In this document: positions 1 through 64,000 of the stretch, in pieces
Position numbering within the stretch: the stretch's first letter is position 1
Layout of the letters: each line of letters begins with the position of its first letter
From: a virus
Strand: one strand, 5' to 3'
Length of the DNA: 64,000 nucleotides
IMG/VR virus record: IMGVR_UViG_3300042305_001773
Span: 62,001-126,000 of that record
The notes under the pieces: model-generated
Told to the model about the DNA's origin: nothing
The model's input: the letters and a program-made list of their open reading frames with translations, nothing else
The model's database searches: none
Program-made: the position numbers and the translations under genes

Positions 1-31
1 GTTTGGAAATGACCTTCAAACAACAAAACAT

Positions 32-102
32 TGGGACCGCTGGGAATCGAACCCAGACCGAGGGATTAAAAGTCCCCTGCTCGACCTTCGAGCTACGGTC
101 CC
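32..102 (-). tRNA. tRNA-Lys, anticodon TTT
   Basis: Read on the minus strand, this 71-nt stretch folds by hand into a complete cloverleaf. The acceptor stem is GGGACCG/CGGTCCC and the D stem GCTC/GAGC has a short 7-nt loop. The anticodon stem has five pairs, the first a G-U, around the loop CTTTTAA, giving anticodon TTT. A 4-nt variable loop and the T arm CTGGG-TTCGATT-CCCAG follow. The discriminator is A and no CCA is encoded. It begins 6 nt after the stop of the gene at 109-693, so it is probably processed from the same transcript. Confidence 0.95.
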
Positions 103-108
103 CCGCGT

Positions 109-693
109 TTAACGCACGCGTGCGTTCGTGAGTCGGCACGACCCGTCCGCGCAGTCACGGCCTTCCGATTGCGCCTGCAAAGCTTCACGCGTCACTTCTT
201 GCGGCATGCTACCCATTTCGTGGATGCGCCACTTACCGCGGACCTTGTGCATGATCAGTTTGAACTCGCACAACTCCCACGGCGGCAGCATAGCGCTCCG
301 CTCCCGAAACTCCGAGTACGGCAGTTCTTCGCCGTCTTTGCCGGCCATTGTTTCTTGGACGACATTGACGACCACAACCTGACCGCGATCATCAGCCTCG
401 ACGAAATCGACGCGCACGACGCGCATGTAGCAGTCGACTTCGTCAAAGAACTGCTTCAGCTCGTCGGTGAACTGTTCCTGATTCGGAAAGTTCGGAGTCA
501 TCGTACCAATCACACCCTCAACACTTTCCATGTTGCTGGCGTGAAAGTTCTCCTGCACGACGGTCTCGATCAACTGCATTTCTTTGCGGCCGCGGGCGTT
601 CAGCTCGCCACCGAAAGAGATGCCTGACCACATCATGAAAACCGCGAACGTCAACAAAACCACAGAACCCATGAGCTTGAACAACTTAATCAT
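109..693 (-). CDS. Hypothetical exported or membrane-anchored protein
   Basis: The 194-residue product is not recognised. Residues 1-28 form a lysine-containing N-terminus followed by a hydrophobic stretch, typical of a signal peptide or a single membrane anchor. The rest is soluble, with mixed strands and a segment (HKVRGKWRIHEM) that recalls the last strands of NTF2-like folds; that resemblance is only a suggestion. The C-terminus holds a close cysteine pair (CADGSC). The ATG has AAGGAG upstream, and the gene overlaps the 3' end of the preceding small membrane protein gene by 8 nt, so the two are probably translated together and may act in the envelope. Confidence 0.7.
   Translation of the reverse strand: MIKLFKLMGSVVLLTFAVFMMWSGISFGGELNARGRKEMQLIETVVQENFHASNMESVEGVIGTMTPNFPNQEQFTDELKQFFDEVDCYMRVVRVDFVEADDRGQVVVVNVVQETMAGKDGEELPYSEFRERSAMLPPWELCEFKLIMHKVRGKWRIHEMGSMPQEVTREALQAQSEGRDCADGSCRLTNARVR
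111..126. repeat. Perfect 16-bp palindrome at gene end
   Basis: AACGCACGCGTGCGTT is a perfect inverted repeat covering the last codons of the gene at 109-693, 8 nt from the tRNA-Lys gene. No T-run follows on the minus strand, so it is not a standard terminator. It may be a protein-binding site, a processing hairpin or chance. Confidence 0.4.
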
Positions 694-874
694 CTCGCTG
701 ACTCCTTGTTAAGCACATCTCAGCAAAACCGCCTAAAGCGGCCCAACCAAGAAATGCACCTGTTAGGTCTACTGCGTCTCCCATTTGGAAGGACCGCGCC
801 GCAAATAGCCCAAGTACGGCGCCGGCCACAGTACACGTAACAATCAAGATCTCACGCATAATCGGGTATGGCAT
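686..874 (-). CDS. Small two-helix membrane protein
   Basis: This 62-residue protein has two predicted hydrophobic helices, roughly residues 7-27 and 38-54, joined by a short loop with two acidic residues (QMGDAVDLTG). No family is recognised. The start is firm: an AGGAGG Shine-Dalgarno lies 5 nt before the ATG. It is followed with an 8-nt overlap by the exported protein gene at 109-693, so the pair may be co-translated. Phage membrane proteins of this size include holins, spanin partners and superinfection-exclusion proteins, but nothing here lets me choose among them. Confidence 0.65.
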   Translation of the reverse strand: MPYPIMREILIVTCTVAGAVLGLFAARSFQMGDAVDLTGAFLGWAALGGFAEMCLTRSQRDD

Positions 875-912
875 GGCATCCTCCTCGCATAGCCCGAATG
901 TGTGTGCTCAAT

Positions 913-934
913 CCCGCAAACACGTATTTGCGGG
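913..934. other. 8-bp inverted repeat in intergenic gap
   Basis: In the 101-nt gap after the glycosyltransferase gene, CCCGCAAA and TTTGCGGG flank a 6-nt loop. A weaker ATTGCC/GGCAAT repeat lies at 956-976, over the end of that gene. Neither is followed by a T-run on the coding strand, so these look like RNA hairpins between cistrons rather than an intrinsic terminator. Confidence 0.4.
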
Positions 935-975
935 GCACAAAGAATATGCCTTGATATTGCCAGATATTTAGGCAA

Positions 976-2118
976 TCAGGCGGGGGCGCAAACAGGCCCG
1001 TCACAGCGTTTTTGCTCAACCCAATTGGGCGGCAACGTATACCAGCCTTTGTCGTAAAGCTGGTAGATCTTTTGAAACGCTTCGTCATACATAGCGCCGC
1101 ATGCTTCAAGACTGTAGGTGCTGCGGGCGGCTTTTGCAATTGCAGCGCGGTCAAGGTCGCGTACTTTGGTGAGGGCCTGCATCCAGTCAGCCAACGTCTT
1201 GCAGCGAAATCCGTTGACGCCGTTTTGTACCGTTTCAGTGAACGCGCCGTAATCTGTTGCGATGAGCGGCGTACCGCACAGCAGACCCTCGACACCAGAG
1301 CCGCCAAACGGCTCAATAAAGTTAGTGGGCATGAGCGAGCAAATAGCGTTGCGCATAAAATCACTGCGCTCGCGACCAGCCAGCGGACCCTTGTACACGA
1401 TGTTCGGGTGCGCCCAACGTGTGTGATCGCCCTGCCCGCACAGCACGATCTTGGCGCTGCGATCTATGTTGGGTAAAAACTTGGCAATTTCATATAGCGT
1501 GTCGAGCCCTTTGCAAGCGTCAATACGACCGAGAAACGCGTAATACGAGCCGGGCTTGAAGCTGGGCTGCCAGTCTTCGATATCAAAATAGTTCGGGATC
1601 ACGAACTCGTAGTGCGCACCTTGCCGCCCATCTTTACCGGCGTGATAGTGCCGCCACGCGTAGCTCTCAAATATCTTAATCGTGCCGTCAACCAGTGTGG
1701 GGTAGCCAATGCCAGTTTCAACGTGAGTGTTGTCAGGGAAGTCTTGCAGCAGCCGTGAGTGCGCGTGGCCGAACGGGTGGCAGATGATGTCGCGCGGTTT
1801 GACCCGTTGCTTCATCGCCGGAACAAGGCGTTCTTCAAACAACCGATGATGCGGCGCGCCGACTGTGGCGTTGTCTCCATGAAACGCTTTCTTGTCACGA
1901 TTGCCCAGCATGTTTTCAAATTCGTCATGCGTGAGCATTTCTACTTTCTCGTCAGCCAGACTTTCACTGCCGGCGTTCGCGTACTCAATGACGCGATACC
2001 CGTACATGCGCAGCATTTTGGAGAAGCGCAGAGCTTTTCCGGTGAACGCGCAATGGGAGTACGCTGCCGTATGCTTGGTGTGAAAGATACCAACGAGATG
2101 CAGTGTCGGCCGTGACAT
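976..2118 (-). CDS. GT-B glycosyltransferase, GT4/group 1 type
   Basis: The 380-residue protein has the two-domain layout of a GT-B glycosyltransferase. The N-terminal Rossmann half (about 1-170) should bind the acceptor. The C-terminal half (about 185-350) carries the family signatures: FLGRIDACKGLDTL at the start of the donor domain, KIVLCGQGDH, and EPFGGSGVEGLLCGTP. The last contains the Glu-x7-Glu motif that binds the nucleotide-sugar donor in group 1 enzymes. An AAGGA site precedes the ATG. Donor and acceptor cannot be read from the sequence. In a phage such an enzyme may modify DNA, virion proteins or host surface glycans. A more distant GT-B enzyme is encoded at 27228-28271. Confidence 0.88.
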   Translation of the reverse strand: MSRPTLHLVGIFHTKHTAAYSHCAFTGKALRFSKMLRMYGYRVIEYANAGSESLADEKVEMLTHDEFENMLGNRDKKAFHGDNATVGAPHHRLFEERLVPAMKQRVKPRDIICHPFGHAHSRLLQDFPDNTHVETGIGYPTLVDGTIKIFESYAWRHYHAGKDGRQGAHYEFVIPNYFDIEDWQPSFKPGSYYAFLGRIDACKGLDTLYEIAKFLPNIDRSAKIVLCGQGDHTRWAHPNIVYKGPLAGRERSDFMRNAICSLMPTNFIEPFGGSGVEGLLCGTPLIATDYGAFTETVQNGVNGFRCKTLADWMQALTKVRDLDRAAIAKAARSTYSLEACGAMYDEAFQKIYQLYDKGWYTLPPNWVEQKRCDGPVCAPA

Positions 2119-2127
2119 GTGTGTTCC

Positions 2128-2562
2128 TTACTGGTCGAATGAGAATTCTTGCTGCCGCGGATCTGGCGTAGTCTTTTGCTGCTTTAATTGCGTCGCGGTG
2201 GCGGTGAGACTGGCCGCGATTTTTTGCCGCGCGTCGTCAGTCACAGCCGGAATAAATAATGTGTACGCGTTGCCCGGCCCAAACATAATCGTGACGCCCT
2301 TTTCGTTTACTTGTGTTTTGCTGGGGTGAAAAATACCTAGCAAACCTTTGAGATAATTATTCTCCGCCACAATCGCTGAAATCGTGGCGGCCAGCTCGTT
2401 CACCCGATCGTTTTTGAAGCCGACAAAGCGAATGCCGCTCTTTGCGATTTCGAGCAGCTTTGTAACCGCCCATGAGCTGTCTTCGAGTAACGAGATCACG
2501 GCTTCCGGGCTCAGCATCTCTTCTTTCGGCCGATCGCATTTTTTGTTGGCGCAGCAACCCAT
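2128..2562 (-). CDS. Hypothetical protein
   Basis: This 144-residue protein is not recognised. The start at 2562 is preferred because AAAGGA lies 7 nt upstream; the frame stays open to 2592. The N-terminus has clustered cysteines (MGCCANKKCDRP) that could bind a metal. A helical segment containing FKNDRVNELAATISAIVAEN follows, then a strand-rich part with GVTIMFGPGNAYTLF. The C-terminus is glutamine-rich and charged. It lies 9 nt before the glycosyltransferase gene. Another open frame with a membrane segment (2357-2665) overlaps its first half. Confidence 0.65.
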   Translation of the reverse strand: MGCCANKKCDRPKEEMLSPEAVISLLEDSSWAVTKLLEIAKSGIRFVGFKNDRVNELAATISAIVAENNYLKGLLGIFHPSKTQVNEKGVTIMFGPGNAYTLFIPAVTDDARQKIAASLTATATQLKQQKTTPDPRQQEFSFDQ

Positions 2563-2665
2563 GTCGTTTCCTTTGGTAGTAGCGGGTATCACGATACGCG
2601 ACGTACAAAATCAAACTGCCCCATATCAGCATGACGCTGATAAAAATAACCCATTTAGCAAGCAT
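2357..2665 (-). CDS. Possible overlapping small membrane protein
   Basis: This frame starts 1 nt after the stop of the preceding gene (TGACATG), and its first 25 residues form a convincing membrane helix (VIFISVMLIWGSLILYVAY). That part fills a gap that otherwise has no gene. After about residue 34 it overlaps the gene at 2128-2562 in another frame for over 200 nt, and the downstream part (arginine-rich, low complexity) looks like a frame shadow. Either the gene truly overlaps its neighbour, or only the membrane part is functional. No Shine-Dalgarno is visible, so translation would rely on coupling. Confidence 0.4.
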   Translation of the reverse strand: MLAKWVIFISVMLIWGSLILYVAYRDTRYYQRKRHGLLRQQKMRSAERRDAEPGSRDLVTRRQLMGGYKAARNRKERHSLCRLQKRSGERAGRHDFSDCGGE

Positions 2666-2666
2666 G

Positions 2667-2876
2667 TCAATTCAACCGCATGATTCGGCGTGACGGGCGA
2701 AACTCAGCGCTACACGAACAACGGTCAGTAAACACGTCTTCGGAAACAGGCACATAGACCACTTTTGTTTTGTACCCGCAGCGTCGTTCAGTTTCGCGGG
2801 GTGACCACCCGCGGCGTATTTCAAGAGCACGTAAAGCAATTTCTTCTTCTGTCGGCGGCGGCACACGGGCGGCCAT
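2667..2876 (-). CDS. Small hypothetical protein
   Basis: This 69-residue basic protein has no recognised domain. The start is well supported by AAGGAG placed before the ATG. The N-terminus (PPTEEEIALRALEIRRGWSP) looks helical. Three cysteines near residues 33-54 are not arranged as a classic zinc knuckle. Its stop is 1 nt before the start of the membrane-type frame at 2357-2665, and it follows the single-pass membrane protein gene by 9 nt, so it belongs to the same run of small genes downstream of thymidine kinase. Confidence 0.55.
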   Translation of the reverse strand: MAARVPPPTEEEIALRALEIRRGWSPRETERRCGYKTKVVYVPVSEDVFTDRCSCSAEFRPSRRIMRLN

Positions 2877-2885
2877 ATTTTCTCC

Positions 2886-3245
2886 TTAGCCGTAAAGTTT
2901 GAAAATCTTGCGCTGCTTCGGTGTCGCGTCAACTGGTGTTTTGGTAACTGCGGGAGCTGTTGCAGACGGAATAACGCGCGTTACGTGCGCCGCCAGCCGC
3001 TCGCGAAACTGCAGACTCACTAGCTCGTCGTGGCGCCTACGAGCCTCCGCGCGAAAATACTCCATGCGCGTTTTTCGTTCTGCCAACCACACACGTTCAC
3101 GCATGAAATCAAATCGCAACCAGAGCAAAAACAATACGCCAATGACAAGCGCACCAATAGCTCCGGTTGGATCAGATTTGAACGCGCGACCCGTGACAGG
3201 TTGCTCAACACGTACGACTGTTGTTGAGTCCGTGTTTAGTTGCAT
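2886..3245 (-). CDS. Single-pass membrane protein with charged tail
   Basis: From the first ATG (3245) the protein has 119 residues; a TTG start at 3287 would add 14. A hydrophobic helix (IGALVIGVLFLLWLRF, about residues 29-45) is followed by a strongly charged, probably helical segment of about 50 residues, then a Thr/Pro/Ala-rich tail. Membrane anchor plus long charged helix is the layout of phage i-spanins, which makes that role possible. However, no outer-membrane partner is evident, and the thymidine kinase neighbourhood is not a lysis cassette. The gene overlaps the end of thymidine kinase by 41 nt and has no clear Shine-Dalgarno, which suggests coupled translation. Confidence 0.55.
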   Translation of the reverse strand: MQLNTDSTTVVRVEQPVTGRAFKSDPTGAIGALVIGVLFLLWLRFDFMRERVWLAERKTRMEYFRAEARRRHDELVSLQFRERLAAHVTRVIPSATAPAVTKTPVDATPKQRKIFKLYG

Positions 3246-3786
3246 AACACGCGGCACAGGCCGGGAGATACTTTTCTTCGCAGCCAAGTTCTACAGATGG
3301 GCCGGCGAGGGTTGGCTGGCCGTCGCACAGCTTAAGGTTAAACACAGCTTTGCGCAAGCAGAATGTGCACGTTGTTTTGACTTCTTCAATCGAGTCCGCA
3401 AGTTCAAGCAGGCGCTGTGAAGCTGGGAAGAGTTGGCGACGAAAGTCTGTCCGCAGGCCGTAACAGATCACCGGAACACCAGCATCAGCGGCAGCGCGAA
3501 ATTGGTCAATATCAGCCGCACATAAAAACTGCGCCTCGTCGACCAGTATGCACGCCACGCCAGTAAGCGCCGGGAGTACAAGCGGACCAGCCGCGGGAAC
3601 AACGATGTCAGCCGGCATCTCCAGCCCGGCGCGCGTTTTTATGCTATCTGCGCCAAACCTAGTATCGACGGCGGGTTTGACGAGTACGACTTTTTTGCCC
3701 TGCTGCCGGTAGTTGTGCGCGACGGCAAGAAGATTTAGTGTTTTAGCGCTGCCGACAGTACCGTACCGAAAATAGAGTTTGGCCAT
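3205..3786 (-). CDS. tdk: Thymidine kinase, type II
   Basis: Thymidine kinase phosphorylates thymidine to dTMP in the cytoplasm. The 193-residue product starts MAKLYFRYGTVGSAKT, which is the usual beginning of type II kinases and decides the start at 3786; an upstream ATG at 3807 would overlap the previous gene. Residues 9-16 are the P-loop, DEAQF is the Mg-binding segment, and two cysteine pairs (CTFC, CAAC) form the structural zinc site near the lasso region. Length is normal for the family. With the thymidylate kinase at 25516-26145 it gives the phage two steps of the route from thymidine to dTDP. Confidence 0.93.
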   Translation of the reverse strand: MAKLYFRYGTVGSAKTLNLLAVAHNYRQQGKKVVLVKPAVDTRFGADSIKTRAGLEMPADIVVPAAGPLVLPALTGVACILVDEAQFLCAADIDQFRAAADAGVPVICYGLRTDFRRQLFPASQRLLELADSIEEVKTTCTFCLRKAVFNLKLCDGQPTLAGPSVELGCEEKYLPACAACYATKHGLNNSRTC

Positions 3787-3797
3787 TTTTATGCGCG

Positions 3798-4250
3798 TTA
3801 CCGGCAAAAACGAATTTTGAAATCAGCGCCCATACCGAAGCCGAAATTATCTTTTGTGGCCAGCGTGAACGTGCGACTTTCCGCAGTAAAGCAATACTCC
3901 ATGTCGTGTGCGCCGTTGCACGGATTACCACCAAACGGGAATTCGTTTGGCCGCACGACCTCGCCGTTCAAAACAAGATCGTCGTTGACCGAGCCTTGCA
4001 GGTGCACGGTAACCGGCAGCGGAATACTAGACGGAATGGTAAATGTTTCCTCGCCGCGGATGTACGTAAACGAACAAAACGGCCCAAGATAGTCGGTCGA
4101 TTCTTGGTATTTGTACTCCAGCTCTTCTGAATAAAATGCGGAGCACTCGCAGGGCGGGCAACAACACGGCTCCGAGCTAGAAACGACGAGTGGGCCGCCA
4201 CAACCCGCGACGCGCAAGAGGCCGTTGATAACCGTGAGTTCTGGCGCCAC
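3798..4250 (-). CDS. Cysteine-rich structural-type protein
   Basis: The 150-residue product begins at a GTG shortly after the stop of the previous gene. No family is recognised. Its early part has a dense cysteine cluster (CGGPL..., EPCCCPPCEC), and two more cysteines lie in the middle. The rest is strand-rich, with alternating polar and hydrophobic residues as in virion beta-sandwich proteins (PVTVHLQGSVNDDLVLNGEVV). It sits in a row of four likely particle proteins (3798-5985), so a role as a minor tail or fibre-attachment protein is plausible but inferred only from context. Confidence 0.6.
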   Translation of the reverse strand: MAPELTVINGLLRVAGCGGPLVVSSSEPCCCPPCECSAFYSEELEYKYQESTDYLGPFCSFTYIRGEETFTIPSSIPLPVTVHLQGSVNDDLVLNGEVVRPNEFPFGGNPCNGAHDMEYCFTAESRTFTLATKDNFGFGMGADFKIRFCR

Positions 4251-4256
4251 AGCAAA

Positions 4257-5291
4257 TTACGCGTGTTCAAGGAGAATAGCGTCAACTAACGCCGCACCGT
4301 GCCCGCACAAAATGTAGCCAATAACGGTCGTGCCGCTGGTTAAACGCTGCCCTAATTGCGCGTCAGAGAACGCGTAAATATCACGCAACCGCCCGATAAT
4401 GTTATCGGACGATAAACTACGGTACAGAATTGGTACACGAGCAAACTGCCCAGACCGCGTTTTTAGAGTTGTAGCCGTCGGCGTGACGGCAAATTGAAAC
4501 GTGGTATTCAAAAGCATAACTGTTGATGTGTTCGGCGCGAACACGGCTGCGCATGCGTTTTCGTCGTACGTGGTCGAGACGCCGTTCCAGTTACTGGATA
4601 AAAAGCGATTACAGCCGTTCACGTTATTGCATGTCGGATTGTAACCGTCGGTCCAAAACGTGTGGCTGATCGTTCGCGACCTGCCGGAGCGAATAACGCC
4701 GTACAACTTACCGTCGGATTCTGAGTCTACAACCGTGTCGGTCGACTCCGAGTCAAGGATCGCACCGGCGATAAACCCATACGTTGTAGTACTGGTAGCG
4801 TTTGTTGCGACGACTGCGATCGCGTCTTTTGCTTCCCATAGATATACAACGCCGCTACCGTTTGCGGTCAACCACCATTTACCCCAGCCAAACACTTGCC
4901 CGCCGGCAAAAGGATCAACACTGTTCCATGTTGTACCCGTCGGTGTGCCGGCGCCAGCGTTTTTCACGAGATTTACCATCATCGTGTTTGTTGTATAGCT
5001 TTCGCCGCCTTGCATAGTAATTGACGGCGTTGAATCAGTGCCCGCAATCATAATGCGCTGATTGAGCGTGTTTGTCGGCGTTGCGCAATACAAGCACTCT
5101 GTTTGGCCGCGCGTAACTTTCGTCCATGTACCTGCCGACGCAGAGCCTGCGGTGCGTATTGTGCCGTCGTTGTATGTTGTACGCGTGGCCAGATCAAAAA
5201 TAGCGTCGAGCAACTGCGCACATGTCGCCGTGCTACCGGAACCAAATCCGACAGAACCAACATAACGCCAATTGATATGTTCTACACTCAT
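4257..5291 (-). CDS. Putative virion structural protein
   Basis: This 344-residue protein is rich in Thr, Ser, Gly and Asn and poor in charge, the composition of beta-rich tail or decoration proteins. It starts with a motif around INWRYVGSVGFGSGS and has several WGKWWLTANGSGVVYLW-type strands. No enzymatic motif is visible. The start codon shares ATGA with the stop of the 113-residue protein at 5288-5629, so the pair is co-translated. Such proteins are common next to fibre loci in tailed phages, but I cannot place it in a named family. Confidence 0.65.
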   Translation of the reverse strand: MSVEHINWRYVGSVGFGSGSTATCAQLLDAIFDLATRTTYNDGTIRTAGSASAGTWTKVTRGQTECLYCATPTNTLNQRIMIAGTDSTPSITMQGGESYTTNTMMVNLVKNAGAGTPTGTTWNSVDPFAGGQVFGWGKWWLTANGSGVVYLWEAKDAIAVVATNATSTTTYGFIAGAILDSESTDTVVDSESDGKLYGVIRSGRSRTISHTFWTDGYNPTCNNVNGCNRFLSSNWNGVSTTYDENACAAVFAPNTSTVMLLNTTFQFAVTPTATTLKTRSGQFARVPILYRSLSSDNIIGRLRDIYAFSDAQLGQRLTSGTTVIGYILCGHGAALVDAILLEHA

Positions 5292-5629
5292 GAGAGACTT
5301 CCTCCGCTTAGTTTGTACGAATTAAATTTTATACTTGTCCGATTAAGTTCTAGTGTAGTACCTGTTGTTGGTATTTTTACTGCCGGTTCAAATTTGATGT
5401 AATTACACGCGTGTATCGTATGCGCACCAAACCGAATATGCGCGCCGTTTATTTCAATAATCGTGTCGGCCGGCATCAAGTTTAACGTAGATTGTCCGCC
5501 ATTCAATTCCAGCGGCCATAACCGAAAACGCCGCGCGTCATACAACTCACTTAGCCGCCAAATACCGGCAGCTTTACCTTCTGTAGGGTATAGGTCTGAG
5601 CCAATCCGGCCGCCAGTTCTGCCAAGCAT
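5288..5629 (-). CDS. Small phage structural protein
   Basis: The 113-residue protein carries the segment AGIWRLSELYDARRFRLWP. It resembles the short GVW-x-L...ARR...WP motif seen in the middle of many phage fibre and tail proteins, where it precedes a change of domain. The second half is strand-rich (ADTIIEINGAHIRFG). It overlaps both neighbours by a few bases (TAATG upstream, ATGA downstream), which ties the four genes of 3798-5985 into one translation-coupled set. The exact particle position is unknown. Confidence 0.6.
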   Translation of the reverse strand: MLGRTGGRIGSDLYPTEGKAAGIWRLSELYDARRFRLWPLELNGGQSTLNLMPADTIIEINGAHIRFGAHTIHACNYIKFEPAVKIPTTGTTLELNRTSIKFNSYKLSGGSLS

Positions 5630-5985
5630 TAGCCGACCTCTTCAAAACTACAGACGGCGTCGAGCGCCGAATTTGCAGAAGCCGTTAATCTTAGCGCGTC
5701 GCCCTCGACGATGTAGAAGGGGTTTTCTTTCGCGATAACTACAAGTGAAGATTGCGGCGGGACTGGAATCAACCGCGCGATGTGCGCCGCCGTGCCAGAG
5801 CGAAAAATATCCGCCGTGATGTTCGCCACGTTATTTGACACGTTTGTGACGATTAGTGCGTTGATTTTTAAAACTTTGTTGCTGTTAGCGGCGTTACTGG
5901 CAATCGCGGTAGGCGTGGTTGTCACTTGTTGCAACGTTGTGCGACCGTAAACAGACGCTGCGGTAACAATATTTGGGTTAGCCAT
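5629..5985 (-). CDS. Putative structural protein of 118 residues
   Basis: The product starts MANPNIVTAASVYGRTTLQQ and continues as a beta-sandwich-like sequence. Such short proteins recur among structural genes of large cyanophages and other myoviruses, where their exact role is not settled. AGGTG precedes the ATG. The stop overlaps the start of the next gene by one base. It is the first gene after the collagen-like protein gene at 6062-8602, and a possible promoter lies just upstream, so it may head the small structural operon 3798-5985. Confidence 0.65.
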   Translation of the reverse strand: MANPNIVTAASVYGRTTLQQVTTTPTAIASNAANSNKVLKINALIVTNVSNNVANITADIFRSGTAAHIARLIPVPPQSSLVVIAKENPFYIVEGDALRLTASANSALDAVCSFEEVG

Positions 5986-6005
5986 ATGACACCTACAAGT
6001 CGCTC

Positions 6006-6034
6006 ATAATAATCGGTAATGTTGAGTTACGCAA
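6006..6034 (-). promoter_or_regulatory. Possible sigma-70-like promoter
   Basis: On the minus strand TTGCGT is followed after 17 nt by TATTAT, a 5-of-6 match to the -10 consensus. The -35 match is weak. It lies in the 76-nt gap before the 118-residue protein gene, where a promoter would serve the structural set 3798-5985. Confidence 0.35.
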
Positions 6035-6061
6035 TACGCGATATTTGACTAATGCCGCGCA

Positions 6062-8602
6062 TTAACTAAATAAAATTGACGGCCAAATAGCCACTGGGCC
6101 TGTGGGGCCTGTAGGGCCAGATGGGCCGCCGGATGGCCCTGTTGGACCAACCGGTCCGGTTGCGCCTGTTTCACCAAACGGACCTGTTGGCCCGCTCGCG
6201 CCTGTCGGACCGGTGACGCCAGTCGGTCCAGTTGTTCCCTGCGGACCTGTTGGTCCAGTTGGGCCTTCAACACCTGTCGCGCCATCTGGTCCAATGGGCC
6301 CAGTCGCGCCCTCGGGGCCGTCTGGTCCGGTTGCGCCTTGTGCCGCTAACACCGGCACGCCACCGATTAAAATAACATCTTGGTACTCAGTCGATTCAAC
6401 GGTTGGCGCTGGACCTGTCGGGCCTGTTGGGCCATCCGGGCCAGAGGCGCCCGTCGGTCCTGTTGCGCCCTGTGCCGCAGCAACAGGAACGCCGCCGATT
6501 AAAATAACATCAGGTTCTTCTGTTGCTTCTACAGTAGGCGCGGGGCCGGTAGGTCCGCTTGGCCCGCGCGGGCCAACTTGTCCGCGAAGTCCTGTAGGTC
6601 CTTCTGGTCCTGACGGCCCGGACGGACCGACGGGCCCCGTTGGTCCGGTCGCGCCTTGTGCAGCAACAACAGGGACGCCGCCGATTAACAAAACGTCCGG
6701 CTCTTCAGTCGCTTCAACCAGCGGAGCCGGCCCTGTCGGGCCAGTTGCGCCGTCCGCGCCAGTTGGACCATCGGCACCCGTTGCGCCGGCTTCGCCGTTT
6801 GGTCCTTGTACGCCGTTTAAACCGCGCTGGCCTGTTAAACCTCTGGGGCCAGTCGAACCAGTCGCGCCCTGTACAGCGACAATCGGCACGCCGCCAATTA
6901 AAACAACTTCAGGAAACTCTGTCGGCTCTACAAGCGGCGGCGGACCGGCCGGGCCGGTTGGACCTGACGGCCCGGATGGCCCGCTCGGGCCGAGAGGGCC
7001 TTGTATACCCTGCGGGCCTTGCAACCCAATAACACCCTGTATACCGGTCGCGCCTTGTGGTCCGGGCGTGCCTTGTATGCCTTGTATACCTGTCGCGCCC
7101 GTCGCGCCAAGCGAGCCAGTAACACCTGTCGCACCTTGCGGGCCGCTTGCGCCTGTTGGACCCTGAATACCGGTTGGGCCGGTGGGGCCTTCTGGTCCAG
7201 TAGGCCCTATTACACCAGTTGCGCCAATCTCTCCTTGCGGTCCCGTTGGTCCGGTAGCACCCGGCGGGCCGACAACACGACCAATGTTTTGCCACGTTGT
7301 TCCGGTCCACGTATACGCAACGCCTTCAGCGGCGTTCACAGGGAGATCTTCGTCTGTTAACGCGTCTACGCCGATGATCCACGTATCGCCGATCACGGGC
7401 GTCCCAGCAGGCGGCCAGCTTTGCGTCGTTCCGTAAAACCGAACACCTACACCTGTTGCGCCGGTTGTACCAACCGGACCCGTCGCGCCCGTTGCGCCCG
7501 GATCGCCTTGCGGCCCGTCGTCGCCAACGTCGCCCTGCGGCCCTTGCGGTCCAGTCGCGCCCTGCGGACCAGTTGCGCCGTCAATACCGTTTATTCCGTT
7601 TGTGCCGGCGACGCCCGTCGCACCTTGCGGCCCGCTCGCGCCTGTAGGGCCGGCAATGCCTGTGGCGCCAAGTTCGCCTTGTGGTCCTGTCGGACCTTGC
7701 GTGCCTGTGGCACCAGTCGGGCCTGCGTCTCCAGTTAGACCGACGTTACCCTGCGGGCCAGTGGCACCTTGTATTCCTGTAGCGCCAGTCGGCCCCTCGA
7801 CACCAGTCGCTCCGACGGTGCCTTGTAAACCCTGCGGCCCTGACAGACCTTGTATACCTTGTGGCCCTTGCGGACCCGATAAACCTTGTAAGCCCTGTGG
7901 GCCTGTCGGACCCGGCAAACCCGTCGCACCAGTCGCGCCAGCGGGTCCTGTTAAACCCTGTGTGCCTGTCGGGCCGGGCTCGCCAGTCAAACCAGTCGCA
8001 CCAGTCGCACCGAGCGATCCAGTCGCACCAGTAGCTCCGAAAGCGCCCGTCGGGCCTTGTATACCAGCTGAGCCGGCGAACCCGCGCGGGCCTGTCTCAC
8101 CTTGCGGCCCCGTCGCGCCTGTTGCACCGCTGCTGCCTTGTGCGCCGCTAGCGCCAGTCGCGCCGGCCGGACCTGTGGCGCCAGTCGGGCCGCGAATACC
8201 AGTTGCGCCCGTCGCGCCACTGATGCCAGAGACACCAGCAGCGCCTTGCAGGCCAGTAGCGCCTGTGGGGCCTGCCGCGCCGGCTAGACCCGGCACACCA
8301 GTGGCGCCGGATTCGCCGGCAGGGCCAGCGACACCCGTTGCGCCGCGAGCCCCAGTTGGACCCATGGCGCCCACCATACCCGCGGAACCTTGCGGGCCGG
8401 TAGCGCCCGCAGGGCCGGTCACGCCGGTAGCGCCCCGAACACCAGTTGCACCTTGCGAGACGAGATTCAGCGCGGCCAGCAGATTGCCGACCGTTGTCTT
8501 TTTAGTGGTAGGAAGATCTGCCTGCTGATCAACGATTGCTATTAAATCGTCGGGGCCCGGTATTGGTTTACTGGGCAGGTCAGATATGCGCTTTTTAGCC
8601 AT
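6062..8602 (-). CDS. Collagen-like fibre protein (large)
   Basis: The 846-residue protein starts with a roughly 50-residue head ([20 protein letters not shown]) ending in the lysine-rich TTKKTTVG segment. Two long stretches of Gly-X-Y triplets follow, dominated by GATG, GPTG and GPQG. Collagen-like tracts of this kind form trimeric triple helices in phage fibres. Around residues 400-460 a non-collagen module with [13 protein letters not shown] interrupts them. In the last third, four copies of a short module around VILIGGVP alternate with triplets. The C-terminus ends in a short hydrophobic tail. A shorter paralogue is encoded at 23571-24416. AGGGA precedes the ATG. A surface or tail fibre role is inferred from the repeats and the neighbours. 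Confidence 0.85.
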
Positions 8603-8657
8603 CGTGCTATCCCTGCAGACAGAATGCCTGCCCTATAAAATAGCATATTTCGGCTAA

Positions 8658-8921
8658 TCAGTCGTTGTCCCGCGACTCAATCTTTTCGAACAATTTGTTT
8701 AGCCGATAATCGCTGGAATAACCCGAGTAAGTGCCGCGTAAAACACGCGACAGACTCGGGCTGCGCCGCGGATGAAACCGATAGCGACGAAACCGCAGGA
8801 TCGATTTGTGCCGATAGGGCATTTTCGGAAGTTTGTTATACCAGTAGATTTTCCGCGCCGCCCAATAACCAATAGCGCCGACAACGCAACCAGATAAAAA
8901 ACAGGCAATCAGCGGAGTCAT
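8658..8921 (-). CDS. Small basic membrane protein
   Basis: This 87-residue protein has an N-terminal hydrophobic helix (about residues 4-22, with a cysteine and small residues) followed by a strongly basic, tyrosine- and arginine-rich tail. GAGGGA precedes the ATG. No family is recognised. It lies between another tiny membrane protein (8942-9088) and the collagen-like gene. The placement of two membrane proteins in the middle of the fibre locus could suggest a role in the host envelope late in infection, such as lysis or surface change, but no motif supports a specific function. Confidence 0.6.
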   Translation of the reverse strand: MTPLIACFLSGCVVGAIGYWAARKIYWYNKLPKMPYRHKSILRFRRYRFHPRRSPSLSRVLRGTYSGYSSDYRLNKLFEKIESRDND

Positions 8922-8941
8922 GGTTTCCCTCGACGGTTTAG

Positions 8942-9088
8942 TTATTTAGCCGATAACTGGTACATAGCCACATTGCTGACGGCGTAACAGAAGAACGCCA
9001 ACCCGAGCCACGGATTATTTTTCCAACACTGCTCGGCGGCGGCATATGCGTAAATCGCCGACACCACTAGAAGCAACCAGCCGCTCAT
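8942..9088 (-). CDS. 48-residue two-helix membrane protein
   Basis: A short open frame starting MSGWLLLVVSAIYAYAAAEQ and ending MYQLSAK encodes a 48-residue protein with two hydrophobic helices (about 3-18 and 27-43) separated by a polar turn (EQCWKNNPW). It fills most of the gap between the terminator at 9099-9145 and the gene at 8658-8921. The Shine-Dalgarno is weak. Size and topology would fit a holin-like or exclusion protein, but there is no sequence proof. Lying just behind a terminator, it would depend on read-through or on its own promoter. Confidence 0.5.
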   Translation of the reverse strand: MSGWLLLVVSAIYAYAAAEQCWKNNPWLGLAFFCYAVSNVAMYQLSAK

Positions 9089-9098
9089 ATCACCACTT

Positions 9099-9145
9099 AA
9101 AAAAAGACCCGCCGAGTGAGCATCGTTGAGAGGCCCGGCGGGTTT
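9099..9145 (-). terminator. Strong intrinsic terminator
   Basis: On the minus strand an ACCCGCCG/CGGCGGGT stem, extended by A-T pairs, closes a loop of about 20 nt and is followed by a run of seven T. It ends the transcript of the 124-residue protein gene at 9168-9542. Confidence 0.85.
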
Positions 9146-9167
9146 GCTGCGTTAAATTCAAAGCAAC

Positions 9168-9542
9168 TCAGGCAGTCGGCGGTGTCGGCTGTACGGACGG
9201 GGGAATAGCCGGGGCCGGAGGCGGTGTGATTGTCACAGTGCCGTCAGCGTTGTACGTGAACTGCCCAACCATAGCTGCGCCTTCTTGAATCGCTTCGGGC
9301 CGAACTTCAGCGATTAAGGCGCCGAGCTTGGCGTGCAGTCGAAACACTTCGACAGCATCTGTTCCAAGTGCCGAGGCGATTTGCGAGGGGGACGCCTGCG
9401 GGTTACGCCAAAACTGCTTGGCGCCCTGATTAAACGCCGTCACCATGCTTTGAAACGTGGTGCGCGCTTGCTGCTTGATCTGGTTCGCTTGGCGTTGAGC
9501 CGGCGTGAGTTCGTTGACGACTGGGGTATCGAGAATGCTCAT
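9168..9542 (-). CDS. Conserved phage protein, single-gene unit
   Basis: The 124-residue protein has a helical N-terminal two thirds (NELTPAQRQANQIKQQART, then AFNQGAKQFWRNPQASP and ALGTDAVEVFRLHAKLGALI) and a proline-rich tail of about 25 residues. I recall similar small proteins in large phages as proteins of unknown function near fibre genes; this is memory, not a search. A good promoter lies 25 nt upstream, GGAG precedes the ATG and a strong terminator follows, so the gene forms its own transcription unit inside the fibre locus. This suggests it is needed in larger amounts than its neighbours. Confidence 0.7.
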   Translation of the reverse strand: MSILDTPVVNELTPAQRQANQIKQQARTTFQSMVTAFNQGAKQFWRNPQASPSQIASALGTDAVEVFRLHAKLGALIAEVRPEAIQEGAAMVGQFTYNADGTVTITPPPAPAIPPSVQPTPPTA

Positions 9543-9566
9543 GAGTTTGCTCCATTAGGTGTTATC

Positions 9567-9595
9567 AGTATACCTGCCAACACAAGTTTGCTCAA
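9567..9595 (-). promoter_or_regulatory. Sigma-70-like promoter for the 124-residue gene
   Basis: On the minus strand TTGAGC is followed by exactly 17 nt and TATACT, a 5-of-6 match to the -10 box. It fills the 56-nt gap after the arylsulfotransferase-fold gene and directly precedes the gene at 9168-9542. Confidence 0.65.
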
Positions 9596-9598
9596 CCG

Positions 9599-11872
9599 CT
9601 ACACAATGGTTGGGACGCGCCCGGCAGTAGTGCGCAAATAATTGAGATTGAAGAAATCTGGTCGAACCTTGATGGCGCGATACCACACGTTTGGTAGTTG
9701 CATTTCAAATACAACACCCTGATTCACGCCAGTCGTCGAAAAGTTAAATTCTACGGTATTTGGGTTGTCCGCGTTTAAAAGCAACGTGCCTGAATACGTT
9801 GTGTCATTTGCTTTCAAAAACGTATACGACCCGCAGCAGGGCGTGTTGCCGTACGGCGATGCGCCGTGCGCCCGAACAATCGCCAGAGAATTCGCAAGAT
9901 CTATTTCGTATACGACGCCGCGGTGCGGGCGACTAGAGCACGTCTGATTGTCTGAAATAGAGACGATATCGTTGCCGGGTGTCAGCGGCGTAAAATCTAC
10001 GTGCCAGCGTGCGTCGTGTTGCGCGTCAGTGCCGTTGTATTGACTACCAGATACCGTAGGCTCACCTTGCGGCGTTAACCATTTAGTATTCTGCGTCATA
10101 TTTTGTTTGATAACAGGCGCAAGCGGGCCGGCGTGACAGTAACCAGTACCAGAGATAATCCAAATGATATCTTTTGTCTCGTAGTCAATAGCGAACACTG
10201 CGCCGTTGTGCCGGCAGCTGACCACGATATTGCCGGTTACAGGATTGACGTCGACAGAATTCAGGTGGAAGTAGTCTGAATACGTGGTGTTGAAGTAATC
10301 GTCACTCCACCATTCCCATACGATCTGGCCCTGTGGGTTTTGTTCTTGGATATAAAAGCCGGTGGCGTCATATGACTCGCACAAGATGTTGCCCTTGCGC
10401 GCTCCGGGCCCCTTTACGGCGTGGGATTCGTGAATTTCCCATGTGTGAAAACCGCCGCGCGTGTCGGGGTTAATCATCGTATAGGGCTTGGCCGTTAAAT
10501 CGTTCAAACCGATATTGATGTCCCAGCGCGGCGCGGTGTTTGTAGTGCCGTTGGTCATTAGTTTGTTTTTGTCCCACCCGGCGTGCAAACTGACAACTTC
10601 TGCCAGTGAACTGTCGTTGTATGTATACCAAACAGGCACGGCGTTTGAATTGTAAACTGCCATATACGCGCCAACGGGCGCCGCAATGTAGTAGCCCGGA
10701 ACATACGCGTTTGTTTTTGTAGAGATGACGGGTAACGCCGGAAAGTCGCTCGGGAGAATGCGTACGAAATAACTCTGCGCGCCAATTTTGATGCGCAGCG
10801 CTTTATTGACCGTCGCTGTACCTGTGACCGCGGTGCCGCCATTGATGGTGACAGAATAATTGCGCGCAGATGAGCTGTAGAAATCTGTACCCGACCAGAC
10901 AACGTAATCCTGAATTGCCGGATTGAAAGCCGGCTCCATGTCGTTGCCGTCCACAGTAACCGCGAGGCTCGTTACTGTGGCGTTCGACGGAATCTCGACG
11001 AACATGTCCGAGAACAGAGGCTCCTCAGAGATCAATTCCGTAGAAAGAACAGTCGCAGCCCACTGCACCTGATGCGCTGTTGGACCAGTGACCGTGATTG
11101 CAAGCGCTTTGTTTACGCCGTCGGCAGTGACTTCAACGCCAGAGTCTTCCGGCCAGTCCGCGGCAACTACCTCGGCCACGGGAACACCGGACAGACTGAT
11201 ATTGTTAGCATAATCCCTGTAAATGCTGCCGCGGATCGTCCACGCCGCGGAAGTCGTAGCGGACAGGTCGTACGCGGATACTTTGACTTCAAACGCCCAT
11301 GCGGCTCCGGGCGCCAGCGTCAAATATCCAGCCGTACCGTTAATGTACATGCGGGTTGGCGTGTCGTTTTCGGTCGTTGCACGCAGCGTGTACACCGAAA
11401 ATTGTGCGTCACCCGGCGCAAAGAAACTGCCCGCCGACAAAGCCAGTTGAGATTCTTTGGCAGCCACCGCGTGCTTGCCCGCGGCAATGCTATTTAAACC
11501 GCCGGCTGTGTTGTTCGCACCGCCCAGCACAACAGAATTGACGCCGCTAGCTGTGTTGTCTTGTCCGCCCACAACCGCTGACTTCGCGCCAGACGCCGTA
11601 TTATTGCCGCCGCCTAGCGTGGCGGCATTTAGGGCGCTAACGGTGTTGTTCGCGCCGCCACCGGCAAAACCGTCTGTGCCGGTGACCTCGTTATTGGTGC
11701 CGGGGAGTTCGGCGCCGGTCGCGGAGTAGGCCAGTTGGTTCCACGGAGTGATACCGTCGCCATACTTGATCTTGCCCGTGTCGATCTCAAGACACGGTTC
11801 GCCCGCCGCAAGAACTTCGTTTTGATCAGCAAGATAACTTGCCGTTCCTCTTTTAATTCTTATTTCTATCAT
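9599..11872 (-). CDS. Fibre-like protein with arylsulfotransferase-type propeller
   Basis: The 757-residue protein begins with a head domain found on phage fibres (IKRGTASYLADQNEVLAAGE, resembling the N-terminus of major tropism determinants). Next come four or five YadA-head-like repeats (GGANNTASG type, residues about 70-130), a linker, and a cadherin-like strand domain ending FVRILPSDFP. From about 380 to 740 it has the signatures of the arylsulfotransferase family: FHLNSVDVNPVTGNIVVSCR, IVWEWWSDD and QHDARWHVDF, with RGVVYEID near the end. In the bacterial enzyme this fold is a six-bladed propeller with catalytic histidines; conserved His residues are seen here, but activity is unproven. 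No signal peptide is present. A paralogue lies at 20839-23559. Confidence 0.82.
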   Translation of the reverse strand: MIEIRIKRGTASYLADQNEVLAAGEPCLEIDTGKIKYGDGITPWNQLAYSATGAELPGTNNEVTGTDGFAGGGANNTVSALNAATLGGGNNTASGAKSAVVGGQDNTASGVNSVVLGGANNTAGGLNSIAAGKHAVAAKESQLALSAGSFFAPGDAQFSVYTLRATTENDTPTRMYINGTAGYLTLAPGAAWAFEVKVSAYDLSATTSAAWTIRGSIYRDYANNISLSGVPVAEVVAADWPEDSGVEVTADGVNKALAITVTGPTAHQVQWAATVLSTELISEEPLFSDMFVEIPSNATVTSLAVTVDGNDMEPAFNPAIQDYVVWSGTDFYSSSARNYSVTINGGTAVTGTATVNKALRIKIGAQSYFVRILPSDFPALPVISTKTNAYVPGYYIAAPVGAYMAVYNSNAVPVWYTYNDSSLAEVVSLHAGWDKNKLMTNGTTNTAPRWDINIGLNDLTAKPYTMINPDTRGGFHTWEIHESHAVKGPGARKGNILCESYDATGFYIQEQNPQGQIVWEWWSDDYFNTTYSDYFHLNSVDVNPVTGNIVVSCRHNGAVFAIDYETKDIIWIISGTGYCHAGPLAPVIKQNMTQNTKWLTPQGEPTVSGSQYNGTDAQHDARWHVDFTPLTPGNDIVSISDNQTCSSRPHRGVVYEIDLANSLAIVRAHGASPYGNTPCCGSYTFLKANDTTYSGTLLLNADNPNTVEFNFSTTGVNQGVVFEMQLPNVWYRAIKVRPDFFNLNYLRTTAGRVPTIV

Positions 11873-11878
11873 GTTTTA

Positions 11879-14800
11879 TTACGTGTTAAAGGGTGCTGTC
11901 GGGGGTGTGAAGTTGCCGGTGTAAAGTGCCGCGCCCTTCGTGATGCGCAGTTCATCAATGTAGCCGTTAAACCCGTACTGGGCCGTGTGCGCGTAACCGC
12001 CGATCGTCGGCAAGTATGTGAGATTGTTGAAATCAAAAGCGCTATTTACCGGGTCCCCGCCAACACCGTCCAGATACAACCGCATGACGCCGTTGTGCCG
12101 ACACAGCGCAAAGTGCTGCCAAGTATTATTCGACACGGCCGGTCCCCACACATATGTGCCGGGATTTGCTGAGCCGTGATCGAGAAACAGATTGCCTTCA
12201 GAGATTTGCAATGCCAGATAGTTAAAACCGCTTTCGACTTGGCTGTAAATTGTGGTGCCCGGGTCTGGAGCAGTAGGATAAATCCAACCCTCGATTGTAA
12301 AATCTCCCGTACCATACGCGAACATCTCAGGATCTGTCGGTGTCACTTGAACGTTGTCGCCGTAACCCGTGAAATCGCCGCTTGCTCCGTCAAACTTGCT
12401 TTCCGTCGTGCTGATGGCTGCGTTGCCGTTTGACGTTACCGCGTGCGTGTTCGCGCTGCTGTCGGTGAACGTAGTACTACCGTTCGCGCCGTCCATGTGA
12501 AGAAGCAGCACTGTGTTGAATGGCGGCGGCGGCAAGCAGCGATTGATCAAACCACGCTCTAACGCAATCAGCGCGGCTTCGCCCAGCGCGTGGTCAAAGA
12601 TAACTATTTCCGCGATATCGCCGATCAGCGATTCGTTTGCCGCGAGCGAACCGCCGTGACCAATAAACAGGTCTCCGCCCTGTTTAGCTGCCATGTCCGC
12701 ATACAGCGTCGTAGAAACTTCTTCGCCGTTGACCCGGAGTTTCAGCAGTCCGTCAGCGTTAACGGTGTAGCTCAACAGCGTCCAGTCTAGCGGAAGTGTT
12801 GTCGGATACGCGCCGCACTCGTCATTGCCGTAATTACCGGTGCAAGAGGCGTTGTAGAACGTCAACCGATCGGACGGAGCATTGACGTTGATCGTAGCGC
12901 CGTCGAGCGAGTTGTAATCTAGTCCGCTGTCAGGCTGAAAACTCAAAATTCGCGCGTAGGCGTGGTCGTTGTTGGCTTGCTTGAACACCATAAACCCGCT
13001 GGAGTTCTTCAAGTTAAATTGATAACCCACGTCCAGCACGTTCGGGTCGCCGCTGAAGCGCACGACGTCCTGTCCGTTTGGCCCCTCGCCGACCGCCACA
13101 AACGGAGCCGGCGCATAGTCAGCCGGAGTCGCCGTACGGCCGTTTCCGCTCTTGTCAGCCCACGTAACAATCGTGCCGTTAACCTCGCCAATATCGCCCG
13201 TCGAGTCGAGCCACAGATCGCAGCCGGTGACGTCGGTCGGTGTGACGTCGGCTGTTGCGCGGAAAGGAGCAGTCGGCGGGGTGAAGTTGCTTGTGTAGAC
13301 AGCTGTGCTTTTAATGACACGCAGTTCGTCGATATAGCCATTCAACACCGCTGTGGACGGCGAATATCCACCGATGAGTGGCCTGTTAGTTGGGTTTACC
13401 TGATAATTGGTGCTGTCTATAAAGTCACTGCCGCTTTGAACGCCGTCAATAAACAATTTTGTGATACCGCCGCTTCTACAAACGGCGAGGTGATGCCACT
13501 GATTCGCCGTAATATTTGCAGACGCAGAAATGCGATCAGCCGCATTAACGTACCAACGGACATTCCCGTCAGAAATGTACCACGCGGGCGAATTGTTTTC
13601 ATCATAATTTCGCCATTCCATGATGTGCTGAGGTCCGGCCGTGCTATTCAAAAACACCCAGACCTCGACGGTAAAGTCGTCGGACCCAAACGCAAAATCA
13701 TTTGAACTTGCAACCACCAAAGTGCCGGCGCCGGCTAGTGCGAGACTCGCGCCGCCGAACTTGCTCTGTGCGGTGCTGATTTGAGCATTGCCGTTAGCGG
13801 TCACCGTCAACGCATTAGTAGACGAATCCGTAAACGTCGTACTTCCATCAGCTCCGTCAAAATGGAGGAGCAGGTCAGCGGTCGGGCCGGGAACAAACGG
13901 ATTCGGGAACGGAACCGTGGGCGGCGTGAAGTTTGCTGTATAGCGGGCGACGCCCTTTGTAATGCGGAGGTCGTCGATGTAGCAATCGGTTTCCGCAAGC
14001 TGATAGTTGATGGTAGACGCACCAATACTAATACGCGATGCTCCTGTTGGTATCACCGCAGATGTCGTCGTACCTTGCGAGACGCCATCTATGTAAAAAG
14101 TGCGCGTGCTACCGATCTTGGTAATTGCATAGTGATTCCAATAACCAAGAGCCGGGAATGTCACGCTGAACGGCGACGATGAACCGAAATAGTTCCAGTC
14201 AAGGGTTGAATTATTATTGATCAGCCCCCAAGTTTCCCCAGAGTTGTTTTCAAAACAAACGTAGCGATCATTTGGCTCCGTAGAGGTAAATCTCATCCAC
14301 CACTCAACTGTGTAGTCCGCGCTCTCTAGGTCAAAGTCGCCGTCTACCGTCAGGCAGTCGTCCGATTGCAGCAAAACGCTCGCCCCGCCGAACTTGCTCT
14401 GCGCTGTGCTGATGGCAGCGTTGCCGTAGTCGGTCACGGTATTCTGCAGGTACGAGTTGTCTGTAAATACAGCGCTGCCGTTTGCGCCGTCCATATGAAG
14501 CAGCAGCGTGACATTCTCGGCGTAAGGGTCGCCCGTTGGTTGCGTAGCCGGCGGGATGACCGGATCAGGAAGCGCCTTGGTCGGCGGATTGAACTCGGCG
14601 ATGTAACGCGCCACACCCTTCGTAATCCTGAAGTCGTCGATCAGGCCGTCGAGGTAGTAGTCGTCTTCGTTCGTCCAGCGCCGGCCAATCACGGCGGTTG
14701 TCTGCGTGCCGCCGTCCAGATTGATATTTGTATTCGCGGTCGCAACTTCGGCGCCGTTGATGTACATCTTCAGAACGCCGTCGAGCCGCACGAACGCGTA

Positions 14801-17800
14801 GTGCGCCCACGTGTTGTAGTACTCGGCGATGTTGGCCGACACGAATGTGAAATTATCCATGTCGTAGCAGAAGCCAAACATGTTCGTGTCGTCGCTGAAA
14901 CCGATCAGGTACGTGCCGGCTTCCTCTGCTGTCGACGCCGTGGAGAACACTGCAGAGTACTGAACATAACTCAGCTTGCCCCAGAACTCGACGGTAAAGT
15001 CGCCGTCGTCAAAGGCGAACTCGGGTGACATCGCGATCTCGCAGTGTCCGCCCGCAAACTCGCCGCTTGCGTTGCCGTACTTGATATCTTCAAGATTCAG
15101 GTAGGCGCTGCCCGTCGCCGCGACCTCGTGGTTGTGCTTGGACGTGTCGATGAACGTCGTGATCGGCCCAGTTCCGCCACCACCGCCGCCTGCGGCATCT
15201 GGAAAGGCCGCCGTGGGGGGCGTAAAGTTATCAGTGTAGCGCGCGACACCCTTGGTAACCCGCAGTTCGTCGATATAGCCGTCGAAGTTGTACGACGGGC
15301 TGTGGCCGTAACTCCCGACCTGCGGCGTGAACGTAGTGTTGGCGAAATCAAAAGTGCATGCCGCCGGCACGCCACCAACGCCGTCAACGTAAACAGTGGC
15401 CATCCCCTCCTTGCGGCATACCGCAATATGGTGCCACGTGTCGGCCGTTATCGAGCCGCCGTAGACATACGCGCCGGGATTTGAGTAGTTAAAAATAAAC
15501 TGGACTAGTCCGTTTTCGGTTCCAAGAACGCAATAATTGTTGCCCGATGTTGATTGGCCATAGATAACGTGCCAACTGCTTAAATCCGCGCTATTGACCC
15601 AGCACTCGATGGTGAAATCCTCTGTGCCGTAGGCGAAGTTCGCAGATGCGGGGGCGGTCAAGAACGAATTAGAACCGCCGTTAAAGTACCCGCTCGCGCT
15701 GCCGAACTTGATCTCCCCGGTAGAAACAACCGCGTCCCCGGTGGCGACGACGGCCAATGCGTTCGGCGACGAATCGACAAAGGTCGTGCCGTTATTCTCG
15801 CCGTCCATGTGGAGCAGCATCGAAACGTTGTTGAAGTACGGATCGACTCCGGGCGGAGGAACGAGCGTGATCGTGGGGTTTAAGAACGGCGCCGCTGGCG
15901 GATTGAAGTTTTCCGTGTACAGCGCTGTGCCTTTTATGATGCGGAGTTCGTCGATGTGGCCTTTGGAAAAACTTGCAGCGGAAGCTAAGTTCGCATCCGC
16001 TCCGATGTATGTTGGGCCGGGGTTGGTAAGCAAACTACCCGCGTATGTAAATGACAAAACTTGAAGGCCGTCGATAAAAAGACGGAAATTATCTCCAGCT
16101 CGGGTCGCCGCCACATGGTGCCACTGCGCCGGCGCGTATGTTCCTGCCAAGGTAGTGTCCAGCCAACCAGCCCCGGTACTACACAACAGCCTGAACGCGC
16201 TCACACCAGCATACGCACTAATACGCACTTGTGCTGCAGCGGCGCTTTCGCCGACCGTGATCAAAGTATGCGAACCGTCGCCGACGCCACTGCTGTCGCT
16301 CTCTGGTCGCCACCACGTTTCCACAGTCCAGTCACCGCTGCTTAAGTCTATTGCCGCAGTTGGCGCTATCGTGAGTGCAGACGCGGCGTCAAAGTATGCG
16401 CTCGCCCCGCCGAACCTGCTCTGCGCCGTGGATATGGCCGCGTTGCCGGCGCGAGTCACGGCCAACTGATTTTTGCCGCTGTCCGTAAACGTCGTGCTGC
16501 CGTTTGCGCCGTCAAAGTGCAGTAGAAGATCCGGGGCGGGCGTAGACGTTGTCGCAAAGGGCTCCGTCGGCGGCGTGAAGTTAGCTGTATAAACGGCCGC
16601 TCCTTTGACGATACGGACGTCGTCGATATAGCCTTCTACGGTGTATGGTGCTTGTGACGTTCCAATAGTTAACATGTCTGTGGGGTTTAGTACGTACGAA
16701 ACAGAATTGGGCGCGCTGGCGATTTCCGCTCCGTCCGCGAAAAACCGCAGCGTTCCGCTGTGGCGGGCTACTGCTACGTGCACCCACTGCTCAACCGGGC
16801 AGACCCAGCCGCTGCTAGAAAGATCCCAGCCGGTGCAGCCGACACCCATACGAACCTCTGTGGCGCAATTCACGCTCCACGTGCCACATTGTGTTGCGCC
16901 GCCAAATATAGAGGTGTCGCTGGTGTTGGAAAGACGCATCCACCACTCTGCAGTGAAGTCGCCGGTTCCGAAATCAAGCGCAGAAGAATAAGGTATTGAA
17001 AGATATCCACCCCCGCTGCGCGACATAAACAACGACGAGCCGCCAAACTTGCTTTGTGCCGTGGATATGGCGGCGTCACCGTTCGCCGTCACAGTCAGCC
17101 CGTTCTTGCCGCTGTCCGTGAACGTCGTGCTGCCATTTGCGCCATCAAAGTGGAGCAGCAGCGCGGGACCGGCTGGCGGGTTCGGGAACGGCAGGGTGGG
17201 CGGCATGAAGTTGGCGGTGTAGAGGGCCGCGCCCTTCGTGATGCGGAGTTCGTCGATGTAGCCGTTAAAAGTCCTGTAGTTCTCGCCATCCGCCCCTATT
17301 CTGAGATCAGAACTCACCAACGCCGGCCGTGCGCTGTCGTTCACTGTGCCGATTAGTGTGCCATTGGAGAAGGCGTACCAATCGTCGCCGGAACGGCAGA
17401 GAGCCAAATGATACCAGTCCCCAGCAACGGGACTCCACTGACCAAAAACTATATCTCCAGCCGAGCCCAGATGAAAGCCAAGAGCGCTGCCCGGAATCAC
17501 TGGTGCGTTCCAATACAAACCCCATTTCGGGTTGCCCCCGCCGCCGCCAGACTGACCACATATGCTGGTAGGCTGTTCGGTATCTGTAAAATTCAACCAC
17601 ATTTCTATAGTGAAGTCACCGGCGTTCACAAAGTCCCACAAGGAGGAGTCCGGGATAGACAACCAAGAGCCACTGCCGTTGAAATACCCGCTCGACCCGC
17701 CAAACTTGCTCTCTGTTGTAGAAAGCGTCGCGCCATTCGCTGTAACAGTCAGCCCGTTCTCGCCGCTGTCTACGAACGAAGCGCCGTCGAAATGCAGAAG

Positions 17801-20800
17801 CAGCGCCGTCTCAACCGTCGGCATCGTGACGACCTTGGTGTAGCCGAGCGGAAACGAGGCTGTGGGCGGCGTGAAGGCAGCCGTATAACGCGCAAGTCCC
17901 TGCGTGATGCGCAGTTCGTCGATATAAAATTCTTGCGGACCAAAATCAGCGGCCTGTTGACCCACTTGTACTGTGGCGTATTTGGGCAAGTTAAAAGCCG
18001 TGCCCGAATACACCTGCACGCCGTTTACATACATCTTAAATTCGTTTGCGTCTGCGTTGTTGACCCACGCAAGATGCGCCCAAGAACCATATGTATATGG
18101 CGTCGGCGTACTCGGAAACGAATCTGCGGACGGCGTATTTCCCGCGCCCAGCGCTCGCATATAAATAGAATTATCTGCGACTGCGACGTCCATAATCCAG
18201 CGATTTGGAAAATTTTGAGAACCAGCGCCGAGAACTTGTTGGTTATTTACAACGCTCGGGCCGGCGCTTAAAAACCAGCACTCTACAGTCCAACTGCCGC
18301 TAGAGAGATCTACGCCCGGGAAACCGTCAAGATAGTCTGTGTCCGTGTCGGGGCATTTGAGGCTTGCGCCGCCGAACTTACTCTGCGCAGTACTGATTTG
18401 AACCGTTCCTTCAGCCGTAGCCGATCCAGCTAGAGGAGAAGAGTCAACAATATTGGTGCTACCGTTTGCGCCGTCCATTTTGAGGAGCAGCGAGACCTTG
18501 TCGAAGTCGGGGTCGAGGAGCGACTGGCCGGCTTGATTGGGAAACTCTGCTGTGGGCGGCGTGAAGTTGGCCGTGTAGCGCGCGACTCCCTTCGTGATGC
18601 GCAGGTCGTCGATGTACATTTCGGATGTGAAACCGATGTTGTTGGGTTGCATGGCCCCGATCAGCAATCGGTACGGGCCAGCCAAGGGCGCGATGGCGGA
18701 AGAGCCGACGCTCGTGCCGTCCACATAAATCGTGACGGTGCCGTTCGCTCTTGCCGCCGCGATATGAACCCACTGCTCTCGCGGAACCACGCCGCCTATG
18801 GCGCATTGCTGTGTCCCTTCGTCCCACCTCAAGGCGTCGTCAGATCCGATCCATAAATGCAATCCGTAAGGAACATTAATGGTATTAGAAAGATTCAAGA
18901 CCGTAGCGTCGCCAACGGATGACGGACGCCAAACCCACGCTTCAAGCGTCCAATCCCCTTCGGACATGTCCTCGAAGTCCGAAAAATCTCCACTATCCAG
19001 ATAGCCGTTGCCCAAAGACAACGAAGAGCCGCCGAACTTGCTCTGTGCGGTTGAAATAGCAGCACTACCGTTTGCGGTTACAGTCACCGCGTTCGCGCTG
19101 CTGTCGGTGAACGTAGTACTACCGTTCGCGCCGTCCATGTGAAGAAGCAGCGACACGTCGTTGAAATACGGGTCACCGTTACCGCCATCAGTGCCGACCC
19201 CTGCGTTCGCGGGTTTGTCCATATGGAGCAAGAGTGAAACGTTGTCGCCGTATACGTCAGCCGTGAAGTCTTCCTTGCCGAGTTCGTAGTTGTAGAGCAT
19301 CTGGACGTCCTGCAACGACAAGACGCGATCCCAGATACCAAGCTGATCTACCACACACGCGAGGTCGTTCTGCGTCGCCGTCTGGTCGCCAATACCGACG
19401 CGCAGCGGAATGTTTCCCGCACTGAACGACCCGAGCGTGGCGACCTGCGCGGCCTGTGAACCGTTGAGATACAACGTAAGCGTGTTGGCGGTGGCGCTGT
19501 ATACCAGCACAACGTGATGCCAGAGGTTGGCTTCTAGATCCGGCACGACAACGGTGTAAATATCGTCGTCTGTGGCAATACGACCAAACACGGCGTTGGT
19601 GTCAGACCCGTCGTCGCCGAAGCCAAGTTCGACCTGCCCAGAAGCGTTGCCGGCTGCCCAGTTCTGCACGAGCACAGACCGGCCCCCAGCCATGGACGCT
19701 GCTTTAAACCACGCCGAGATAGCGAACGAACCGTCGAGCGCAAAATCGCTGGGCGCCTGTAGGTAGTTGTTTCCGCCAGTAAACTCCGCGGCGTTTTCAA
19801 TGACACCCGAGTCAAAACCAACGGTGCCGGTCGGGGTCAGCGGTACTTCGGCGGCGGTGATATCTAAACGAGCGCCGGTTTCTTCGTTCAACGGCCAGAA
19901 CGCTTTCATGCCCTCACACAGCGGATGCACAGCGCTTACAACAGACCAGCGCTCCATCATGTAATTTTCCGCGTCCAACAAATCGGCCGCGGACAAGACG
20001 CTGTCGTACAAGACAATCTCTGCAATGTCGCCGCTGTAGTTGTCATCGGCAAAGTCGCTGCGCGAGCCGCCGAGCGAAAGGTGCGTCATCGGCGGGACGG
20101 TAAACCCCTCGACTGACACCGTGTTTAAACCATTTAACCGCGTAGACAAACCGGCCAGACTAAACTGCAATGTGTAGACAACCGGTACAAGATTATCGAC
20201 TGCCTGTGTTGCGCTATATTCACCGTCAAAAAATACGCCAAACTCTCCGCCTGTTTCTGTACCGCACAACACAAGCTCTGTGTTGTTGTTAGCCGTATAT
20301 GCCGCAATAACTTTACCGTCGGCACTCGCGCCCCGTCGGCGTAGAGCAACGAGCAGTGTAAACTCCTCGGGCAGGTCCAGCTTGCCGATCATCGCGTCGT
20401 TCTCACCGTCGAACGTCACGACATCTTGATTTGCAAGTTGATTGGCAACAGTCGGTCGGTTTGCTTTATTCGACTGCACGAACTTTGCGTCAGAGTCGGA
20501 AGCGTCCTCCCACAGCGACACGCGGTTGGCAACGCGATGCACGTAGTCAACATTGTCGGCGTCAAGCCACAGTTTCAGGCCGGGTAACGTAGGCGGACTG
20601 AACGTACCGGGTACGGCCGGAACAGCGCCGGCAGTGAACTCACCGCCGTCAACAACTTCCAGCGCGGGATTCGAATATGGTAGGTCGCGCCACGGAGTTA
20701 CACCGTTGCCGTACTTCACCTTATTTGTGTCAATCTCAAGACCCGGCTCGCCGCGGAGCAGAACGGGGTTGAGAGCGTACAGAGCCGCAGCAGTACCGCG

Positions 20801-20824
20801 CTTAAATTGAATATTTGATGGCAT
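11879..20824 (-). CDS. Giant LamG-array adhesin or fibre protein (2,981 residues)
   Basis: The protein begins with the same kind of fibre head (IQFKRGTAAALYALNPVLLR, GVTPWRDLPYS). It continues as a chain of 13 concanavalin/LamG-like jelly-roll modules of about 210-230 residues. Two are of the LWLDA...GDIAEIVLYD type (first and twelfth). One is a classical LamG (FWPLNEETG..., second). Ten are of the LLLHMDGANGSTTFTDSS...IDELRITKGVARYT...FTPPT type. A vestigial start of a module lies between modules 2 and 3. LamG domains usually bind sugars or proteins. No enzymatic motif, signal peptide or membrane helix is seen, so a particle-borne receptor-binding fibre is the best reading. Its arrangement between two paralogous propeller fibres is unusual. 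Confidence 0.87.
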   Translation of the reverse strand: MPSNIQFKRGTAAALYALNPVLLRGEPGLEIDTNKVKYGNGVTPWRDLPYSNPALEVVDGGEFTAGAVPAVPGTFSPPTLPGLKLWLDADNVDYVHRVANRVSLWEDASDSDAKFVQSNKANRPTVANQLANQDVVTFDGENDAMIGKLDLPEEFTLLVALRRRGASADGKVIAAYTANNNTELVLCGTETGGEFGVFFDGEYSATQAVDNLVPVVYTLQFSLAGLSTRLNGLNTVSVEGFTVPPMTHLSLGGSRSDFADDNYSGDIAEIVLYDSVLSAADLLDAENYMMERWSVVSAVHPLCEGMKAFWPLNEETGARLDITAAEVPLTPTGTVGFDSGVIENAAEFTGGNNYLQAPSDFALDGSFAISAWFKAASMAGGRSVLVQNWAAGNASGQVELGFGDDGSDTNAVFGRIATDDDIYTVVVPDLEANLWHHVVLVYSATANTLTLYLNGSQAAQVATLGSFSAGNIPLRVGIGDQTATQNDLACVVDQLGIWDRVLSLQDVQMLYNYELGKEDFTADVYGDNVSLLLHMDKPANAGVGTDGGNGDPYFNDVSLLLHMDGANGSTTFTDSSANAVTVTANGSAAISTAQSKFGGSSLSLGNGYLDSGDFSDFEDMSEGDWTLEAWVWRPSSVGDATVLNLSNTINVPYGLHLWIGSDDALRWDEGTQQCAIGGVVPREQWVHIAAARANGTVTIYVDGTSVGSSAIAPLAGPYRLLIGAMQPNNIGFTSEMYIDDLRITKGVARYTANFTPPTAEFPNQAGQSLLDPDFDKVSLLLKMDGANGSTNIVDSSPLAGSATAEGTVQISTAQSKFGGASLKCPDTDTDYLDGFPGVDLSSGSWTVECWFLSAGPSVVNNQQVLGAGSQNFPNRWIMDVAVADNSIYMRALGAGNTPSADSFPSTPTPYTYGSWAHLAWVNNADANEFKMYVNGVQVYSGTAFNLPKYATVQVGQQAADFGPQEFYIDELRITQGLARYTAAFTPPTASFPLGYTKVVTMPTVETALLLHFDGASFVDSGENGLTVTANGATLSTTESKFGGSSGYFNGSGSWLSIPDSSLWDFVNAGDFTIEMWLNFTDTEQPTSICGQSGGGGGNPKWGLYWNAPVIPGSALGFHLGSAGDIVFGQWSPVAGDWYHLALCRSGDDWYAFSNGTLIGTVNDSARPALVSSDLRIGADGENYRTFNGYIDELRITKGAALYTANFMPPTLPFPNPPAGPALLLHFDGANGSTTFTDSGKNGLTVTANGDAAISTAQSKFGGSSLFMSRSGGGYLSIPYSSALDFGTGDFTAEWWMRLSNTSDTSIFGGATQCGTWSVNCATEVRMGVGCTGWDLSSSGWVCPVEQWVHVAVARHSGTLRFFADGAEIASAPNSVSYVLNPTDMLTIGTSQAPYTVEGYIDDVRIVKGAAVYTANFTPPTEPFATTSTPAPDLLLHFDGANGSTTFTDSGKNQLAVTRAGNAAISTAQSRFGGASAYFDAASALTIAPTAAIDLSSGDWTVETWWRPESDSSGVGDGSHTLITVGESAAAAQVRISAYAGVSAFRLLCSTGAGWLDTTLAGTYAPAQWHHVAATRAGDNFRLFIDGLQVLSFTYAGSLLTNPGPTYIGADANLASAASFSKGHIDELRIIKGTALYTENFNPPAAPFLNPTITLVPPPGVDPYFNNVSMLLHMDGENNGTTFVDSSPNALAVVATGDAVVSTGEIKFGSASGYFNGGSNSFLTAPASANFAYGTEDFTIECWVNSADLSSWHVIYGQSTSGNNYCVLGTENGLVQFIFNYSNPGAYVYGGSITADTWHHIAVCRKEGMATVYVDGVGGVPAACTFDFANTTFTPQVGSYGHSPSYNFDGYIDELRVTKGVARYTDNFTPPTAAFPDAAGGGGGGTGPITTFIDTSKHNHEVAATGSAYLNLEDIKYGNASGEFAGGHCEIAMSPEFAFDDGDFTVEFWGKLSYVQYSAVFSTASTAEEAGTYLIGFSDDTNMFGFCYDMDNFTFVSANIAEYYNTWAHYAFVRLDGVLKMYINGAEVATANTNINLDGGTQTTAVIGRRWTNEDDYYLDGLIDDFRITKGVARYIAEFNPPTKALPDPVIPPATQPTGDPYAENVTLLLHMDGANGSAVFTDNSYLQNTVTDYGNAAISTAQSKFGGASVLLQSDDCLTVDGDFDLESADYTVEWWMRFTSTEPNDRYVCFENNSGETWGLINNNSTLDWNYFGSSSPFSVTFPALGYWNHYAITKIGSTRTFYIDGVSQGTTTSAVIPTGASRISIGASTINYQLAETDCYIDDLRITKGVARYTANFTPPTVPFPNPFVPGPTADLLLHFDGADGSTTFTDSSTNALTVTANGNAQISTAQSKFGGASLALAGAGTLVVASSNDFAFGSDDFTVEVWVFLNSTAGPQHIMEWRNYDENNSPAWYISDGNVRWYVNAADRISASANITANQWHHLAVCRSGGITKLFIDGVQSGSDFIDSTNYQVNPTNRPLIGGYSPSTAVLNGYIDELRVIKSTAVYTSNFTPPTAPFRATADVTPTDVTGCDLWLDSTGDIGEVNGTIVTWADKSGNGRTATPADYAPAPFVAVGEGPNGQDVVRFSGDPNVLDVGYQFNLKNSSGFMVFKQANNDHAYARILSFQPDSGLDYNSLDGATINVNAPSDRLTFYNASCTGNYGNDECGAYPTTLPLDWTLLSYTVNADGLLKLRVNGEEVSTTLYADMAAKQGGDLFIGHGGSLAANESLIGDIAEIVIFDHALGEAALIALERGLINRCLPPPPFNTVLLLHMDGANGSTTFTDSSANTHAVTSNGNAAISTTESKFDGASGDFTGYGDNVQVTPTDPEMFAYGTGDFTIEGWIYPTAPDPGTTIYSQVESGFNYLALQISEGNLFLDHGSANPGTYVWGPAVSNNTWQHFALCRHNGVMRLYLDGVGGDPVNSAFDFNNLTYLPTIGGYAHTAQYGFNGYIDELRITKGAALYTGNFTPPTAPFNT
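12449..12509. repeat. 61-nt exact repeat, copy A (last LamG module)
   Basis: These 61 bases, coding for the start of the thirteenth LamG module, are identical to 19091-19151 at the start of the third module, although the rest of the two modules differs. It is the longest exact match I found in the array by eye. Confidence 0.85.
19091..19151. repeat. 61-nt exact repeat, copy B (third LamG module)
   Basis: This is the partner of the repeat at 12449-12509, in the same orientation and reading frame, 6.6 kb apart. Direct in-frame repeats like this allow deletion or exchange of whole modules by recombination. Confidence 0.85.
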
Positions 20825-20838
20825 GATGTGCTACTGAG

Positions 20839-23559
20839 TTAGGATACGACTGTTATGGGCAAACCAGCGGTGGCACGCAGGTAATCAATGTCGAAATAGT
20901 CTTTAGAGACTTTCGTGATCCTATAGAGATCGCCGGGAAAGTCTACCGCAAAAATGACGCCCGTGGGAGAAGCGCCGTCGCCGGCGTCACCGTATTCGAC
21001 AAGCGGCGGGTGTTGCTGCGTGAAATTTAACACGTGGCTAAATGAGCCGTTATCGTGCAGCATGATTTGATAGCTGCCGAGGTAGCCGGACGTGCCGTTG
21101 GGGGCAAAAGCACTAGAACGGTGAATTGCGTGCTCGTTAGTCAGGTCAATTTCGTAAATAACGCCACGGGCAGCAGGCGAGTTTTCGCTATTTGGCCAGT
21201 ACGTTAAAGCACGCGTTGCCGTGATTGTACCCGTAGCCGTAACCGTACCCGTTGTCGCGACGTTATAGGTAAACGTGTTTGCGTTTACAACGGCGACAGA
21301 AAATACACCATTGAACACAGCCTCGTTTGCCCCGGTTACCTTCACATACGAGCCGTTTACAAAACCGTGCGCCGTTGCGGTACCCGTGACAAGATTGCCG
21401 TCCTGCGCAAGTGCCGTCACCGTTTTGGGCGAATTAGTGCTGCCGGCAAAAAACCCCGCTTGATTGTCAAATATTGCAACAACTTCGTTGCCCGGCGTAA
21501 GCGGATTTACATTAACAGCCCAGCGCGCATGATGCTGGCCTTCAGGGCCAAGATACTGGTAACCCTCTAGTTCCGGCTCGCCTTCAAGGGTCAGCCATTT
21601 GGCGTTATCCAACGTGTACTGGTTTGCCGTCTGCTGAATACCGCCCCACGGTTGTGACGCACCCTGAATCACCCACTTGACGTTTTTAGTCGCGCGCTCA
21701 ACGCAAACAATAGCTGAGCACTGCCGGCAGCTGAACAGCATGTCGCCTGTAACCGGGTGGATATCCACCGAGTTCATGTGGAAGAACGACGCGTTCCGCG
21801 CCAGCGTTGTCTGGTCAAACCTGTCGCTCGTCCACCACTCCCAGCCGATCGTGTTTTGCGGGGTCTGCTCTTGGACATAGACGCCGTACGCTTTGTCGGT
21901 CAGGGCTTGTGAGCCGGCGGTTGGCTGCGTGACGAACGTGTTGTAAAGAATATTGCCACGCTGTTGCGGCGGGCTCTTGATTTCTAAAAACTCGTGATTG
22001 CCAAAGTTGTATTGGTAGCTATTGCCGTTTCGAATAGCTGGCAAAAAGCTGAATTCTTTAGTGTCAATAGAGTCTTCGGTGATCGTCATCGAGAAGCGCG
22101 TACCTGTGCCGTTACGGCTGACGCCGATCTTGTTCCGGTCGTTGCCGTGCTGCGCTAAGTGCGGCGTGCCGGCGTTCTGTACGTACCACACCGGTACGCC
22201 GTTTTCGTCGTACACGATATTGTAGTTGTTGACATTAATGTCACGGCGGCTTGTCGTGATGTAGTAGCCGGGCACGTAGCCGGCTTGCGGCTGTGTTGTA
22301 ATCGTGCCGAGCGGCATATCGGACGGGAGCAGGCGGACATAGTAATCGTCTGTGCCGTTTGTTACGCGAATAAGCTTCCCGACCGAGCTAACACCCGGAT
22401 AAGCGACGCCGTTAACCGTCACTGTGTAGGTGACAGATGAGCCAGCCGCCACAGACGTCGTCAGAATGCCGTAGTCGCGGATTGCCGCGTTGAATGTCGG
22501 ATACAGCGTATTTGTGTTACCGACAATAGAAGCAGTAATTGTGTTAATTGCGCCGGTTACGTTCAACGTGACAAACGCCTCGTAGTTAATAGACGGTTGC
22601 GGAGGCGCCGAAATCGTGTACGTGTTCTCGCCGCCGCCGTACAGCGTTTGAACTTCGGCTGGTGTCAGCGCGCGATTCCAGACACCAAGGCAGTCGATAT
22701 CCGCTGACACAACGTTCGTGCGTCCGAGCATAAACTTGGCTGTGGCGTTCGTCGGGCCAGCGCCGCTAACGAGCACGGCAGCGGTTTGAACGCCGTTTTC
22801 ATAAATGCGCAGATAGTTTTGCGTCGTGTCGTGTACAAAGACAATGTGGCGCCACTGGGCATATGGTAACTCGGTGGCGGTGGCAACTGTTGTGTTTGCA
22901 GTCCCAACTTTCGGTAACCACGTGAGCTTGCCGTCGGGCGCAAAATAAATACGGGCCTGATCAGCTGCGCCGAAGCCGGCGATATTTACAAGCGGATATT
23001 CCGCCGCTGTGGCGCCAAGTAGCGTCCAGTACCCCGGCGAGGGTACGTAGCCAGCGGCGCCAATAAACGTGTGCATCCGCCACAGCTGCCCGTTGAGCGA
23101 AACCATATCGCCGGGGCCGTATGTAACGCCACCGTTATATGCGCCCTTAAAGCGCGTATCGACTTTGACCCACATCGCTAAAGTCTTATGTCCGACAAAA
23201 GCGTTATTTGCGTAATAGAAATTACGCTTTGCCAGCCGCAGTGCGCCGTCGAAACCCGACACTGTCTGCTCCGAAACTCCTTCATACAGCGTGACATTGC
23301 CGCCAGACACGTCATCGACACGCATGCTGTTTCGGTCAAACATCCAGAACGCCATCAATCCTTGGCGCAGCTGGTCATACTGTACTTCGCCGCCGTCGAC
23401 GCCGCCGGACGTCGTAAGGTCAACGACGGAACCGTCAGCTTTTTTCGTAAACAGCCGCCCGTCGGCGGTATTGATAGCTAATTCGCCGAGGGCGAGGTCG
23501 GCGGCTGTCGGTACGGCGCCGGCGTCGCCGCTGCGCTTGTGCTTAATAATGTTTGCCAT
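20839..23559 (-). CDS. LamG plus arylsulfotransferase-type fibre protein
   Basis: The 906-residue protein has a fibre head (IIKHKRSGDAGAVPTAADLA, GELAINTADGRLF). A LamG domain (about 65-310) follows. It is interrupted by a 45-residue segment with YNGGVTYGPGDMVSLNGQLW and PGYWTLLG, which looks like a CBM5/12-type chitin-binding fold. Next is a cadherin-like strand domain ending VRLLPSDMP, then the arylsulfotransferase-type propeller (FHMNSVDIHPVTGDMLFSCR, GWEWWTSDRF, GQHHARWAVN). The propeller is itself split by an insertion of about 70 residues rich in Thr and Val. The second signature is QHHAR where the paralogue at 9599-11872 has QHDAR. The role is probably receptor binding; catalysis is untested. 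Confidence 0.82.
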   Translation of the reverse strand: MANIIKHKRSGDAGAVPTAADLALGELAINTADGRLFTKKADGSVVDLTTSGGVDGGEVQYDQLRQGLMAFWMFDRNSMRVDDVSGGNVTLYEGVSEQTVSGFDGALRLAKRNFYYANNAFVGHKTLAMWVKVDTRFKGAYNGGVTYGPGDMVSLNGQLWRMHTFIGAAGYVPSPGYWTLLGATAAEYPLVNIAGFGAADQARIYFAPDGKLTWLPKVGTANTTVATATELPYAQWRHIVFVHDTTQNYLRIYENGVQTAAVLVSGAGPTNATAKFMLGRTNVVSADIDCLGVWNRALTPAEVQTLYGGGENTYTISAPPQPSINYEAFVTLNVTGAINTITASIVGNTNTLYPTFNAAIRDYGILTTSVAAGSSVTYTVTVNGVAYPGVSSVGKLIRVTNGTDDYYVRLLPSDMPLGTITTQPQAGYVPGYYITTSRRDINVNNYNIVYDENGVPVWYVQNAGTPHLAQHGNDRNKIGVSRNGTGTRFSMTITEDSIDTKEFSFLPAIRNGNSYQYNFGNHEFLEIKSPPQQRGNILYNTFVTQPTAGSQALTDKAYGVYVQEQTPQNTIGWEWWTSDRFDQTTLARNASFFHMNSVDIHPVTGDMLFSCRQCSAIVCVERATKNVKWVIQGASQPWGGIQQTANQYTLDNAKWLTLEGEPELEGYQYLGPEGQHHARWAVNVNPLTPGNEVVAIFDNQAGFFAGSTNSPKTVTALAQDGNLVTGTATAHGFVNGSYVKVTGANEAVFNGVFSVAVVNANTFTYNVATTGTVTATGTITATRALTYWPNSENSPAARGVIYEIDLTNEHAIHRSSAFAPNGTSGYLGSYQIMLHDNGSFSHVLNFTQQHPPLVEYGDAGDGASPTGVIFAVDFPGDLYRITKVSKDYFDIDYLRATAGLPITVVS

Positions 23560-23570
23560 GTGAGTACCTG

Positions 23571-24416
23571 TTAGTAAGCGCCGCCGTCGATAATAGAGTT
23601 GTTGTAAATAACGGTACCGCCGCCACCAAAATTAATTGGGGCATCATCGGCGGCCGAAAAAGTCATCGTGTTAGATACGGTTAATGTTTTTGTCGCGGCA
23701 ACAACTACGCCGGTGGCGTTTTCACCGGCAGGACCTTGCGGGCCGGTCGGGCCTTGTGCGCCAGTTGCACCAATCGCCCCTGTTTGCCCGTCGTTCCCCG
23801 CTGGACCCGCGGGGCCTTGTGGCCCAGTCGCACCTTCTACGCCGGCCGGACCTGTGCTGCCCTGCGGTCCGCGAATCGGGCCGACGTTGACCCAACTTGT
23901 GCCTGTCCAAACAACGCCGTCGCCGGGTAACGTGCCGACTGGCGCGTCGTTTGGCGCCGGATCGGCGATCAGCCACATATCACCTACATCTGGATTTTGC
24001 GCTGGCGGCCACGTAAGCGCCGTACCTTCAATCGTCACACCGGAACCGGCAGGACCTTGCGGGCCGGTGGCGCCAACAAGTCCTTGCGCACCAGTCGCGC
24101 CGGCGTCTCCAGCAGGTCCTTGCGGTCCCGTTGCCCCCTGTGCGCCAGCAGCGCCCTGTGCGCCGGGCTCGCCTTGAGGACCAGTAGCGCCCGTGTCGCC
24201 AGCAGGGCCTTGCGGGCCTGTAGCGCCGCGCGGGCCAGTCGGCCCTGTGGCGCCAGCTCCGCCCCCGCCACCGCCGTCTGTCAAACCGAGAATGGCCCCA
24301 ATCGTTGTGCGCTTTGTCGCCAGATTGTTCGGGTTTTGCGTATCAACAATCGGGACGATGTCGTTCAGCGTTGGTGTTTGTTTTTCAGGTAACGCTGAAA
24401 TACGTTTATTCGACAT
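23571..24416 (-). CDS. Collagen-like fibre protein (short)
   Basis: This 281-residue paralogue of the protein at 6062-8602 has the same kind of head ([20 protein letters not shown], ending TKRTTIG) and a glycine run. Two Gly-X-Y tracts ([20 protein letters not shown]) flank a 50-residue interruption with [16 protein letters not shown], which matches the interruption of the larger protein. The C-terminus is a small strand-rich cap ([19 protein letters not shown]), perhaps a trimerisation element. AGGTG precedes the ATG. It marks the upstream end of the fibre locus. Confidence 0.85.
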
Positions 24417-24428
24417 TGTGCACCTGCG

Positions 24429-24728
24429 TCAGTAAGGGTCGTCGTCTTCTTCTGGCCGCTGGCGGTGCTTGCGTTTTTTCTCGTGCTTTACGCCTTCGAG
24501 ATCATCTGCCGCGCGCACCAACCATTTGGCTAGTTTGCGGGCATCGACAGGCGATAAAAGAGGTAGCTGTGCGCCAAAAACATCGATAACAATTCCTGCT
24601 TCGGTGTAGTTTTCAGCGTCCCATTCGCCAGCTTGAAACCGCGCGGTCGGCGTGTCTTCTTGCGATTTGGCCGCGTTTACGTTTCTAAATTCTATGTGAT
24701 CGGGGTTGTTAACAACAACTGTGGCCAC
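24429..24728 (-). CDS. Hypothetical protein of 99 residues
   Basis: The start is a GTG at 24728. It is preceded by AGGAGG at a 9-nt spacing and follows the previous stop without overlap; an ATG at 24758 would overlap that gene. The product contains a short strand-rich part and the segment AQLPLLSPVDARKLAKWLVR. It ends with a charged tail of Lys/Arg then Asp/Glu (KKRKHRQRPEEDDDPY). No family is recognised. It is the last gene before the fibre locus. Confidence 0.65.
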   Translation of the reverse strand: MATVVVNNPDHIEFRNVNAAKSQEDTPTARFQAGEWDAENYTEAGIVIDVFGAQLPLLSPVDARKLAKWLVRAADDLEGVKHEKKRKHRQRPEEDDDPY

Positions 24729-24732
24729 GAAA

Positions 24733-25005
24733 TTATTCCTCCTGAAGATCATCAACAATTACAGGCGTCAAATCACCAGCGCGAACGGCCACAAATTTGC
24801 CGGCGTAATATTCGTCGGCATCTTCGCGAGAAAAACCATCCGATAAAAGTTTGGCATACATTTTTGCGCGACTGTACACAGCAACCGGTTCTTTGTCGGC
24901 GATGTACCCAACACCAATAAGCGCGACGTCCATATTGTCAAACAATACGGCTTCGGGGTTCAGATCCGATAATTCGGCAAGAATGCGGTGTACTTGTGCT
25001 GTCAT
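24733..25005 (-). CDS. Conserved small phage protein
   Basis: The 90-residue protein has a pattern I recognise from many phages: a PEAVLFDNMDVALIGVGYIA segment, then YSRAKMYAKLLSDGFSREDA followed by DEYY. It resembles a widespread family of unknown function in which an aspartate-containing strand is followed by a helix and an EYF-type motif. The start overlaps the previous stop by ATGA, and the stop lies inside the Shine-Dalgarno of the next gene, so the three genes 24429-25505 are tightly coupled. Confidence 0.65.
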   Translation of the reverse strand: MTAQVHRILAELSDLNPEAVLFDNMDVALIGVGYIADKEPVAVYSRAKMYAKLLSDGFSREDADEYYAGKFVAVRAGDLTPVIVDDLQEE

Positions 25006-25505
25006 TTCCTAACTCCGATCTGGAGATCTTCTAGAAATAAGATAGCAATATCGCTCGCGCGGCGGTAGCCTTCGCGCACACCTTTTTGATATTCAGGGTG
25101 CCCCGGCGGCGTATTTTTTTCGGGCATGTCGGCGATTGTGGCAAGAGCGGCCACAAACCGATTTTGTAACCGACGATATTCTGGCGAGTTTAATACCACT
25201 GATGTTTCAACCGCAGCGGCGGGCGCGGCTACTTCTGCCGCCAAGGCGGGTTTGAGGCCCATTTTTTGCAGCGCCTTCGTAGCTCGCGTCAGAGAATCAA
25301 AGTCACGAAACGTCTGCACCGAGCGCGGCACGTACTTTTGCGCGAGTTGATGCAACGTTAAACACAAGTGTGTCAGCTCTTCGCCTGCCGTCTTTTTTTG
25401 GTGTTTTACTTCTCTGCGCGCTACTTCCGCCCGCGTCATGCGAACAAATTTTTCGCGGTCAGCTTTTTTCTGCACAACTTCAGGCGACAAAACTAGCAAC
25501 TCCAT
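25002..25505 (-). CDS. Hypothetical helical protein
   Basis: The 167-residue product starts at the ATG at 25505, which has GAAAGGA upstream. The frame is open further upstream, but there it overlaps thymidylate kinase and looks non-coding. The protein is largely helical and charged, with an alanine-rich linker in the middle (AAEVAAPAAAVET) and the segment SPEYRRLQNRFVAALATIAD after it. No domain is recognised. It lies 10 nt after the thymidylate kinase gene. Confidence 0.6.
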   Translation of the reverse strand: MELLVLSPEVVQKKADREKFVRMTRAEVARREVKHQKKTAGEELTHLCLTLHQLAQKYVPRSVQTFRDFDSLTRATKALQKMGLKPALAAEVAAPAAAVETSVVLNSPEYRRLQNRFVAALATIADMPEKNTPPGHPEYQKGVREGYRRASDIAILFLEDLQIGVRK

Positions 25506-25515
25506 ATGAATCCTT

Positions 25516-26145
25516 TCATGTGTGTGAGACAGTCTTACGCGAAACGGCAGAAAACAAGCGATAAATTTCTTCGTGTGTAGCGTCAACAGCGGAGTCCGCA
25601 TTGATGTGGTGCACAATGCTTGCGTGCGGACGATGCGCTGCGTGCGTTTTATAAGCCGCCCGCATCCTGTGCTGGTCTTCCAGACAGCGGCGCTCGTAGC
25701 GGTCTGGTTTTGTGCTCCCGGGCGGCCGCCGTTGCCGGACATTTTCAGGCGCGATGTCCATAAGAAAGAGCACGTCAGGGCAGATGTACGACGTCTCACG
25801 AAAAATATTGACAATCAAATCAGTGGATATGTTATTTATTTCGCCCTGATACACGAGCGTGGACAACAACCAGCGATCGCAGATAACAACATGCCCGGCG
25901 GCAAACAGCTCGCGAATGTGCGCCGATAATTCAGCGCGCGCGGCTGAGAACAAAAGCATCTGGGCTGCCGGAGAAATAGGTGCGTCGTTGTGCAGCAGAA
26001 TTTGCCGAATAGCCGTACCAATACTCGTCGTCCCCGGATCTGCTACCTGCGTTGCGGCTACGCCTTCTTTATGCAACCGCTGCAACAACATGCGCGCCTG
26101 CGTTGTTTTACCGGCGCCATCGATTCCTTCGAAACAAACGAACAC
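25516..26145 (-). CDS. tmk: Thymidylate (dTMP) kinase
   Basis: Thymidylate kinase phosphorylates dTMP to dTDP with ATP. The 209-residue protein has the P-loop EGIDGAGKTT at residues 6-15, the DPG segment that contacts the substrate, the DRW motif (residue about 90) and an arginine-rich LID (RRPPGSTKPDRYERR). The length is normal for the bacterial family. The start is a GTG with AAAGGA upstream. Together with thymidine kinase at 3205-3786 it would raise the dTTP pool for phage replication. The two genes lie 22 kb apart, with the portal and fibre genes nearby rather than the polymerase. Confidence 0.93.
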   Translation of the reverse strand: MFVCFEGIDGAGKTTQARMLLQRLHKEGVAATQVADPGTTSIGTAIRQILLHNDAPISPAAQMLLFSAARAELSAHIRELFAAGHVVICDRWLLSTLVYQGEINNISTDLIVNIFRETSYICPDVLFLMDIAPENVRQRRPPGSTKPDRYERRCLEDQHRMRAAYKTHAAHRPHASIVHHINADSAVDATHEEIYRLFSAVSRKTVSHT

Positions 26146-26159
26146 GAGGTTCCTTTCGT

Positions 26160-26474
26160 TTAGCGCCCGGTGATTTGAAAACTAGGCGAATCGCTCCCAG
26201 CTGATTTTGTTATCTTGGTCTGATTGCCAGTAATGTTGATGTCGCCGGGAACAGGGATGATCAACTCGGGCGCCGGCGCGAAAAGCAATAACTCGCGGCC
26301 GTCGGCAAAGCGCAGCGCTAATCCGCTTTGAGTGTGACCAACACCAACGACACTATTTGTTGCAAGCCACACGGCAGCATACTCGCAGAACGCCTTCAGC
26401 TGATCACTGACCAGCTCTGGCTTGTTGGCTGTAAAATCAGCAAGAATGTTATTCAACACTTCGCTTTCGGGCAT
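26160..26474 (-). CDS. Hypothetical protein of 104 residues
   Basis: The ATG at 26474 is preferred because GAGAGG lies 6-10 nt upstream; the open frame extends to 26621, but only over the end of the HD protein gene. The product starts PESEVLNNILADF, has a central strand-rich part (GLALRFADGRELLLFAPAPE) and a polar C-terminus. No family is recognised. It overlaps the end of the HD gene by 26 nt. Confidence 0.6.
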   Translation of the reverse strand: MPESEVLNNILADFTANKPELVSDQLKAFCEYAAVWLATNSVVGVGHTQSGLALRFADGRELLLFAPAPELIIPVPGDINITGNQTKITKSAGSDSPSFQITGR

Positions 26475-27210
26475 ATCGAACCTCTCTTTTCTTTTTAACT
26501 GGAGTGGGTTTGGCCTTTTCTGCCTCAGCCGCGGCAGCACGTATCCCGGTTGTATGTTGTGCAACCATTTTGTCAAGTTTGGCTTTTTGACGACACTCTT
26601 TAATTGCCCGGCTGACGTCACTCAAAAGGTTACGCGCGGCGTGAGAGAACAAGCGAAGCACATAAAACCGCTCGGCGGCGCGCAACGCTAATAGATCGCC
26701 GTCAAGCTGGGTAAGAATCTTCTTTGCTTTTGGCGCGGCCGCGGTGCCATTCGCCGCGACCAGCGCTAGCAAATCTTTAGCGGTACAAATAATGTCGGAA
26801 AGCACGATGATTTGCGCGCCTACCGGACTGCCGCTGACGCGACCACGAAACTCCATATCACGCTTTGTCTCGACCATGCGAAAATCGCGGCTGATGTCCG
26901 CAACCATGGCGGCCACCTGTACCGTCGAGATCTCAGCTATGTTCTCAAACGCGCAAGCACTTATGTTTAGAACATCGTGCAGCAGTGCGCCCTGAATAAT
27001 CGCCGCAATACTGTCTTTCGTATCGTCGGGTAGATAATCGGCGCGGACGTCTTGATACAGTTTATGCGCAATTGTCTCCGCCTGTCGGGCTACCTGTTTG
27101 CTGTGCTCTACAAGACTAATTCCGGCGGTTGTACGTAAATCTCGATAGTGCTGCTCGGCGAAAGCCAGTATTTGCCGTAACGGCACTACTGGGCTGTCAG
27201 ATTTTTTCAT
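26449..27210 (-). CDS. HD-domain protein, SpoT/MESH1-like, altered active site
   Basis: From the ATG at 27210 (GGAG 5 nt upstream; a GTG at 27231 is the alternative) the product has 253 residues. It resembles the hydrolase domain of SpoT and MESH1: a first His in VEHSKQVA (H36), ALLHDV with the HD pair (H78-D79), AMVADISRD, and SPVGAQIIVLSDI with the last metal-binding Asp (D139). The Glu-Asp pair that follows HD by three residues in (p)ppGpp hydrolases is replaced here by Asn-Ile, so classic hydrolysis is doubtful. A lysine-rich tail follows the fold. It could act on another nucleotide or only bind one. It lies between a glycosyltransferase gene and a small unknown gene. Confidence 0.7.
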   Translation of the reverse strand: MKKSDSPVVPLRQILAFAEQHYRDLRTTAGISLVEHSKQVARQAETIAHKLYQDVRADYLPDDTKDSIAAIIQGALLHDVLNISACAFENIAEISTVQVAAMVADISRDFRMVETKRDMEFRGRVSGSPVGAQIIVLSDIICTAKDLLALVAANGTAAAPKAKKILTQLDGDLLALRAAERFYVLRLFSHAARNLLSDVSRAIKECRQKAKLDKMVAQHTTGIRAAAAEAEKAKPTPVKKKREVRYARKRSVE

Positions 27211-27227
27211 GGCATCTCCATATGCCG

Positions 27228-28271
27228 TCACACAAGTTTGAGCAGCGTTTGCCAGCCTAACTCAAACGATTTGCGGCGCGTTGATAAGTTGTAATTCACC
27301 CGGCGATTCAGGTTGTCGATGTGCATTGGTTCTGCAATAAGCGTTTGCAAGCCAGTGATCAACCGTTCATAGTCTGGCGCTGCGTGAGGAACGCCATTTT
27401 CGTCGTAGTCTACTCGTGTCTTTACGAGCACGCCATTCGCATCTTGATATACAAAGTCAAGCTGCGGCGACAGGGCAAATGAAAGCACCGGCGTTCCACA
27501 ATTAATAGACGTCAAACTGCAAAACCCGTAGTTGTCGCATTCGGCCGGAAAAAGGGTCAAATCGTGCGCCGTGTACATCGCGGGCCGTTTGGCAAGCGGA
27601 GTATTACGCACCAGTTTCACGCGTCCGTTTGTCTTGCGCCCCAGCGTCTGAAAAAATTTAGCTACAGACGGCGCAAAGCGACAGGACGTAATAGCCACAG
27701 TAAGTTGCGCGTCTGGCATGCGTTCCAGCAAATAACCAAGCAAACCCAAAAACTGACTGTTTGCGCAGCGGGCGTTGCGGTCAAACCACGGTAAAAATAT
27801 CTTTACCTGCCGACTGTTCACCGGCTTAGTTTTTTTCGTTGCTGGTAGGCCAACATCAAACGGAATGTACGTGACATTCTTTAATTTGTAGACCTTGGCA
27901 AACAGCTCGCGCGACTCCGAATTCATCGCAATCACGTGGTCAGCGCGCTGCATGACCTTGCGAAACGGGCGCATCAGTTCTTGCCACATGGGAACGATAA
28001 TCGTGCGTATCCCAAACCGCCGTGTAAAGTTCAGCGTATCGAGCCGCGGCGGTTGCGTATAAATAATCGTGTGGCACGTTTTAGCCCAGTGCGTAAACGG
28101 GCATTTCTTTTTGTGCACGACAATGCGATCGTGATGCGTGCAGAGTTTGGCTGGCGGCGCATCGGAATAGATGGTGTATTCGACGCCCTGCGTGCGCAAA
28201 AAGTCTGCAAGCCGCACAGCAAAGTACGCTTCGTCGCAATGGGCGTAGTGTGTATAGATACCAATACGCAT
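27228..28271 (-). CDS. GT-B-type glycosyltransferase
   Basis: The 347-residue protein starts MRIGIYTHYAHCDEAYFAVR, a typical first Rossmann strand with a glycine-poor loop. The donor domain (about 155-320) shows LTVAITSCRF, RVKLVRNTPLAKRPAMYTAHDL and LFPAECDNYGFCSLTSINCG followed by TPVLSF. This is the pattern of GT4-like enzymes in which an acidic residue before the CGTP segment binds the sugar nucleotide. It is clearly different from the enzyme at 976-2118. The gene is 3 nt from the portal gene and its stop overlaps a GTG of the HD gene. The acceptor is unknown. Confidence 0.78.
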   Translation of the reverse strand: MRIGIYTHYAHCDEAYFAVRLADFLRTQGVEYTIYSDAPPAKLCTHHDRIVVHKKKCPFTHWAKTCHTIIYTQPPRLDTLNFTRRFGIRTIIVPMWQELMRPFRKVMQRADHVIAMNSESRELFAKVYKLKNVTYIPFDVGLPATKKTKPVNSRQVKIFLPWFDRNARCANSQFLGLLGYLLERMPDAQLTVAITSCRFAPSVAKFFQTLGRKTNGRVKLVRNTPLAKRPAMYTAHDLTLFPAECDNYGFCSLTSINCGTPVLSFALSPQLDFVYQDANGVLVKTRVDYDENGVPHAAPDYERLITGLQTLIAEPMHIDNLNRRVNYNLSTRRKSFELGWQTLLKLV

Positions 28272-28274
28272 AAG

Positions 28275-30197
28275 TTATTGAGCTGGCGCACCTTGGCCAA
28301 ATTGTTGCGCCATCACCATTGCGCCGCCTTGAGACCGCGCTTGCTGCCGAATGTCGTCAATGATGCTGGTCACAAGCGCGTGCATCGTCGAGTCGGAGCG
28401 CTTGAGTTTGATTAGCTCTGAATCCTTTACAGACTCAGGCATAGACAACAGCTGATTTGCAATAAGCTGCGCCTGCTGCTGCAGCTCTTCAGGCGTTCTC
28501 GGTACGTTCGGCGAGTTCTGCCGCTGCGATAGAAACTGGTCGACCGGACTCGGCATCTGACCCGGCATACCACCGGCCGGAGCTTGAGCCGGCGCGCCGC
28601 CTCCTTGCGGCATACCCGTAGCGCCGGCACCAGTGTTGCCGACACCTGACATCATGTCGGGCGCCTGACTCATATCCTTCATCTGCTGCGCCTGCTGCAT
28701 CTCAGCCTGCATGCGCTCTTGCTCTTCCGCGTAGATCTTCTCTTCTTCGAGCATCTGCTTGATCTCGTCGCGATAGTCCAGACCAACACTCGACAGCCCG
28801 GTGCTCTTGCTGATCTGCTGGCCCTGCATGAGCTGGAGTTTGGCCATCTGACGATTGAGGTCGTCGGCGTGCGTGACGCGCATAAGCTTGGCGCTCACCG
28901 GCTCCCACGACATAACGCGCGAAATAGAAGACACAAGCTCGTTGAGAAACAAGTTCATATTGTGCGGTAAGTGGCTCCAGTTCGCTTCAAAAAGGCGTAG
29001 CGCGGCGGGAGCGGCTTGCAGCGTGAGCGTGCCGTTAAAAAGCTCGACCGGCATTCCGATGCACTTCAGCAGTGTTTCGAGCCCCTGATCAAGCAGGTCG
29101 CGCGGGGCGAGCTGCGACGCGTCGCCGCCAAGGGCCTGATACTGCACGGGGAACGGAAGAATGTTCCATCGCGCCGGGTCTGTGCGGCGAGCACGAATCA
29201 TCGAGTTTACACGCGCCGTAAAGCTCGACAGATTAATAGTGTGAACCGGATCGGAAGACTGCGAGTCGCCGCCACGGGGCATCGGCGTAATCACGCGAAA
29301 CGGGATAACATAATCCAGCGCAACAGCTTCGTTGTATCGCTTCAAAATTTGGTAGTACCACGCTTCGCGGAAGTTAGCCAGCACGCGCGAGATACCCCAG
29401 CCGCGGTTACGCATACCGGCCAGCGGATCTTCTTTCAGATGGAAAATCACACCCTTATCAAACATCAAGTTCTGGCCATTCTTGATCGCCTGAATAACTT
29501 CCCAACTAGCGCGCTCAAGATGATGTAAATGGCCCTGTTTGATCAGCGTGCGATAATCTTCTGGGATCTTCCACACATACGAGCACTCGCCCGTGTACGG
29601 ATCCCACAAGATATCAATTTCGTGCGGGCTCCAGCGCTTGACAGTGATATGGCTTGTATCACCACTACGCCGGTCGATATGTTTCCACGGCCCGACGTAT
29701 TTGCATTTTGGGCAGCTAGCGTGAAACTGGAAATTCTGCCACGAGAACGCGCACTGGTCTGAATTCACGACCCGATCAAGCGGCATTTCAAGTCCGCATT
29801 TTGGGCAGAACAGATAGCGCCGAAACGGCACAAGCAGACTTGTAAAAGAGTTGCCGTAGGTCATGTAATCCATGCCTACAGAGTGCAGTACATTTTTAAT
29901 GCTGAGCGTGTCCGAAAGAAATGTTTCGTACTTCTCTTTCTCTTCACGCCCGGTTTTGTTTTCACCGACGTCTTGAATTTCAACGTCTGTAATAAAATAA
30001 GACACCACGCGATCGATGGCCTGCCGATACGGGCCATTCGCGTTCATAATGTATTCCGTCCAGCGCAGCGCGGTCTGGATGCTCTCCGGCATCGACAGAC
30101 TAGCTACGTCACAGAACGGATCAGGAAACCGCTCGTCGGCTTGTACGCCGCGACCGAGCGAGTTGTACCCCATAGAAGCAGATGGTTGCAGCGACAC
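28275..30197 (-). CDS. Portal protein
   Basis: The portal forms the dodecameric ring through which DNA enters and leaves the head. The 640-residue protein starts at a GTG with GAGG upstream and shows portal-type segments: ALRWTEYIMNANGPYRQAID at the start of the clip and stem region, TYGNSFTSLLVPFRR, then LKEDPLAGMRNRGWGISRVL with the long helix AWYYQILKRYNEAVALDY. GMPVELFNGTLTL and an ANWSHLP segment follow. The last 130 residues are Gln/Met/Pro-rich and low in complexity. Unusually, two CPKC pairs (about residues 131 and 162) suggest a zinc ribbon inserted in the wing region. The assignment rests on pattern and size, not on a search. Confidence 0.8.
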   Translation of the reverse strand: MSLQPSASMGYNSLGRGVQADERFPDPFCDVASLSMPESIQTALRWTEYIMNANGPYRQAIDRVVSYFITDVEIQDVGENKTGREEKEKYETFLSDTLSIKNVLHSVGMDYMTYGNSFTSLLVPFRRYLFCPKCGLEMPLDRVVNSDQCAFSWQNFQFHASCPKCKYVGPWKHIDRRSGDTSHITVKRWSPHEIDILWDPYTGECSYVWKIPEDYRTLIKQGHLHHLERASWEVIQAIKNGQNLMFDKGVIFHLKEDPLAGMRNRGWGISRVLANFREAWYYQILKRYNEAVALDYVIPFRVITPMPRGGDSQSSDPVHTINLSSFTARVNSMIRARRTDPARWNILPFPVQYQALGGDASQLAPRDLLDQGLETLLKCIGMPVELFNGTLTLQAAPAALRLFEANWSHLPHNMNLFLNELVSSISRVMSWEPVSAKLMRVTHADDLNRQMAKLQLMQGQQISKSTGLSSVGLDYRDEIKQMLEEEKIYAEEQERMQAEMQQAQQMKDMSQAPDMMSGVGNTGAGATGMPQGGGAPAQAPAGGMPGQMPSPVDQFLSQRQNSPNVPRTPEELQQQAQLIANQLLSMPESVKDSELIKLKRSDSTMHALVTSIIDDIRQQARSQGGAMVMAQQFGQGAPAQ

Positions 30198-30209
30198 GGG
30201 CGCCTCGTG

Positions 30210-30359
30210 CTATTTGGCCGTTGTTTGCACAGTGTCCGCAGCTCGTTTGCGGAAATCACTATCAAGCGCTTGAACCTGCGCTTTCTTTTCAGCTGGTTGC
30301 GGGGCGTCCTCGTGCTCAGGGGGCGTGACGCCGGCTTTTATCACTCCACACTTTTCCAT
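30210..30359 (-). CDS. Small hypothetical protein of 49 residues
   Basis: A short frame starting MEKCGVIKAGVTPPEHEDAP fills the gap between the portal gene and the gene at 30363-31277. GAGG lies 8 nt before the ATG. The stop is 12 nt before the GTG of the portal gene. The product is hydrophilic, with a proline-containing first half and a charged helical second half (SDFRKRAADTVQTTAK). No family is recognised. The tight spacing and the Shine-Dalgarno support it as a real gene. Confidence 0.55.
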   Translation of the reverse strand: MEKCGVIKAGVTPPEHEDAPQPAEKKAQVQALDSDFRKRAADTVQTTAK

Positions 30360-30362
30360 GAT

Positions 30363-31277
30363 TTAAACCTCGTCGTAATTTGCCCGCACAGCGCGCTCAA
30401 CGAGTAAAACACAGTACTCGCGGTTATCATAAACATACTGAAATCCCGTCGTATGGACAAGGTATAAACGCCGATCGTCATTAATTTGCACCGCCCACGG
30501 ACGCTGATACGGATCGTTTGACGGCGGAAACCAGCGGGCCGCGTTTTGCTCAAATCGCAGATCGTAAATTAATACGATGAAACCGTTCTCCTCGATGCTG
30601 TCTGGGGAGACCTGCGCAACCGACACAATTACATCGTGAAAAAAAGCCGGAACTGTGCCGATGCCTTCTTTTTCAAAATACAACAATTTCTGCGGCGGCC
30701 CTGCTTTGTGCGCCGTAGCTGCTGCTGTCGGCACGGGATTATTAGATTGCTTTTTTAAGCCAAATGCTGCCATCGGGCTGTAGTTGCGGTCGATCTTTTC
30801 GATCGGCGGCATGGCGGGTGGCGGGTCTAGTTCCGCGATCAACTGCGCAGCTAGCTCTTCTTCAGTTTCTTCGGGCTGCTGAACCTGCGGCGCAACTTGC
30901 TTCTTTGAGCGAACAGCTGGCACTCGCTGTACGCCCGCTTTTTCCATTTTTGCAAGCTCTTCAAACACCATGGCGGCGCGCTCCCTAATAGAGTTGATAT
31001 CATTACCGGGTATAGATGCTTGAGCCTTGGATAAAGCTTGTTCGACAGCGGGACCGGTCATTTGATCGAGTGTTAATCCGCCCACATTTGCGCCGTTGGG
31101 ATCGACGACATTAATTTTGATCTTGGTCCGGTCGTGTGGGTTGAAATTAACTGGGATGCCTCCGGGCGTAGCAGGCGCAACGATCACGCCTTTGAGGCCC
31201 TTGCTGCCGCGTATAACGTCGAGCATTGTACGGCCATTTTCCATCCGCTCGCTTGACGGGTCTCGGTAGTCGGACAT
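30363..31277 (-). CDS. Hypothetical protein upstream of portal
   Basis: The 304-residue protein is not recognised. Its N-terminal part (about 1-130) has mixed strands and helices, including GGLTLDQMTGPAVEQALSKA. A long low-complexity linker follows, rich in Gln, Glu and Pro (about 130-190). A C-terminal strand-rich domain carries ENGFIVLIYDLRFEQNAARW and YVYDNREYCVLLVER. GGAG precedes the ATG. It is the first gene after the strong terminator at 31294-31337 and is followed after 3 nt by the small gene at 30210-30359, then the portal gene. A head- or neck-associated role is possible by position only. Confidence 0.65.
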   Translation of the reverse strand: MSDYRDPSSERMENGRTMLDVIRGSKGLKGVIVAPATPGGIPVNFNPHDRTKIKINVVDPNGANVGGLTLDQMTGPAVEQALSKAQASIPGNDINSIRERAAMVFEELAKMEKAGVQRVPAVRSKKQVAPQVQQPEETEEELAAQLIAELDPPPAMPPIEKIDRNYSPMAAFGLKKQSNNPVPTAAATAHKAGPPQKLLYFEKEGIGTVPAFFHDVIVSVAQVSPDSIEENGFIVLIYDLRFEQNAARWFPPSNDPYQRPWAVQINDDRRLYLVHTTGFQYVYDNREYCVLLVERAVRANYDEV

Positions 31278-31293
31278 AAAAGCTCCAATAGCT

Positions 31294-31337
31294 AAAAAAA
31301 GGGGGCAACGAGTGGCCGAAGCCTAAACGTTGCCCCC
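31294..31337 (-). terminator. Strong intrinsic terminator overlapping gene end
   Basis: On the minus strand GGGGGCAACG and CGTTGCCCCC form a perfect 10-bp stem with a 17-nt loop, followed by seven T. The upstream arm overlaps the last codons and stop of the gene at 31323-31610. It separates the unknown and replication genes from the portal and fibre genes. Confidence 0.85.
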
Positions 31338-31610
31338 GAAAGATTCCGAACTTAACTCGGGGCACACTGAATACAACCGCGTTTTTGGAACATGAAAATA
31401 CAGTCGACCCAGCGGAACCCCACTACCGCAAACCAGCCGAACGTGCTCTTCCGTCGGTAAAACTTCTGCGAGAATTTTACCGGAGATGAGCTGCGCAACT
31501 ACCAAACCCGTTCCGTTATCGTCCGGGAAGAACGGCAACGTACTCGGCGCCGCGTCGATGTTTAACAACCACGCTAACGCCGAATCTTCAGGCTTGATGA
31601 AATAGCGCAT
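31323..31610 (-). CDS. Hypothetical protein of 95 residues
   Basis: The product starts MRYFIKPEDSALAWLLNIDA and is a compact, mixed strand protein with the segments GLVVAQLISGKILAEVLPTE and PLGRLYFHVP. No family is recognised. The ATG follows the previous stop directly (TGACATG) without a Shine-Dalgarno, so translation is probably coupled to the gene at 31612-32808. Its last codons lie inside the terminator hairpin, an economical arrangement that also makes the coding end resistant to mutation. Confidence 0.6.
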   Translation of the reverse strand: MRYFIKPEDSALAWLLNIDAAPSTLPFFPDDNGTGLVVAQLISGKILAEVLPTEEHVRLVCGSGVPLGRLYFHVPKTRLYSVCPELSSESFGGNV

Positions 31611-31611
31611 G

Positions 31612-32808
31612 TCAGACAGTTACTGCAGCACTCTCTGTTGAAACACTTTGCTTGTGTTTCTTCGGGACGAACTCGACCGGCGCTAACAACTCACCGCGAT
31701 ACGGGAACGGCGTGTTCTGCCACTCCTGCGCCCGGTTCACCTGAATAGCGCTGAGGCGACTCAACACTAAAGGTGTAGCCGGATTTAGCGCGGCTGTAAA
31801 TAGCTCCTCATCAAGCGCTTCCCGCTGCGCCCTCTTTGGCGCGTGAAACCGCAAATAAGTTGCGGCCGCCGACGGCATCTGTTCGATCGCCGTCTTGATA
31901 TCAATCGTTATCTCCAGCGGTTGATCTGGCGACAATAGCGCATCACACATCTCGCTTTCGGTGGGCTTAATATCGCCTACCTCGGCGTACATTCCGCGCA
32001 GAATGTCGTCAAGAATCCACTGGGGCATTCCTTCCGCCGTCTCCAGTCCGTGCCGAGCCAGAATCTTGCCGGCAGGATTCGGCAACGACACAGTCATGTC
32101 GCTGACCGAACCGAAAGGATTTCGATCCATATCGCCTAACACAGGCGAGAAATCTTCAATCGCAGCGTCGTGCTTGACCGCCTTGGTGACGTCCTTAGCC
32201 GACTCTTCGGTGAGCGCAGCAACGTTGATGTACGTCTTGTTGCCGAACTCCCGAAGCATGCTGTCGCGCAGCTTGCGCCGGTAAGTCTCTACCAACTCAG
32301 ACGGAGCATTCTGGATGGCCAATGCGGTCAACTTATCCTCGTCAATCCGCATGTGGTCACGAACCGGAATGTACACCGTCGGCCAACGACAGGGTTCGAA
32401 CACGACCTTCTCGCCCCGCTTATCGGCATATCCATAGTTGCAGATGTTATGAAGCATGTCGCAGCCGCGCTTCGCATTGAGCCGGTGCTTTTGCTTGTTC
32501 ATATTCAACTGCGAACCGAAACCCTTGGCAGAGATCGGGGCCCGAAAGTCCCACTTGCCAAGCGTTTCCAGATATACGTTGCCAGACCGGTCTGCCAGCG
32601 CCATCGCCGGAGACAGAGTTAGCCCCGCATGCCGAGTTACTTCAAGCACTAACGCTGACGGACGAACGTTATCGCCGAACCGCCTAAGAGGCGAGTCGAA
32701 CTTTTTGCCTTCGCCGGCCAGCCAGCTTACCGCTACGAGTTCTTCGCAGCGCGCCGCTACCCGATCGAAAGCCGCGATAATCGTTGCCTGTGTCTTCGCG
32801 ATATCCAC
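31612..32808 (-). CDS. Hypothetical protein of 398 residues
   Basis: The start is a GTG with AAGGAG 6 nt upstream. The protein is not recognised. It is rich in charged residues and helices, with segments such as LLNMNKQKHRLNAKR-like basic stretches around residue 105, an Asp/Glu-rich middle (TEESAKDVTKAVKHDAAIED) and a C-terminal part containing TYLRFHAPKRAQREALDEEL. No catalytic signature or membrane segment is visible. It follows a 315-nt region without a supported gene, so it may have its own promoter there, although none is clear. Confidence 0.65.
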   Translation of the reverse strand: MDIAKTQATIIAAFDRVAARCEELVAVSWLAGEGKKFDSPLRRFGDNVRPSALVLEVTRHAGLTLSPAMALADRSGNVYLETLGKWDFRAPISAKGFGSQLNMNKQKHRLNAKRGCDMLHNICNYGYADKRGEKVVFEPCRWPTVYIPVRDHMRIDEDKLTALAIQNAPSELVETYRRKLRDSMLREFGNKTYINVAALTEESAKDVTKAVKHDAAIEDFSPVLGDMDRNPFGSVSDMTVSLPNPAGKILARHGLETAEGMPQWILDDILRGMYAEVGDIKPTESEMCDALLSPDQPLEITIDIKTAIEQMPSAAATYLRFHAPKRAQREALDEELFTAALNPATPLVLSRLSAIQVNRAQEWQNTPFPYRGELLAPVEFVPKKHKQSVSTESAAVTV

Positions 32809-33123
32809 AACCTACTCCTTTATGCAAGTTACCATCCTTGACGGATTTGGATTCAAAGTGTTTCGACGAATATAAGGACCACTCTTTCGGCGTTACGACA
32901 ATTTCTTCATAGTCTCCACTAGAAGTCTTGTCATAAAACTGAACGAGCGTCCGGGTTACATCGAGAACTTCCTGTCTGCGAACAGGTCGTCCTTTGAATC
33001 GCACTACATCACGCAAACACGAGATCCCCCTTACAGCAATACAGCTGCGGTTATTAATGCTGCCCGCGCTCAACGATAAAGCGCAGTACAATAAATATGC
33101 CAGATTATGCTGAAAAATTTAGT
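32809..33123. other. 315-nt gap with no supported gene
   Basis: This is the longest gap between protein genes in the window. The minus-strand frame 32815-33091 is open and runs into the next gene in a different frame, but it begins only with TTG and has no Shine-Dalgarno. Its content (PVRRQEVLDVTRTLVQFYDK) looks protein-like, so it could be a decayed gene. A small stem CCTGT/ACAGG lies near 32970-32985. I see no convincing promoter or terminator. Confidence 0.45.
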
Positions 33124-33558
33124 TCAGCTATCTGGGTCAGGCAGCACGCCATCGAAGACGTTTAGCGAGCCGTCGTCTTCGTCAGAAAAGAAGTCGCCCG
33201 AATTGACAGATGATTTGGGCGCGGTTGGCGTTTTGATCTCAGGCGGCGCTTCTAGATGCACGGGGTCAACGCCTAGATAACCGGTCTCGTCTGGTTCTAG
33301 GTTGTCTTCCGCAATATCAAAAAGCGGTATATTGCCCCACGGCGTAAGCAAGTGACGGAGGGGCGGTTTAGATATGTTTAAGCGTACGCCGGCAAAACTG
33401 AACACGCTGACATCGCGATTCACTAATTCTTTAAGCCGCGCTGTCAGTTTCTCCAACGCGTCAAACTCCTCCACTTTAAAGTCACCTTCCATGGTGAGGA
33501 TCACAGCGTAATAGTGTTCTGGCTTCTTGTCAGTTTCCGGCGTTGGTGTGTCGTCCAT
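33124..33558 (-). CDS. Hypothetical protein of 144 residues
   Basis: GGGAG lies 5 nt before the ATG. The protein starts MDDTPTPETDKKPEHYYAVI and has a first domain (about 15-75) with strands and a helix (GDFKVEEFDALEKLTARLKE). A proline-rich, acidic C-terminal half follows (HLEAPPEIKTPTAPKSS, FFSDEDDGSLNVFDG). No family is recognised. It starts 1 nt after the stop of the gene at 33560-34201, so the two are coupled. The acidic tail suggests it binds another protein. Confidence 0.6.
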   Translation of the reverse strand: MDDTPTPETDKKPEHYYAVILTMEGDFKVEEFDALEKLTARLKELVNRDVSVFSFAGVRLNISKPPLRHLLTPWGNIPLFDIAEDNLEPDETGYLGVDPVHLEAPPEIKTPTAPKSSVNSGDFFSDEDDGSLNVFDGVLPDPDS

Positions 33559-33559
33559 G

Positions 33560-34201
33560 TTACTCCCTCATGTCTAGCGGGTCTTTGCCGTTGAAGCCGC
33601 TCATTATGCCAGCCTGATAAATGCTGTGCGGAATCAGGTGCGGCTGATCGGTGCTTACCTGTCGCGCGACTGCCGGCGCGTTTATTTGCGGCTCAGCATA
33701 CACCACAAACTTGTTGGACATAACGCCGACAACGTGCACTTCTAAAACTTGCCCAGTACGCGATGTTGGGTCAGGTACCGTCACCGGCTGCAAAAACGAG
33801 TTGGCGAATAACTGCGTCCCGGGGTTGGAGTACGCAATACCGCCTAGAAACTCAAAGCACTCGTCTTTGCGTCGCTGGTCGATACAGTACAGTCGTTTAT
33901 CCCAGTTGATCGGCTTTTGCCTGCCGGGAGCAGGCATAACGCCAAACCCAGAAAAGAAGCGCTCGTGATCTCTTGCAAGGTCGACAAAAAATGGCCGTAA
34001 GTCGTCGGCGTCGGCTGGAAAGCGTGCGTCAAATTCAACAACCGGATCGCGATCGAATCCTCCGCGCGTAAACAGCAGCGCGGCAGTAAACAACACGAGC
34101 GGGTTGTCGCGTTGACTCAGGGCGTCCGCGCACGAAAGCGGCGCAATAGAATCGGCGCCAGTGATCTCGTCAATTTGTACAAATGTGTTCGGCCGGTTCA
34201 T
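33560..34201 (-). CDS. Hypothetical protein of 213 residues
   Basis: The product is not recognised. It has a helical N-terminal half (SCADALSQRDNPLVLFTAAL, LFTRGGFDRDP). The second half contains DKRLYCIDQRRKDECFEFLG, then NPGTQLFANSFLQPVTVPDP and a strand segment VLEVHVVGVMSNKFVVYAEP. The only two cysteines lie in the middle. No Shine-Dalgarno is visible; the ATG lies 7 nt after the stop of the RuvC-like gene, so reinitiation is likely. The strand-rich end would fit a small virion protein, but this is only a guess. Confidence 0.6.
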   Translation of the reverse strand: MNRPNTFVQIDEITGADSIAPLSCADALSQRDNPLVLFTAALLFTRGGFDRDPVVEFDARFPADADDLRPFFVDLARDHERFFSGFGVMPAPGRQKPINWDKRLYCIDQRRKDECFEFLGGIAYSNPGTQLFANSFLQPVTVPDPTSRTGQVLEVHVVGVMSNKFVVYAEPQINAPAVARQVSTDQPHLIPHSIYQAGIMSGFNGKDPLDMRE

Positions 34202-34207
34202 GCCGCA

Positions 34208-34849
34208 TCACTGTTTTTTTGCGTGCGTGAGGCCGGCGTTTGTTGTCTGTATCAGCAGCAGCAAAACAAACGCAGCGTCCACGACATTATCAATACCGGT
34301 CGATTTGTACTTAGCCGAATCGAACGCGGCGCCTAGAGATTTGTTGGCGGCGGCGATCATGTCTTCTTTACTAGATTTACCATTGCCAGTCGCAAATTTC
34401 TTGATTGTACTAATAGCAAAACCAGTCGATATCAAATCAGCTTCTTCGGCCCACGTGGCAACCGTGACCTTCATGCCGCCCAGAACTTCGGAGGCAGTTG
34501 CCACACGAGACAGTACCGCTGGGATACCAAACTTCTTATTTACAAAGAACTCGCGCGGCGGGGTGTATTTGACGTCTTCGTAGCCGACGACGTCAGGCGC
34601 CACGGTATTGAGAAACGCCCGCAGCCGCACGAACCGCGACGCCCCCGATTCGAGACCCTGTACCGACAGATCCCACTGAAACAGCTGCAGCTTTTCCTGC
34701 AGCATTTTCTTGCCGGGAATGAAGTCGTAAACCGCGACGCCGCAGTTACTACCTAAGTCGAGCCCAAGAAACCGAATCGCGTCAGCCGGCTTTTTATCCA
34801 GCTTTGCCCCAAATTGCTTGGGGTCTTTGTACATCCTGTACTTGGGCAC
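34208..34849 (-). CDS. RuvC-like Holliday junction nuclease
   Basis: The start is a GTG at 34849, preceded by AGGAG with a 6-nt spacing; an upstream frame start lacks this. The 213-residue protein has an RNase H-like fold signature: FLGLDLGSNCGVAVYD with the first Asp (D31), VGYEDVK with Glu (E91), and GIDNVVDAAFVLLL with Asp residues near 187 and 191. These match the DEDD set of RuvC. Such phage enzymes resolve branched DNA before packaging. It lies among unknown genes, upstream of the portal region. Confidence 0.78.
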   Translation of the reverse strand: MPKYRMYKDPKQFGAKLDKKPADAIRFLGLDLGSNCGVAVYDFIPGKKMLQEKLQLFQWDLSVQGLESGASRFVRLRAFLNTVAPDVVGYEDVKYTPPREFFVNKKFGIPAVLSRVATASEVLGGMKVTVATWAEEADLISTGFAISTIKKFATGNGKSSKEDMIAAANKSLGAAFDSAKYKSTGIDNVVDAAFVLLLLIQTTNAGLTHAKKQ

Positions 34850-34862
34850 GCAACGCTCCTGA

Positions 34863-35528
34863 CTATTTTGGGCCTGTACGTGCTGTACGCCACGCAATAA
34901 ACCGCTGCCACAATGACGGCGGTGTTTGCGGCTTTACAGCAAGAGCATCGGAGCACGCTCTAAGCTTCTCCTGCGCGTCTTGCAACTCCTTATACACCAC
35001 GTTGAGCCGAGTCTGCAAGACGTCGTTCATCATTTTCAGGTGCTCGGCCATAAAGTTGACGTTATACGTTGGTGTGCCGTTACGCGTTGCAAACTCAATA
35101 ACAGTTGCCGAAAAGCGCGCCATGCCCGCAGCCGCTGGCGACTCCTCGCCAATTACAGATACCTCGCGCACACCTTTGAACCACGCCGCGCAAAATACCT
35201 CGCCGATCGCCGCAAAGAGCGCCAGCCGAACAGGATATCTAAACGCAAAAAAGTCGCGTCGGTTTAGCGCTTGCTCAAACGTGCGCACCGGATCGGCGCC
35301 GTTTACAAAGTCACGTTGCGCCGCTGCAAGTGACTCAGCAATTTTGACGATCTCGTCCTGCGAAATGTTGTGCTCGATATACCAATTCGCAGCTTCGTCT
35401 GTGCGCGCCGCTGGATCGAGATTTTCAATGGCGCGTACCATCAGGGTAGGCGTGATGTACGCGTAATCGCGCTCTGGGTTGTATAACGGGCCGCTGTCGC
35501 CCTTTTGGCGATAACCAATGCTGCTCAT
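34863..35528 (-). CDS. Hypothetical protein of 221 residues
   Basis: The ATG at 35528 has AAAGGA directly upstream; the frame is open further but only over the previous gene. The protein has an N-terminal part with ERDYAYITPTLMVRAIENLD, a predicted helical middle (RRDFFAFRYPVRLALFAAIG), and EVSVIGEESPAAAGMARFSA. It ends in a likely coiled coil (TRLNVVYKELQDAQEKLRAC) and a basic tail. No domain is recognised. It lies 13 nt before the RuvC-like gene. Confidence 0.6.
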   Translation of the reverse strand: MSSIGYRQKGDSGPLYNPERDYAYITPTLMVRAIENLDPAARTDEAANWYIEHNISQDEIVKIAESLAAAQRDFVNGADPVRTFEQALNRRDFFAFRYPVRLALFAAIGEVFCAAWFKGVREVSVIGEESPAAAGMARFSATVIEFATRNGTPTYNVNFMAEHLKMMNDVLQTRLNVVYKELQDAQEKLRACSDALAVKPQTPPSLWQRFIAWRTARTGPK

Positions 35529-35538
35529 AACATCCTTT

Positions 35539-36390
35539 CTATGATGCAGACTCCACCTGCCGCGCTGCCGTTTGTCGGCACCGTACGCACAGCACGCCGG
35601 AATCTTTAGGGTCAAAAAACGCATCAGTATTGCACGCGTCGCAATGCCGAGTGACATACGTGCGTTGATGCGTGGCAAACATGCACTGATCCGCGCCAAG
35701 CCAGCAGTGCAAACACGAATGCTCGTAGCCGTCAGGGCATGGTCGGGCACGGGTGCGCACCTCGATGAGCCCGCGGTTATCGCGCTGCATGCTGCTGCTC
35801 ACGCTCACCTTAGAGAACGCCGGTTGTTCTCGACTACGCTCTGCTTCTACGTGCGCGAAAAACAGCAGGTTTAAAAAGTGCGTCGCTGTTGTATACGGAT
35901 ACGCACCCCACGGCGCAGAAAAGCCAAGCGTCTGCGAGATTGCTCGGCAGCTGTTCTGCGAGAAAAACTGAGTAAATAACATAGCCGCCGGCGATCCCCC
36001 GACCGCGCGACATTCGAGTAAGTACCCCGAAACTGTCTTACGTTTATACGGGCGTACGCCCTCAACACACACCGGTACAAGCTCATCTTCAAGCTGCCGC
36101 GTCCACGGCAATACCGGAAGCCCGGCTTTTAGCGTCTCGATGTTGCCGGCAAGACGCCACGCTAATTCGTACGCAGCGCGCTTTGACAGCCGCGTGCCTG
36201 CTAGCGCCCGGACAGAATCAAACACAGCCGGCTGCGAGACTGCATCCGGCAACTCCGCAAGCACGTCGCGGCATATATCCCGCAACGTCTCTCCGGCTAC
36301 ATTCGCGTCGATGTAGGGCCGAAGAGCGCGTTCAGCGAGTTTGTCGCGGTACTGGCGTAAACGCACATAACTAAAGGGCGGGCGTTTCAT
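35539..36390 (-). CDS. Zinc-binding hypothetical protein
   Basis: The first 200 residues of this 283-residue protein are helical and arginine-rich and not recognised. The C-terminal 75 residues contain many cysteines in ribbon-like pairs (HSCLHCWLGADQC, RHCDACNTDAFFDP, GVLCVRC). The last two pairs give a CxxC-x(15-20)-CxxC zinc ribbon. Such ribbons often bind nucleic acid or another protein. The gene overlaps the end of the previous gene by 20 nt. Confidence 0.65.
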   Translation of the reverse strand: MKRPPFSYVRLRQYRDKLAERALRPYIDANVAGETLRDICRDVLAELPDAVSQPAVFDSVRALAGTRLSKRAAYELAWRLAGNIETLKAGLPVLPWTRQLEDELVPVCVEGVRPYKRKTVSGYLLECRAVGGSPAAMLFTQFFSQNSCRAISQTLGFSAPWGAYPYTTATHFLNLLFFAHVEAERSREQPAFSKVSVSSSMQRDNRGLIEVRTRARPCPDGYEHSCLHCWLGADQCMFATHQRTYVTRHCDACNTDAFFDPKDSGVLCVRCRQTAARQVESAS

Positions 36391-37018
36391 CAGCGCCCCG
36401 CAACGTTATGTCCGCCGGCGTTGTGAGCTGTTCCGGGTTTGCCGGCACGGTACTTAAACCGCTTTCACCGCCGCGGACTACGACTTTGCGATCCGGGTTG
36501 TTGGCTTCCCACTGTTGCCGCGCTTTGGTGCAAGTCTCCTCGGCCGTTGTCGCGGTCTCTTTAACCGACAAAGCCTCCTGCTCAAGCGACAGAATAATCG
36601 TCCCTAGCTCGCTCGACAGCAGGTTGGCGATATCACCAACGCACACCACGCTCTTAATGTGCGCAACGACCGGCTCAGACTCTTTGCCGTCTTTCACCGT
36701 CCGAAACGTAATCGCAATGTCTTCGATCTTGATCGTCTCGGGAATCGGGTCGCTTAAGGTCTTTCCGTGCAACTCCGCGCCAATTTGCCGCAGCGCGTTA
36801 AACCGCGTGTACATCTCCTCCATCCGCGCCGCCGACTCCTTGATCAACGTCGAAGGGTTCACCTTGACTGTTTGCGGCTGCGAAGCTGCGGACTGTAAAG
36901 CTTTTGCCAGCGCTGACGCGTCCATTTTAATCGGCACGGTTACGTTAGTTGTTCCGCCAGTGCTGCAGGCGGCGCCCGTTTTCTCACTCACTGCGTCGAC
37001 AATCGTCGTTTTTGCCAT
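36371..37018 (-). CDS. Hypothetical coiled-coil protein
   Basis: The ATG at 37018 has AAGGA 8 nt upstream; the frame is open to 37201 only over the previous gene. The 215-residue protein starts MAKTTIVDAVSEKTGAACST. It has a helical part (STLIKESAARMEEMYTRFNA), a strand segment (EDIAITFRTVKDGKESEPVV) and a long helical stretch (LGTIILSLEQEALSVKETAT) before a disordered tail. No family is recognised. Confidence 0.6.
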   Translation of the reverse strand: MAKTTIVDAVSEKTGAACSTGGTTNVTVPIKMDASALAKALQSAASQPQTVKVNPSTLIKESAARMEEMYTRFNALRQIGAELHGKTLSDPIPETIKIEDIAITFRTVKDGKESEPVVAHIKSVVCVGDIANLLSSELGTIILSLEQEALSVKETATTAEETCTKARQQWEANNPDRKVVVRGGESGLSTVPANPEQLTTPADITLRGADETPAL

Positions 37019-37028
37019 TGTTTCGTCC

Positions 37029-37433
37029 TTAAAGTGTTTTAACTGCAAACCCAAACCAATAACGTAGTCCGCTATGCGCTCCGGTATCGGGATCATACAG
37101 CAACTCAACCGGATTTCCAGTGGCCACATAAAAGTGGTGAACTGGTCGCGGCAGGTAAGCTGCGCAAGATAACCCGATCTGCAGCAGAAACGCCATCGCA
37201 AGATCTGCTGCTGGATTAAGATCGTACGAAAAAAGCGGAATTCGTAAATACTCGTCGTGCTCGGAAAACGCCCACACCGGCGGCTCGCCGGGGTTATGGG
37301 CGGCGTCCAGAATATGCCATTTAGAGCCGCCGACCTCGTCGATCGGTTTTATCAGGGCAGGCTCAAACGGAACGCCTTCCGGCCAGCGCTCCCGGGTCTT
37401 TTTCATATCTAAACGGGCGACAGAAACTTTCAT
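37029..37433 (-). CDS. Hypothetical protein of 134 residues
   Basis: The product starts MKVSVARLDMKKTRERWPEG and is a compact mixed protein with tryptophan- and aspartate-containing loops (GGSKWHILDAAHNPGEPPVW, LFSYDLNPAADLAM). No family is recognised. Its ATG overlaps the stop of the GT-A gene (ATGA), so it is translated together with that glycosyltransferase. A functional link, for example as an accessory or substrate protein, is possible but unsupported. Confidence 0.6.
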   Translation of the reverse strand: MKVSVARLDMKKTRERWPEGVPFEPALIKPIDEVGGSKWHILDAAHNPGEPPVWAFSEHDEYLRIPLFSYDLNPAADLAMAFLLQIGLSCAAYLPRPVHHFYVATGNPVELLYDPDTGAHSGLRYWFGFAVKTL

Positions 37434-38128
37434 GTCGTCATCGTCCTTGGCTCCGCGGTTTCAACGCCGGAGTCGTTAACGTTAATTTTCACACCCTCGC
37501 GAAAATGACAGAAACGAATATCTTGGTGTTTAAACGCCGCGCCAAGAACACGCTCGCCATACTTTTGCTGAAACCCGGCGGGCGGAAAATCAAACTGATA
37601 CAGCAACTCTGTTTTAATTGCCCACCAGCCGCCGATCACATACGGCAGATATGTCTTTTCGTATGTGGGATTGAACCACGGCTGTTGCTGCATCCACCAC
37701 AACTGCTCGTCTGGGAGCTTGGCGCGCTCAACTGACCCGACAAGGTTACAGCCATTTACGTTAGTTGTTACACGCGCAAACCAGTTGTGTATATCTTCGG
37801 TCGGTTCAAGATACGAATCGTGGTCAAACCACATCGTAATCGGCGCCGTGATTGGTGGCTCGTAGAACATGCGCCGCATCATAGGATACTTCATCAGGTT
37901 TTCAGCGCTGTGAAAAATAGTCGCTGAATGAAAGTGATCAGCAATCTGCTGTAAAAGAAACTGAGTCGTGTCTGGCCCCACGGCGTTACACCCAAAACGA
38001 AAAGAGACGTTTTGTGTGGCCAGCTCGCGCATCGGGCCGTTAAGCACGCGTTGCGCAAGTTGAAAGTGTTTGTCTTCAGCGCCGTAAAAAAGCACGCAGA
38101 TACAAACAGAAGCGGCTCCATCCGCCAT
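37430..38128 (-). CDS. GT-A glycosyltransferase, family 2-like
   Basis: The 232-residue protein shows the GT-A pattern. An N-terminal strand-turn region (VCICVLFYGAEDKHFQLAQR) is followed by MWFDHDSYL, whose DHD (residues 102-104) is the metal-binding DxD motif, and by YVIGGWWAIKTELLYQF. The last resembles the acceptor-side GG(W/G) and helix of family 2 enzymes. A conserved HQD segment lies near the end. GGAG precedes the ATG. It is the third glycosyltransferase of the window and of a different fold from the two GT-B enzymes. The sugar and target are unknown. Confidence 0.75.
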   Translation of the reverse strand: MADGAASVCICVLFYGAEDKHFQLAQRVLNGPMRELATQNVSFRFGCNAVGPDTTQFLLQQIADHFHSATIFHSAENLMKYPMMRRMFYEPPITAPITMWFDHDSYLEPTEDIHNWFARVTTNVNGCNLVGSVERAKLPDEQLWWMQQQPWFNPTYEKTYLPYVIGGWWAIKTELLYQFDFPPAGFQQKYGERVLGAAFKHQDIRFCHFREGVKINVNDSGVETAEPRTMTT

Positions 38129-38152
38129 ACACGACTCCGTTCAACTAAAGAC

Positions 38153-38701
38153 CTACAGCCTTGCCGGCGCTAGCGCCGCTTTCGCTACCGCAACCGGCAT
38201 GACGACCGGCGGCACGCGTGACCGGCCGAGAAGCTTCAAAACCCGCATCACATTCTGCGAATCAGGTTCGATATTCTTCTTAGCGTCTTTGACCATCTTA
38301 TCGACCAGCTCAAGAAACGTCGTGCGTTCTTTCACAGACGCAAAATTGAACCGCACCGAAAACTGAGTTACCGTCTTACCGGCGTGCTCGTCTGCAACGT
38401 CGCACCTGTCCCACGCCGACTTATCGTCGCCGCGCGTGTAGACACAGGCAATCCGCCCTAGAAAGTCATAGACCACAATAACAGCCGATTTATCAATATC
38501 CCCAACTAACGAGAAAGCGTGCGGAAATTGCGTTGCCGGAATAAACGGCAACTTTTCCACGACCTGCTCGGTAAGTTCGAGACGCTGTAGCTGCAGCGGA
38601 AATGTGCGGTGACCGCGTTCATTATCCTTGATGTAGAACTCGGCCTCCAGCGCACCGACGCCGGGCTCAATCACAACGGGAACGTTACGTACAGAAAACA
38701 T
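38153..38701 (-). CDS. Hypothetical protein of 182 residues
   Basis: AGGAGG lies 4 nt before the ATG. The protein is strand-rich in its first two thirds (VRNVPVVIEPGVGALEAEFY, DKSAVIVVYDFLGRIACVYT). It then has a helical segment (KERTTFLELVDKMVKDAKKN) and an Ala/Pro/Val-rich tail. No family is recognised. The strong Shine-Dalgarno suggests good expression. Confidence 0.6.
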   Translation of the reverse strand: MFSVRNVPVVIEPGVGALEAEFYIKDNERGHRTFPLQLQRLELTEQVVEKLPFIPATQFPHAFSLVGDIDKSAVIVVYDFLGRIACVYTRGDDKSAWDRCDVADEHAGKTVTQFSVRFNFASVKERTTFLELVDKMVKDAKKNIEPDSQNVMRVLKLLGRSRVPPVVMPVAVAKAALAPARL

Positions 38702-38709
38702 AAAACCTC

Positions 38710-39597
38710 CTAACGCGTCATATCGGACCGGCGACGCGGCGAGGCTTCTTGCTCTTCCGTATCGTCATCAACCTCTTCGCGCTTGTCTAGTTCTTCCCGA
38801 ACCTTAGCGCACATCGCGCGGTGATCCGCCACGATGTCAGACATCTTTTCAAAGTTTTCGATGATCTCAGTAAAGTAACCTTGAACAGTTGCATCGAACT
38901 TTGACGGTGCAGCATTTACGATGTCGTCGTAAATGTTGTCACGCTTCTCGCTCAACCAGAGCGAATCAGAACGAGAAATCCAGCGCCGCTGATGCTGCAG
39001 CAAATCGTGCAGCTGCTGCTTGAGCCCCTTCGGCGACTGATGCGTGCGGCCGCTTGTCTTCTGCTTGCCGCGCATTTCCTGCAGCTCCGTCGCTAGCGTG
39101 CGGGCAGTGAACGCCTCTTCGGCGCACTTTTCCTCGATAGCGGCTCGCTGTGTATCGTCAGGAATCTGCGTGAGAAGCTGAACGTGCGATGTCGTCAACC
39201 GCCAGCGCGGGCGATCGGGGCATCGCAAGCTGAGCAGCCGAATAACTTCAGCTTCGCTCGGATACTTCTCGAAGAAGTTTACGGCACCGCGCATCTGCTC
39301 AACGGTATACACGGGCGCAAAGATCGCCATGAGCAATGAAGCTCCGTCGATGTGTTGCGTCCGCTGCTCCGGCGTCAGATAGCGTTCTGGATCTCCCTTT
39401 ACCTCCGAAATAAGCTTCCCGATCCGCCAGTACGCGCGCAGGCTAGCTTCCTGCGCGTCACTGAACAGACCGTCGATTTCGGAAACGACGTCCTGCAACT
39501 CAGGCGTCAAATTCTCCGTTGCTACTAAGAGCGGCGAATTACGAGACTCGACCATGTCAGCCTGAATCATCGCCGCCGCCTTAGACTTCCTACCCAT
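38710..39597 (-). CDS. DUF1016-like (YhcG-type) protein
   Basis: The 295-residue protein has a helical segment EASLRAYWRIGKLISEVKGD. About 80 residues later comes WRLTTSHVQLLTQIPDDTQR with AFTARTLATELQEM. This order and wording resemble the N-terminal domain of DUF1016/YhcG proteins (YWxIGk, then SHxxxLxxI-dxxxR and sxRxLxxx), a helix-turn-helix-type fold. The nuclease domain usual in that family is missing; instead the C-terminal half is charged and helical with an acidic tail. GGAG precedes the ATG. It may be a DNA-binding protein; the assignment is by eye. Confidence 0.5.
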   Translation of the reverse strand: MGRKSKAAAMIQADMVESRNSPLLVATENLTPELQDVVSEIDGLFSDAQEASLRAYWRIGKLISEVKGDPERYLTPEQRTQHIDGASLLMAIFAPVYTVEQMRGAVNFFEKYPSEAEVIRLLSLRCPDRPRWRLTTSHVQLLTQIPDDTQRAAIEEKCAEEAFTARTLATELQEMRGKQKTSGRTHQSPKGLKQQLHDLLQHQRRWISRSDSLWLSEKRDNIYDDIVNAAPSKFDATVQGYFTEIIENFEKMSDIVADHRAMCAKVREELDKREEVDDDTEEQEASPRRRSDMTR

Positions 39598-39624
39598 TGA
39601 ATCTCTCCCTATAAGTGAGGTTAA

Positions 39625-40779
39625 TTATTTTCGCTTTCTGCCTTTCGGGGCAGGAAGCAGCAATTCAAGCGCGGTTGTTTGCAGTAGGTCGCGTAGGGTG
39701 TGGTAATGCCCACGCGAGCACCGCAACATAGAACAAAACAAGTCATAGGCTGTCCGCTGCCTAAGTACTTCTTTTGTGTAAACGTCAATAGCGTCGCGCG
39801 GCTCTACGTCCGCGCCCACCATTGCTGTGTTTCGAATAATTTGTTTGGCATCTTCTCGCGTGATTTTGAACTTCATCAGGTACGAAGTCCACTTATCAGT
39901 CGCGGCGTCCATAGTTGTCTTGTCTGGCGAAAACTCCAGCGACAAACCCATGAGCGCTGAGACGCGATTTGCCACGGCATTCATATCAATACTGCGCTCG
40001 GCGACGTTAGACGCCAGTATCGCCGTACGACCGACAAGGTCAGCGCCAGTGTGATTCAGCCGGCCACCTTTACCTGCTGGAGACAGTGCTGCGCCAAATT
40101 TCGTGTACAAGCAGGTAGACGCCCGGATCGCGTTACCGGTGTCTTCGCGATTTGAGAAGTACCAGCCAGCCGCAAAAGTGTGGCGCGGGTCTGTATAGAT
40201 ATCTGTACGTCGTGATTTAGGGTCGATGAAATACAGCCGCAGCTCTCGCCCCAAAAGTTCCGCCCGAAAAAACTCGGCCTGCGGTTGTTTATCGTACAGT
40301 TCGTTGCTGACAGTTTCCATAAACAAGCTGTTATCCAGCATGCGGTGGTCAAGACCCAGAAAACCTTCAACAGACCGCTCGCGGTGGTTCACCAGCAGCG
40401 TGCGCTCGCGCAACGCATCAAACCTAACACGAAGTGTCGTGTTGTAAATACTGACTGCCGCGGCAATGTCGTTTGCGCGGGTGGTCGTACGAACCTGTCT
40501 GACGTTTTCGCCTGACAGCTCGTTAAACAACTGCGACAGCCCGACAGACAAGACCGACGATAGCGCCCGAAAACCAATGGCGTTAAAGCGGTAGCCGTTT
40601 TCTACGATGCTGCCGTCGGGCCCCATAATTAACTGGGACTCCTCAACAACTGGGACTGACTCCGTGCTGGCGGAGCGCATCTCCAGAAATTTTCGGCATT
40701 CCTCTAACTGGCTAGCCGAAAACGAAAACGCCGGCACGGGCGCAAATACGCTGCGCACAGTTGTAGTTGCCGACGACAT
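39625..40779 (-). CDS. Hypothetical protein, possibly DUF932-like
   Basis: The ATG at 40779 has GGAGG 5 nt upstream; a further ATG at 40791 would place the Shine-Dalgarno inside the gene. The 384-residue protein has segments such as NGYRFNAIGFRALSSVLSVG, then VEGFLGLDHRMLDNSLFMET and FAAGWYFSNREDTGNAIRAS. These faintly recall the DUF932 phage/plasmid proteins, but the match is weak and may be chance. It ends with a basic tail. It lies just before the DUF1016-like gene and after the gene at 40798-41361. Confidence 0.5.
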   Translation of the reverse strand: MSSATTTVRSVFAPVPAFSFSASQLEECRKFLEMRSASTESVPVVEESQLIMGPDGSIVENGYRFNAIGFRALSSVLSVGLSQLFNELSGENVRQVRTTTRANDIAAAVSIYNTTLRVRFDALRERTLLVNHRERSVEGFLGLDHRMLDNSLFMETVSNELYDKQPQAEFFRAELLGRELRLYFIDPKSRRTDIYTDPRHTFAAGWYFSNREDTGNAIRASTCLYTKFGAALSPAGKGGRLNHTGADLVGRTAILASNVAERSIDMNAVANRVSALMGLSLEFSPDKTTMDAATDKWTSYLMKFKITREDAKQIIRNTAMVGADVEPRDAIDVYTKEVLRQRTAYDLFCSMLRCSRGHYHTLRDLLQTTALELLLPAPKGRKRK

Positions 40780-40797
40780 TCGGGCCTCCATGCCACA

Positions 40798-41361
40798 CTA
40801 GTCGTAATACCAGTCTGAGCCGATCGCGTTAAAGAGCGTGGTGGTGTGCTCAACTATAAAGATATTCTTGACAGTTGGCGGAAAACTGCAGATCCACTGA
40901 ACACGAGGAATGCCGGTGTCGTCTGTTATATGGTTGTGGGCGCACAGCATCGTCCGCACCACAGGAAAACACATGATGAACCGGCGCTCTGTGTTTACTT
41001 CCATTTTGTGCAGGTTCTTGGCCACCGCGGCGCACAACCTGTTTTTACCGTCTTTCGGCAGTTTGAACAGATCAGCCATCGTCAATTCGTGGAGCCGCGG
41101 AATGCGCCGGCCGCACAATACGCCGGGAAAGCGGTGAAACTCAGAGTTAAACCAGCTAAAGTTCAGCTTGTCGTGGCCGGTCATGTCACGGCACTCGTTC
41201 GCCATCTTGCCCCAGCCAGATATCTTAATACCGCACTCTTTGAAGACGCGCTTGATAATGCGCTCCTCAAAAGCGAGTTGGCGCTGAAACCGAATGGCCT
41301 CAGCGCCGTCACTGTCTTGATTGAACAGTTCGTTGAAGAACTGGTCGCGCGGGTCGGACAT
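40798..41361 (-). CDS. Hypothetical protein of 187 residues
   Basis: The protein is not recognised. A helical N-terminus (QRQLAFEERIIKRVFKECGI) is followed by a segment with ECRDMTGHDKLNFSWFNSEF and a basic helix (LPKDGKNRLCAAVAKNLHKM). A strand-rich C-terminus follows (RRFIMCFPVVRTMLCAHNH). The ATG lies two bases after the previous stop with no clear Shine-Dalgarno, which suggests coupling to the DUF551-like gene at 41364-41573. Confidence 0.55.
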   Translation of the reverse strand: MSDPRDQFFNELFNQDSDGAEAIRFQRQLAFEERIIKRVFKECGIKISGWGKMANECRDMTGHDKLNFSWFNSEFHRFPGVLCGRRIPRLHELTMADLFKLPKDGKNRLCAAVAKNLHKMEVNTERRFIMCFPVVRTMLCAHNHITDDTGIPRVQWICSFPPTVKNIFIVEHTTTLFNAIGSDWYYD

Positions 41362-41363
41362 AG

Positions 41364-41573
41364 TCAGGACGCCGTATTGTTATCAAAGTAACCGGCAATA
41401 GATGACGCCGGCGGCAGCGGCATCCACAGTAGCAACGCTTGTTGGGTCGCCAGCTCGCCACCCGTCACCATGAACTGGTCGTGCGTGATGGGGTCAGCGG
41501 CGAGCACCTTTTCGTCGCGCCCGGGGAGCCTGTCGTTTACGTGAGTCCACCTTCCGAACTTTGGTTCCTTCAT
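41364..41573 (-). CDS. DUF551-like small protein
   Basis: The 69-residue product has the pattern of the DUF551 family: an N-terminal WTHVNDRLPGRDEKVLAADP and a closing LLWMPLPP. In that family the pattern W...LP....VL...(about 30)...W.PLP is typical. The function is unknown; such genes are common in phages and prophages. AAAGGTG precedes the ATG. The gene begins inside the end of the basic protein gene at 41494-41745. Confidence 0.65.
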   Translation of the reverse strand: MKEPKFGRWTHVNDRLPGRDEKVLAADPITHDQFMVTGGELATQQALLLWMPLPPASSIAGYFDNNTAS

Positions 41574-41745
41574 GAAGCACCTTTTCTACGTCTTTGAGTA
41601 ATCCTTCGGCGTTAATGATTTTGTCGCACGCCGATTCGCCCGCTGGCACGCATTGATGCGTTTCCAGCACGTCTCGCACCACCCAAGCCAGCCAGTCTAC
41701 TTCTTCTCGCGTAAACGAGATCGAGATGCTGACCGGCTTGATCAT
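41494..41745 (-). CDS. Small basic protein
   Basis: From the ATG at 41745, which follows the previous stop, the protein has 83 residues. Upstream in-frame ATGs would lie in the acidic tail of the neighbouring gene. It has a helical core (SFTREEVDWLAWVVRDVLET) and a tail of Arg and Lys (RKVDSRKRQAPRARRKGARR) that overlaps the DUF551-like gene for 80 nt. No family is recognised; the basic tail may bind nucleic acid. Confidence 0.5.
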   Translation of the reverse strand: MIKPVSISISFTREEVDWLAWVVRDVLETHQCVPAGESACDKIINAEGLLKDVEKVLHEGTKVRKVDSRKRQAPRARRKGARR

Positions 41746-41749
41746 TTCT

Positions 41750-42115
41750 TTAGCTGTCTTCTTCTTCGTCTTCTTCGTCATATTTGTCCGCATTGTGTTC
41801 CTCGTCATACTCGTCAACGGCTTCCATAAATTCATTGAAGCTCATGCCCGGCGAGTTAACGCACTCCATAAATTGATAAATAAACCGGCTCTCTCCCGTC
41901 TCTTTGTCGACGCGCTCCGTTAGCCGGTAGTGCATCATGTCGCCGGTTTCGTGGTCGTAACCGCTGATGATGGTATCGGCTTCGGGAATAGGCACGGGCA
42001 ACTTAGATCCGTCTACAGGGCCGCCAAAACACTCGGCAACCTGAAACAGTTCTTTTTGCATGCCCATAAGTTCGTGCTCAAAAGGCGTATCATCGTCGTC
42101 GTTGTCGTCGTCCAT
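41750..42115 (-). CDS. GGPxDG paralogue 3, acidic tail
   Basis: The ATG at 42115 overlaps the previous stop (TAATG) and begins MDDDNDDDDTPFEHELM. After about 30 residues comes CFGGPVDGSKLPVPIP, then a strand MMHYRLTERVDKETGESRFI and a helix, ending in a strongly acidic tail (EYDEEHNADKYDEEDEEED). GGPVDG followed some 35 residues later by a YRL strand is shared with the two preceding genes, so the three form a tandem family. The function is unknown. Confidence 0.65.
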   Translation of the reverse strand: MDDDNDDDDTPFEHELMGMQKELFQVAECFGGPVDGSKLPVPIPEADTIISGYDHETGDMMHYRLTERVDKETGESRFIYQFMECVNSPGMSFNEFMEAVDEYDEEHNADKYDEEDEEEDS

Positions 42116-42456
42116 TAGTCTCGATCCCAGTTGTACCAGTCCGGCTCCAGATCGGGGTCGTAATTGTTCGCAGGGCATCCGGGGTGGCCGATAATGATAT
42201 TGTCTATTATGGTTTTGCTATCCGTCCCGGCGTAAGCGTAAAACGTTTTCTCGTCCTCAAGACAACCTTTTTCGGCGTTGTATTTTTTCGCAGTCAGCAG
42301 CACGTAATAGTGCGGTTTTCCGTCGGCATCTGGAAACGATATCGTGGCGCTGCCGGACTGACTTACGGCGCCAGTGCTGCACCACGTCCCGTCTCTCGGC
42401 CCGCCGTACACTTCGCACCACAGATAATCAAGATGCGCGCGCGACTTGTCAGCCAT
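42115..42456 (-). CDS. GGPxDG paralogue 2
   Basis: The 113-residue protein carries VYGGPRDGTWCSTG near residue 16. After a loop, KPHYYVLLTAKKY forms the second shared strand. FYAYAG corresponds to NFYAYRG in the next paralogue. The tail (PDLEPDWYNWDRD) is acidic and aromatic. No catalytic motif is evident. It lies 16 nt after the gene at 42473-42814 and overlaps the next one by one base, and has diverged strongly from both. Confidence 0.65.
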   Translation of the reverse strand: MADKSRAHLDYLWCEVYGGPRDGTWCSTGAVSQSGSATISFPDADGKPHYYVLLTAKKYNAEKGCLEDEKTFYAYAGTDSKTIIDNIIIGHPGCPANNYDPDLEPDWYNWDRD

Positions 42457-42472
42457 ATACCCTCCGTAAGGT

Positions 42473-42814
42473 TTAAAACTCTTTGTCGGGAAACGTCAAT
42501 TCAATCACCGGATTCGTGTCTCGAATCTCTCCGAGCGTTGCATCCTCTGCGTGCACACCGCGGTACGCGTAAAAATTCCACCACCGGTTAGCGCGCTTTG
42601 GGTCAGCCTGCTGCCACGCTAAGTACCAATGGCACACATCGGCGCCATTCTCGTCTTTCACTTTTTGATAGAAAAAACCCGGTGATTCGTAATAAATATC
42701 GGGATACACATCCTCGATGTTGTCTGGCGCGAAAACGGGCAGATCGCGGCCGTCGAGCGGGCCGCCGACACAGGTCATGAGCGACCCGCAACGCATATCT
42801 TCAGCACGTATCAT
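42473..42814 (-). CDS. GGPxDG paralogue 1
   Basis: The 113-residue protein has CVGGPLDGRDLPVFAP near residue 15, an inserted YPDIYYESPGFFYQ, then CHWYLAWQQADPKRANRWW and NFYAYRG. The order of motifs matches the two genes downstream (GGPxDG, an aromatic strand, then FYAY). The ATG overlaps the stop of the recA-like gene by one base (TGATG), so the three paralogues are cotranscribed and coupled to recombination genes. The function is unknown. Confidence 0.65.
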   Translation of the reverse strand: MIRAEDMRCGSLMTCVGGPLDGRDLPVFAPDNIEDVYPDIYYESPGFFYQKVKDENGADVCHWYLAWQQADPKRANRWWNFYAYRGVHAEDATLGEIRDTNPVIELTFPDKEF

Positions 42815-44184
42815 CAGTCAACCTGTCCAAGGGGATCCAGATCCGCTCCGACAACTTCGCCGACCGTGCTTGACGCTGCCATAAGCTCAGGCACGTCGGT
42901 CATCTGATTATTCTTTAACTCTTCCATCACCTGCTCGCGATACTTACGCGCCGGGTCGCAGATGGTGTAGTCGTTCACGCCAAGTAAGCCGTGCAACATG
43001 CCGAGGACTTTAGGGTTGTCTTCAAGCATGATGGACGCCTCAACTTCAGACACGGCGTCTTGCTTGGAAATACCAAGCGCCTTAGAAAATACCAGCGGTG
43101 TTTCAGCGTTCTTGGTGCCGTGCTTGTATTCCAAATCGCAGACCTGCTTGAGCAAGCCCGGCAGCTTGGGGTCCATACCCGGAACCGGCTTACCGTCGCC
43201 CGACTGTAGCTCCATGAGCAACCGAATGGACGCAGTGTGCCAGTCCCAGAAATGGAACTGCTGGTTCTTGTAAGTCTCGTTGCCGTTCTTGTCGACGGCC
43301 GGGACGATCTCGTTGTACCAGAGCAGATTAACAACGATCTTGCGCCCGGGAGCGCCGAGATTGTTCTTAGTCGCTGCAATACGAATCGATGCGCCCTCGT
43401 AGCGTGGCGGGATGTTCTTCTGCGACGCCTTCGACATGTCGAGGATCAACGTCGGGTAGTAATCCAGACTAGCGCCACCGGGAGCGTACTTCTTGGGCGG
43501 GCCAAATCCCATGGAGTTAATTTCCTCCTTGAGATGGTTCGTCGCAACAAGCGCAATCGGGTAATGCCGCAGAGTGGGCACCAGCGCCGTCCGCATGAAG
43601 TCAGACAGGTTGCGGGCGAGATACGGGTGGCCGGCCGCGGCGTGACCCTCGTCGGCTACCTTCTCGACGCGACGATCGACTTCGACAGCCGAGATGGAGT
43701 CGATGCCAATACAGATAGGAATAACTCTGTCCGGCGCGTTGGCTGCGTCGACCTGCTTGTGAATCGCCTGACAGAACTCCATGTAGTGCTTCTGCCACTC
43801 TTCCACGCTCGCCGCCGTCTTGATGCGGGTCCGAGCGATGTACTGCTGGTTGTGGCTGAACAAGCCCGACATCATCGTCGGCGAGCCCTTGTTCTCAGTG
43901 TCGATCATGATGGCTCCGCCGCCATACATGTGAAACCAGCGCATGATCTCGATGAGCAAGGCGGACTTACCCGCGCTGAACTCGCCGCGAAGCTGCGTAA
44001 AGCGCGACAGCGGGAAAATGTTGGCCTGCAGCAGATAACGCGCTGCAAGCGTCGGAAGCGGCAAGCCGATCAGCGGATCTTGATCTTCCGCCGTCGCCTT
44101 GAGCACTTCCGTGATAACCGGATGCTCGCCATTGCGGGCGAACACATCAACCTCGTCGTGATCTTCTTTACGTTTCCTGCCCAT
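42814..44184 (-). CDS. RecA-type recombinase
   Basis: RecA-like proteins coat single-stranded DNA and drive strand exchange, which in large phages also starts replication. The ATG at 44184 has GAAGGGA upstream. The 456-residue product has the Walker A motif GEFSAGKS (residues 67-74), MIDTENKGSP after it, ICIGIDSISAVEVDRRV as Walker B region, and ALVATNHLKEEI with the asparagine of the sensor loop. It is longer than bacterial RecA and differs much from it, as phage UvsX- and RecA-like proteins do. Hairpin DNA and a probable ssDNA-binding gene lie upstream. Confidence 0.88.
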   Translation of the reverse strand: MGRKRKEDHDEVDVFARNGEHPVITEVLKATAEDQDPLIGLPLPTLAARYLLQANIFPLSRFTQLRGEFSAGKSALLIEIMRWFHMYGGGAIMIDTENKGSPTMMSGLFSHNQQYIARTRIKTAASVEEWQKHYMEFCQAIHKQVDAANAPDRVIPICIGIDSISAVEVDRRVEKVADEGHAAAGHPYLARNLSDFMRTALVPTLRHYPIALVATNHLKEEINSMGFGPPKKYAPGGASLDYYPTLILDMSKASQKNIPPRYEGASIRIAATKNNLGAPGRKIVVNLLWYNEIVPAVDKNGNETYKNQQFHFWDWHTASIRLLMELQSGDGKPVPGMDPKLPGLLKQVCDLEYKHGTKNAETPLVFSKALGISKQDAVSEVEASIMLEDNPKVLGMLHGLLGVNDYTICDPARKYREQVMEELKNNQMTDVPELMAASSTVGEVVGADLDPLGQVD

Positions 44185-44209
44185 AAATTCCCTTCTTGAT
44201 ATAAATACC

Positions 44210-44256
44210 CCGACCCCGGCGCGCACGCACTGAGGAAAACGTGACGCCGGGGTCGG
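44210..44256 (-). terminator. Long perfect hairpin, possible terminator
   Basis: CCGACCCCGGCG and CGCCGGGGTCGG form a perfect 12-bp stem with a 23-nt loop in the gap between the gene at 44267-45637 and recA. The following minus-strand sequence is only moderately T-rich (GGTATTTATAT), so it may cause partial termination or set mRNA processing, lowering recA relative to its upstream neighbour. Confidence 0.6.
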
Positions 44257-44266
44257 AGCGAAATAA

Positions 44267-45637
44267 TTACTTCTGCGATGCGCGAGCACGAGCCCGCGCC
44301 AGAATGTCCGCAGAGTCCCGCTTCGCGGGGCCAGCCTGCGCCATAGACGGCGGAGCTGGCGGCGCGGGCGGAGCCGAGGCAAAGATATCAGCAACGCTGG
44401 CATCTACCTCCGGCGAAACTTCAGCCTCCGGCTGCGGGTCCCACGGAGCCACGGGATCGGGCTGTGGCGCCGGGCGGCGGGCGGGGGCTGCCGCGCGAGG
44501 AGCTGGCGCCGGCGGGGCTTCCAGCTCTTCCACAGGCGTCTCTACGCCCTGAAACGTCGACGTACCCTTCGGCAGCGCCCGGAGGTACTGCGGGAAGTCA
44601 CGCCAAGCGAAATCGAGCGCTTCTCGCGGGAACACAGGAGCCAGCATTTCAGCCTGCTCCTCGTACGACGGCAATCGCAGGAAGTCTTCCCACGTGCCGG
44701 CTTCCGCAACGATGCGATCGGCATACGGCTCCAACGAAATCTCCTGACCGTTAAACGTGTCATGGAGAATGCCGAAGTGCGTGTAATCACTTCGCGAGTG
44801 CGGGTAACCAACGATGTACTGAGCGCCCTGCGGCCCGCGAGCGAACTTGGGGCACTGGAACGTCGTGGGACCCTCGATGCCGGTTGCGATTAGATTGGCG
44901 GCGCCACTCTTGAACGCTTCCGGCAAAATCGTAAACAACTTCGCCGGACCAAGCGACAACATATCGTTGATTAAAAACTCGCCGGTGTTTTCGTCACGAA
45001 CGTTTAACGCCGAGTGCAAAGCTTCAGCCGCGCTGGTCTTCAACCCGATGATGCGCGCATTGCGCTTGTTATCATCTGAAAACGCGCCCAGCTGAATCTT
45101 GCCGTGTTCATCAACGTAAACGGCGGTTGCCGAAATAAACATTGTCTTCTCGGGCTTCTTGAGCGACCCGATGTGCGAGTTACGCACAAACTCCTTCGAC
45201 AGCAGCTCAGCGAATAACCGACCCAGCGTCGGGTGCGGGTTGTCCTTAGAGCTGTCGTAGGCAACCTTGCGCAGAACGTGCAGCGGGCTTTCGTACAGGT
45301 TCACTTCGGGGTTACCGTCGTGAACGATGAAGCAGATGCCCGGGTTACCTACCCAGTGCGCGCAGGTCAGCAACCGGCTCCAGTCACCCATAGCGACGTT
45401 GTCAGGCCCTTCGCGGAAGCTGGCAAACGTTTCACCGTTTTTGCCCTCCTCGTAGATGGGAAGCAGCCGCAGGCAGAGGCCGTTTCCGAGGAGTTCACCG
45501 CCCGCCGCAATCAGAATGTTGTTCTGCTTGCCGTAGGCGTAACGACTCTTGCTGTTAGAGCCGCCAGTACCGATGTTGTTGGCCTTACGGTACTCAGGAT
45601 CAATCGCCGCAAAATTAGCCGCGTTATAGCGTGGCAT
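44267..45637 (-). CDS. Possible ssDNA-binding protein
   Basis: The 456-residue protein has a folded first part of about 350 residues and a long Pro/Ala-rich tail (ELEAPPAPAPRAAAPARRPA, later PPAPPAPPS) with a charged end (DILARARARASQK). Its sequence is not recognised. It lies between a strong promoter and the recA-like gene, next to the DNA polymerase gene. Flexible tails after a DNA-binding core are usual in phage ssDNA-binding proteins, which makes this a reasonable candidate; no OB-fold signature could be shown by eye. The last residues are basic rather than acidic, unlike classic SSB tails. Confidence 0.45.
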   Translation of the reverse strand: MPRYNAANFAAIDPEYRKANNIGTGGSNSKSRYAYGKQNNILIAAGGELLGNGLCLRLLPIYEEGKNGETFASFREGPDNVAMGDWSRLLTCAHWVGNPGICFIVHDGNPEVNLYESPLHVLRKVAYDSSKDNPHPTLGRLFAELLSKEFVRNSHIGSLKKPEKTMFISATAVYVDEHGKIQLGAFSDDNKRNARIIGLKTSAAEALHSALNVRDENTGEFLINDMLSLGPAKLFTILPEAFKSGAANLIATGIEGPTTFQCPKFARGPQGAQYIVGYPHSRSDYTHFGILHDTFNGQEISLEPYADRIVAEAGTWEDFLRLPSYEEQAEMLAPVFPREALDFAWRDFPQYLRALPKGTSTFQGVETPVEELEAPPAPAPRAAAPARRPAPQPDPVAPWDPQPEAEVSPEVDASVADIFASAPPAPPAPPSMAQAGPAKRDSADILARARARASQK

Positions 45638-45689
45638 ACAAACCTTTCTATGTAATTGAGGGCCCTATTGCCCTATGTGGATGTCTGCA

Positions 45690-45717
45690 ACTATAGCAGA
45701 CAAAACCATTCTGTCTA
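45690..45717 (-). promoter_or_regulatory. Sigma-70-like promoter
   Basis: On the minus strand TAGACA (5 of 6 to TTGACA) is followed by 16 nt and TATAGT (5 of 6 to TATAAT). It lies at the end of the polymerase gene and drives the gene at 44267-45637 and probably recA. Downstream, ATAGGGCAATAGGGC forms a short direct repeat that could be an operator. Confidence 0.7.
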
Positions 45718-48700
45718 GCCCTTCTCGTCACAAAACCAATCGACTCCCAAACCCCTAGATTTCTCGGGTTTTAGGTTCTCTCCCCAGTGGAAAAACACGT
45801 CACGACTCATACCAAAGTGGTAAGGTTCGGCCACGTCGATTTTGGTGCCGTCGAGCCTGTGCGGCCAGAACGGAACACCGTCAATCATGCACGCCGGAAT
45901 AACTTCTTTGTACAAACGCTCAGCGTGCTCTAACGGCACAATTAACACAATTGCGTCGTGAATCTGCAGCGCGATTTTGTAATCAATATCCGAGTGCTCT
46001 GCGCGGTACTTGTAGAAGTTGTAAAGCGCGATAGACACAGCGTCAGCTACTCCACCTTGAATCGGGAAGTTCTGCGCCTGCCGCTCTTGCTCGCCACGTA
46101 CGGCTCGGTCCTTCGTCGGCATGAACCGGCGAAACCGCCCGTACGGTCCTACCAGCCACCCCGGGTCTTGCGACCGCATACGGCATTCTGCAAGAAACGT
46201 CTTAGTACCGGGATAAGATTGGAAGTAGGCGTCGATCATCGCTTGGCACTGATCGGCTGTAACGTCGTGGCCTTCCTCTTTGCATTGACGCGCAAGAGCT
46301 TCTGAACCGCGGCCGTACGGAATACCGAAATTCACGTTCTTGGCTGCGACACGAAGACCCTTTACGCCAGCGTCCACCATACCTTGTTTTGTAGGCGTGA
46401 CGCCGCTAAGCCGGAATGTCTTAACCGCCTGCTGGCTGTGGATGTCGTAGTGGTCCGGGTGATCCTCTGGCAGAAGATTACGCCGGACGTGCTCAATCAT
46501 ATTTTTATCTTGACTCAACCACGCGAGGACCGCCAATTCCGCACCAGTGAGGTCCGTTTCGATCCCGATGCAACCTTTGGGTACACGAAGGATTGAGCGG
46601 ACGGGATGCTGGTATTTATCTTTTCCGAGGATACGCTTGTAGTCGTCTTCCCGCCGCGAACTAAGGTTTTGTAGCGGCGGACGACTGCTGCTTGCCCGAC
46701 CTGTTTCCTTGGTCTGAAACATGTGAGTACGGACTTTACCATCAGAGTGGACGCACCCGACAAGACCTTTTTCATACGTGTAATTACCGTTCTCATCGAG
46801 TTCGTATTCTCCGTCTTCTGTTTCAGCGGGTTTGCGCAAGACCGACTGCAGCACCTGACTAATGAATTTATAGTCACGGATTTTCGCTGCCGTCGAGTTC
46901 ATGTGACCAAGAATGCCCAGACTCTCCTTGTCCGTACTGGGCGTGGCTGTCTCTGGGTTGATGCCTCGATACGACATTTCATTCCACAGCACAGGACGCT
47001 TACCGGTTGTCTTCACCGGGCGCAGGTCAAGCGTTTGCGCGTCTTCCGGGATTGGCGGTGAGTTCGTGTACCGGTCGGCAAAGTCGCGGCCGAAAAGCGC
47101 TATCGCCAATTGGGGCTGCGACTTTGGATTAAACGCCGGCCACTGCAGCTCCTCGCGGATTTCAGCCAGCAGTCGTTCCTGCGTGTTCATAAACAACGTG
47201 GTCAGCTCATCCGCGCGATTGCGGTCGATTTCAAGGCCAGTCATTTCCATCTCTAGAAACGCCAGCGATGAGTTGTGTGCTGTCCAGTACGGCAGCCAGC
47301 AGTCATGGCCTGTGCTGGACCGAGCGATGAGGCCGTCTTTGCCGTTGGTGCCGTAGAACCGCATCATGATTCGACGCGTGACGTCGACGTCATACGAGGC
47401 GTACGGGTGAAGAATATGCGCAGGGCACTCGCCGTAACCACCAACCTCGCTCGCCTTCAATTTGTTATCAGAGCGGTACTTTTTCTTCCAGTGATCAAGT
47501 GGCTCCCAGTAAGTTGGCGCCGCTGTGAATCTCATGGAGCACTCGTCGAGACCGTACCGCGCGCACTCGTTAACGGCGTGGTACATGAGACTTGTATCCC
47601 AACCGCCGTGCGTGCGGTCGTCGGGATCTTCGGCGGGAGCGTACTCCGGGCGTACATCCACGCCAAAATCAAAAAGCCATGGCAAGTCAGCACGGAAAAA
47701 GTGCCCACCCACACGGACGTTTCTTTCGGGCGTGCTTTTGAGCAGCCGCGTGAGCTGCCGGCGAGCTGCGTCCAGATTTGGCTGAAACGCTTCTGCGCCA
47801 CCCTGATGCCGCAGAACAATCGTGCGCGCCCACTTGTCTTTATTTGATATCTGAACCGTCCGCAGATACGCGCCTTCTTCCGTCGGATACTCGCCGTGCC
47901 ACTCACAGTCGATCGCGATGATGTTGGCGTTCGGGTCAGGATCGCTAACCATTTCGTCCACAATTTCCGCCAACGCTGCTTCGGTGTACACGTCGGCATG
48001 ATCAACGGCTTCCTCGTCTAAGATCTCATCGTGAATTAGGGCTTTAAATCGACGGATCTGTCCGACGAAATCTTCAGTCACTTCTGGCTTGCGCACCACA
48101 AATGCCGGGTGCATCACCGACAGCGCTTTCATCGTCCGGGGATTGCCGTCTGTGTCTACGGACGAGACGTCGAGGATGCGGCCGGCGAGGCCGGTGATGG
48201 CGCCCGTCGTACGCATGACTGCTTTTGTCGCCTCGTTGCCGAGGCACAGAATAAACTCCGGCTGGACGATGCGAATTTCTTGCTCCAGCAGAATTGCGCA
48301 GTTTTTGATCCACGCGGCCGGGACAGCCGTAATTTCCATCGGCGGCGCAAACTTGCACGCAAACGTAACGTACCAGTCCTCGTACGCTTCGGGACTGATG
48401 CCGCACTCCTCAAAGATATCAGCCATCATGTTCATGGCTGGACCGGCAGTCGCGTTCAAGCTCTCCATCTCGTAATAGCCGGGGAGCTTGCCGACGATCA
48501 TCACCTTGGCTTTGCGCCACGGCCCGTACATCTCTACCGCCGCGCCCCGTTTCCCCCAGCGATGCCCGGGAAGAAACGGTACGGGAATAAGGTCTTTAGA
48601 GGACTTGTGCGAAATCGGCAGATGGAAGTCTGGCCGATACAGCGCGTTGCGGTAGAGATTCGTCAGGTGCGTACCTACAGGCACGGCCTTCTTTTTCTTG

Positions 48701-48882
48701 GCGCTCGCCTCGTCAATCTCGTCGCCCAACGCTACGGCGTGCGCGATAAAGTCTGGGCCGGCCGGCGGCATACCCGGTTCCGTAAGCGGAATGAACGGGT
48801 ATGCCGCGGCCGTAAAATCTTCTGTGTTCGGGTCATACAGCGTCTGGGTTAGACGATGCGTGAGCGAAATACCCTGTGTCAT
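45715..48882 (-). CDS. DNA polymerase I family, with N-terminal UDG-like domain
   Basis: The replicative polymerase has 1,055 residues. Residues about 125-285 match the fold of uracil-DNA glycosylases of families 4/5 (VMIVGKLPG, then LCLGNEATKAV and MHPAFVVR), without the first two iron-sulfur cysteines. Such a fusion is known from phage SPO1 polymerase. From about 320 comes a 3'-5' exonuclease (AIDCEWH, D325/E327). The polymerase domain carries motif A (D777 in TDLTGAEL), motif B (K848, F852, Y856) and motif C (QIHDAIVL, H975-D976). Motif C has Ala where most family A enzymes have Glu. GAGG precedes the ATG. Confidence 0.9.
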   Translation of the reverse strand: MTQGISLTHRLTQTLYDPNTEDFTAAAYPFIPLTEPGMPPAGPDFIAHAVALGDEIDEASAKKKKAVPVGTHLTNLYRNALYRPDFHLPISHKSSKDLIPVPFLPGHRWGKRGAAVEMYGPWRKAKVMIVGKLPGYYEMESLNATAGPAMNMMADIFEECGISPEAYEDWYVTFACKFAPPMEITAVPAAWIKNCAILLEQEIRIVQPEFILCLGNEATKAVMRTTGAITGLAGRILDVSSVDTDGNPRTMKALSVMHPAFVVRKPEVTEDFVGQIRRFKALIHDEILDEEAVDHADVYTEAALAEIVDEMVSDPDPNANIIAIDCEWHGEYPTEEGAYLRTVQISNKDKWARTIVLRHQGGAEAFQPNLDAARRQLTRLLKSTPERNVRVGGHFFRADLPWLFDFGVDVRPEYAPAEDPDDRTHGGWDTSLMYHAVNECARYGLDECSMRFTAAPTYWEPLDHWKKKYRSDNKLKASEVGGYGECPAHILHPYASYDVDVTRRIMMRFYGTNGKDGLIARSSTGHDCWLPYWTAHNSSLAFLEMEMTGLEIDRNRADELTTLFMNTQERLLAEIREELQWPAFNPKSQPQLAIALFGRDFADRYTNSPPIPEDAQTLDLRPVKTTGKRPVLWNEMSYRGINPETATPSTDKESLGILGHMNSTAAKIRDYKFISQVLQSVLRKPAETEDGEYELDENGNYTYEKGLVGCVHSDGKVRTHMFQTKETGRASSSRPPLQNLSSRREDDYKRILGKDKYQHPVRSILRVPKGCIGIETDLTGAELAVLAWLSQDKNMIEHVRRNLLPEDHPDHYDIHSQQAVKTFRLSGVTPTKQGMVDAGVKGLRVAAKNVNFGIPYGRGSEALARQCKEEGHDVTADQCQAMIDAYFQSYPGTKTFLAECRMRSQDPGWLVGPYGRFRRFMPTKDRAVRGEQERQAQNFPIQGGVADAVSIALYNFYKYRAEHSDIDYKIALQIHDAIVLIVPLEHAERLYKEVIPACMIDGVPFWPHRLDGTKIDVAEPYHFGMSRDVFFHWGENLKPEKSRGLGVDWFCDEKG

Positions 48883-48888
48883 AACGCC

Positions 48889-49959
48889 TCATAACAAAAA
48901 CGAAAGATCAGCCGTCACGTCAACAGCGTCGGCGGCCGATGACAACATCTCAAACAACTCCGGCCGCGAGTAATCAGCCGGGTCACGATCGTCCGGGAGA
49001 ATAACCGGAACGACATTAACGTTTCTCTGGCAAAGAGCTGCGACAACATGCTCAAGCTCGGTCTGCGCGTCGTGATCGAGGATGACGAACACGGGCTTGT
49101 TCGCCCATGTCGTCGCGATCGTGTTGCACTGCCACGCAGATAACGTCTTACCAAAAATACAGACGCCTGCAACTCCAAGCCGCCACACGCTCGGTACGCC
49201 CTCGACCACTACGGCGGCTGGCTGTTCCGCCGCGTTATCGTAGTTGTAGAGCACCTGACTCTTGCGCATGCCGTTGTAGTACTTGACAGTGTTTCGGCCC
49301 TCTCCAACGACGCGGCCTTGCCAGCCAACTAACTGCCCATGAAAATGAACAGGAATATAAATACGCCCGTGCATAATCCGGTGTTTGTCCAGCCGCGGAT
49401 TTACACACACGCCGATTTTGAACACATCGGCGAGTTCGCGGATATTCGTAAACCCGCGAGAAGCCAAGTACTCGACAGCCGGGTGATACTCCGGCAGCGA
49501 ATCAATCGGCAGGATCTCTCCGGGCGGTTCAATCGTTTCGTGTACCGTGTCGAGCGGTACTGACCTGATTGGCGTACGCGTCATGAATCGCCGGCCGGCG
49601 CCGAACACCATATCTTCAAACTGCTCCAGCCGGCCGGGCTTATCAAGACAGTTTTCGTTGTAGCACACGACCAAATGCGTGTTTGCCCGACGACCATTGC
49701 GAATGTCTGATCCGTACCGATGATTCACCCACAGACGATTTCGCTGGTCACGACAAAACGGACAACACACGCAGTAATACTCACCCCAGCTGCCGCGATA
49801 AGTAGACTTGCCGCGGCGAAGGGGATCATCAAATTGTTCGACCTGCGCGGGCACACCTTCGTTTGCGATAGTTACATCGCCGAATTTGTGCGCGAGCAGG
49901 CCATACAGTACGGGATTCAGGGGATTTGAACTTGGCGTTTTTGAGACCGCCATTTTCAT
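48889..49959 (-). CDS. DnaG-type primase
   Basis: The 356-residue product starts at the ATG at 49959, five bases after GAGAGGAG. An upstream GTG would include the Shine-Dalgarno. The N-terminus has a zinc ribbon (CVCCPFC, then CYNEN-C), and the middle resembles the primase core (MHGRIYIPVHFHGQLVGWQG). The Toprim part has VVVEGVPSVWRLGVAG with the catalytic Glu, and FVILDHDAQTE with the Asp pair. It would make RNA primers for DNA replication. No helicase domain is fused; the helicase is the adjacent gene. The stop is 6 nt before the polymerase start. Confidence 0.85.
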   Translation of the reverse strand: MKMAVSKTPSSNPLNPVLYGLLAHKFGDVTIANEGVPAQVEQFDDPLRRGKSTYRGSWGEYYCVCCPFCRDQRNRLWVNHRYGSDIRNGRRANTHLVVCYNENCLDKPGRLEQFEDMVFGAGRRFMTRTPIRSVPLDTVHETIEPPGEILPIDSLPEYHPAVEYLASRGFTNIRELADVFKIGVCVNPRLDKHRIMHGRIYIPVHFHGQLVGWQGRVVGEGRNTVKYYNGMRKSQVLYNYDNAAEQPAAVVVEGVPSVWRLGVAGVCIFGKTLSAWQCNTIATTWANKPVFVILDHDAQTELEHVVAALCQRNVNVVPVILPDDRDPADYSRPELFEMLSSAADAVDVTADLSFLL

Positions 49960-49970
49960 ACTGACTCCTC

Positions 49971-51647
49971 TCACGACAGCATGTCTTCAGCAAATGTGTC
50001 CACCGGCATAATCCGGCGGGGTGTGGAACGCGGACGCGTGAGCGCCTGCGCTTCTTCCGGCGTAACGGGCGCAATGTCGCCGCGCTGAATGATCCGCTTT
50101 GCCGCTTCAGACGCAGTGTACTCGTCATTCACGAGCCGAATCTCTGCAACCCTATCATCAATCTTGATTAGACCCTTGAGATTATCCGCGCGAAGATACC
50201 GCAACTTAGACCAGTAAATCGTCGACACATGACACGACTCGTCTCGCGCGTTGACGCAAAGGCACGCGTGAAGGTTCTCAGCGAATGACTTTGAACCAGA
50301 CGCGTCGGCGTGCGAAACGTATCGATACGCCGGAATATTCTTGACCTCACCTTGTGCCAGCTGATGCGCCAGCATGATAACCGCACCTGTGGGCACAGCA
50401 ATCCGCGCGCGCAACTGGTCAACAGCGTTTTTAATCGGTCGCGCTAGCGACTCTGCGTACTTCGTCTTGGCGTTTGCGTTCATTTCACGCTCCACCATGA
50501 CGCCGCAATAGTCGATAGCGACAAAACCAATTTCCATTCCACGTTCACGCGCCAGTTGCTCAAGCGCGATAACAATCTCCGCCACACCGCCCGCGCCGCG
50601 GTTGCCTGTCTTTTCGTTTTGCGAAAAGTCCAGATACATGAAGTTATTATTGAACCACGAACTAGCGGCGACCCAGCGTTCACGCTCGCCGAACATTACT
50701 TCGCCGTTTCTGTTTACAGGCAACTCGCGATCGTAGTCTTTGAGATTTTCGGCTGTGGACAGTTCCGCCCAGAAGTCGCGGCCGACTGCAAATAACGAGC
50801 GATCGATCTGCGCGGCGGCAGACCAGAACGTCGGATTCATCTTTTCGGCAGGATCTTCGTAGCCGATAAACACGGACAGTTTATTGGGCGAGTTGGCGGC
50901 GTACTGCTGCGCCATACGGACAGCCGTAACTGCCAGAAGTGTCGTCTTACCGCCGCCATACGGCCCTAAGACGCCAATAATGTCGCCGGCCCGAAAGCCC
51001 TGCAAATACTCGTCAATAAACGGAAGCGTGGTCGGAACAGCAACCGGCGGGAGCGCGATAGGTTGCCCGATTTCGGGCATCATGGCCGCATTCTCGAAGC
51101 TCTTACCCAAAGCGTCGACCGACTGCGCTCTCCTTGTCCATTGCGCCAACTGCGCCTCTAGATTATCTGGCGCGCCGCCAAACGTATTTAATACCGCCTG
51201 CGCCTCACTTTTGATCATCCGCTCGCGAATAAACCGCCGAACAATATCTTCGATGTATGACTTTTCGGCGCGAGCTTCGACTTCAGGCAGCGGCGCGGCG
51301 TTAAAAGACTCATCGACAAATCGGACCAGCGCCTCAATCGCTTCGTTGCTTAAGGCAATAGCCGCCGTACCAGCAGCGGCGCTATCGCGCCACGCAAGCA
51401 GCCGGGTGGTGATCATATCAGCCGTCAGCGCGCCGAACTGCTCGTTCAATTCTTTCATCGACGCAAACAGGTAATAAAACGGCAGCTCGTCAGTCGAATG
51501 GCCGAAATGACTGGGCGACAGACCGACGCGCAACGAATCTCGCAGCAGCGCTGGATACCGTAAAAGACCCGAAATCATTGTGCCGATCTCGGGCGTTGTT
51601 ACCGCGTCAACTGCTCTTGGCTTTTCATCCATGAATTCACTCGGCAT
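49971..51647 (-). CDS. DnaB-type replicative helicase
   Basis: The ATG at 51647 has GGAG 8 nt upstream. The 558-residue protein has a helical N-terminal domain, a linker, and a RecA-fold motor. The motor carries Walker A GPYGGGKTTL (about residues 228-237), a VFIGYEDPAEKM segment, VAIDYCGVM as Walker B, and AVIMLAHQLAQGEVKNIPAY as the loop with the Gln switch. An extra segment of about 60 residues lies between Walker A and B. It unwinds DNA at the fork together with the adjacent primase; the gene overlap of 11 nt upstream and the close spacing downstream support one replication operon. Confidence 0.85.
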   Translation of the reverse strand: MPSEFMDEKPRAVDAVTTPEIGTMISGLLRYPALLRDSLRVGLSPSHFGHSTDELPFYYLFASMKELNEQFGALTADMITTRLLAWRDSAAAGTAAIALSNEAIEALVRFVDESFNAAPLPEVEARAEKSYIEDIVRRFIRERMIKSEAQAVLNTFGGAPDNLEAQLAQWTRRAQSVDALGKSFENAAMMPEIGQPIALPPVAVPTTLPFIDEYLQGFRAGDIIGVLGPYGGGKTTLLAVTAVRMAQQYAANSPNKLSVFIGYEDPAEKMNPTFWSAAAQIDRSLFAVGRDFWAELSTAENLKDYDRELPVNRNGEVMFGERERWVAASSWFNNNFMYLDFSQNEKTGNRGAGGVAEIVIALEQLARERGMEIGFVAIDYCGVMVEREMNANAKTKYAESLARPIKNAVDQLRARIAVPTGAVIMLAHQLAQGEVKNIPAYRYVSHADASGSKSFAENLHACLCVNARDESCHVSTIYWSKLRYLRADNLKGLIKIDDRVAEIRLVNDEYTASEAAKRIIQRGDIAPVTPEEAQALTRPRSTPRRIMPVDTFAEDMLS

Positions 51648-52407
51648 CGTAATTTCTCCAATGCTGCCGTATCTCGACAACGCCTAATTTAATCTCGTTC
51701 TCTATCCACCATTTGTATTCTGGATGCGCGGTCATGACAGCGGCATATGACCGTTGCTGCGCTTCGTAATCGAGCGCGGCTTTCCACAGATAGCGCTCTA
51801 CTGCTTTTTCACAGTTACGACGGGCCGCAAACGCGTTTCGAAAAAACGGTGTTGCGGTGACATAACTTTCGTCGCAGAGTACATATAGCTCCTGCGCGGC
51901 CTCTGGCATTTTGTATATCGCAGTTGTCGACATGCGTAAATGCAACGTCTCTGCCGCCACGTAAAAACGATCTTTGATTATCCGCGGCATGTGCGCCATG
52001 TAGTCGCGGTAAATCTCAGCCGATTTGGCGCTGTATAAAACAGACGGGCGCATTTCCGTCAGCCGCTGGTGGCCCGTTGAAATGCGTTCTGTGGCGAGCG
52101 CCGAGAAATGCGCATACACCCAGCCGCCAAGATCCGCGCCTGCGCGCTCTGCCGCGCGCAGAATTTTGCCCCAGACGGGCGTGTGCTTCACGCCAAAGTT
52201 ATCTTTACCACCATCCCACGCCGGCCTACGTTTCAGATGGGCAGGCGCTTCCCAGTCAGCGACGCGCTCGTTGAGATGAATATATTGGTACCGGATATAC
52301 GCAAGTTTTTGCGCGTCGGTGAGCGTGTGGTACCAGTCGACCGACAAGATATCTGAATCAATCTCCGCTGTCTGCGTCGCGGGTTCGCCAAGAGCGCTGC
52401 GCGTCAT
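51637..52407 (-). CDS. Hypothetical protein between two helicases
   Basis: From the ATG at 52407 the protein has 256 residues; the frame is open upstream only over the previous gene. It is largely helical and rich in aromatic residues: DWYHTLTDAQKLAYIRYQYI, AHLKRRPAWDGGKDNFGVKH, and a tail ending IKLGVVEIRQHWRNYDAE. No motif is recognised. The position between the SF2 helicase and DnaB genes suggests a helicase loader or replication accessory, but only by context. Its Shine-Dalgarno is distant, so coupling is likely. Confidence 0.55.
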   Translation of the reverse strand: MTRSALGEPATQTAEIDSDILSVDWYHTLTDAQKLAYIRYQYIHLNERVADWEAPAHLKRRPAWDGGKDNFGVKHTPVWGKILRAAERAGADLGGWVYAHFSALATERISTGHQRLTEMRPSVLYSAKSAEIYRDYMAHMPRIIKDRFYVAAETLHLRMSTTAIYKMPEAAQELYVLCDESYVTATPFFRNAFAARRNCEKAVERYLWKAALDYEAQQRSYAAVMTAHPEYKWWIENEIKLGVVEIRQHWRNYDAE

Positions 52408-53896
52408 GCCAATTCTGCTCCCATCCGAGGAGTTTGTAGCTGTTTCGTCGACCCAGACTCTTCCGGTAGAAGGTCGGGTCGAACGTGTCCATGCAATCCA
52501 GTACTTCGCCAAATTCTTTCCGCGTGCCGTCTGGGGCTGTGTAAATTCGGCTTACACGCCCCGGACCCTGCACGTCCACAATATCGCTATCACGGTCATC
52601 GGCGCGGACAAGAACGTTTAGTTGTTCAAAGTCAACGCCGGTGGCCCATACATCCGTGGCGATTACGCGCTTGAGTTGTCCAGACTCGAAATTAGAGCGC
52701 ATGTCGTATTTCTGTATATCTGTGAGTGGTTTGTAATCGGCGGGCAGAAGACCCTTTTTCCGATAACCAGCACAGTCATACGGCGACATGTTTCCATATA
52801 CGAGACTGAAATCAGGCAATTGCGCGCCGAGATGAACAGCGTGTTCAATCGTCTCTACGAGGATCAAAATCTGATGCGATTCTGGGTATCCCCGCACGGC
52901 TTCGGCGATGATACGGTTCCGCTCGTGGTTTGTCCAGATGCCGTATCGCTTTCGTGCCACGCGGTTGCCGTAGCGCTCTGCAGGGTTTGACCGCAGCCGC
53001 ATGGGCAGCCAATTCACGCGCACCGGAACAACCAGCCCAAGCTCTACCGCGTTCTGATAAGTCAGCTCAAACACCATTGGACCGAACATAGGCTCAAGCA
53101 CAGCATGAGCGTTATCCATCCGTGCATATGGCGTCGCGCTCAAACCGAAATTGCGGCTCGTGCGGTACCGCGCTGCCAACGCTGTTGAAAAGTTCAGCGT
53201 GGCAAGTTGGTGAACTTCGTCCGCGAACAGAAAATCTGCGTCACCATCGGAGTGCGCCAAGCTGCCGGCCGTAATCACGGTCACGCGCTCCCACTGTTTC
53301 CAACCGTCGCCTACGCGACCTACCTTCGGCAAAAGCCGTTTCAGGCTGCGCACGATGCGGTCGGCCACGTCGACTGACTTGGTGACAACGTGGATCTTGG
53401 CGGTCGGAAACAACAGCGCTGCCGCGCCAATCAGGGTTGTTTTGCCGAACCCCGTGACGGCTTTGATAATCCCGCACGGTACGCGAGAAATCGTACGTAG
53501 GCACTCTTCCTGTCTGGCGCGGAACGTGATCCGGCCGTCGAGGTTTTCCCACTGCGGCGTGAAGCAGTCTGGGCGTTTTCTTTGACCAGATCTGTCAACG
53601 AGCAACGTGGGGCAGCCAAGTTTCTTAAGCCTGTTCACCATGCGGGCTAAATATCCGCTGAGCACAATCACATGTCCGTGCTCAACCCGGTGCAGCTTAT
53701 ATTCTTTCGTTTGAAAGAACATTCGCTGCCCGGTAATCGGATCTCGGCGCGCGCCACCGTGAACCTGCTCGACATGCGAATACCGCAAGTCGTGCGTGAG
53801 CCGTTTAATCAGCTCGTCGTTCAGCGGTGCGTTATCAGCGCCGGTGAGCGTTAAAACGTTTCCAACGCGTGTAATTGTTACAGGCTGAGCAATCAT
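52358..53896 (-). CDS. SF2 helicase, UvsW-like
   Basis: The 512-residue protein starts at the ATG at 53896, which is two bases from the previous stop (TAGTATG). Its first 100 residues form an extra domain. Then come the SF2 motifs: a Q-motif-like FRARQEECLRTI, motif I VTGFGKTT, motif II DEVH, motif III SATPYAR, motif V IATDVWATGVDF and motif VI QGPGRVSR. In T4, UvsW unwinds branched DNA and controls the switch between modes of replication. The same function is likely here, given RecA, SbcCD and the RuvC-like nuclease. Confidence 0.85.
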   Translation of the reverse strand: MIAQPVTITRVGNVLTLTGADNAPLNDELIKRLTHDLRYSHVEQVHGGARRDPITGQRMFFQTKEYKLHRVEHGHVIVLSGYLARMVNRLKKLGCPTLLVDRSGQRKRPDCFTPQWENLDGRITFRARQEECLRTISRVPCGIIKAVTGFGKTTLIGAAALLFPTAKIHVVTKSVDVADRIVRSLKRLLPKVGRVGDGWKQWERVTVITAGSLAHSDGDADFLFADEVHQLATLNFSTALAARYRTSRNFGLSATPYARMDNAHAVLEPMFGPMVFELTYQNAVELGLVVPVRVNWLPMRLRSNPAERYGNRVARKRYGIWTNHERNRIIAEAVRGYPESHQILILVETIEHAVHLGAQLPDFSLVYGNMSPYDCAGYRKKGLLPADYKPLTDIQKYDMRSNFESGQLKRVIATDVWATGVDFEQLNVLVRADDRDSDIVDVQGPGRVSRIYTAPDGTRKEFGEVLDCMDTFDPTFYRKSLGRRNSYKLLGWEQNWHDAQRSWRTRDADSGD

Positions 53897-53897
53897 A

Positions 53898-54395
53898 CTA
53901 GCCGTCGCTTCCCGGTCCTGAGACGGGCTCGACGGAAAGGACTTCAAATGTCCCATACTTTTCCTGCGCGTTGTTGAACGGGGAGAAGCCCCGGTACTTT
54001 CCAACTAAAGTGAGTAAATGCACAAAGTCTCCCAATGAAATCTCGTCTGGAAGCACCGCCGACAATATCACAATGTCGCCGGGGCGAAAAGCCTCGTGCA
54101 GCGCGTAGTGGCTACGCATCTGATTATCAGCTTGCGGCGTCAAAATCGTACGGCGCCAGTCGTTGCGCGGCTCGCCCATAACGATCGGGCACCAGTCGAT
54201 TTTTTTGACGTCACTGTGGTGCCGGTTGGCGATCTTGGCTGCGTAGCGCATGCAAGCCAGCCACGCAGACGGCAAGAACATAACCCGCTGACTTGGGTCG
54301 CGGTCAAAGCAGAAAATAATTTGGCCGTGACGCCGCTTTTTTGCCGAGCCAAGGCAAACACGGTTGAACCGGATTTTGATAGTTATTTCTTGCAT
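53898..54395 (-). CDS. Hypothetical protein of 165 residues
   Basis: The product begins MQEITIKIRFNRVCLGSAKK. It has segments with PSAWLACMRYAAKIANRHHS, DIVILSAVLPDEISLGDF, and GKYRGFSPFNNAQEKYGTFE near the C-terminus. I recall similar endings in other phage proteins of unknown function in replication operons; this is memory only. It starts one base after the previous stop and ends one codon before the SF2 helicase, so it is strictly coupled to it and may be an accessory factor. Confidence 0.6.
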   Translation of the reverse strand: MQEITIKIRFNRVCLGSAKKRRHGQIIFCFDRDPSQRVMFLPSAWLACMRYAAKIANRHHSDVKKIDWCPIVMGEPRNDWRRTILTPQADNQMRSHYALHEAFRPGDIVILSAVLPDEISLGDFVHLLTLVGKYRGFSPFNNAQEKYGTFEVLSVEPVSGPGSDG

Positions 54396-54396
54396 G

Positions 54397-55338
54397 TCAC
54401 TGCTGCTTCGTGCTCATATGCTCCGCGTACGCTGCTCGCTCGGCCGGCGTTTTGAAAAACAAGTTGGGTGCGAACAAACCGTCTTTTGCGCCGCGCCGGT
54501 TTTCTAAACTGTCGAGCCAGTTGTAGCGTAAATAGCGCACAAATGCCTGCGACGCGCGTAGGTCGCCCTTAGCGCCGCCCCGCACAGCTTTGTGAATGCG
54601 ATACAGAAAGTTTGCTGGGTCCTGCAGATCGACATCCGCGGGCTCAACAGTCTTCCACGCCCGCAAAACGTTCGCGCAGCGCAGTTCACGGCTTTTGTGT
54701 AACAACCGTTTTGGCGTCGATACGTGCTCTTGTACTTGCGGCGTTAAACCTAAAAACAACTCAAGCTTTGCGGCGCGATCAGGAGCTTTTCTGTCGACGT
54801 ACCAGCGCGGGTCAACGATAGTCGCCAAAAGCTGTGCTGCGACCTCGCCGTCCAGCGTCGGTATGAACGCCAAAGCTTTGTGCGCAGGGTGCATACGAAA
54901 ATAGGCTTTCGCCGCATCATCAAACACAAAGTTAGCGCGCTGGAGTCGCCCGATCATGGCGTACGTCGGATAATCATGGACTGAGAGCTTGTGCCACCCG
55001 CCTGCAGCCGGGGCTACGTCTACGCTGCGCATTCGCCGCAGTACGATCTGTGGGTCGGCAATCTCTTCTGCCGTGTGCAGCACGTTTGGCCCCGCCACCT
55101 CGACACGATTGATCTCGTTTTTGTAGTGCCGCAGATACAACGCAGAAATAAGCTCTGCATTCTGCGGTAGCCCCAGCACGCGCACCTGTAAGCCTATGCC
55201 GGTCAGCACCGGAGACAGTAAAAACGAATCAAGCAATTGATCTGAATTTGTCGCCGGACCAATGCCGACAGAAAACCAGATCCGCCCATCTGTGTGGGTG
55301 TGCAGTTTGATTACGTTTTCGTCAACTACGCTGTACAT
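54397..55338 (-). CDS. Hypothetical protein after SbcC
   Basis: The 313-residue protein has GGAG 8 nt before its ATG and overlaps the end of sbcC by 17 nt. It has a strand-rich N-terminus (DGRIWFSVGIGPATNSDQLL), a segment with DYPTYAMIGRLQRANFVFDD, a helical second half and a basic C-terminal region (LLHKSRELRCANVLRAWKT). No family is recognised. Its place between SbcC and the SF2 helicase suggests a part in recombination or replication restart, based on context only. Confidence 0.6.
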   Translation of the reverse strand: MYSVVDENVIKLHTHTDGRIWFSVGIGPATNSDQLLDSFLLSPVLTGIGLQVRVLGLPQNAELISALYLRHYKNEINRVEVAGPNVLHTAEEIADPQIVLRRMRSVDVAPAAGGWHKLSVHDYPTYAMIGRLQRANFVFDDAAKAYFRMHPAHKALAFIPTLDGEVAAQLLATIVDPRWYVDRKAPDRAAKLELFLGLTPQVQEHVSTPKRLLHKSRELRCANVLRAWKTVEPADVDLQDPANFLYRIHKAVRGGAKGDLRASQAFVRYLRYNWLDSLENRRGAKDGLFAPNLFFKTPAERAAYAEHMSTKQQ

Positions 55339-57475
55339 GCCGTAACTCCGGTGCCTCTAATTCAATTGCTGATTCAAACAGATGCGAAAGATTAATCGCG
55401 TGCGTGACGAGCAAACACTGCAAACCTTTTGCTGTGGATAGCTCGCGTAGCTTCTCTAGAACCGGCGCTAATGCCTGAATACGCGGCTGATCCAAAGACG
55501 CAGTCGGCTCGTCCAGCGCGAGTAAGCCGATTTCTTCGGCAAACATGGCGTTGACGGCGACTCGAAACGCAAGTGCCAAGACGGTTTTTTGCCCGACGGA
55601 CAATCGCTGGGCGACTTGTCGGCGGCCGTCAAAGAATTCGGCGATAAATGTCGGTGTTCCATCCGTGGCCACCTTGATAACAAAATTAACACGAAACACT
55701 TGCAGCAGCTCGTTAATCGCTGACTCTAGCCGCTGGAGGTTGCGCTGGGCGACTAGGCGCGGAGCGTTCTTCAGGGCCTCTCGTGCTGTTTCGGCAACAC
55801 CCGACCAACTGCGCAATTTCTTAGCCCGCTGTTCTTGCTGTCTAACCTCCGCTGCCTGCTCGTCAAAACGCTTCTTCTCAAACAAAATTTGCGCGCGCTG
55901 ATCAGCCAGTCCGGTTCGCGTCTTCAACTGATCCTGCAACTGGTGCAGACGTGTCTGCGATAAATGGGCGTCGGCCTGTGTTACCGAGATCTCTGCTAAC
56001 TCTTCCTCTAGCTGCTTTTTGCGCGACCGTAACGCTTCGATGGCCCCGTTGACCTGTGCGCGTTCTTCACGCGCTTTCTGCGCCAACGGTTCAATCTCTT
56101 TTTTGACGCGCTGAAATTCTTCGTAATCAACTACCGCCTGTTGCAGCGCGTCCTCGCTCAACTCCGGCGGCTTCACGGCCAGCAGGTCTTTTTCCGCCGC
56201 ATTAAGCTGCTGTTCTTTTGCTTCCCGGGCTTTCTGTCTCTTTTCCCAGTCCTGCCACACACCTTCTTTAAATGTCTGCTGGCTCGCGGCCTGTTTCCAC
56301 TCCGCTAACTCTTCTTCCATTTTAACAAGGTCGGCTTTGTACTGTTCAACCTGTGAGGCAAGCTGCGACGACGGCGTATGGCACGTCGGGCACTCGGCAA
56401 TGCCGTCTGCCGAAAACATATCAATAAAACGCTTGGCCTCTTTGATGCGCTGCTCTTTTGCGTGCTGATCGCGGCGCATCTCTTCTGCTGTCGGTAGGCC
56501 GGGTTTTTCTGGCTGCTGGTCTTTCTCTCGCTCAGCGTCGAGTTGTGCCCGCGTAGCTTGAAAGTTTTCTTTCGCCTTTGCCACGCTCTTGTAGCTTGCC
56601 CAGTGACCCAGCGCGACTCTCGCGGCAGCGTGAGACTCTTCCTGCCCGTTAGCCGCCTCTGTCAGCGCAAGTAAGTCGGCGTCGTACTGCGCAGACGCGT
56701 TAACAAGGTCATCCAGCTTTTTTTGCTGCAGCTCCAGCTGCTGTTCGAGCTTCGACAGCTCGCCCGCACCGCGCTCCCGCGCGTCCCACTGCTGAATCGT
56801 CGCTTGATCAGACCGCATGTGCGACAGGATGTCGTCGGGGTTGGGCAACTTCGCCATCTGCTCCGACAACGCCTGCGCCCGCTTGGCCGCGTCGCTGGCC
56901 TGCGCGTCTAACTCGTCAGCCGTCTGCACGATCTCGGGAATGTTTAGCTTTGTCAAAGACTTGCCGATCGCGTCCTGACACTTGTCAGCACGAGCGGTGT
57001 TAAACAACCGCTGAAAAAACTTATCTGTGTCGGTCTGATTATCGTCGATGAACGAGAAGATCTCGGTCTGCGACACAATAATGAACCGGCTGATGAATTT
57101 AGCGTCGACGCCCAGCAGCTTTTCGATGCCGGCGGTCACGCTCTTGTCGCCGCGGCCTATTTCTTTGCCGTCCACGAGCAGCGTGGCCTGCTCTTTCTCC
57201 GGGAGCAGGTGCCGCGTCACAACGGCGATATGCCCGTTGTGCTCGAACTCTAGCGTGGCGTACGCCGGTTCACCTTCGCGAGCATATTGCGAAATGTTGT
57301 CGGACTTTACGCCAAAATTTGGATTCTCGCCGGTGAGCAACCACCGAATCGCCCCGAACAAGCTGCTCTTGCCCGAACCGTTTTCGCCGAGAATCGCCAC
57401 CAGCCCGCGCGTGAACTCACACACTCGATAGCGGTGGTGTACCCAGTTCTTCACTTCCAGTCTCAAGAGCTGCAT
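55322..57475 (-). CDS. SbcC/gp46-type nuclease ATPase subunit
   Basis: SbcC with SbcD (gp46/gp47 in T4, Rad50/Mre11 in cells) processes DNA ends for recombination. The 717-residue product has Walker A GENGSGKSS (residues 30-38), long coiled-coil arms on both sides of a zinc hook (CPTC at 362-365), and the C-terminal ABC signature RLSVGQKTVLALAFR with Walker B LLALDEPTASLD. The size lies between T4 gp46 and bacterial SbcC. The gene overlaps sbcD by 59 nt, a sign of strict co-translation. Confidence 0.92.
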   Translation of the reverse strand: MQLLRLEVKNWVHHRYRVCEFTRGLVAILGENGSGKSSLFGAIRWLLTGENPNFGVKSDNISQYAREGEPAYATLEFEHNGHIAVVTRHLLPEKEQATLLVDGKEIGRGDKSVTAGIEKLLGVDAKFISRFIIVSQTEIFSFIDDNQTDTDKFFQRLFNTARADKCQDAIGKSLTKLNIPEIVQTADELDAQASDAAKRAQALSEQMAKLPNPDDILSHMRSDQATIQQWDARERGAGELSKLEQQLELQQKKLDDLVNASAQYDADLLALTEAANGQEESHAAARVALGHWASYKSVAKAKENFQATRAQLDAEREKDQQPEKPGLPTAEEMRRDQHAKEQRIKEAKRFIDMFSADGIAECPTCHTPSSQLASQVEQYKADLVKMEEELAEWKQAASQQTFKEGVWQDWEKRQKAREAKEQQLNAAEKDLLAVKPPELSEDALQQAVVDYEEFQRVKKEIEPLAQKAREERAQVNGAIEALRSRKKQLEEELAEISVTQADAHLSQTRLHQLQDQLKTRTGLADQRAQILFEKKRFDEQAAEVRQQEQRAKKLRSWSGVAETAREALKNAPRLVAQRNLQRLESAINELLQVFRVNFVIKVATDGTPTFIAEFFDGRRQVAQRLSVGQKTVLALAFRVAVNAMFAEEIGLLALDEPTASLDQPRIQALAPVLEKLRELSTAKGLQCLLVTHAINLSHLFESAIELEAPELRHVQRS

Positions 57476-58598
57476 CGTTGGGTTCTCCCGTCATGTATTT
57501 TGAAAACTGTACATCAAGCTCTTTGTTTGCGTCGTCGGCTGCGAGTAGTGCCGCGGCCAACTTGTATGCGTCTGTCCCGTCACCCAGCAAGTCGCCGAGC
57601 GCGGACAGCAAATCGTTCTTGGCGCCGTCTCTGGTGCCCGTGCGTTTATCGGCGTCGTACTTGTTGGTCAACGCCTCACAGAACACATGCGCTGCGTCGC
57701 CAACTGCCGTGACCAGCCGGATATAAGCGTCAGGCAGCCGCTTGTCGAACTTCATGCGCACAATTGGCTTCATAATCTCTGGCGGATACCCAGCCTGAGT
57801 CGCCTCGGAGCGCGCGTCATTGATATCTCTGATCAACCATTCGGCGCACAGGTTATCTAGCAGCGCCTGATCTTCAACGCGATAGTCGAGGAACCGGCGT
57901 GTCTTGAGCGGCACAGGACGGAACTCAAAGTTCCCTTTCTCGTCGCCATAGATAACAAAAAAGAACTTCGCCGCCTCTTCACCGCAGTCCTGCATACAGA
58001 TTGAGCCCGGCGATAGCATCTGAATGGGCTGGCCCTGCGCGTTTGTGGCTGTCACTGTTTTGGTTACGTGAAAGTCGCCGGCCAGTACGGTTCGCACATG
58101 GTGCACGTCAAACAGGTCGCACTCAGTGCGGCCGACGTTGCCCATGAAATCTTTCCAAACCTGATGCACGATCAAGATATCAGTATCTTCCGGCACTTCT
58201 TTGAACGCCGTCTGGATCTCGCCGCGCGGCAGCCAGTCGAGGCCGTAAACGCGCACGCCGTTGATCGGCACAGTCTGCTTATGAATATGCCGCGACCATT
58301 TGTGCACGCTCAGCCACGGCGCGTTGCGGTCGTACTCGTGGTTGCCCTGAATATAGTGCACGTCAAGGTTAGCAGCCTGCATCCGGCTCAAACCGTTACA
58401 CAGCTGCGCGATCGGGCGGGCTGAGTTGCTTTTCTTCTCAAGCACGTCGCCGCCCAGAATTAACTGCAGGCCGTGGTTAATGCAGTAGTCAATAATTTGA
58501 TTGAAGCTGTAATACGCGTCGCCGTAGATGCCGGGACGCGTTGACCACGCACCGTCTTCAAGGTGCAGGTCGGCGGTAAACACAAAAAGGGGTCTCAC
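57417..58598 (-). CDS. SbcD/gp47-type nuclease subunit
   Basis: This is the Mre11-like nuclease partner of the SbcC protein. The 393-residue product starts at a GTG with AGGAG upstream. The five phosphoesterase motifs are present: TADLHL (D10, H12), LGGDVL (D51), GNHEYD (N86, H87), IVHQVW (H144) and AGDFHV (D174, H176). After the nuclease domain comes a capping domain and a helical tail that should bind the base of the SbcC coiled coil. All catalytic residues are intact, so an active nuclease is expected. Confidence 0.92.
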   Translation of the reverse strand: MRPLFVFTADLHLEDGAWSTRPGIYGDAYYSFNQIIDYCINHGLQLILGGDVLEKKSNSARPIAQLCNGLSRMQAANLDVHYIQGNHEYDRNAPWLSVHKWSRHIHKQTVPINGVRVYGLDWLPRGEIQTAFKEVPEDTDILIVHQVWKDFMGNVGRTECDLFDVHHVRTVLAGDFHVTKTVTATNAQGQPIQMLSPGSICMQDCGEEAAKFFFVIYGDEKGNFEFRPVPLKTRRFLDYRVEDQALLDNLCAEWLIRDINDARSEATQAGYPPEIMKPIVRMKFDKRLPDAYIRLVTAVGDAAHVFCEALTNKYDADKRTGTRDGAKNDLLSALGDLLGDGTDAYKLAAALLAADDANKELDVQFSKYMTGEPNDAALETGSEELGTPPLSSV

Positions 58599-58607
58599 GC
58601 ACCGCTC

Positions 58608-59228
58608 CTAGTCTTCGTCGTCCTCGTCTTCATAATCAACGCCATCGTCATCTTCAAAATACTCTTCTTCGTCGTATTGCTTGCTGTTGTTTTTGGCGCC
58701 GTACGGCAATTGCCAGTACGGGTTAACCGGCACATCAGACATGCCCGGACCATAGTCAAACGGCTTGAACAGTTTCATCAGCGTTGCCATGTATGCGCCG
58801 ATGATTTTGGGTAGTTTATTTACGTCAATAGACTGGATGGTGTGTGCCATCTCTTTCCACGACTCGGGCTCACCACTAAACCAACCGTCGTCTTTCTTTT
58901 TGCCTTTGGGCGTCGTGGTAACCACTTTGAAAAACGAAAGTGTGAACAGCTCGGCCAAATCTTCCATCGTTGGCTCGGGCTGACTGAACGCCTTGTGCTT
59001 CAGTCTGTGCTTTTGCTGCAGCGCCAACAACTCGCCGTCAAAATCTGCCTGCAACTGCTGCAAGTCTTTGGCTAGCCGGGCGGCAATCACGATCTCTTTG
59101 ACGCCCAGATGCGTCGGGTTCATCAGATCGAGAACCGACCACAGCAGATGGTAGTCGCGCTTCATCGCCGCGACATACGTCCGAATAAAATGCTGTTCTG
59201 TTTTAGATATGTTATTCGGATTGAACAT
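58608..59228 (-). CDS. Hypothetical protein with acidic tail
   Basis: The 206-residue protein has a helical first half (ISKTEQHFIRTYVAAMKRDY, RLAKDLQQLQADFDGELLAL), a middle part with DVNKLPKIIGAYMATLMKLF, and a strongly acidic C-terminus (YDEEEYFEDDDGVDYEDE). Acidic tails of this kind often compete with DNA for basic partners. No family is recognised. It starts the run of replication genes before sbcD and is 10 nt from it. Confidence 0.6.
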   Translation of the reverse strand: MFNPNNISKTEQHFIRTYVAAMKRDYHLLWSVLDLMNPTHLGVKEIVIAARLAKDLQQLQADFDGELLALQQKHRLKHKAFSQPEPTMEDLAELFTLSFFKVVTTTPKGKKKDDGWFSGEPESWKEMAHTIQSIDVNKLPKIIGAYMATLMKLFKPFDYGPGMSDVPVNPYWQLPYGAKNNSKQYDEEEYFEDDDGVDYEDEDDED

Positions 59229-59259
59229 GCGGCAGCCTTGATTACACGCACGTAATTAA

Positions 59260-59496
59260 TTAGTCGCTTTCGGGCGGCGGCTCGTCTGTCACTCTCGCAA
59301 TAATACCATCTCGCTCAAGATCCTGCAGCAGCGGTTCAATTCGTCGTATGTATCCGCACAACATACTCATCCAGTTCACTAGCTCTTCCGGTGTACGCTG
59401 TAAAAACTTTTCTTTAAGCTCTTCTTCGGTGAGGTATTCGACCTCGATGTTCTCAAATTTATCGCCGCGCTTAGCGCGCAAATAAGCGCCGGTCAT
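59260..59496 (-). CDS. Small hypothetical protein
   Basis: The ATG at 59496 has GGAGG 7 nt upstream and overlaps the previous stop (ATGA). The 78-residue product is helical and acidic (VEYLTEEELKEKFLQRTPEE, then VNWMSMLCGYIRRIEPLLQD). No family is recognised. The upstream TTG in frame is an unlikely start. Confidence 0.6.
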   Translation of the reverse strand: MTGAYLRAKRGDKFENIEVEYLTEEELKEKFLQRTPEELVNWMSMLCGYIRRIEPLLQDLERDGIIARVTDEPPPESD

Positions 59497-59726
59497 TCGC
59501 AAGCCTCCGTAGAAACACAGCCATCAAGGTGAAACACCGCCTTAAAAGTATCAAAAGCTTTTTCAACACGCATCCGCGTCATTACAGAAACGCCAATTAG
59601 CGCGTTTGCAATTTCATCAATATCGACATCTTCTTTTTCCAGTATGCGCTCTACCAGCAGGTCGAGATCGTCTGCTGTGTTGTAAATGTTTGTGATATCC
59701 GTCTCTAGTTGAAAACGATCAGCCAT
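59493..59726 (-). CDS. Conserved small phage protein
   Basis: The 77-residue acidic helical protein begins MADRFQLETDITNIYNTADD and continues LDLLVERILEKEDVDIDEIA, then NALIGVSVMTRMRVEKAFDT. This pattern, with an RFxLE start and a middle DELANALIG, is one I know from many large phages, where the function is unknown. AGGAG precedes the ATG. It follows the tRNA-Met gene. Confidence 0.65.
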   Translation of the reverse strand: MADRFQLETDITNIYNTADDLDLLVERILEKEDVDIDEIANALIGVSVMTRMRVEKAFDTFKAVFHLDGCVSTEACE

Positions 59727-59778
59727 TTTTAGCTCCTAGTAAAAAAAACAATAAGTAGCTCAGCCGTCAGCCTCCGAT

Positions 59779-59854
59779 TAGCCGGGGTGAGATTTGAACT
59801 CACGGTCTCTAGCTTATGAGGCTAGCGAGGACGACCTAACTCCTCTACCCGGCG
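59779..59854 (-). tRNA. tRNA-Met, anticodon CAT, initiator-like
   Basis: The minus strand gives a 76-nt cloverleaf with anticodon loop CTCATAA. Stems: acceptor CGCCGGG/CCCGGCT, with an unpaired C1-U72; D stem GAGG/CCTC with A11-U24; anticodon stem CTAGC/GCTAG; T arm GTGAG-TTCAAAT-CTCAC. The unpaired first position and A11-U24 are hallmarks of bacterial initiator tRNAs. The three G-C pairs of the initiator anticodon stem are absent, so it is a mosaic of initiator and elongator features. A tRNA-Ile with modified CAT is a further option. No CCA is encoded. Confidence 0.9.
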
Positions 59855-59865
59855 ATAAATGTGTT

Positions 59866-61440
59866 TTAAACGTCGCCGCCAACAACGCCGCCAAACTGCG
59901 TAATAATAGCGTGTGCGTCATCAACCGAAATATCAAAAAACTCGTTGTCTTGCCGTTTATCGGCATACTCTCTGTGTAAACGTGTTTCGAGCGCTACGCA
60001 GTCGCCCGTAACGATATACCCAACTAGTTTTAATCCACCCGGCACAAAAGTCTGACTTTCGCGTTGTCGCGCTTCTACAGCGCGCCGTGTGCGCCCAATT
60101 TTAATGTAACCGCGCGTCGGCTCCTGCAAAAAGTAGACGTGCTCGTCCGTTTTTACGGGCGCTGATTCGTTCAGCGTCTCCTCGCCTAAAAACCCGGTCG
60201 GCACACGCGACAGATGTTTCGGTACAACAACGGCGCCCGCGCGCAGAATAAGCTTTGGCTCTTTTCTGCCGACGCCGGTCCAGTACAGCGCCATGTGCGG
60301 ATTTCTCCAATGCGGCGAGACAAGGCTTTGCGCGTTTAACTTCTTGCCAATAGAAAATCCGCGCCCCTGAATGTTTGCCGCTTTATCCTCCAGCCACTTC
60401 TTTGCCGCCTCGTCAGTTTCACGGTCGTAACGTTCCTGATGCTTTGCCAGCACAATCGGCGTGATCAGGTCGCTACCGCAGTGCAACATCGAGGCGAACG
60501 ACGCGAGTTTGAAAACAAACTGATTGACCTCTAGTGATTGGTACCCCATGTACAGCGGCAGCCGCTGCCCGCGGCAATCGTCTGCTGCGTGCTGATGTTT
60601 AATCGTCTCTTCAATTGTTTTCAAACGAACGACTGAGTTCTGTGACACAGGAAACATGTTCGGACCGCGCGTAAACTGATACGAATCGCCCACAGCAAGC
60701 TGCAAATCATCGGGCGCCTGCATCGCCTGATATCTAGTGGCTTCTAGCTGAAACGCCACAATGCTTTCGTGATCGTTGCCGGCAGCAAAGCTCGGTTCGT
60801 ATGGGCGGTCGTTTGATTCAGGAATGTCTTCGTACACACCGCCGAGCAAATAAACCTCGTGGTGATGATGCTCGCCCGGAAGCGGCTTGGTGTACTCGAC
60901 AAGCGCGCTGCCAATTACGCCAGCAAAAACGTCGACGTTTTTGTTAGTAAAATATTGCGTGTTCTCCGGCACAACGTGCGGCTGCCCCACCGTAATCAGA
61001 ACAGATTTGATTCCATACGGTTCGTGCCCCTCGGCAAATCGGAACAGCATTGTGCGCTGCGGGAAGTTCAAAAACGCCGCAGACACGTCGAGCTTTGTAT
61101 TACGAATCAGCTGCTCGACAATCGGGTAAACGTTATAGAACGGACGCTCCGTGTTGTACCACTCGTACTCGGATAGAACGCTGATGTGCGTCCGAACAAT
61201 ATCGCCAACAACTTTGTCTGTCCACTCGCCGGGAACGACGTTGCGGTCAAAAGGTTGCGTCGCCATCTGCTGTAAAAATTCTACATTCGACTGCTTCTTA
61301 AGCGCCTGCAACGCGCGGTCAACCGCGTTTAAATAAGCGTCACGCGATAAGCCAATTATTTCAGACTCGCCAGCTGCTAGTTGATGTTCAAAGTCAGTTA
61401 TTGATCGTTGTTTTGCATTTACAAAATCGTGAAAACGCAT
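59866..61440 (-). CDS. Protein with C-terminal T5orf172/GIY-YIG-type domain
   Basis: The 524-residue protein ends (about residues 425-515) with VYFLQEPTRGYIKIGRTRRA, VEARQRESQTFVPGG, ALETRLHREYADKR and EFFDISVDD. This is the order of residues in the T5orf172/MUG113 branch of the GIY-YIG superfamily, found in homing-type and other DNA-acting proteins. The first 400 residues are unrelated to any family I know, though VSPHWRNPHMALYW is distinctive. AAAGGA precedes the ATG. The gene lies between two tRNA genes, a common place for mobile nuclease genes. The domain could act as nuclease or as DNA binder. Confidence 0.72.
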   Translation of the reverse strand: MRFHDFVNAKQRSITDFEHQLAAGESEIIGLSRDAYLNAVDRALQALKKQSNVEFLQQMATQPFDRNVVPGEWTDKVVGDIVRTHISVLSEYEWYNTERPFYNVYPIVEQLIRNTKLDVSAAFLNFPQRTMLFRFAEGHEPYGIKSVLITVGQPHVVPENTQYFTNKNVDVFAGVIGSALVEYTKPLPGEHHHHEVYLLGGVYEDIPESNDRPYEPSFAAGNDHESIVAFQLEATRYQAMQAPDDLQLAVGDSYQFTRGPNMFPVSQNSVVRLKTIEETIKHQHAADDCRGQRLPLYMGYQSLEVNQFVFKLASFASMLHCGSDLITPIVLAKHQERYDRETDEAAKKWLEDKAANIQGRGFSIGKKLNAQSLVSPHWRNPHMALYWTGVGRKEPKLILRAGAVVVPKHLSRVPTGFLGEETLNESAPVKTDEHVYFLQEPTRGYIKIGRTRRAVEARQRESQTFVPGGLKLVGYIVTGDCVALETRLHREYADKRQDNEFFDISVDDAHAIITQFGGVVGGDV

Positions 61441-61476
61441 ACGTGCGTCCTTTGTGTTTGACTTACCAAACTACAG

Positions 61477-61547
61477 ATGCCCGACTAGGATTCGAACCTA
61501 GACAAAGGGAACCAAAATCCCTTGTGCTACCGTTACACCATCGGGCA
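61477..61547 (-). tRNA. tRNA-Gln, anticodon TTG
   Basis: The minus strand folds into a 71-nt cloverleaf: acceptor TGCCCGA/TCGGGCA, D stem GTGT/GCAC, anticodon stem AGGGA/TCCCT with loop TTTTGGT (anticodon TTG), and T arm CTAGG-TTCGAAT-CCTAG. The U1-A72 weak first pair fits glutamine tRNAs. The discriminator is U rather than the usual G. No CCA is encoded. It lies 36 nt before the gene at 59866-61440. Confidence 0.93.
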
Positions 61548-61718
61548 ACCGCGCGTTGATTCCATTCATTTACGCTCTTCTGACGCCCACCTCGGATACC
61601 GTCATGTTAAGCGTCGTCAGCTCGTGGTTATAACCCACTCACGGTTTGGGTGCCGGGCCGTCGATGATTGCAACGGCTTTGTGGCGGAAACGGGACGCCG
61701 GCTCGCCCTCCCGTGTAT

Positions 61719-61997
61719 TTATTCTTCTCCTGCCGCTACGTCGTTGAAGCTGACAAACTCGCCGCCATCGTCGTCAAACAGTACGCCCGGATCTCCGCCG
61801 TCTCCTGCCGCTTCCGCTGCGCGCTGAGCGTACTTTTTCAACAGTTTGTAGATTGCTGACCCGTGTTGATCGCCAAACTTGATGCACAGCAACGCCTCCA
61901 CGGTCAGATACTCTTCATAGCCTTCTTCGACGTTGTCCTCTTCGTACGGGTTCTCGTCGTCGATAAACCCGCCGAAGTCAAAATTTTCGTTGTACAT
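61719..61997 (-). CDS. Small acidic hypothetical protein
   Basis: The 92-residue protein has an acidic, aromatic N-terminus (MYNENFDFGGFIDDENPYEE), a short helical core (EALLCIKFGDQHGSAIYKLL, then KKYAQRAAEAA) and an acidic tail. No family is recognised. It lies 9 nt after the gene at 62007-63152. A 171-nt gap follows, up to tRNA-Gln, in which I see no gene; the gap probably carries the start or processing signals of the tRNA. Confidence 0.55.
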   Translation of the reverse strand: MYNENFDFGGFIDDENPYEEDNVEEGYEEYLTVEALLCIKFGDQHGSAIYKLLKKYAQRAAEAAGDGGDPGVLFDDDGGEFVSFNDVAAGEE

Positions 61998-62006
61998 GGT
62001 GTTGCC

Positions 62007-63152
62007 TTAATAAATAACGGTCAATGAAACGGCGCAATCGGTGAGCGGGAACAAATACACACCGCGCGCAGAGAATTGCCTTGGGCGCTCCAACCGCATA
62101 ACAACGCGACCAGAGTGCAAAAGTGTCGCTACAACATAGGGCCCGGTTGACGAAACCGAAGCGTCGAGCGAGATAACATAATCTGTACCGGGAACAGGCA
62201 CCTGCACAGACGCTCCGTGCGGGCCGGAGGCGCCAGTGATTCCCAGCCTAGCGGCTTCTTTGCCGCCGTCAATAACGCGCTCAAGTGACGCCACATCTTC
62301 GCGCGGCACAAATGCCCAGTGTACGGGCTTTGTAAACTCTCCAAGATACCCAGCACGCTCAATCTGTTTGCGCTGCTCTTCGCTGATGATTGCCGCAATC
62401 TCAAGATGCCGCGCGGCGATGTTTACGTACGCCAACAGCGCCGGCGAAATAGACGCGTAGTCTTCAGCCGTGTTGGTGCCGGTTATTACCGGCGACGAGC
62501 GCGGCCGAACAGGAAAGAACTCGCCAGTCTCCAAAAAGACAAAATGTGTGTTGGTGCCGTTGTCGAACGAGATGCCACGATACGCCGGGCCTAGCTCGCC
62601 ACTGGGCAGCTTGTCACGAAAGTTGACAAGGCTAGCCGACAACGCAGATGCCATTGTGTCGGTGAACTGGGCCGGAGCGAACACCCGAGACAGCATGCGC
62701 TCGTTGTAAATCTCAGGCGCAACCGGGTGCACAATTAGCGGATTTTTTGGAGACTCCGCGACCTCTGCGATTACGGCATCAAAGATATCTTGAGCCGGCA
62801 CGTCCGCATCAGCTAGCCCGTTCTCGATCAGATCGGCGAACAGAACGAGCGCCGCGCTAACAATTGCCGGCGCCGTTTGATCCGTGGCGCCGTATTGTTT
62901 TGCGACTGTGATACCGCGCGAAAGCGCCGCCTGCGTAATTGAAAAAGGTACTGCGCCCCAGTTGATGTTGCCCGAAACTTGAGCAAGCTGCCAAAGCGCT
63001 TTAAAGAACGCCGGATCTTTCTTCGGCGTGCAGGACTGGCGAAACAATTCGAGCGTGCAGGCCAGTAGCCGCAACTGCCCAAGGTCGTCAGTTGTGCGAA
63101 ATTTACTTAGAAACTCCCGAACATGAACTGATGGTTTTGGTGATTTGTCCAC
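62007..63152 (-). CDS. Hypothetical protein of 381 residues
   Basis: The start is a GTG at 63152 with GGAG 6 nt upstream; a GTG at 63167 is the alternative. The protein is not recognised. The first 150 residues are helical, with ALWQLAQVSGNINWGAVPF and TQAALSRGITVAKQYGATDQ. The rest is mixed, with GISFDNGTNTHFVFLETGEF and a strand-rich C-terminal domain ending VYLFPLTDCAVSLTVIY. It overlaps the deoxyhypusine-synthase-like gene by 50 nt, so the two are coupled and may work together. Confidence 0.6.
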   Translation of the reverse strand: MDKSPKPSVHVREFLSKFRTTDDLGQLRLLACTLELFRQSCTPKKDPAFFKALWQLAQVSGNINWGAVPFSITQAALSRGITVAKQYGATDQTAPAIVSAALVLFADLIENGLADADVPAQDIFDAVIAEVAESPKNPLIVHPVAPEIYNERMLSRVFAPAQFTDTMASALSASLVNFRDKLPSGELGPAYRGISFDNGTNTHFVFLETGEFFPVRPRSSPVITGTNTAEDYASISPALLAYVNIAARHLEIAAIISEEQRKQIERAGYLGEFTKPVHWAFVPREDVASLERVIDGGKEAARLGITGASGPHGASVQVPVPGTDYVISLDASVSSTGPYVVATLLHSGRVVMRLERPRQFSARGVYLFPLTDCAVSLTVIY

Positions 63153-64000
63153 TGAATACTCCGTCACAAGCGTTTAAAAGTGTCATCACGTTCGCTTTAA
63201 AAGTGCCTAAAATGTTGTGCGCTGTGCCGTTATGGCTATCCACATATGACGCAAAAGAAGGTTGAACGTGACTGTCGATAAGGACAGCGTGAAAATTCGG
63301 GGCGCGCTCGCTGTCGGAAAGCGCGCACCGAGCCTGAAGAAACAACTGCAGGCCGCGCATAGCGTCGCCGATAAACAACACTACGCCACATTGTGTCTGA
63401 CATAGCTGACGTACCTGCTCCGCAAACACGAGAAAGTCTACGTACGTCGCAGCACCAAACGCGGCGCCGATCTCTGCTCCCGGACCATCAGGATAGATGT
63501 GCCCAGCCATCTCGCCCAACTCGACGTGCACGGTGGCGGGAACACCCAGCGTGTAAGCAGAGTGCAGCAAGCTGCGCTCCGTTGTCGCCCGCGGAGAATA
63601 CGCCCAGCGCCCGACAGCCTCGCCGTAACCAAGACCCTGATTGGCGGCTAGCCGCGCAACGTAGTTCAAGTCGTGCGTCATGCCGCGCTCTGCCAAGCGT
63701 ACATCGGCCACCAGCCCAGCGCCGGTGGTGGCAACAGCCGTGACATACTTCTTGCGCAGCAGCTCAACTGCGGCGATACCCGCGCCAGAATGAATCGCCG
63801 GCGCCGAAATAAATAACATTACCGGCTGGTCTTCAACGCGAGCTGTGTGAATCAGGCTTGCGGCGTTGACGTGAACTTCTTTGATTAAACACAGCGCATC
63901 GGCAATCTCTGGTGGCATGGCGTCACACGGCGGTGTCGCCGCTCGAAGGGTGTCGAAAACAGGGAACGCGCTGTTTAAGCGTTGAGGTAATACAAGCGCG
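63103..64000 (-). CDS. Deoxyhypusine-synthase-like protein (5' end outside window)
   Basis: The frame stays open to the window edge, so the gene starts beyond it; the ATG at 63918 has no Shine-Dalgarno. The product resembles the bacterial deoxyhypusine-synthase-like family. In that family an NGAGxIHD-type motif is followed by a GxTSEDV segment, an FGxAxET helix, VPVTVHVAxGTD, an HP..DGAAxG loop and a GSAVxxPEVFLKA helix. Here the same order appears as TTGAGLVADVRLAERG, LGYGEAVGRWA, VPATVHVELGE, HIYPDGPGAEIGAAFG and FIGDAMRGLQLFLQA. Several family residues are changed, so the reaction is uncertain. A Rossmann-like NAD-binding fold is expected. The gene is coupled to the unknown gene at 62007-63152. 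Confidence 0.6.
   Translation of the reverse strand, partial: ALVLPQRLNSAFPVFDTLRAATPPCDAMPPEIADALCLIKEVHVNAASLIHTARVEDQPVMLFISAPAIHSGAGIAAVELLRKKYVTAVATTGAGLVADVRLAERGMTHDLNYVARLAANQGLGYGEAVGRWAYSPRATTERSLLHSAYTLGVPATVHVELGEMAGHIYPDGPGAEIGAAFGAATYVDFLVFAEQVRQLCQTQCGVVLFIGDAMRGLQLFLQARCALSDSERAPNFHAVLIDSHVQPSFASYVDSHNGTAHNILGTFKANVMTLLNACDGVFSGQITKTISSCSGVSK

Follow-up and report, generated by a model that had tools for sequence, protein, structure and literature searches.

Organisation of the locus

Five large open reading frames, P1 to P5, lie on the minus strand of the window, by which we mean the whole analysed stretch of 64,000 nucleotides (positions 62001-126000 in a virus record of 205,044 bases). 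Read from their frames and Pfam domains, the genes follow each other as collagen-like, arylsulfate sulfotransferase (ASST), LamG array, ASST and collagen-like, an order already described in an earlier note on this DNA (Table 1). The Pfam calls of Collagen, ASST and Laminin_G_3 in the five genes are all above the gathering cut-off. P5, P4, P3, P2 and a small gene, P0006, are transcribed in that order, with gaps of 6 to 56 bases within the run.

Table 1 Features of the fibre locus, with positions in the window and the evidence for each
Feature	Position	Strand	Evidence
P5, collagen-like, 281 aa, leading gene of the close-packed run	23571..24416	-	Pfam Collagen 61 bits
P4, 906 aa: gp37-type head, one LamG, ASST	20839..23559	-	Laminin_G_3 56 bits, Arylsulfotrans 43.4 bits
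P4 ASST half, residues 327-906; catalytic-type H522, H594, N596, R612, H676	20842..22581	-	Homology to P2; invariant residues
Beta-rich insert of the P4 propeller, following the DNQ motif, residues ~702-790	21190..21456	-	phrog_9998 E 2e-11 at 712-782; alignment gap
P3, 2981 aa: Mtd_N head, LamG array	11879..20824	-	Mtd_N 35.9 bits; Laminin_G_3 617.5 bits in 12 stretches
P2, 757 aa: Mtd_N head, beta-roll-like repeats, ASST	9599..11872	-	Mtd_N 35.2 bits, Arylsulfotrans 44.1 bits; weak LbR_Ice_bind
P2 ASST half, residues 289-757; catalytic-type H481, H536, N538, R554, H619	9602..11008	-	AlphaFold2 model, PDB fold matches, invariant residues
P0006, 124-aa ORF, last gene before the terminator	9168..9542	-	Weak phrog_7124; 98% identical in G001
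Intrinsic terminator, GC stem of 8 bp followed by 7 T	9143-9099	-	Read from sequence; RNA fold -18.8 kcal/mol, z -2.3
P1, collagen-like, 846 aa, separate unit	6062..8602	-	Pfam Collagen 293 bits

The terminator, whose long loop caused a simple scan to miss it, sets P1 apart from the run. P1 starts about 500 bases past it, with a second small ORF (8658-8921) in between; since both precede P1, the 18 kb do not form a single unit of five genes. A Pfam search with P0006 returned no match, and a scan for promoters and terminators found no more sites than in shuffled sequence. Two small ORFs between the terminator and P1 (48 aa, too short for the ORF list, and 87 aa; window 8658-9098) look membrane-associated by eye and possibly encode lysis or envelope proteins.

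The three central proteins begin with fibre heads, as the earlier note had proposed: Mtd_N in P2 and P3, and a T4 gp37-like head in P4, whose first ~60 residues match phrog_1699, a long tail fibre distal subunit (E 2e-12). Residues 3-111 of P2 also match a YadA-domain structural protein of cyanophage S-SM1. The module inserted in the P4 propeller is absent from P2-type and single-copy ASSTs in three alignments and may set acceptor choice.

Its gene content, which includes a tail-sheath-like protein, a baseplate wedge protein and a DNA replication set of its own, identifies the source as a large contractile-tailed phage. Among GenBank phages the sheath protein has weak relatives only, and a megablast of 9.3 kb of the window (39625-48882) against phages gave no match. 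The three central fibre genes lie about 80 kb away from the main tail module. Further collagen-like proteins, of 299 and 1534 aa, are found in that module (G000:C1:164884-170390, L027 4884-10390; G000 is the record of this phage). It also holds a run of proteins with similar N-termini (RYPL, SYPL, AYPF or RYPF; G000:C1:170305-176611, L027) that looks like a tandem paralogue series. Elsewhere in the genome, three adjacent proteins share a motif similar to MNAYEFGxxxG..EK at the N-terminus, which may be a joint targeting sequence or a leader that is cleaved off (G000:C1:34517-38286, L022).

Fold and predicted active site of the ASST halves

Both P2 and P4 score above the curated cut-off of PF05935, 24.2 bits (Table 1). 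The AlphaFold2 model of the P2 ASST half (mean pLDDT 84.3, pTM 0.86) consists of a beta-sandwich and a propeller. Its best nine fold matches in the PDB are all ASST-family sulfotransferases, namely EcAST entries and Streptomyces Cpz4, with E values from 8e-14 to 4e-11. The full-length model of P4 is too poor to use (pLDDT 47), so its fold is assigned by sequence homology.

In EcAST, the sulfuryl group is transferred by a ping-pong mechanism through transient sulfation of His436, with His252, His356, Asn358, Arg374 and Thr501 placed around the sulfuryl group (PMC13426309). A profile alignment to the EcAST structure 3ELQ puts phage H, N, R and H on His356, Asn358, Arg374 and His436, respectively; the equivalent of His252 is placed by alignment to the bacterial set only. 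None of the counterparts of these five residues varies among 16 phage ASSTs, which are 33-92% identical to P2, or among 13 bacterial sequences; for two of the five, the invariance is partly due to selection in the sequences added by later scans, which used an HxNS-containing pattern. Ten sequences from the first scan, whose patterns lay off the active site, already showed the same invariance. Given 54 invariant columns out of 469, the chance that all five named columns are invariant is 1.7e-5. The likely equivalent of Thr501, placed without the 3ELQ alignment, is S or G in the phage ASSTs and varies in the bacterial ones too. Altogether, the predicted intact sulfotransferase active site in both ASST fibres is the most important feature of the locus, and the earlier note did not discuss it.

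Between G000 and its near relative G001 (198 kb), the dN/dS ratio is 0.08 for P2 and 0.06 for P4. No strong diversifying selection was seen on either gene, and their synonymous divergence is like that of some neighbours.

A conserved trio with a variable centre

The conserved element is the central trio P4-P3-P2, in this order: a gp37-type head with LamG and ASST, an Mtd_N head with the LamG array, and an Mtd_N head with ASST. The same order occurs in at least four other uncultivated phage contigs (G001, G002, G003 and G008), and G012 has part of it; the trio is also carried by G006/L010, relatives that are nearly identical to this phage. In G008 a T4-type major head gene lies nearby and none of the window's neighbour genes surrounds the trio, whose phage background thus differs. 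No further phages came from a scan with P4 orthologues. One 7.9-kb contig with P4 and P3 homologues was binned in a proteobacterial MAG (L035, G012:C216); this is most likely phage DNA put in the wrong bin.

Of the three proteins, P3 diverges most between near relatives, at 48-56% identity compared with 84-91% for P4 and P2 and 91-100% for most flanking genes. Its array is also variable in length: counted with a profile built from P3's own units, P3 of this phage has 11 LamG units, two orthologues have 4 and 6, the nearly complete copy of G008 has 10, and that of G001 has more. Divergence and array length thus both vary as expected of a distal recognition region between close relatives.

P5 is 100% identical at the amino-acid level in G001, and in G003 its homologue, at the same place (L106 11722-11985), has 87 aa and no collagen repeats. 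Among the phages with the trio, P1 was seen only in the near relative G001, with 100% DNA identity. The block from 4257 to 8921 of the window, which includes P1, is 100% identical to G001, at the protein level throughout and at the DNA level in the two genes checked. In most other genes compared between G000 and G001, 12-65% of synonymous sites differ. The identical block points to recent exchange or a shared import; slow evolution of the collagen genes, which we had considered, is wrong, as the full DNA identity of the P1 block points to recent exchange instead.

Outside the trio, five phages carry a single ASST, fused to LamG, PA14/GLEYA or BppL_N baseplate-type domains. These fusions indicate that ASST has been paired with adhesin domains repeatedly. 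Two of the five have portal genes near the ASST, one of them with a major head gene close by as well.

Proposed function

Taken together, the fibre heads, the lectin folds and the intact enzyme centre suggest receptor-engaging enzymes. By analogy with known fibre enzymes, P4, P3 and P2 would form an enzyme-tipped and lectin-bearing set that engages the receptor and acts on sulfate decorations, a reading in which we infer virion location, catalysis, substrate and host, and to which we give an even chance. The N-terminal heads of the three proteins would dock on the particle, while the long, length-variable LamG array of P3 would bind the host surface. At their C-termini, P4 and P2 would each carry a complete PAPS-independent arylsulfate sulfotransferase unit, made of the beta-sandwich and a six-bladed propeller. 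With the fibre held on the glycan by its LamG domains, the ASST centre would bind a sulfate ester and pass the sulfuryl group to the histidine equivalent to EcAST His436, then to a hydroxyl acceptor. A surface decoration would be removed, moved or added in this way and the backbone left uncut, as deacetylase tailspikes do with acetyl groups. P5 would serve as a stalk or an adaptor whose collagen rod can expand, and P1 is probably a separate collagen fibre. The broader proposal of the earlier note, a multi-fibre receptor-binding system, gains support from the known head types, the variation in LamG array length and the conservation of the trio as a unit.

The strongest rival keeps the trio as a receptor-binding set and denies it turnover: the sulfate pocket of the propellers would have been kept to bind sulfated glycans or proteins of the host in the manner of a lectin. 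Propellers do serve other phage receptor-binding devices, one of which, from Staphylococcus phage Phi11 (5EFV), appears weakly among the fold matches. The insert of the P4 propeller lies next to the region of the active site, the likely equivalent of Thr501 is not conserved, and the invariant residues could serve sulfate binding without turnover. Against this stand the invariance of all five key catalytic positions, down to 33% identity to P2, and the strong purifying selection; we consider binding without catalysis rather unlikely, although it deserves to be taken seriously. It is quite improbable that the ASST proteins act off the particle, in or on the infected cell (for example by a surface change that excludes other phages), or that they decorate the head: the distance from the tail module would fit, as would the PHROGs labels of some LamG relatives (virion structural or baseplate wedge, with no defined place), whereas Mtd_N and gp37 heads are tail-fibre attachment types and related ASST proteins bear BppL_N baseplate domains.

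Returning to an active enzyme on the fibre, the more specific claim would be that in some contractile-tailed phages active PAPS-independent sulfotransferases tip two fibres that flank a lectin-array fibre, and that these phages use sulfate-ester chemistry on the host surface at adsorption. We hold it tentatively, at a little under an even chance. Most tail enzymes known to date cleave surface polysaccharides or remove their acetyl groups. If the claim is true, these proteins form a class of tail enzyme not described before, and a sulfotransferase fibre adds a new reaction to the phage entry step and points to sulfate decorations on environmental bacteria as phage receptors. A tblastn search (E<=1e-3) with P2 and P4 against 50,697 GenBank phage records found their head regions only, and no ASST half. 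Likewise, no ASST is named among the matches of a fold search in BFVD, a set of predicted viral structures, which gave propeller look-alikes only, and among the papers searched none was found that links arylsulfotransferase to a phage tail fibre. The sulfotransferase claim is directly testable with cheap chromogenic substrates.

Origin of the mirror order

The earlier note saw in the locus a mirror of paralogous pairs that looked as if fibre genes had been duplicated around a central adhesin. By domain content the order is indeed ABCBA, and the inner pair is homologous; it is not strictly a five-gene mirror, with P0006, the terminator and a small ORF between genes 1 and 2. Two pairs and a singleton fall into a mirror with the singleton at the centre in 2 of 30 orders (7%), so the symmetry alone is weak evidence.

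The homology within each pair is partial. In the inner one it covers the ASST halves only (P2 289-757 and P4 327-906; 33% identity over 458 aa, E 6.5e-61). The rest of the two proteins differs, and the head of P2 resembles that of P3 (57%), not that of P4. The outer, collagen-like pair has in common a 43-aa N-terminus (46%) and one module of ~55 aa that interrupts the collagen (42%, E 5e-8), the remainder being generic Gly-X-Y. The ~55-aa module is present in tail fibres of Klebsiella, Enterobacter and Cronobacter phages too; the collagens are not whole-gene duplicates.

On a tree rooted with the sampled bacterial ASSTs, the phage ASSTs form one clade (support 100/99). P2-types group with the single-copy ASST of G007 (96/91), a divergent copy of G008 branching first, and P4-types with the single-copy ASSTs of G004, G005, G009 and G011 (92/87). 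The grouping of P2 and P4 as one clade is rejected (AU p=0.029). The ASST halves of P2 and P4 thus appear to be old, separate lineages, a result that we regard as moderate and not final because of the long branches. The tree speaks in the same way against a recent duplication of the ASST genes, with caution for the long bacterial outgroup branches and the moderate support.

Growth by duplication around the central adhesin is therefore very unlikely. Besides the separate ASST lineages, the differing heads and the short modules of the collagens, P1 stands behind the terminator, outside the unit, and G002 and G003 lack it next to the trio. Inverted duplication is rejected outright, because the genes all share a strand and the mirror order could not arise in a single event. 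The symmetry is mostly incidental.

Comparison with known systems

The collagen-like P1 and P5 are ordinary members of the collagen-like phage fibres, with Gly-X-Y rods, a fibre N-terminus and an interrupting module as in Klebsiella, Enterobacter and Cronobacter fibres. The trio differs from its closest counterparts in what the heads carry. P2 and P3 have the same head as Mtd_N-headed tail proteins, such as Bordetella phage Mtd and cyanophage structural proteins, while their C-terminal cargo is ASST or a LamG array. P4 is like T4-type gp37 over its first ~60 residues; beyond the head no gp37 similarity was found, and ASST and LamG take its place.

Bacterial ASSTs (EcAST/AssT 3ELQ, Cpz4 9KF6, PF05935) resemble P2 in their beta-sandwich and propeller, and the phage ASSTs keep the counterparts of five of their residues. 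In contrast to the bacterial enzymes, the phage ones are fused to fibre heads and LamG and form a clade apart from the sampled bacterial ASSTs; the P4-type propeller has its insert. The likely Thr501 equivalent is S or G.

The closest parallel to the proposed logic, an enzyme at the fibre end that acts on a host glycan decoration, is found in deacetylases and SGNH-domain fibres. The tailspike gp63.1 of coliphage G7C deacetylates the O-antigen without cutting it, and its activity is needed to infect (PMC10743462); for SGNH-domain fibres of Klebsiella prophages, esterase activity was demonstrated (PMC13123978). The phage ASSTs would follow the same principle with a different fold and a different chemistry, the predicted reaction being sulfuryl transfer and not ester hydrolysis.

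Follow-up and report, generated by a model that had tools for sequence, protein, structure and literature searches.

An arylsulfotransferase-type module on phage fibre proteins and its candidate role in editing the host surface

The stretch of DNA analyzed here (the window, 64,000 nucleotides) covers positions 62001 to 126000 of a 205,044-base record of an uncultured tailed phage and contains, on its minus strand, a 757-amino-acid open reading frame (ORF) with an ATG start codon, P0001, in which phage fibre parts are joined to an arylsulfotransferase (ASST)-type beta-propeller. The question raised by this locus is whether such a fibre carries a working enzyme or a propeller reused for binding. 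Most virion enzymes known so far act by glycan cleavage, deacetylation, or cell-wall digestion. The ASST enzyme fold is itself known, and what is new is its place on phage fibres; no paper describing an ASST in phages or on phage fibres was found among the open-licence literature. The reading favored here, to which we give a probability of roughly 55%, is that P0001 is a catalytically competent, PAPS-independent ASST located at the fibre tip and editing a host-surface receptor or capsule.

Domain architecture and fold of P0001

The preliminary description had proposed this ORF and two ASST signature motifs, FHLNSVDVNPVTG (starting at residue 535) and QHDARWHVDF (starting at residue 618), and the exact ORF and both motifs were confirmed. 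The Pfam domain PF05935 (Arylsulfotrans) matches residues 519 to 697 with an E-value of 1.8e-11 and 44.1 bits, compared to a cut-off of 24.2, which rules out a chance motif as the origin of the ASST match; the PF14269 score is just below its cut-off (26.4 vs 27). The following parts of the gene, all on the minus strand, were delineated:

9599..11872, minus strand: P0001, fibre-ASST protein of type 1, consisting of Mtd_N, a YadA-like shaft, a sandwich, and the ASST propeller (ORF, Pfam)
11747..11863, minus strand: Mtd_N, a phage fibre/structural attachment domain, residues 4-42 (PF18454, E=1.1e-8)
11438..11701, minus strand: YadA-like beta-roll repeats, residues about 58-145 (UspA1, E=0.0043; strands in the first AF2 model)
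11018..11437, minus strand: spacer domain, residues about 146-285 (no Pfam or PHROG match)
10754..11005, minus strand: N-terminal beta-sandwich of the ASST module, residues about 290-373 (AF2 strands)
9662..10693, minus strand: ASST beta-propeller, residues about 394-737 (PF05935, AF2, Foldseek)

The fibre head that had been proposed for this protein is borne out by the Mtd_N match, and the same stretch is also found in cyanophage structural proteins. The YadA-like repeats, proposed at the same time, have weaker support than Mtd_N, as the LbR_Ice_bind and YadA_head matches fall under their cut-offs. Cyanophage fibres of the Mtd_N/YadA-like kind (e.g., in S-SM1) have the same N-terminal attachment domain and repeats as P0001, and their match to it ends at about residue 111. 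The spacer domain that follows the repeats is recognizable in three other sequences (L027, L030, and L031). The claimed absence of a signal peptide also holds for the P0001 sequence (MIEIRIKRGTASYLADQ...); such a lack of periplasmic export, which is not a defining property of the ASST fold family, would be expected of a protein carried on the virion. Fibre-type parts comprise Mtd_N above its cut-off, members of the PHROG tail and structural families, and BppL_N in L009. From the N-terminal Mtd_N, YadA-like, or LamG parts, we infer that the ASST propeller is positioned at the fibre tip.

The fold of the ASST module (residues 280 to 757) was modeled by AF2 from a 20-row alignment, with a mean pLDDT of 89.1 and a pTM of 0.90 (pLDDT of about 95 for the sandwich strands, E12-94 of the module); this model was used instead of the full-length one, which was built from nine rows and reached a pLDDT of 51. 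In a Foldseek comparison with the PDB, the best nine matches were all chains of the Escherichia coli ASST (EcASST), the top one with an E-value of 3.4e-13 and a TM-score of 0.50, followed by two chains of Cpz4 (E=3.5e-11 and 2.0e-10), whereas the first non-ASST protein appeared at E=6.3e-7. A search of BFVD found no comparable viral structure (best E=1.5e-7), and a PDB sequence profile search with the module reached Cpz4 only, not EcASST. The global agreement of the model with EcASST is modest (overall TM-score of about 0.5, whole-chain rmsd of about 10 A, and ~13% identity), which is best read as the right family with a domain placement that differs or is imperfectly modeled. The EcASST-type family fold is a beta-sandwich followed by a six-bladed beta-propeller, and the model of the P0001 module matches proteins of this fold best in the Foldseek comparison. 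The proposal that a phage fibre bears a propeller of the ASST type is upheld by AF2 and Foldseek. Sequence and fold both assign the module to the ASST family, and the second copy described below (P0002) also exceeds the PF05935 cut-off.

Three groups of known proteins are instructive for comparison. EcASST (PF05935; PDB 3ELQ, 3ETS, and 4P05), the best fold match, has the same combination of sandwich and propeller as well as equivalents of five active-site residues; its N-terminal beta-sandwich (PMC13426309) corresponds to the one ahead of the P0001 propeller (residues about 290-373). In contrast to EcASST, which is a free periplasmic enzyme and a homodimer (PMC13426309), the phage module forms the end of a fibre, belongs to a clade of its own, and is only ~13% identical to it. 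Cpz4 (PDB 9KF4 and 9KF6), an ASST-type sulfotransferase that ranks second by fold (E=3.5e-11, rmsd 5.3) and first among PDB sequence matches, differs in being a Streptomyces enzyme of antibiotic biosynthesis (caprazamycin synthesis) and not a component of a virion. The nearest cellular relatives among those sampled are secreted ASST-like proteins of Bacteroidota (e.g., L111, L112, and L114), which share the H[CIQL]N, S.R, and QHD[AI]R motifs with the phage copies; some of them have C-terminal sorting-type tails, but none has a phage fibre part.

The conserved active site and its possible uses

In EcASST, His436 acts as the nucleophile that becomes sulfated, in a site lined by His252, His356, Asn358, Arg374, and Thr501 (PMC13426309). 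An alignment of 20 phage copies and the Salmonella ASST (L004) placed equivalents of five of these residues in P0001:

10430..10432, minus strand: H481, equivalent to EcASST His252 (20/20 phage copies)
10265..10267, minus strand: H536, equivalent to EcASST His356 (20/20 phage copies and the Salmonella ASST)
10259..10261, minus strand: N538, equivalent to EcASST Asn358 (20/20 phage copies and the Salmonella ASST)
10211..10213, minus strand: R554, equivalent to EcASST Arg374 (20/20 phage copies and the Salmonella ASST)
10016..10018, minus strand: H619, equivalent to the sulfated nucleophile His436 of EcASST (20/20 phage copies and the Salmonella ASST)

The position of H481, where the Salmonella row is gapped or misaligned, was mapped through an alignment with the Bacteroidota ASSTs, in which it pairs with the His of the cellular SHD motif; the QHD[AI]R motif around H619 is also present in the Bacteroidota relatives, and no equivalent of Thr501 was placed in the alignment. 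The catalytic histidines, whose replacement would have counted against the proposal of the preliminary description, are kept in all copies, and the arginine corresponding to Arg374 is invariant. Because every mapped active-site residue is conserved, an enzyme is more likely than a pure lectin, and an active sulfotransferase is favored because the complete invariant catalytic set sits on what appears to be the fibre tip.

EcASST takes aryl sulfates as donors and transfers the sulfuryl group by a ping-pong mechanism. The two putatively distal fibre proteins of the cluster each end in an ASST module (sandwich and propeller). In the favored reading, a sulfate ester bound in the propeller funnel would pass its sulfuryl group to H619 while H481, H536, N538, and R554 would hold the sulfate; from H619 the sulfuryl group could then go on to water or to the hydroxyl of an acceptor. 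In this way the fibre might move or remove sulfate on host-surface glycans or phenolics, with reversible binding and editing of a receptor or capsule as the possible outcome. The chemistry could run in the direction of sulfate removal, movement, or addition. Such a fibre tip may be comparable in its role to glycan-processing tailspikes. Endosialidase tailspikes likewise place a catalytic beta-propeller on a tail protein and act on a surface glycan, but they hydrolyze glycans and differ from the ASST fibres in both propeller family and chemistry. Presence in the virion, activity, substrate, and a role in adsorption are all properties that we infer for the ASST fibres.

The main competing explanation, which appears possible but distinctly less probable, is a lectin-like reuse of the propeller without turnover, the old catalytic pocket serving to bind a sulfated or phenolic receptor. 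The neighboring genes code for fibres of the binding type (LamG repeats and collagen), a receptor-binding tip needs no chemistry, and a binder too would keep the residues that hold the sulfate; conservation of the active-site residues could equally serve ligand binding alone. However, H619 is invariant together with the sulfate-holding residues in 20/20 copies, down to about 33-35% identity, and a binder would tolerate a change of the nucleophile in some of them. If the module does nothing but bind, it would still be a new receptor-binding fold.

Some other chemistry of the propeller, for example sulfate-ester hydrolysis only or transfer of a different group, is improbable. Such a role would be in keeping with the versatility of this propeller family and with the ~13% identity to EcASST in the structural match, and ASSTs do hydrolyze their donors when there is no acceptor (PMC13426309). 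On the other hand, in EcASST the counterparts of the five mapped residues serve to hold the sulfuryl group, and Cpz4, the next-best fold, is likewise a sulfotransferase. The least likely explanation is that the ASST is made in the infected cell for a non-virion role, such as late modification of the cell wall or of small phenolics: many phage enzymes are found outside the particle, but every examined copy is fused to Mtd_N, YadA-like, BppL_N, or LamG parts, there is no signal peptide, and in both of the unrelated phage types the genes lie among fibre genes, with the portal close by.

If the preferred reading, an active ASST at the fibre tip, is true, sulfate group transfer, previously undescribed in this setting, would be added to the chemistries of virion enzymes, sulfated or phenolic receptors would be implied on the hosts, and a sulfo-histidine, which is easily assayed, would be predicted on the phage fibre. 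The phage ASST modules also represent a new sequence family for in vitro sulfation work.

Genomic context and distribution of the ASST fibres

P0001 is part of a fibre gene cluster that includes a second ASST gene and is located close to the portal protein gene:

6062..8602, minus strand: collagen-like fibre neighbor, 846 aa (PF01391, PHROG tail fibre families)
11879..20824, minus strand: fibre neighbor, 2981 aa, containing Mtd_N plus 12 or more LamG domains (Pfam)
20839..23559, minus strand: P0002, fibre-ASST protein of type 2 (LamG and ASST module), 906 aa (PF13385, PF05935)
23571..24416, minus strand: collagen-like fibre neighbor, 281 aa (Pfam, PHROG)
28275..30197, minus strand: portal protein gene, about 4.7 kb upstream of P0002 (match to the Salmonella phage Arash portal)

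Neither P0002 nor the beta-sandwich of P0001 figures in the preliminary description. P0002 is 33% identical to P0001 and matches PF05935 with an E-value of 3e-11 and 43.4 bits (cut-off, 24.2). Its propeller contains a bead-like insert of about 80 aa that is conserved in all of the type 2 copies, at least six in number. The 2981-aa fibre has a counterpart with a shuffled set of LamG repeats in a related phage. The larger collagen-like gene shows 100% nucleotide identity over 2538 bases to positions 7299-9836 of L001 (IMGVR 3300031857_000015), whereas the adjoining ASST gene is only 86.9% identical to that of the same relative; this pattern suggests that exchange or conversion took place very recently. 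Plus-strand open frames of 354 and 308 aa at positions 6102-8528, opposite this collagen-like gene, are most likely by-products of its repeat composition and not genes.

The end of the 205,044-base record repeats its start and a capsid-protein match spans the ends, and the record is therefore probably a complete, circularly assembled genome. Its portal protein is 27% identical to that of Salmonella phage Arash over 485 aa (E=9e-72), with no Portal_T4 found in the window's own phage, and its terminase is also related to that of Arash. The cellular-type RNA polymerase beta-like subunits (G000/L035, 10487-17747) are 32% identical to those of Arash and of Vibrio phages D69, D148, and D181, and these sequence relationships identify the phage as a distant member of the Arash/D69/D148/D181 group. 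No PAPS-type Sulfotransfer_3 was detected in G000.

Scanning 2.9 million viral contigs iteratively, together with a per-record search, yielded 23 ASST-fibre copies on 15 viral contigs, the window's included, with one more on a short contig (L012); 8 of the 15 contigs carry two copies each. Across these contigs the module is combined with Mtd_N and YadA-like parts, LamG, BppL_N repeats, or LamG and PA14/GLEYA, and in L055 a separate YadA-like ORF of 802 aa precedes an ORF that starts with the ASST module. A sequence artefact or a bacterial contaminant was ruled out, given that many contigs carry the genes within phage fibre ORFs and that the ends of the record repeat. The INPHARED cultured phages contained no ASST module and gave N-terminal fibre matches only; the Salmonella ASST matches seen among cultured phage records were chromosomal genes in mis-filed records.

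Portals of the window's type (Arash-like) are encoded on six contigs, and a T4-type portal (Portal_T4) is found close to the ASST gene on three contigs (L049, L055, and G003). ASST fibres are therefore carried by two unrelated lineages of tailed phages. The earlier suggestion that the module is virion-borne gains indirect support from the Mtd_N head, the shaft repeats, the fibre neighbors, and the proximity of the portal in two phage types. In the tree, phage copies are separated from the sampled cellular proteins, all from a single phylum (Bacteroidota), with a support of 95/99, and the second-copy type clusters with the T4-portal set and not with the first-copy type; this grouping points to fibre tips having been exchanged among lineages rather than to a recent duplication. 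The ASST modules have dN/dS values of 0.05-0.13 and no stops, indicating purifying selection. More tentatively than for P0001 itself, and with the balance tilting slightly to the other side, these proteins could form a class of fibres with an active PAPS-independent sulfotransferase tip that spans two unrelated lineages, often comes in two versions per phage, and edits host-surface sulfation during adsorption.

On the T4-like phage contig L049 (19-8410), ASST modules flank the portal gene, and one of them is part of a 1475-aa YadA-like fibre. In L055, the T4-like portal and the ASST fibre have a further neighbor at positions 268-1089, a PAPS-type sulfotransferase (PF13469, E=2e-11).

Follow-up and report, generated by a model that had tools for sequence, protein, structure and literature searches.

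A stand-alone phage protein with a predicted alarmone-hydrolase fold but without the catalytic pair: a possible pseudoenzyme encoded near the portal gene

Phage-encoded relatives of alarmone hydrolases are already on record. Jumbo phages encode HD-alarmone phosphodiesterases described as degrading alarmones (PMC7824862), the SAH of Pseudomonas phage Adele is described in the same terms (PMC12846349), and the SAH of phage SSU5 removes a toxSAS tRNA modification (PMC11559606). Loss of activity in a related domain also has a precedent: the RSH-type hydrolase domain of RelA is degenerate and plays a regulatory part (PMC8012599). A phage HD protein of the SpoT/MESH1 type easily receives an alarmone-hydrolase annotation and is taken for an agent of counter-defence. 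Here we describe a phage protein family that is predicted to share the fold of these enzymes and has parted with the residues on which alarmone cutting depends.

The window, the whole stretch of 64,000 nucleotides analysed here, covers positions 62001-126000 of a 205,044-base virus record. The SAH-like gene lies on its minus strand, as do all the gene features of the locus given below. Its open reading frame spans 26449-27231 from a GTG start (260 amino acids) and contains a second in-frame start, an ATG at 27210 (253 amino acids), that lines up with the point where the relatives begin. The preliminary description had chosen this ATG, and the relatives' starts match it; with the open reading frame and the predicted fold, they place the SAH/MESH1-fold gene at 26449-27210, with the GTG at 27231 also possible. 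Residue numbers count from that GTG, in the 260-amino-acid form. A promoter scan gave no match on the strand of this gene.

Relatives are carried by at least 87 public viral contigs, several of them near 200 kb. They were collected by motif scan of viral contigs (80 loci; 84 relatives), with 4 contigs added by wider motifs and 3 by an independent motif. Most were found with the search motifs VETKRDM and L[TA]QLDGDL, or wider forms of them, so that conservation at those positions is favoured by the search itself. A different motif, taken from residues 102-110, gave 74 relatives, among which L307 was the one new full-length sequence. Identical proteins were merged before counting, leaving 59 distinct sequences (55 plus 4) for the tree, outside which lie L307 and the partial L316; the window protein and L002 are identical over the tree columns. 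Two scans of genome contigs found no family member, and tblastn gave no match to the window protein in phage records or plasmids and none in phage records to L095, a metal-less relative. Nor did a member turn up near distant relatives of the portal, at the best 80 loci of 344 (many of them short), and within the window's own record the SAH-like gene is the only match to the HD_4 model.

The protein descends from, or has common ancestry with, the SAHs. Comparison of the family with six phage SAHs and human MESH1 by hhalign gave a probability of 96.7 (E 4.3e-10), and the AF2 model of the window protein (pLDDT 83.5, pTM 0.77, from an alignment of 55 distinct sequences) ranked MESH1 and SAH structures first in a Foldseek search of the PDB (9chy_A, E 2.2e-6). 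In VIA comparisons the model scored Z 18.8-20.5 with SAH/MESH1 entries, the best being 6yvc_A (Z 20.5, rmsd 2.5, 172 residues aligned), about 16 with the Bacteroides (p)ppApp hydrolase 7smg and with SpoT, and 13.6, 9.9 and 9.8 with the other HD hydrolases YpgQ, YfbR and DatZ. The SpoT/MESH1-type fold first proposed for the protein is thus borne out by profile match and model comparison, and placement in another HD family, the outcome that would have told against it, was not what this ranking returned. Single-sequence searches are much fainter: the window protein reaches 19.3 bits with Pfam HD (E 0.0015, under the curated cut-off) and 13.8 bits with HD_4 (E 0.05, cut-off 27.2 bits), the best HD_4 match of any family member has E 1.4e-6, and phmmer places fly Mesh1 on top at E 0.023. 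When the family profile was run against PDB sequences, HD proteins were absent from the matches with E up to 10, and a PHROGs search gave nothing useful. A chance HD motif is nonetheless ruled out by the profile and fold evidence. The SAH fold is still predicted for L095 (pLDDT 88.3; Z 18.4 to 7qoc_A, rmsd 2.7 over 176 residues), from an alignment that includes metal-intact rows. The 253-amino-acid protein has no second domain, and a RelA-type fusion to a synthetase domain is absent.

Alignment places the metal ligands of the window protein at His43 (27103-27105), His85-Asp86 of the HD motif (26974-26979) and Asp146 (26794-26796), in agreement with the His, His-Asp and distal Asp noted previously. 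The spacing from HD to distal Asp is 61 residues, the same as in human MESH1 (His61 to Asp122). The MESH1 sequence used for this numbering agrees with PDB 3nr1/5vxa over the aligned part except at D66K, the known change of the 9chy/5vxa record. The Asn-Ile reported where alarmone hydrolases have Glu-Asp is likewise confirmed as Asn89-Ile90 (26962-26967). Residue 89 is Asn in 52 of the 59 distinct sequences (otherwise Gln or His twice each, and Arg, Gly or Ala) and never Glu, so Asn89 is a feature of the family rather than a slip, whereas Glu follows the HD in all seven reference SAHs (the six phage SAHs and MESH1). Residue 90 is Val in 50, Ile in 4, Thr in 4 and Ser in 1, with Asp in 0/59; five of the six aligned phage SAHs keep this Asp.

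The residues that would contact an alarmone have fared no better. Asn148 of RelSeq touches the base and the 3'-phosphate, Arg44 is also an alarmone contact, and R44Q and D78A are cited as abolishing hydrolysis (PMC13299517). At the position of Asn148, which is Asn126 in MESH1, the family has Thr in 51 of 59 sequences, Ser in 4, Asn in 2 and Ala in 2; the window protein has Thr150 (26782-26784). The alpha2/alpha3 loop that holds RelSeq Arg44 and MESH1 Arg24 aligns in two ways, to Arg33 by hhalign and to Thr34 by counting from Phe24. Neither column has a conserved Arg: column 33 (n=55) contains 13 Lys, 11 Gln, 7 Arg, 7 Pro, 6 Thr, 3 His and others, and column 34 (n=59) 45 Thr, 10 Ser, 2 Ala and 2 Asn. 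An alarmone hydrolase in the usual sense was rejected on the loss of the Glu-Asp pair and the replacement of the base-contacting Asn. What alarmone cutting needs appears, from the alignment, to have gone from the family, and the usual means of holding an alarmone has probably gone too.

The metal site itself varies among relatives. All four ligands are intact in 43 of the 59 sequences, the window's included, and at least one is altered in the other 16; position by position, the canonical residue is found at His43 in 53/59, His85 in 50/59, Asp86 in 48/59 and Asp146 in 45/59. Perfect conservation of ligands within the intact set is discounted as circular, since those ligands define the set. On a tree built without the ligand columns, the metal set must have changed at least six times. 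A clade of eight (support 100/100) has Ala, Leu or Ser at 85, Glu at 86 and Ala, Gly or Ser at 146. Outside this clade, Asp146 is gone in L056, L066, L067 and L072, three of which have also lost His43; L073 has Tyr43, Pro86 and Asn146, and L086 has Arg85 and Glu146. In L068 and L157 the sole change is Asp86 to Glu, and metal binding may persist with this residue. Beyond the tree, L307 has Glu at both 86 and 146.

Elsewhere in the protein, 35 non-ligand residues are invariant in 59/59, metal-less members included. They comprise most of a charged segment, RDxRxxETxRDxExRGRxSxS, from R115 to S135 (26827-26889), namely R115, D116, R118, E121, T122, R124, D125, E127, R129, G130, R131, S133 and S135. 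Further invariant residues are Q175, D177, D179 and L180 of QLDGDL (175-180; 26692-26709), an insert relative to SAHs, then Y190, L192, R193 and H197 of YxLRxxxHAARN (190-201; 26629-26664), part of the C-terminal helix, and K211. L307, which was recovered independently and lacks both search motifs as first used, retains all the invariant positions of 115-135; its residue 140 is His, so that Q140 no longer counts as invariant once L307 is included. The metal-less pair L093/L113 has a dN/dS of 0.087 at dS 0.48, which indicates purifying selection and is the only metal-less pair with unsaturated dS; metal-intact pairs give 0.03-0.08, rough values with every dS above 1.3. Because the 35 residues are invariant and L093/L113 is under strong purifying selection, the conserved function seems not to need the metal site, and selection, as far as these substitutions tell, now maintains other residues even where that site is gone. 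The protein also ends in a conserved tail, KKxEVRYARKR. A special role for this basic tail was set aside, as it may be kept for DNA reasons, the ATG and ribosome site of the next gene overlapping it.

Directly upstream of the SAH-like gene lies a glycosyltransferase-like gene (27228-28271; weak Pfam Glycos_transf_1, synteny), and two genes upstream the portal protein gene (28275-30197), identified by synteny and by a product that is 27-30% identical to a Vibrio phage D69 protein and to the portal annotated in Salmonella phage Arash. The order portal, glycosyltransferase-like, SAH-like gene was found in 54/54 representatives, and the SAH-like and portal genes share their orientation in this phage lineage. 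Downstream come a 105-amino-acid gene with no family match (26160-26477) and a thymidylate kinase (25516-26145; Pfam E 5e-33, synteny), next in place in 53 and 50 of the 54, respectively, with the remaining contigs ending there. The SAH-like and 105-amino-acid genes overlap by 29 bases, with the latter's start signals inside the 3' end of the former.

Elsewhere in the window, a second glycosyltransferase-like gene is present at 976-2118. Two tail-fibre-like proteins, at 20839-23559 and 9599-11872, have an arylsulfotransferase (ASST) domain (Pfam E 3e-11 and 1.8e-11), and of the two, one carries Laminin_G_3 and the other Mtd_N; to our knowledge, a sulfotransferase-like domain is unusual on a phage fibre. 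Between them, 11879-20824 encodes a 2981-amino-acid protein with an N-terminal Mtd_N domain and 12 Laminin_G_3 stretches, probably a giant receptor-binding fibre. Collagen-like proteins are encoded at 6062-8602 (nine Pfam Collagen stretches) and at 23571-24416, where Gly-X-Y repeats are visible.

With moderate confidence, we regard the SAH-like protein as a SAH-derived pseudoenzyme. Alarmone hydrolysis would have been lost, and the protein would work by binding, with the invariant charged stretch at 115-135 and the conserved helix at the C terminus engaging another protein or some polyanion, for instance nucleic acid. Where the ligands are intact, as in the window protein, they would form a relic site or hold a structural metal. 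The weakest step concerns the identity of the partner, which would most likely come from the late virion-assembly programme, a suggestion made because the gene is fixed two genes after the portal gene in the same orientation; the protein is perhaps made together with the virion proteins. The fuller scenario, which we offer only tentatively, is that a lineage of phages with ~200-kb genomes captured an alarmone-hydrolase fold that became a core, nonenzymatic factor associated with virion assembly or the portal, its metal centre decaying branch by branch.

Other readings of the same data need to be weighed. The preliminary description, whose account of the fold, of the metal ligands in the window protein and of the Glu-Asp loss stands, had gone on to suggest that the protein binds alarmones without cutting them or hydrolyzes a different nucleotide. 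In the latter case it would be a working HD phosphohydrolase that depends on metal and acts on a changed substrate, with Asn89 as an altered catalytic residue and with secondary loss of activity in some lineages. The predicted fold is indeed that of a hydrolase, and the four ligands are intact in the majority of sequences, but the substrate-contact positions of SAHs are replaced, and this reading is weakened because relatives repeatedly lose metal ligands while keeping the remainder of the protein; we consider it rather unlikely. Binding of an alarmone or other nucleotide, with the ligand held uncut by a sensor or sponge, would fit a retained (predicted) SAH fold whose loss of Glu-Asp is expected to stop catalysis. 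This proposal is poorly supported, with the base-contacting Asn replaced in 57/59, no conserved Arg at the Arg44/Arg24 position, where the hydrolase-dead R44Q falls, and, in some members, loss of residues that coordinate the metal in contact with the 3'-phosphate, and we judge it improbable.

A role in counter-defence against toxic alarmone synthetases seems more improbable still. The protein would bind tRNA or toxin, in place of the tRNA-pyrophosphate removal performed by an enzyme of the SSU5-SAH type, and the many invariant Arg residues of the family could be read in this way; however, no toxin gene or tRNA link was found here, and a gene so constantly placed next to the portal is more likely to be core than accessory. 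The pseudoenzyme reading must itself be set against several observations. A purely vestigial site might have decayed in more than 16 of 59 sequences, and the presence of Asn89 in 41 of the 43 metal-intact sequences could mean that the site is in use. Two of the 16 altered metal sets consist of Asp86 to Glu alone, and part of the residue invariance is ascertained by the search motifs. As for assembly, portal synteny is no proof, and the thymidylate kinase gene, which is metabolic, lies just as near.

Compared with known systems, the family shares with MESH1/HDDC3, the Pseudomonas aeruginosa SAH and phage SAHs a common fold over ~172 residues (Z 19-20.5), and the window protein is like the SAHs in its HD-to-Asp spacing and metal ligands. 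It differs in having Asn-Ile (in the window) for Glu-Asp, in not keeping the base-contact Asn and the Arg, in metal ligands that are not fixed across the family, and in adding an insert after the first-His helix, the QLDGDL insert and a long C-terminal helix. With the jumbo-phage and Adele enzymes it has in common a phage-encoded SAH-type HD domain, in this case without the catalytic pair. The pseudo-hydrolase of RelA is also an RSH-type HD domain in which hydrolysis is lost and which serves regulation, but it is fused to a synthetase, whereas the family is a stand-alone phage protein. In the portions of the literature covered by our search, we recognized no description of a stand-alone, lineage-wide phage SAH-like protein with recurrent loss of the metal site. 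The family suggests that a gene with the alarmone-hydrolase fold can belong to the conserved core of a phage while lacking the catalytic residues, in which case a hydrolase annotation would mislead, and its metal-intact and metal-less relatives form a set for studying the passage from enzyme fold to binding protein.
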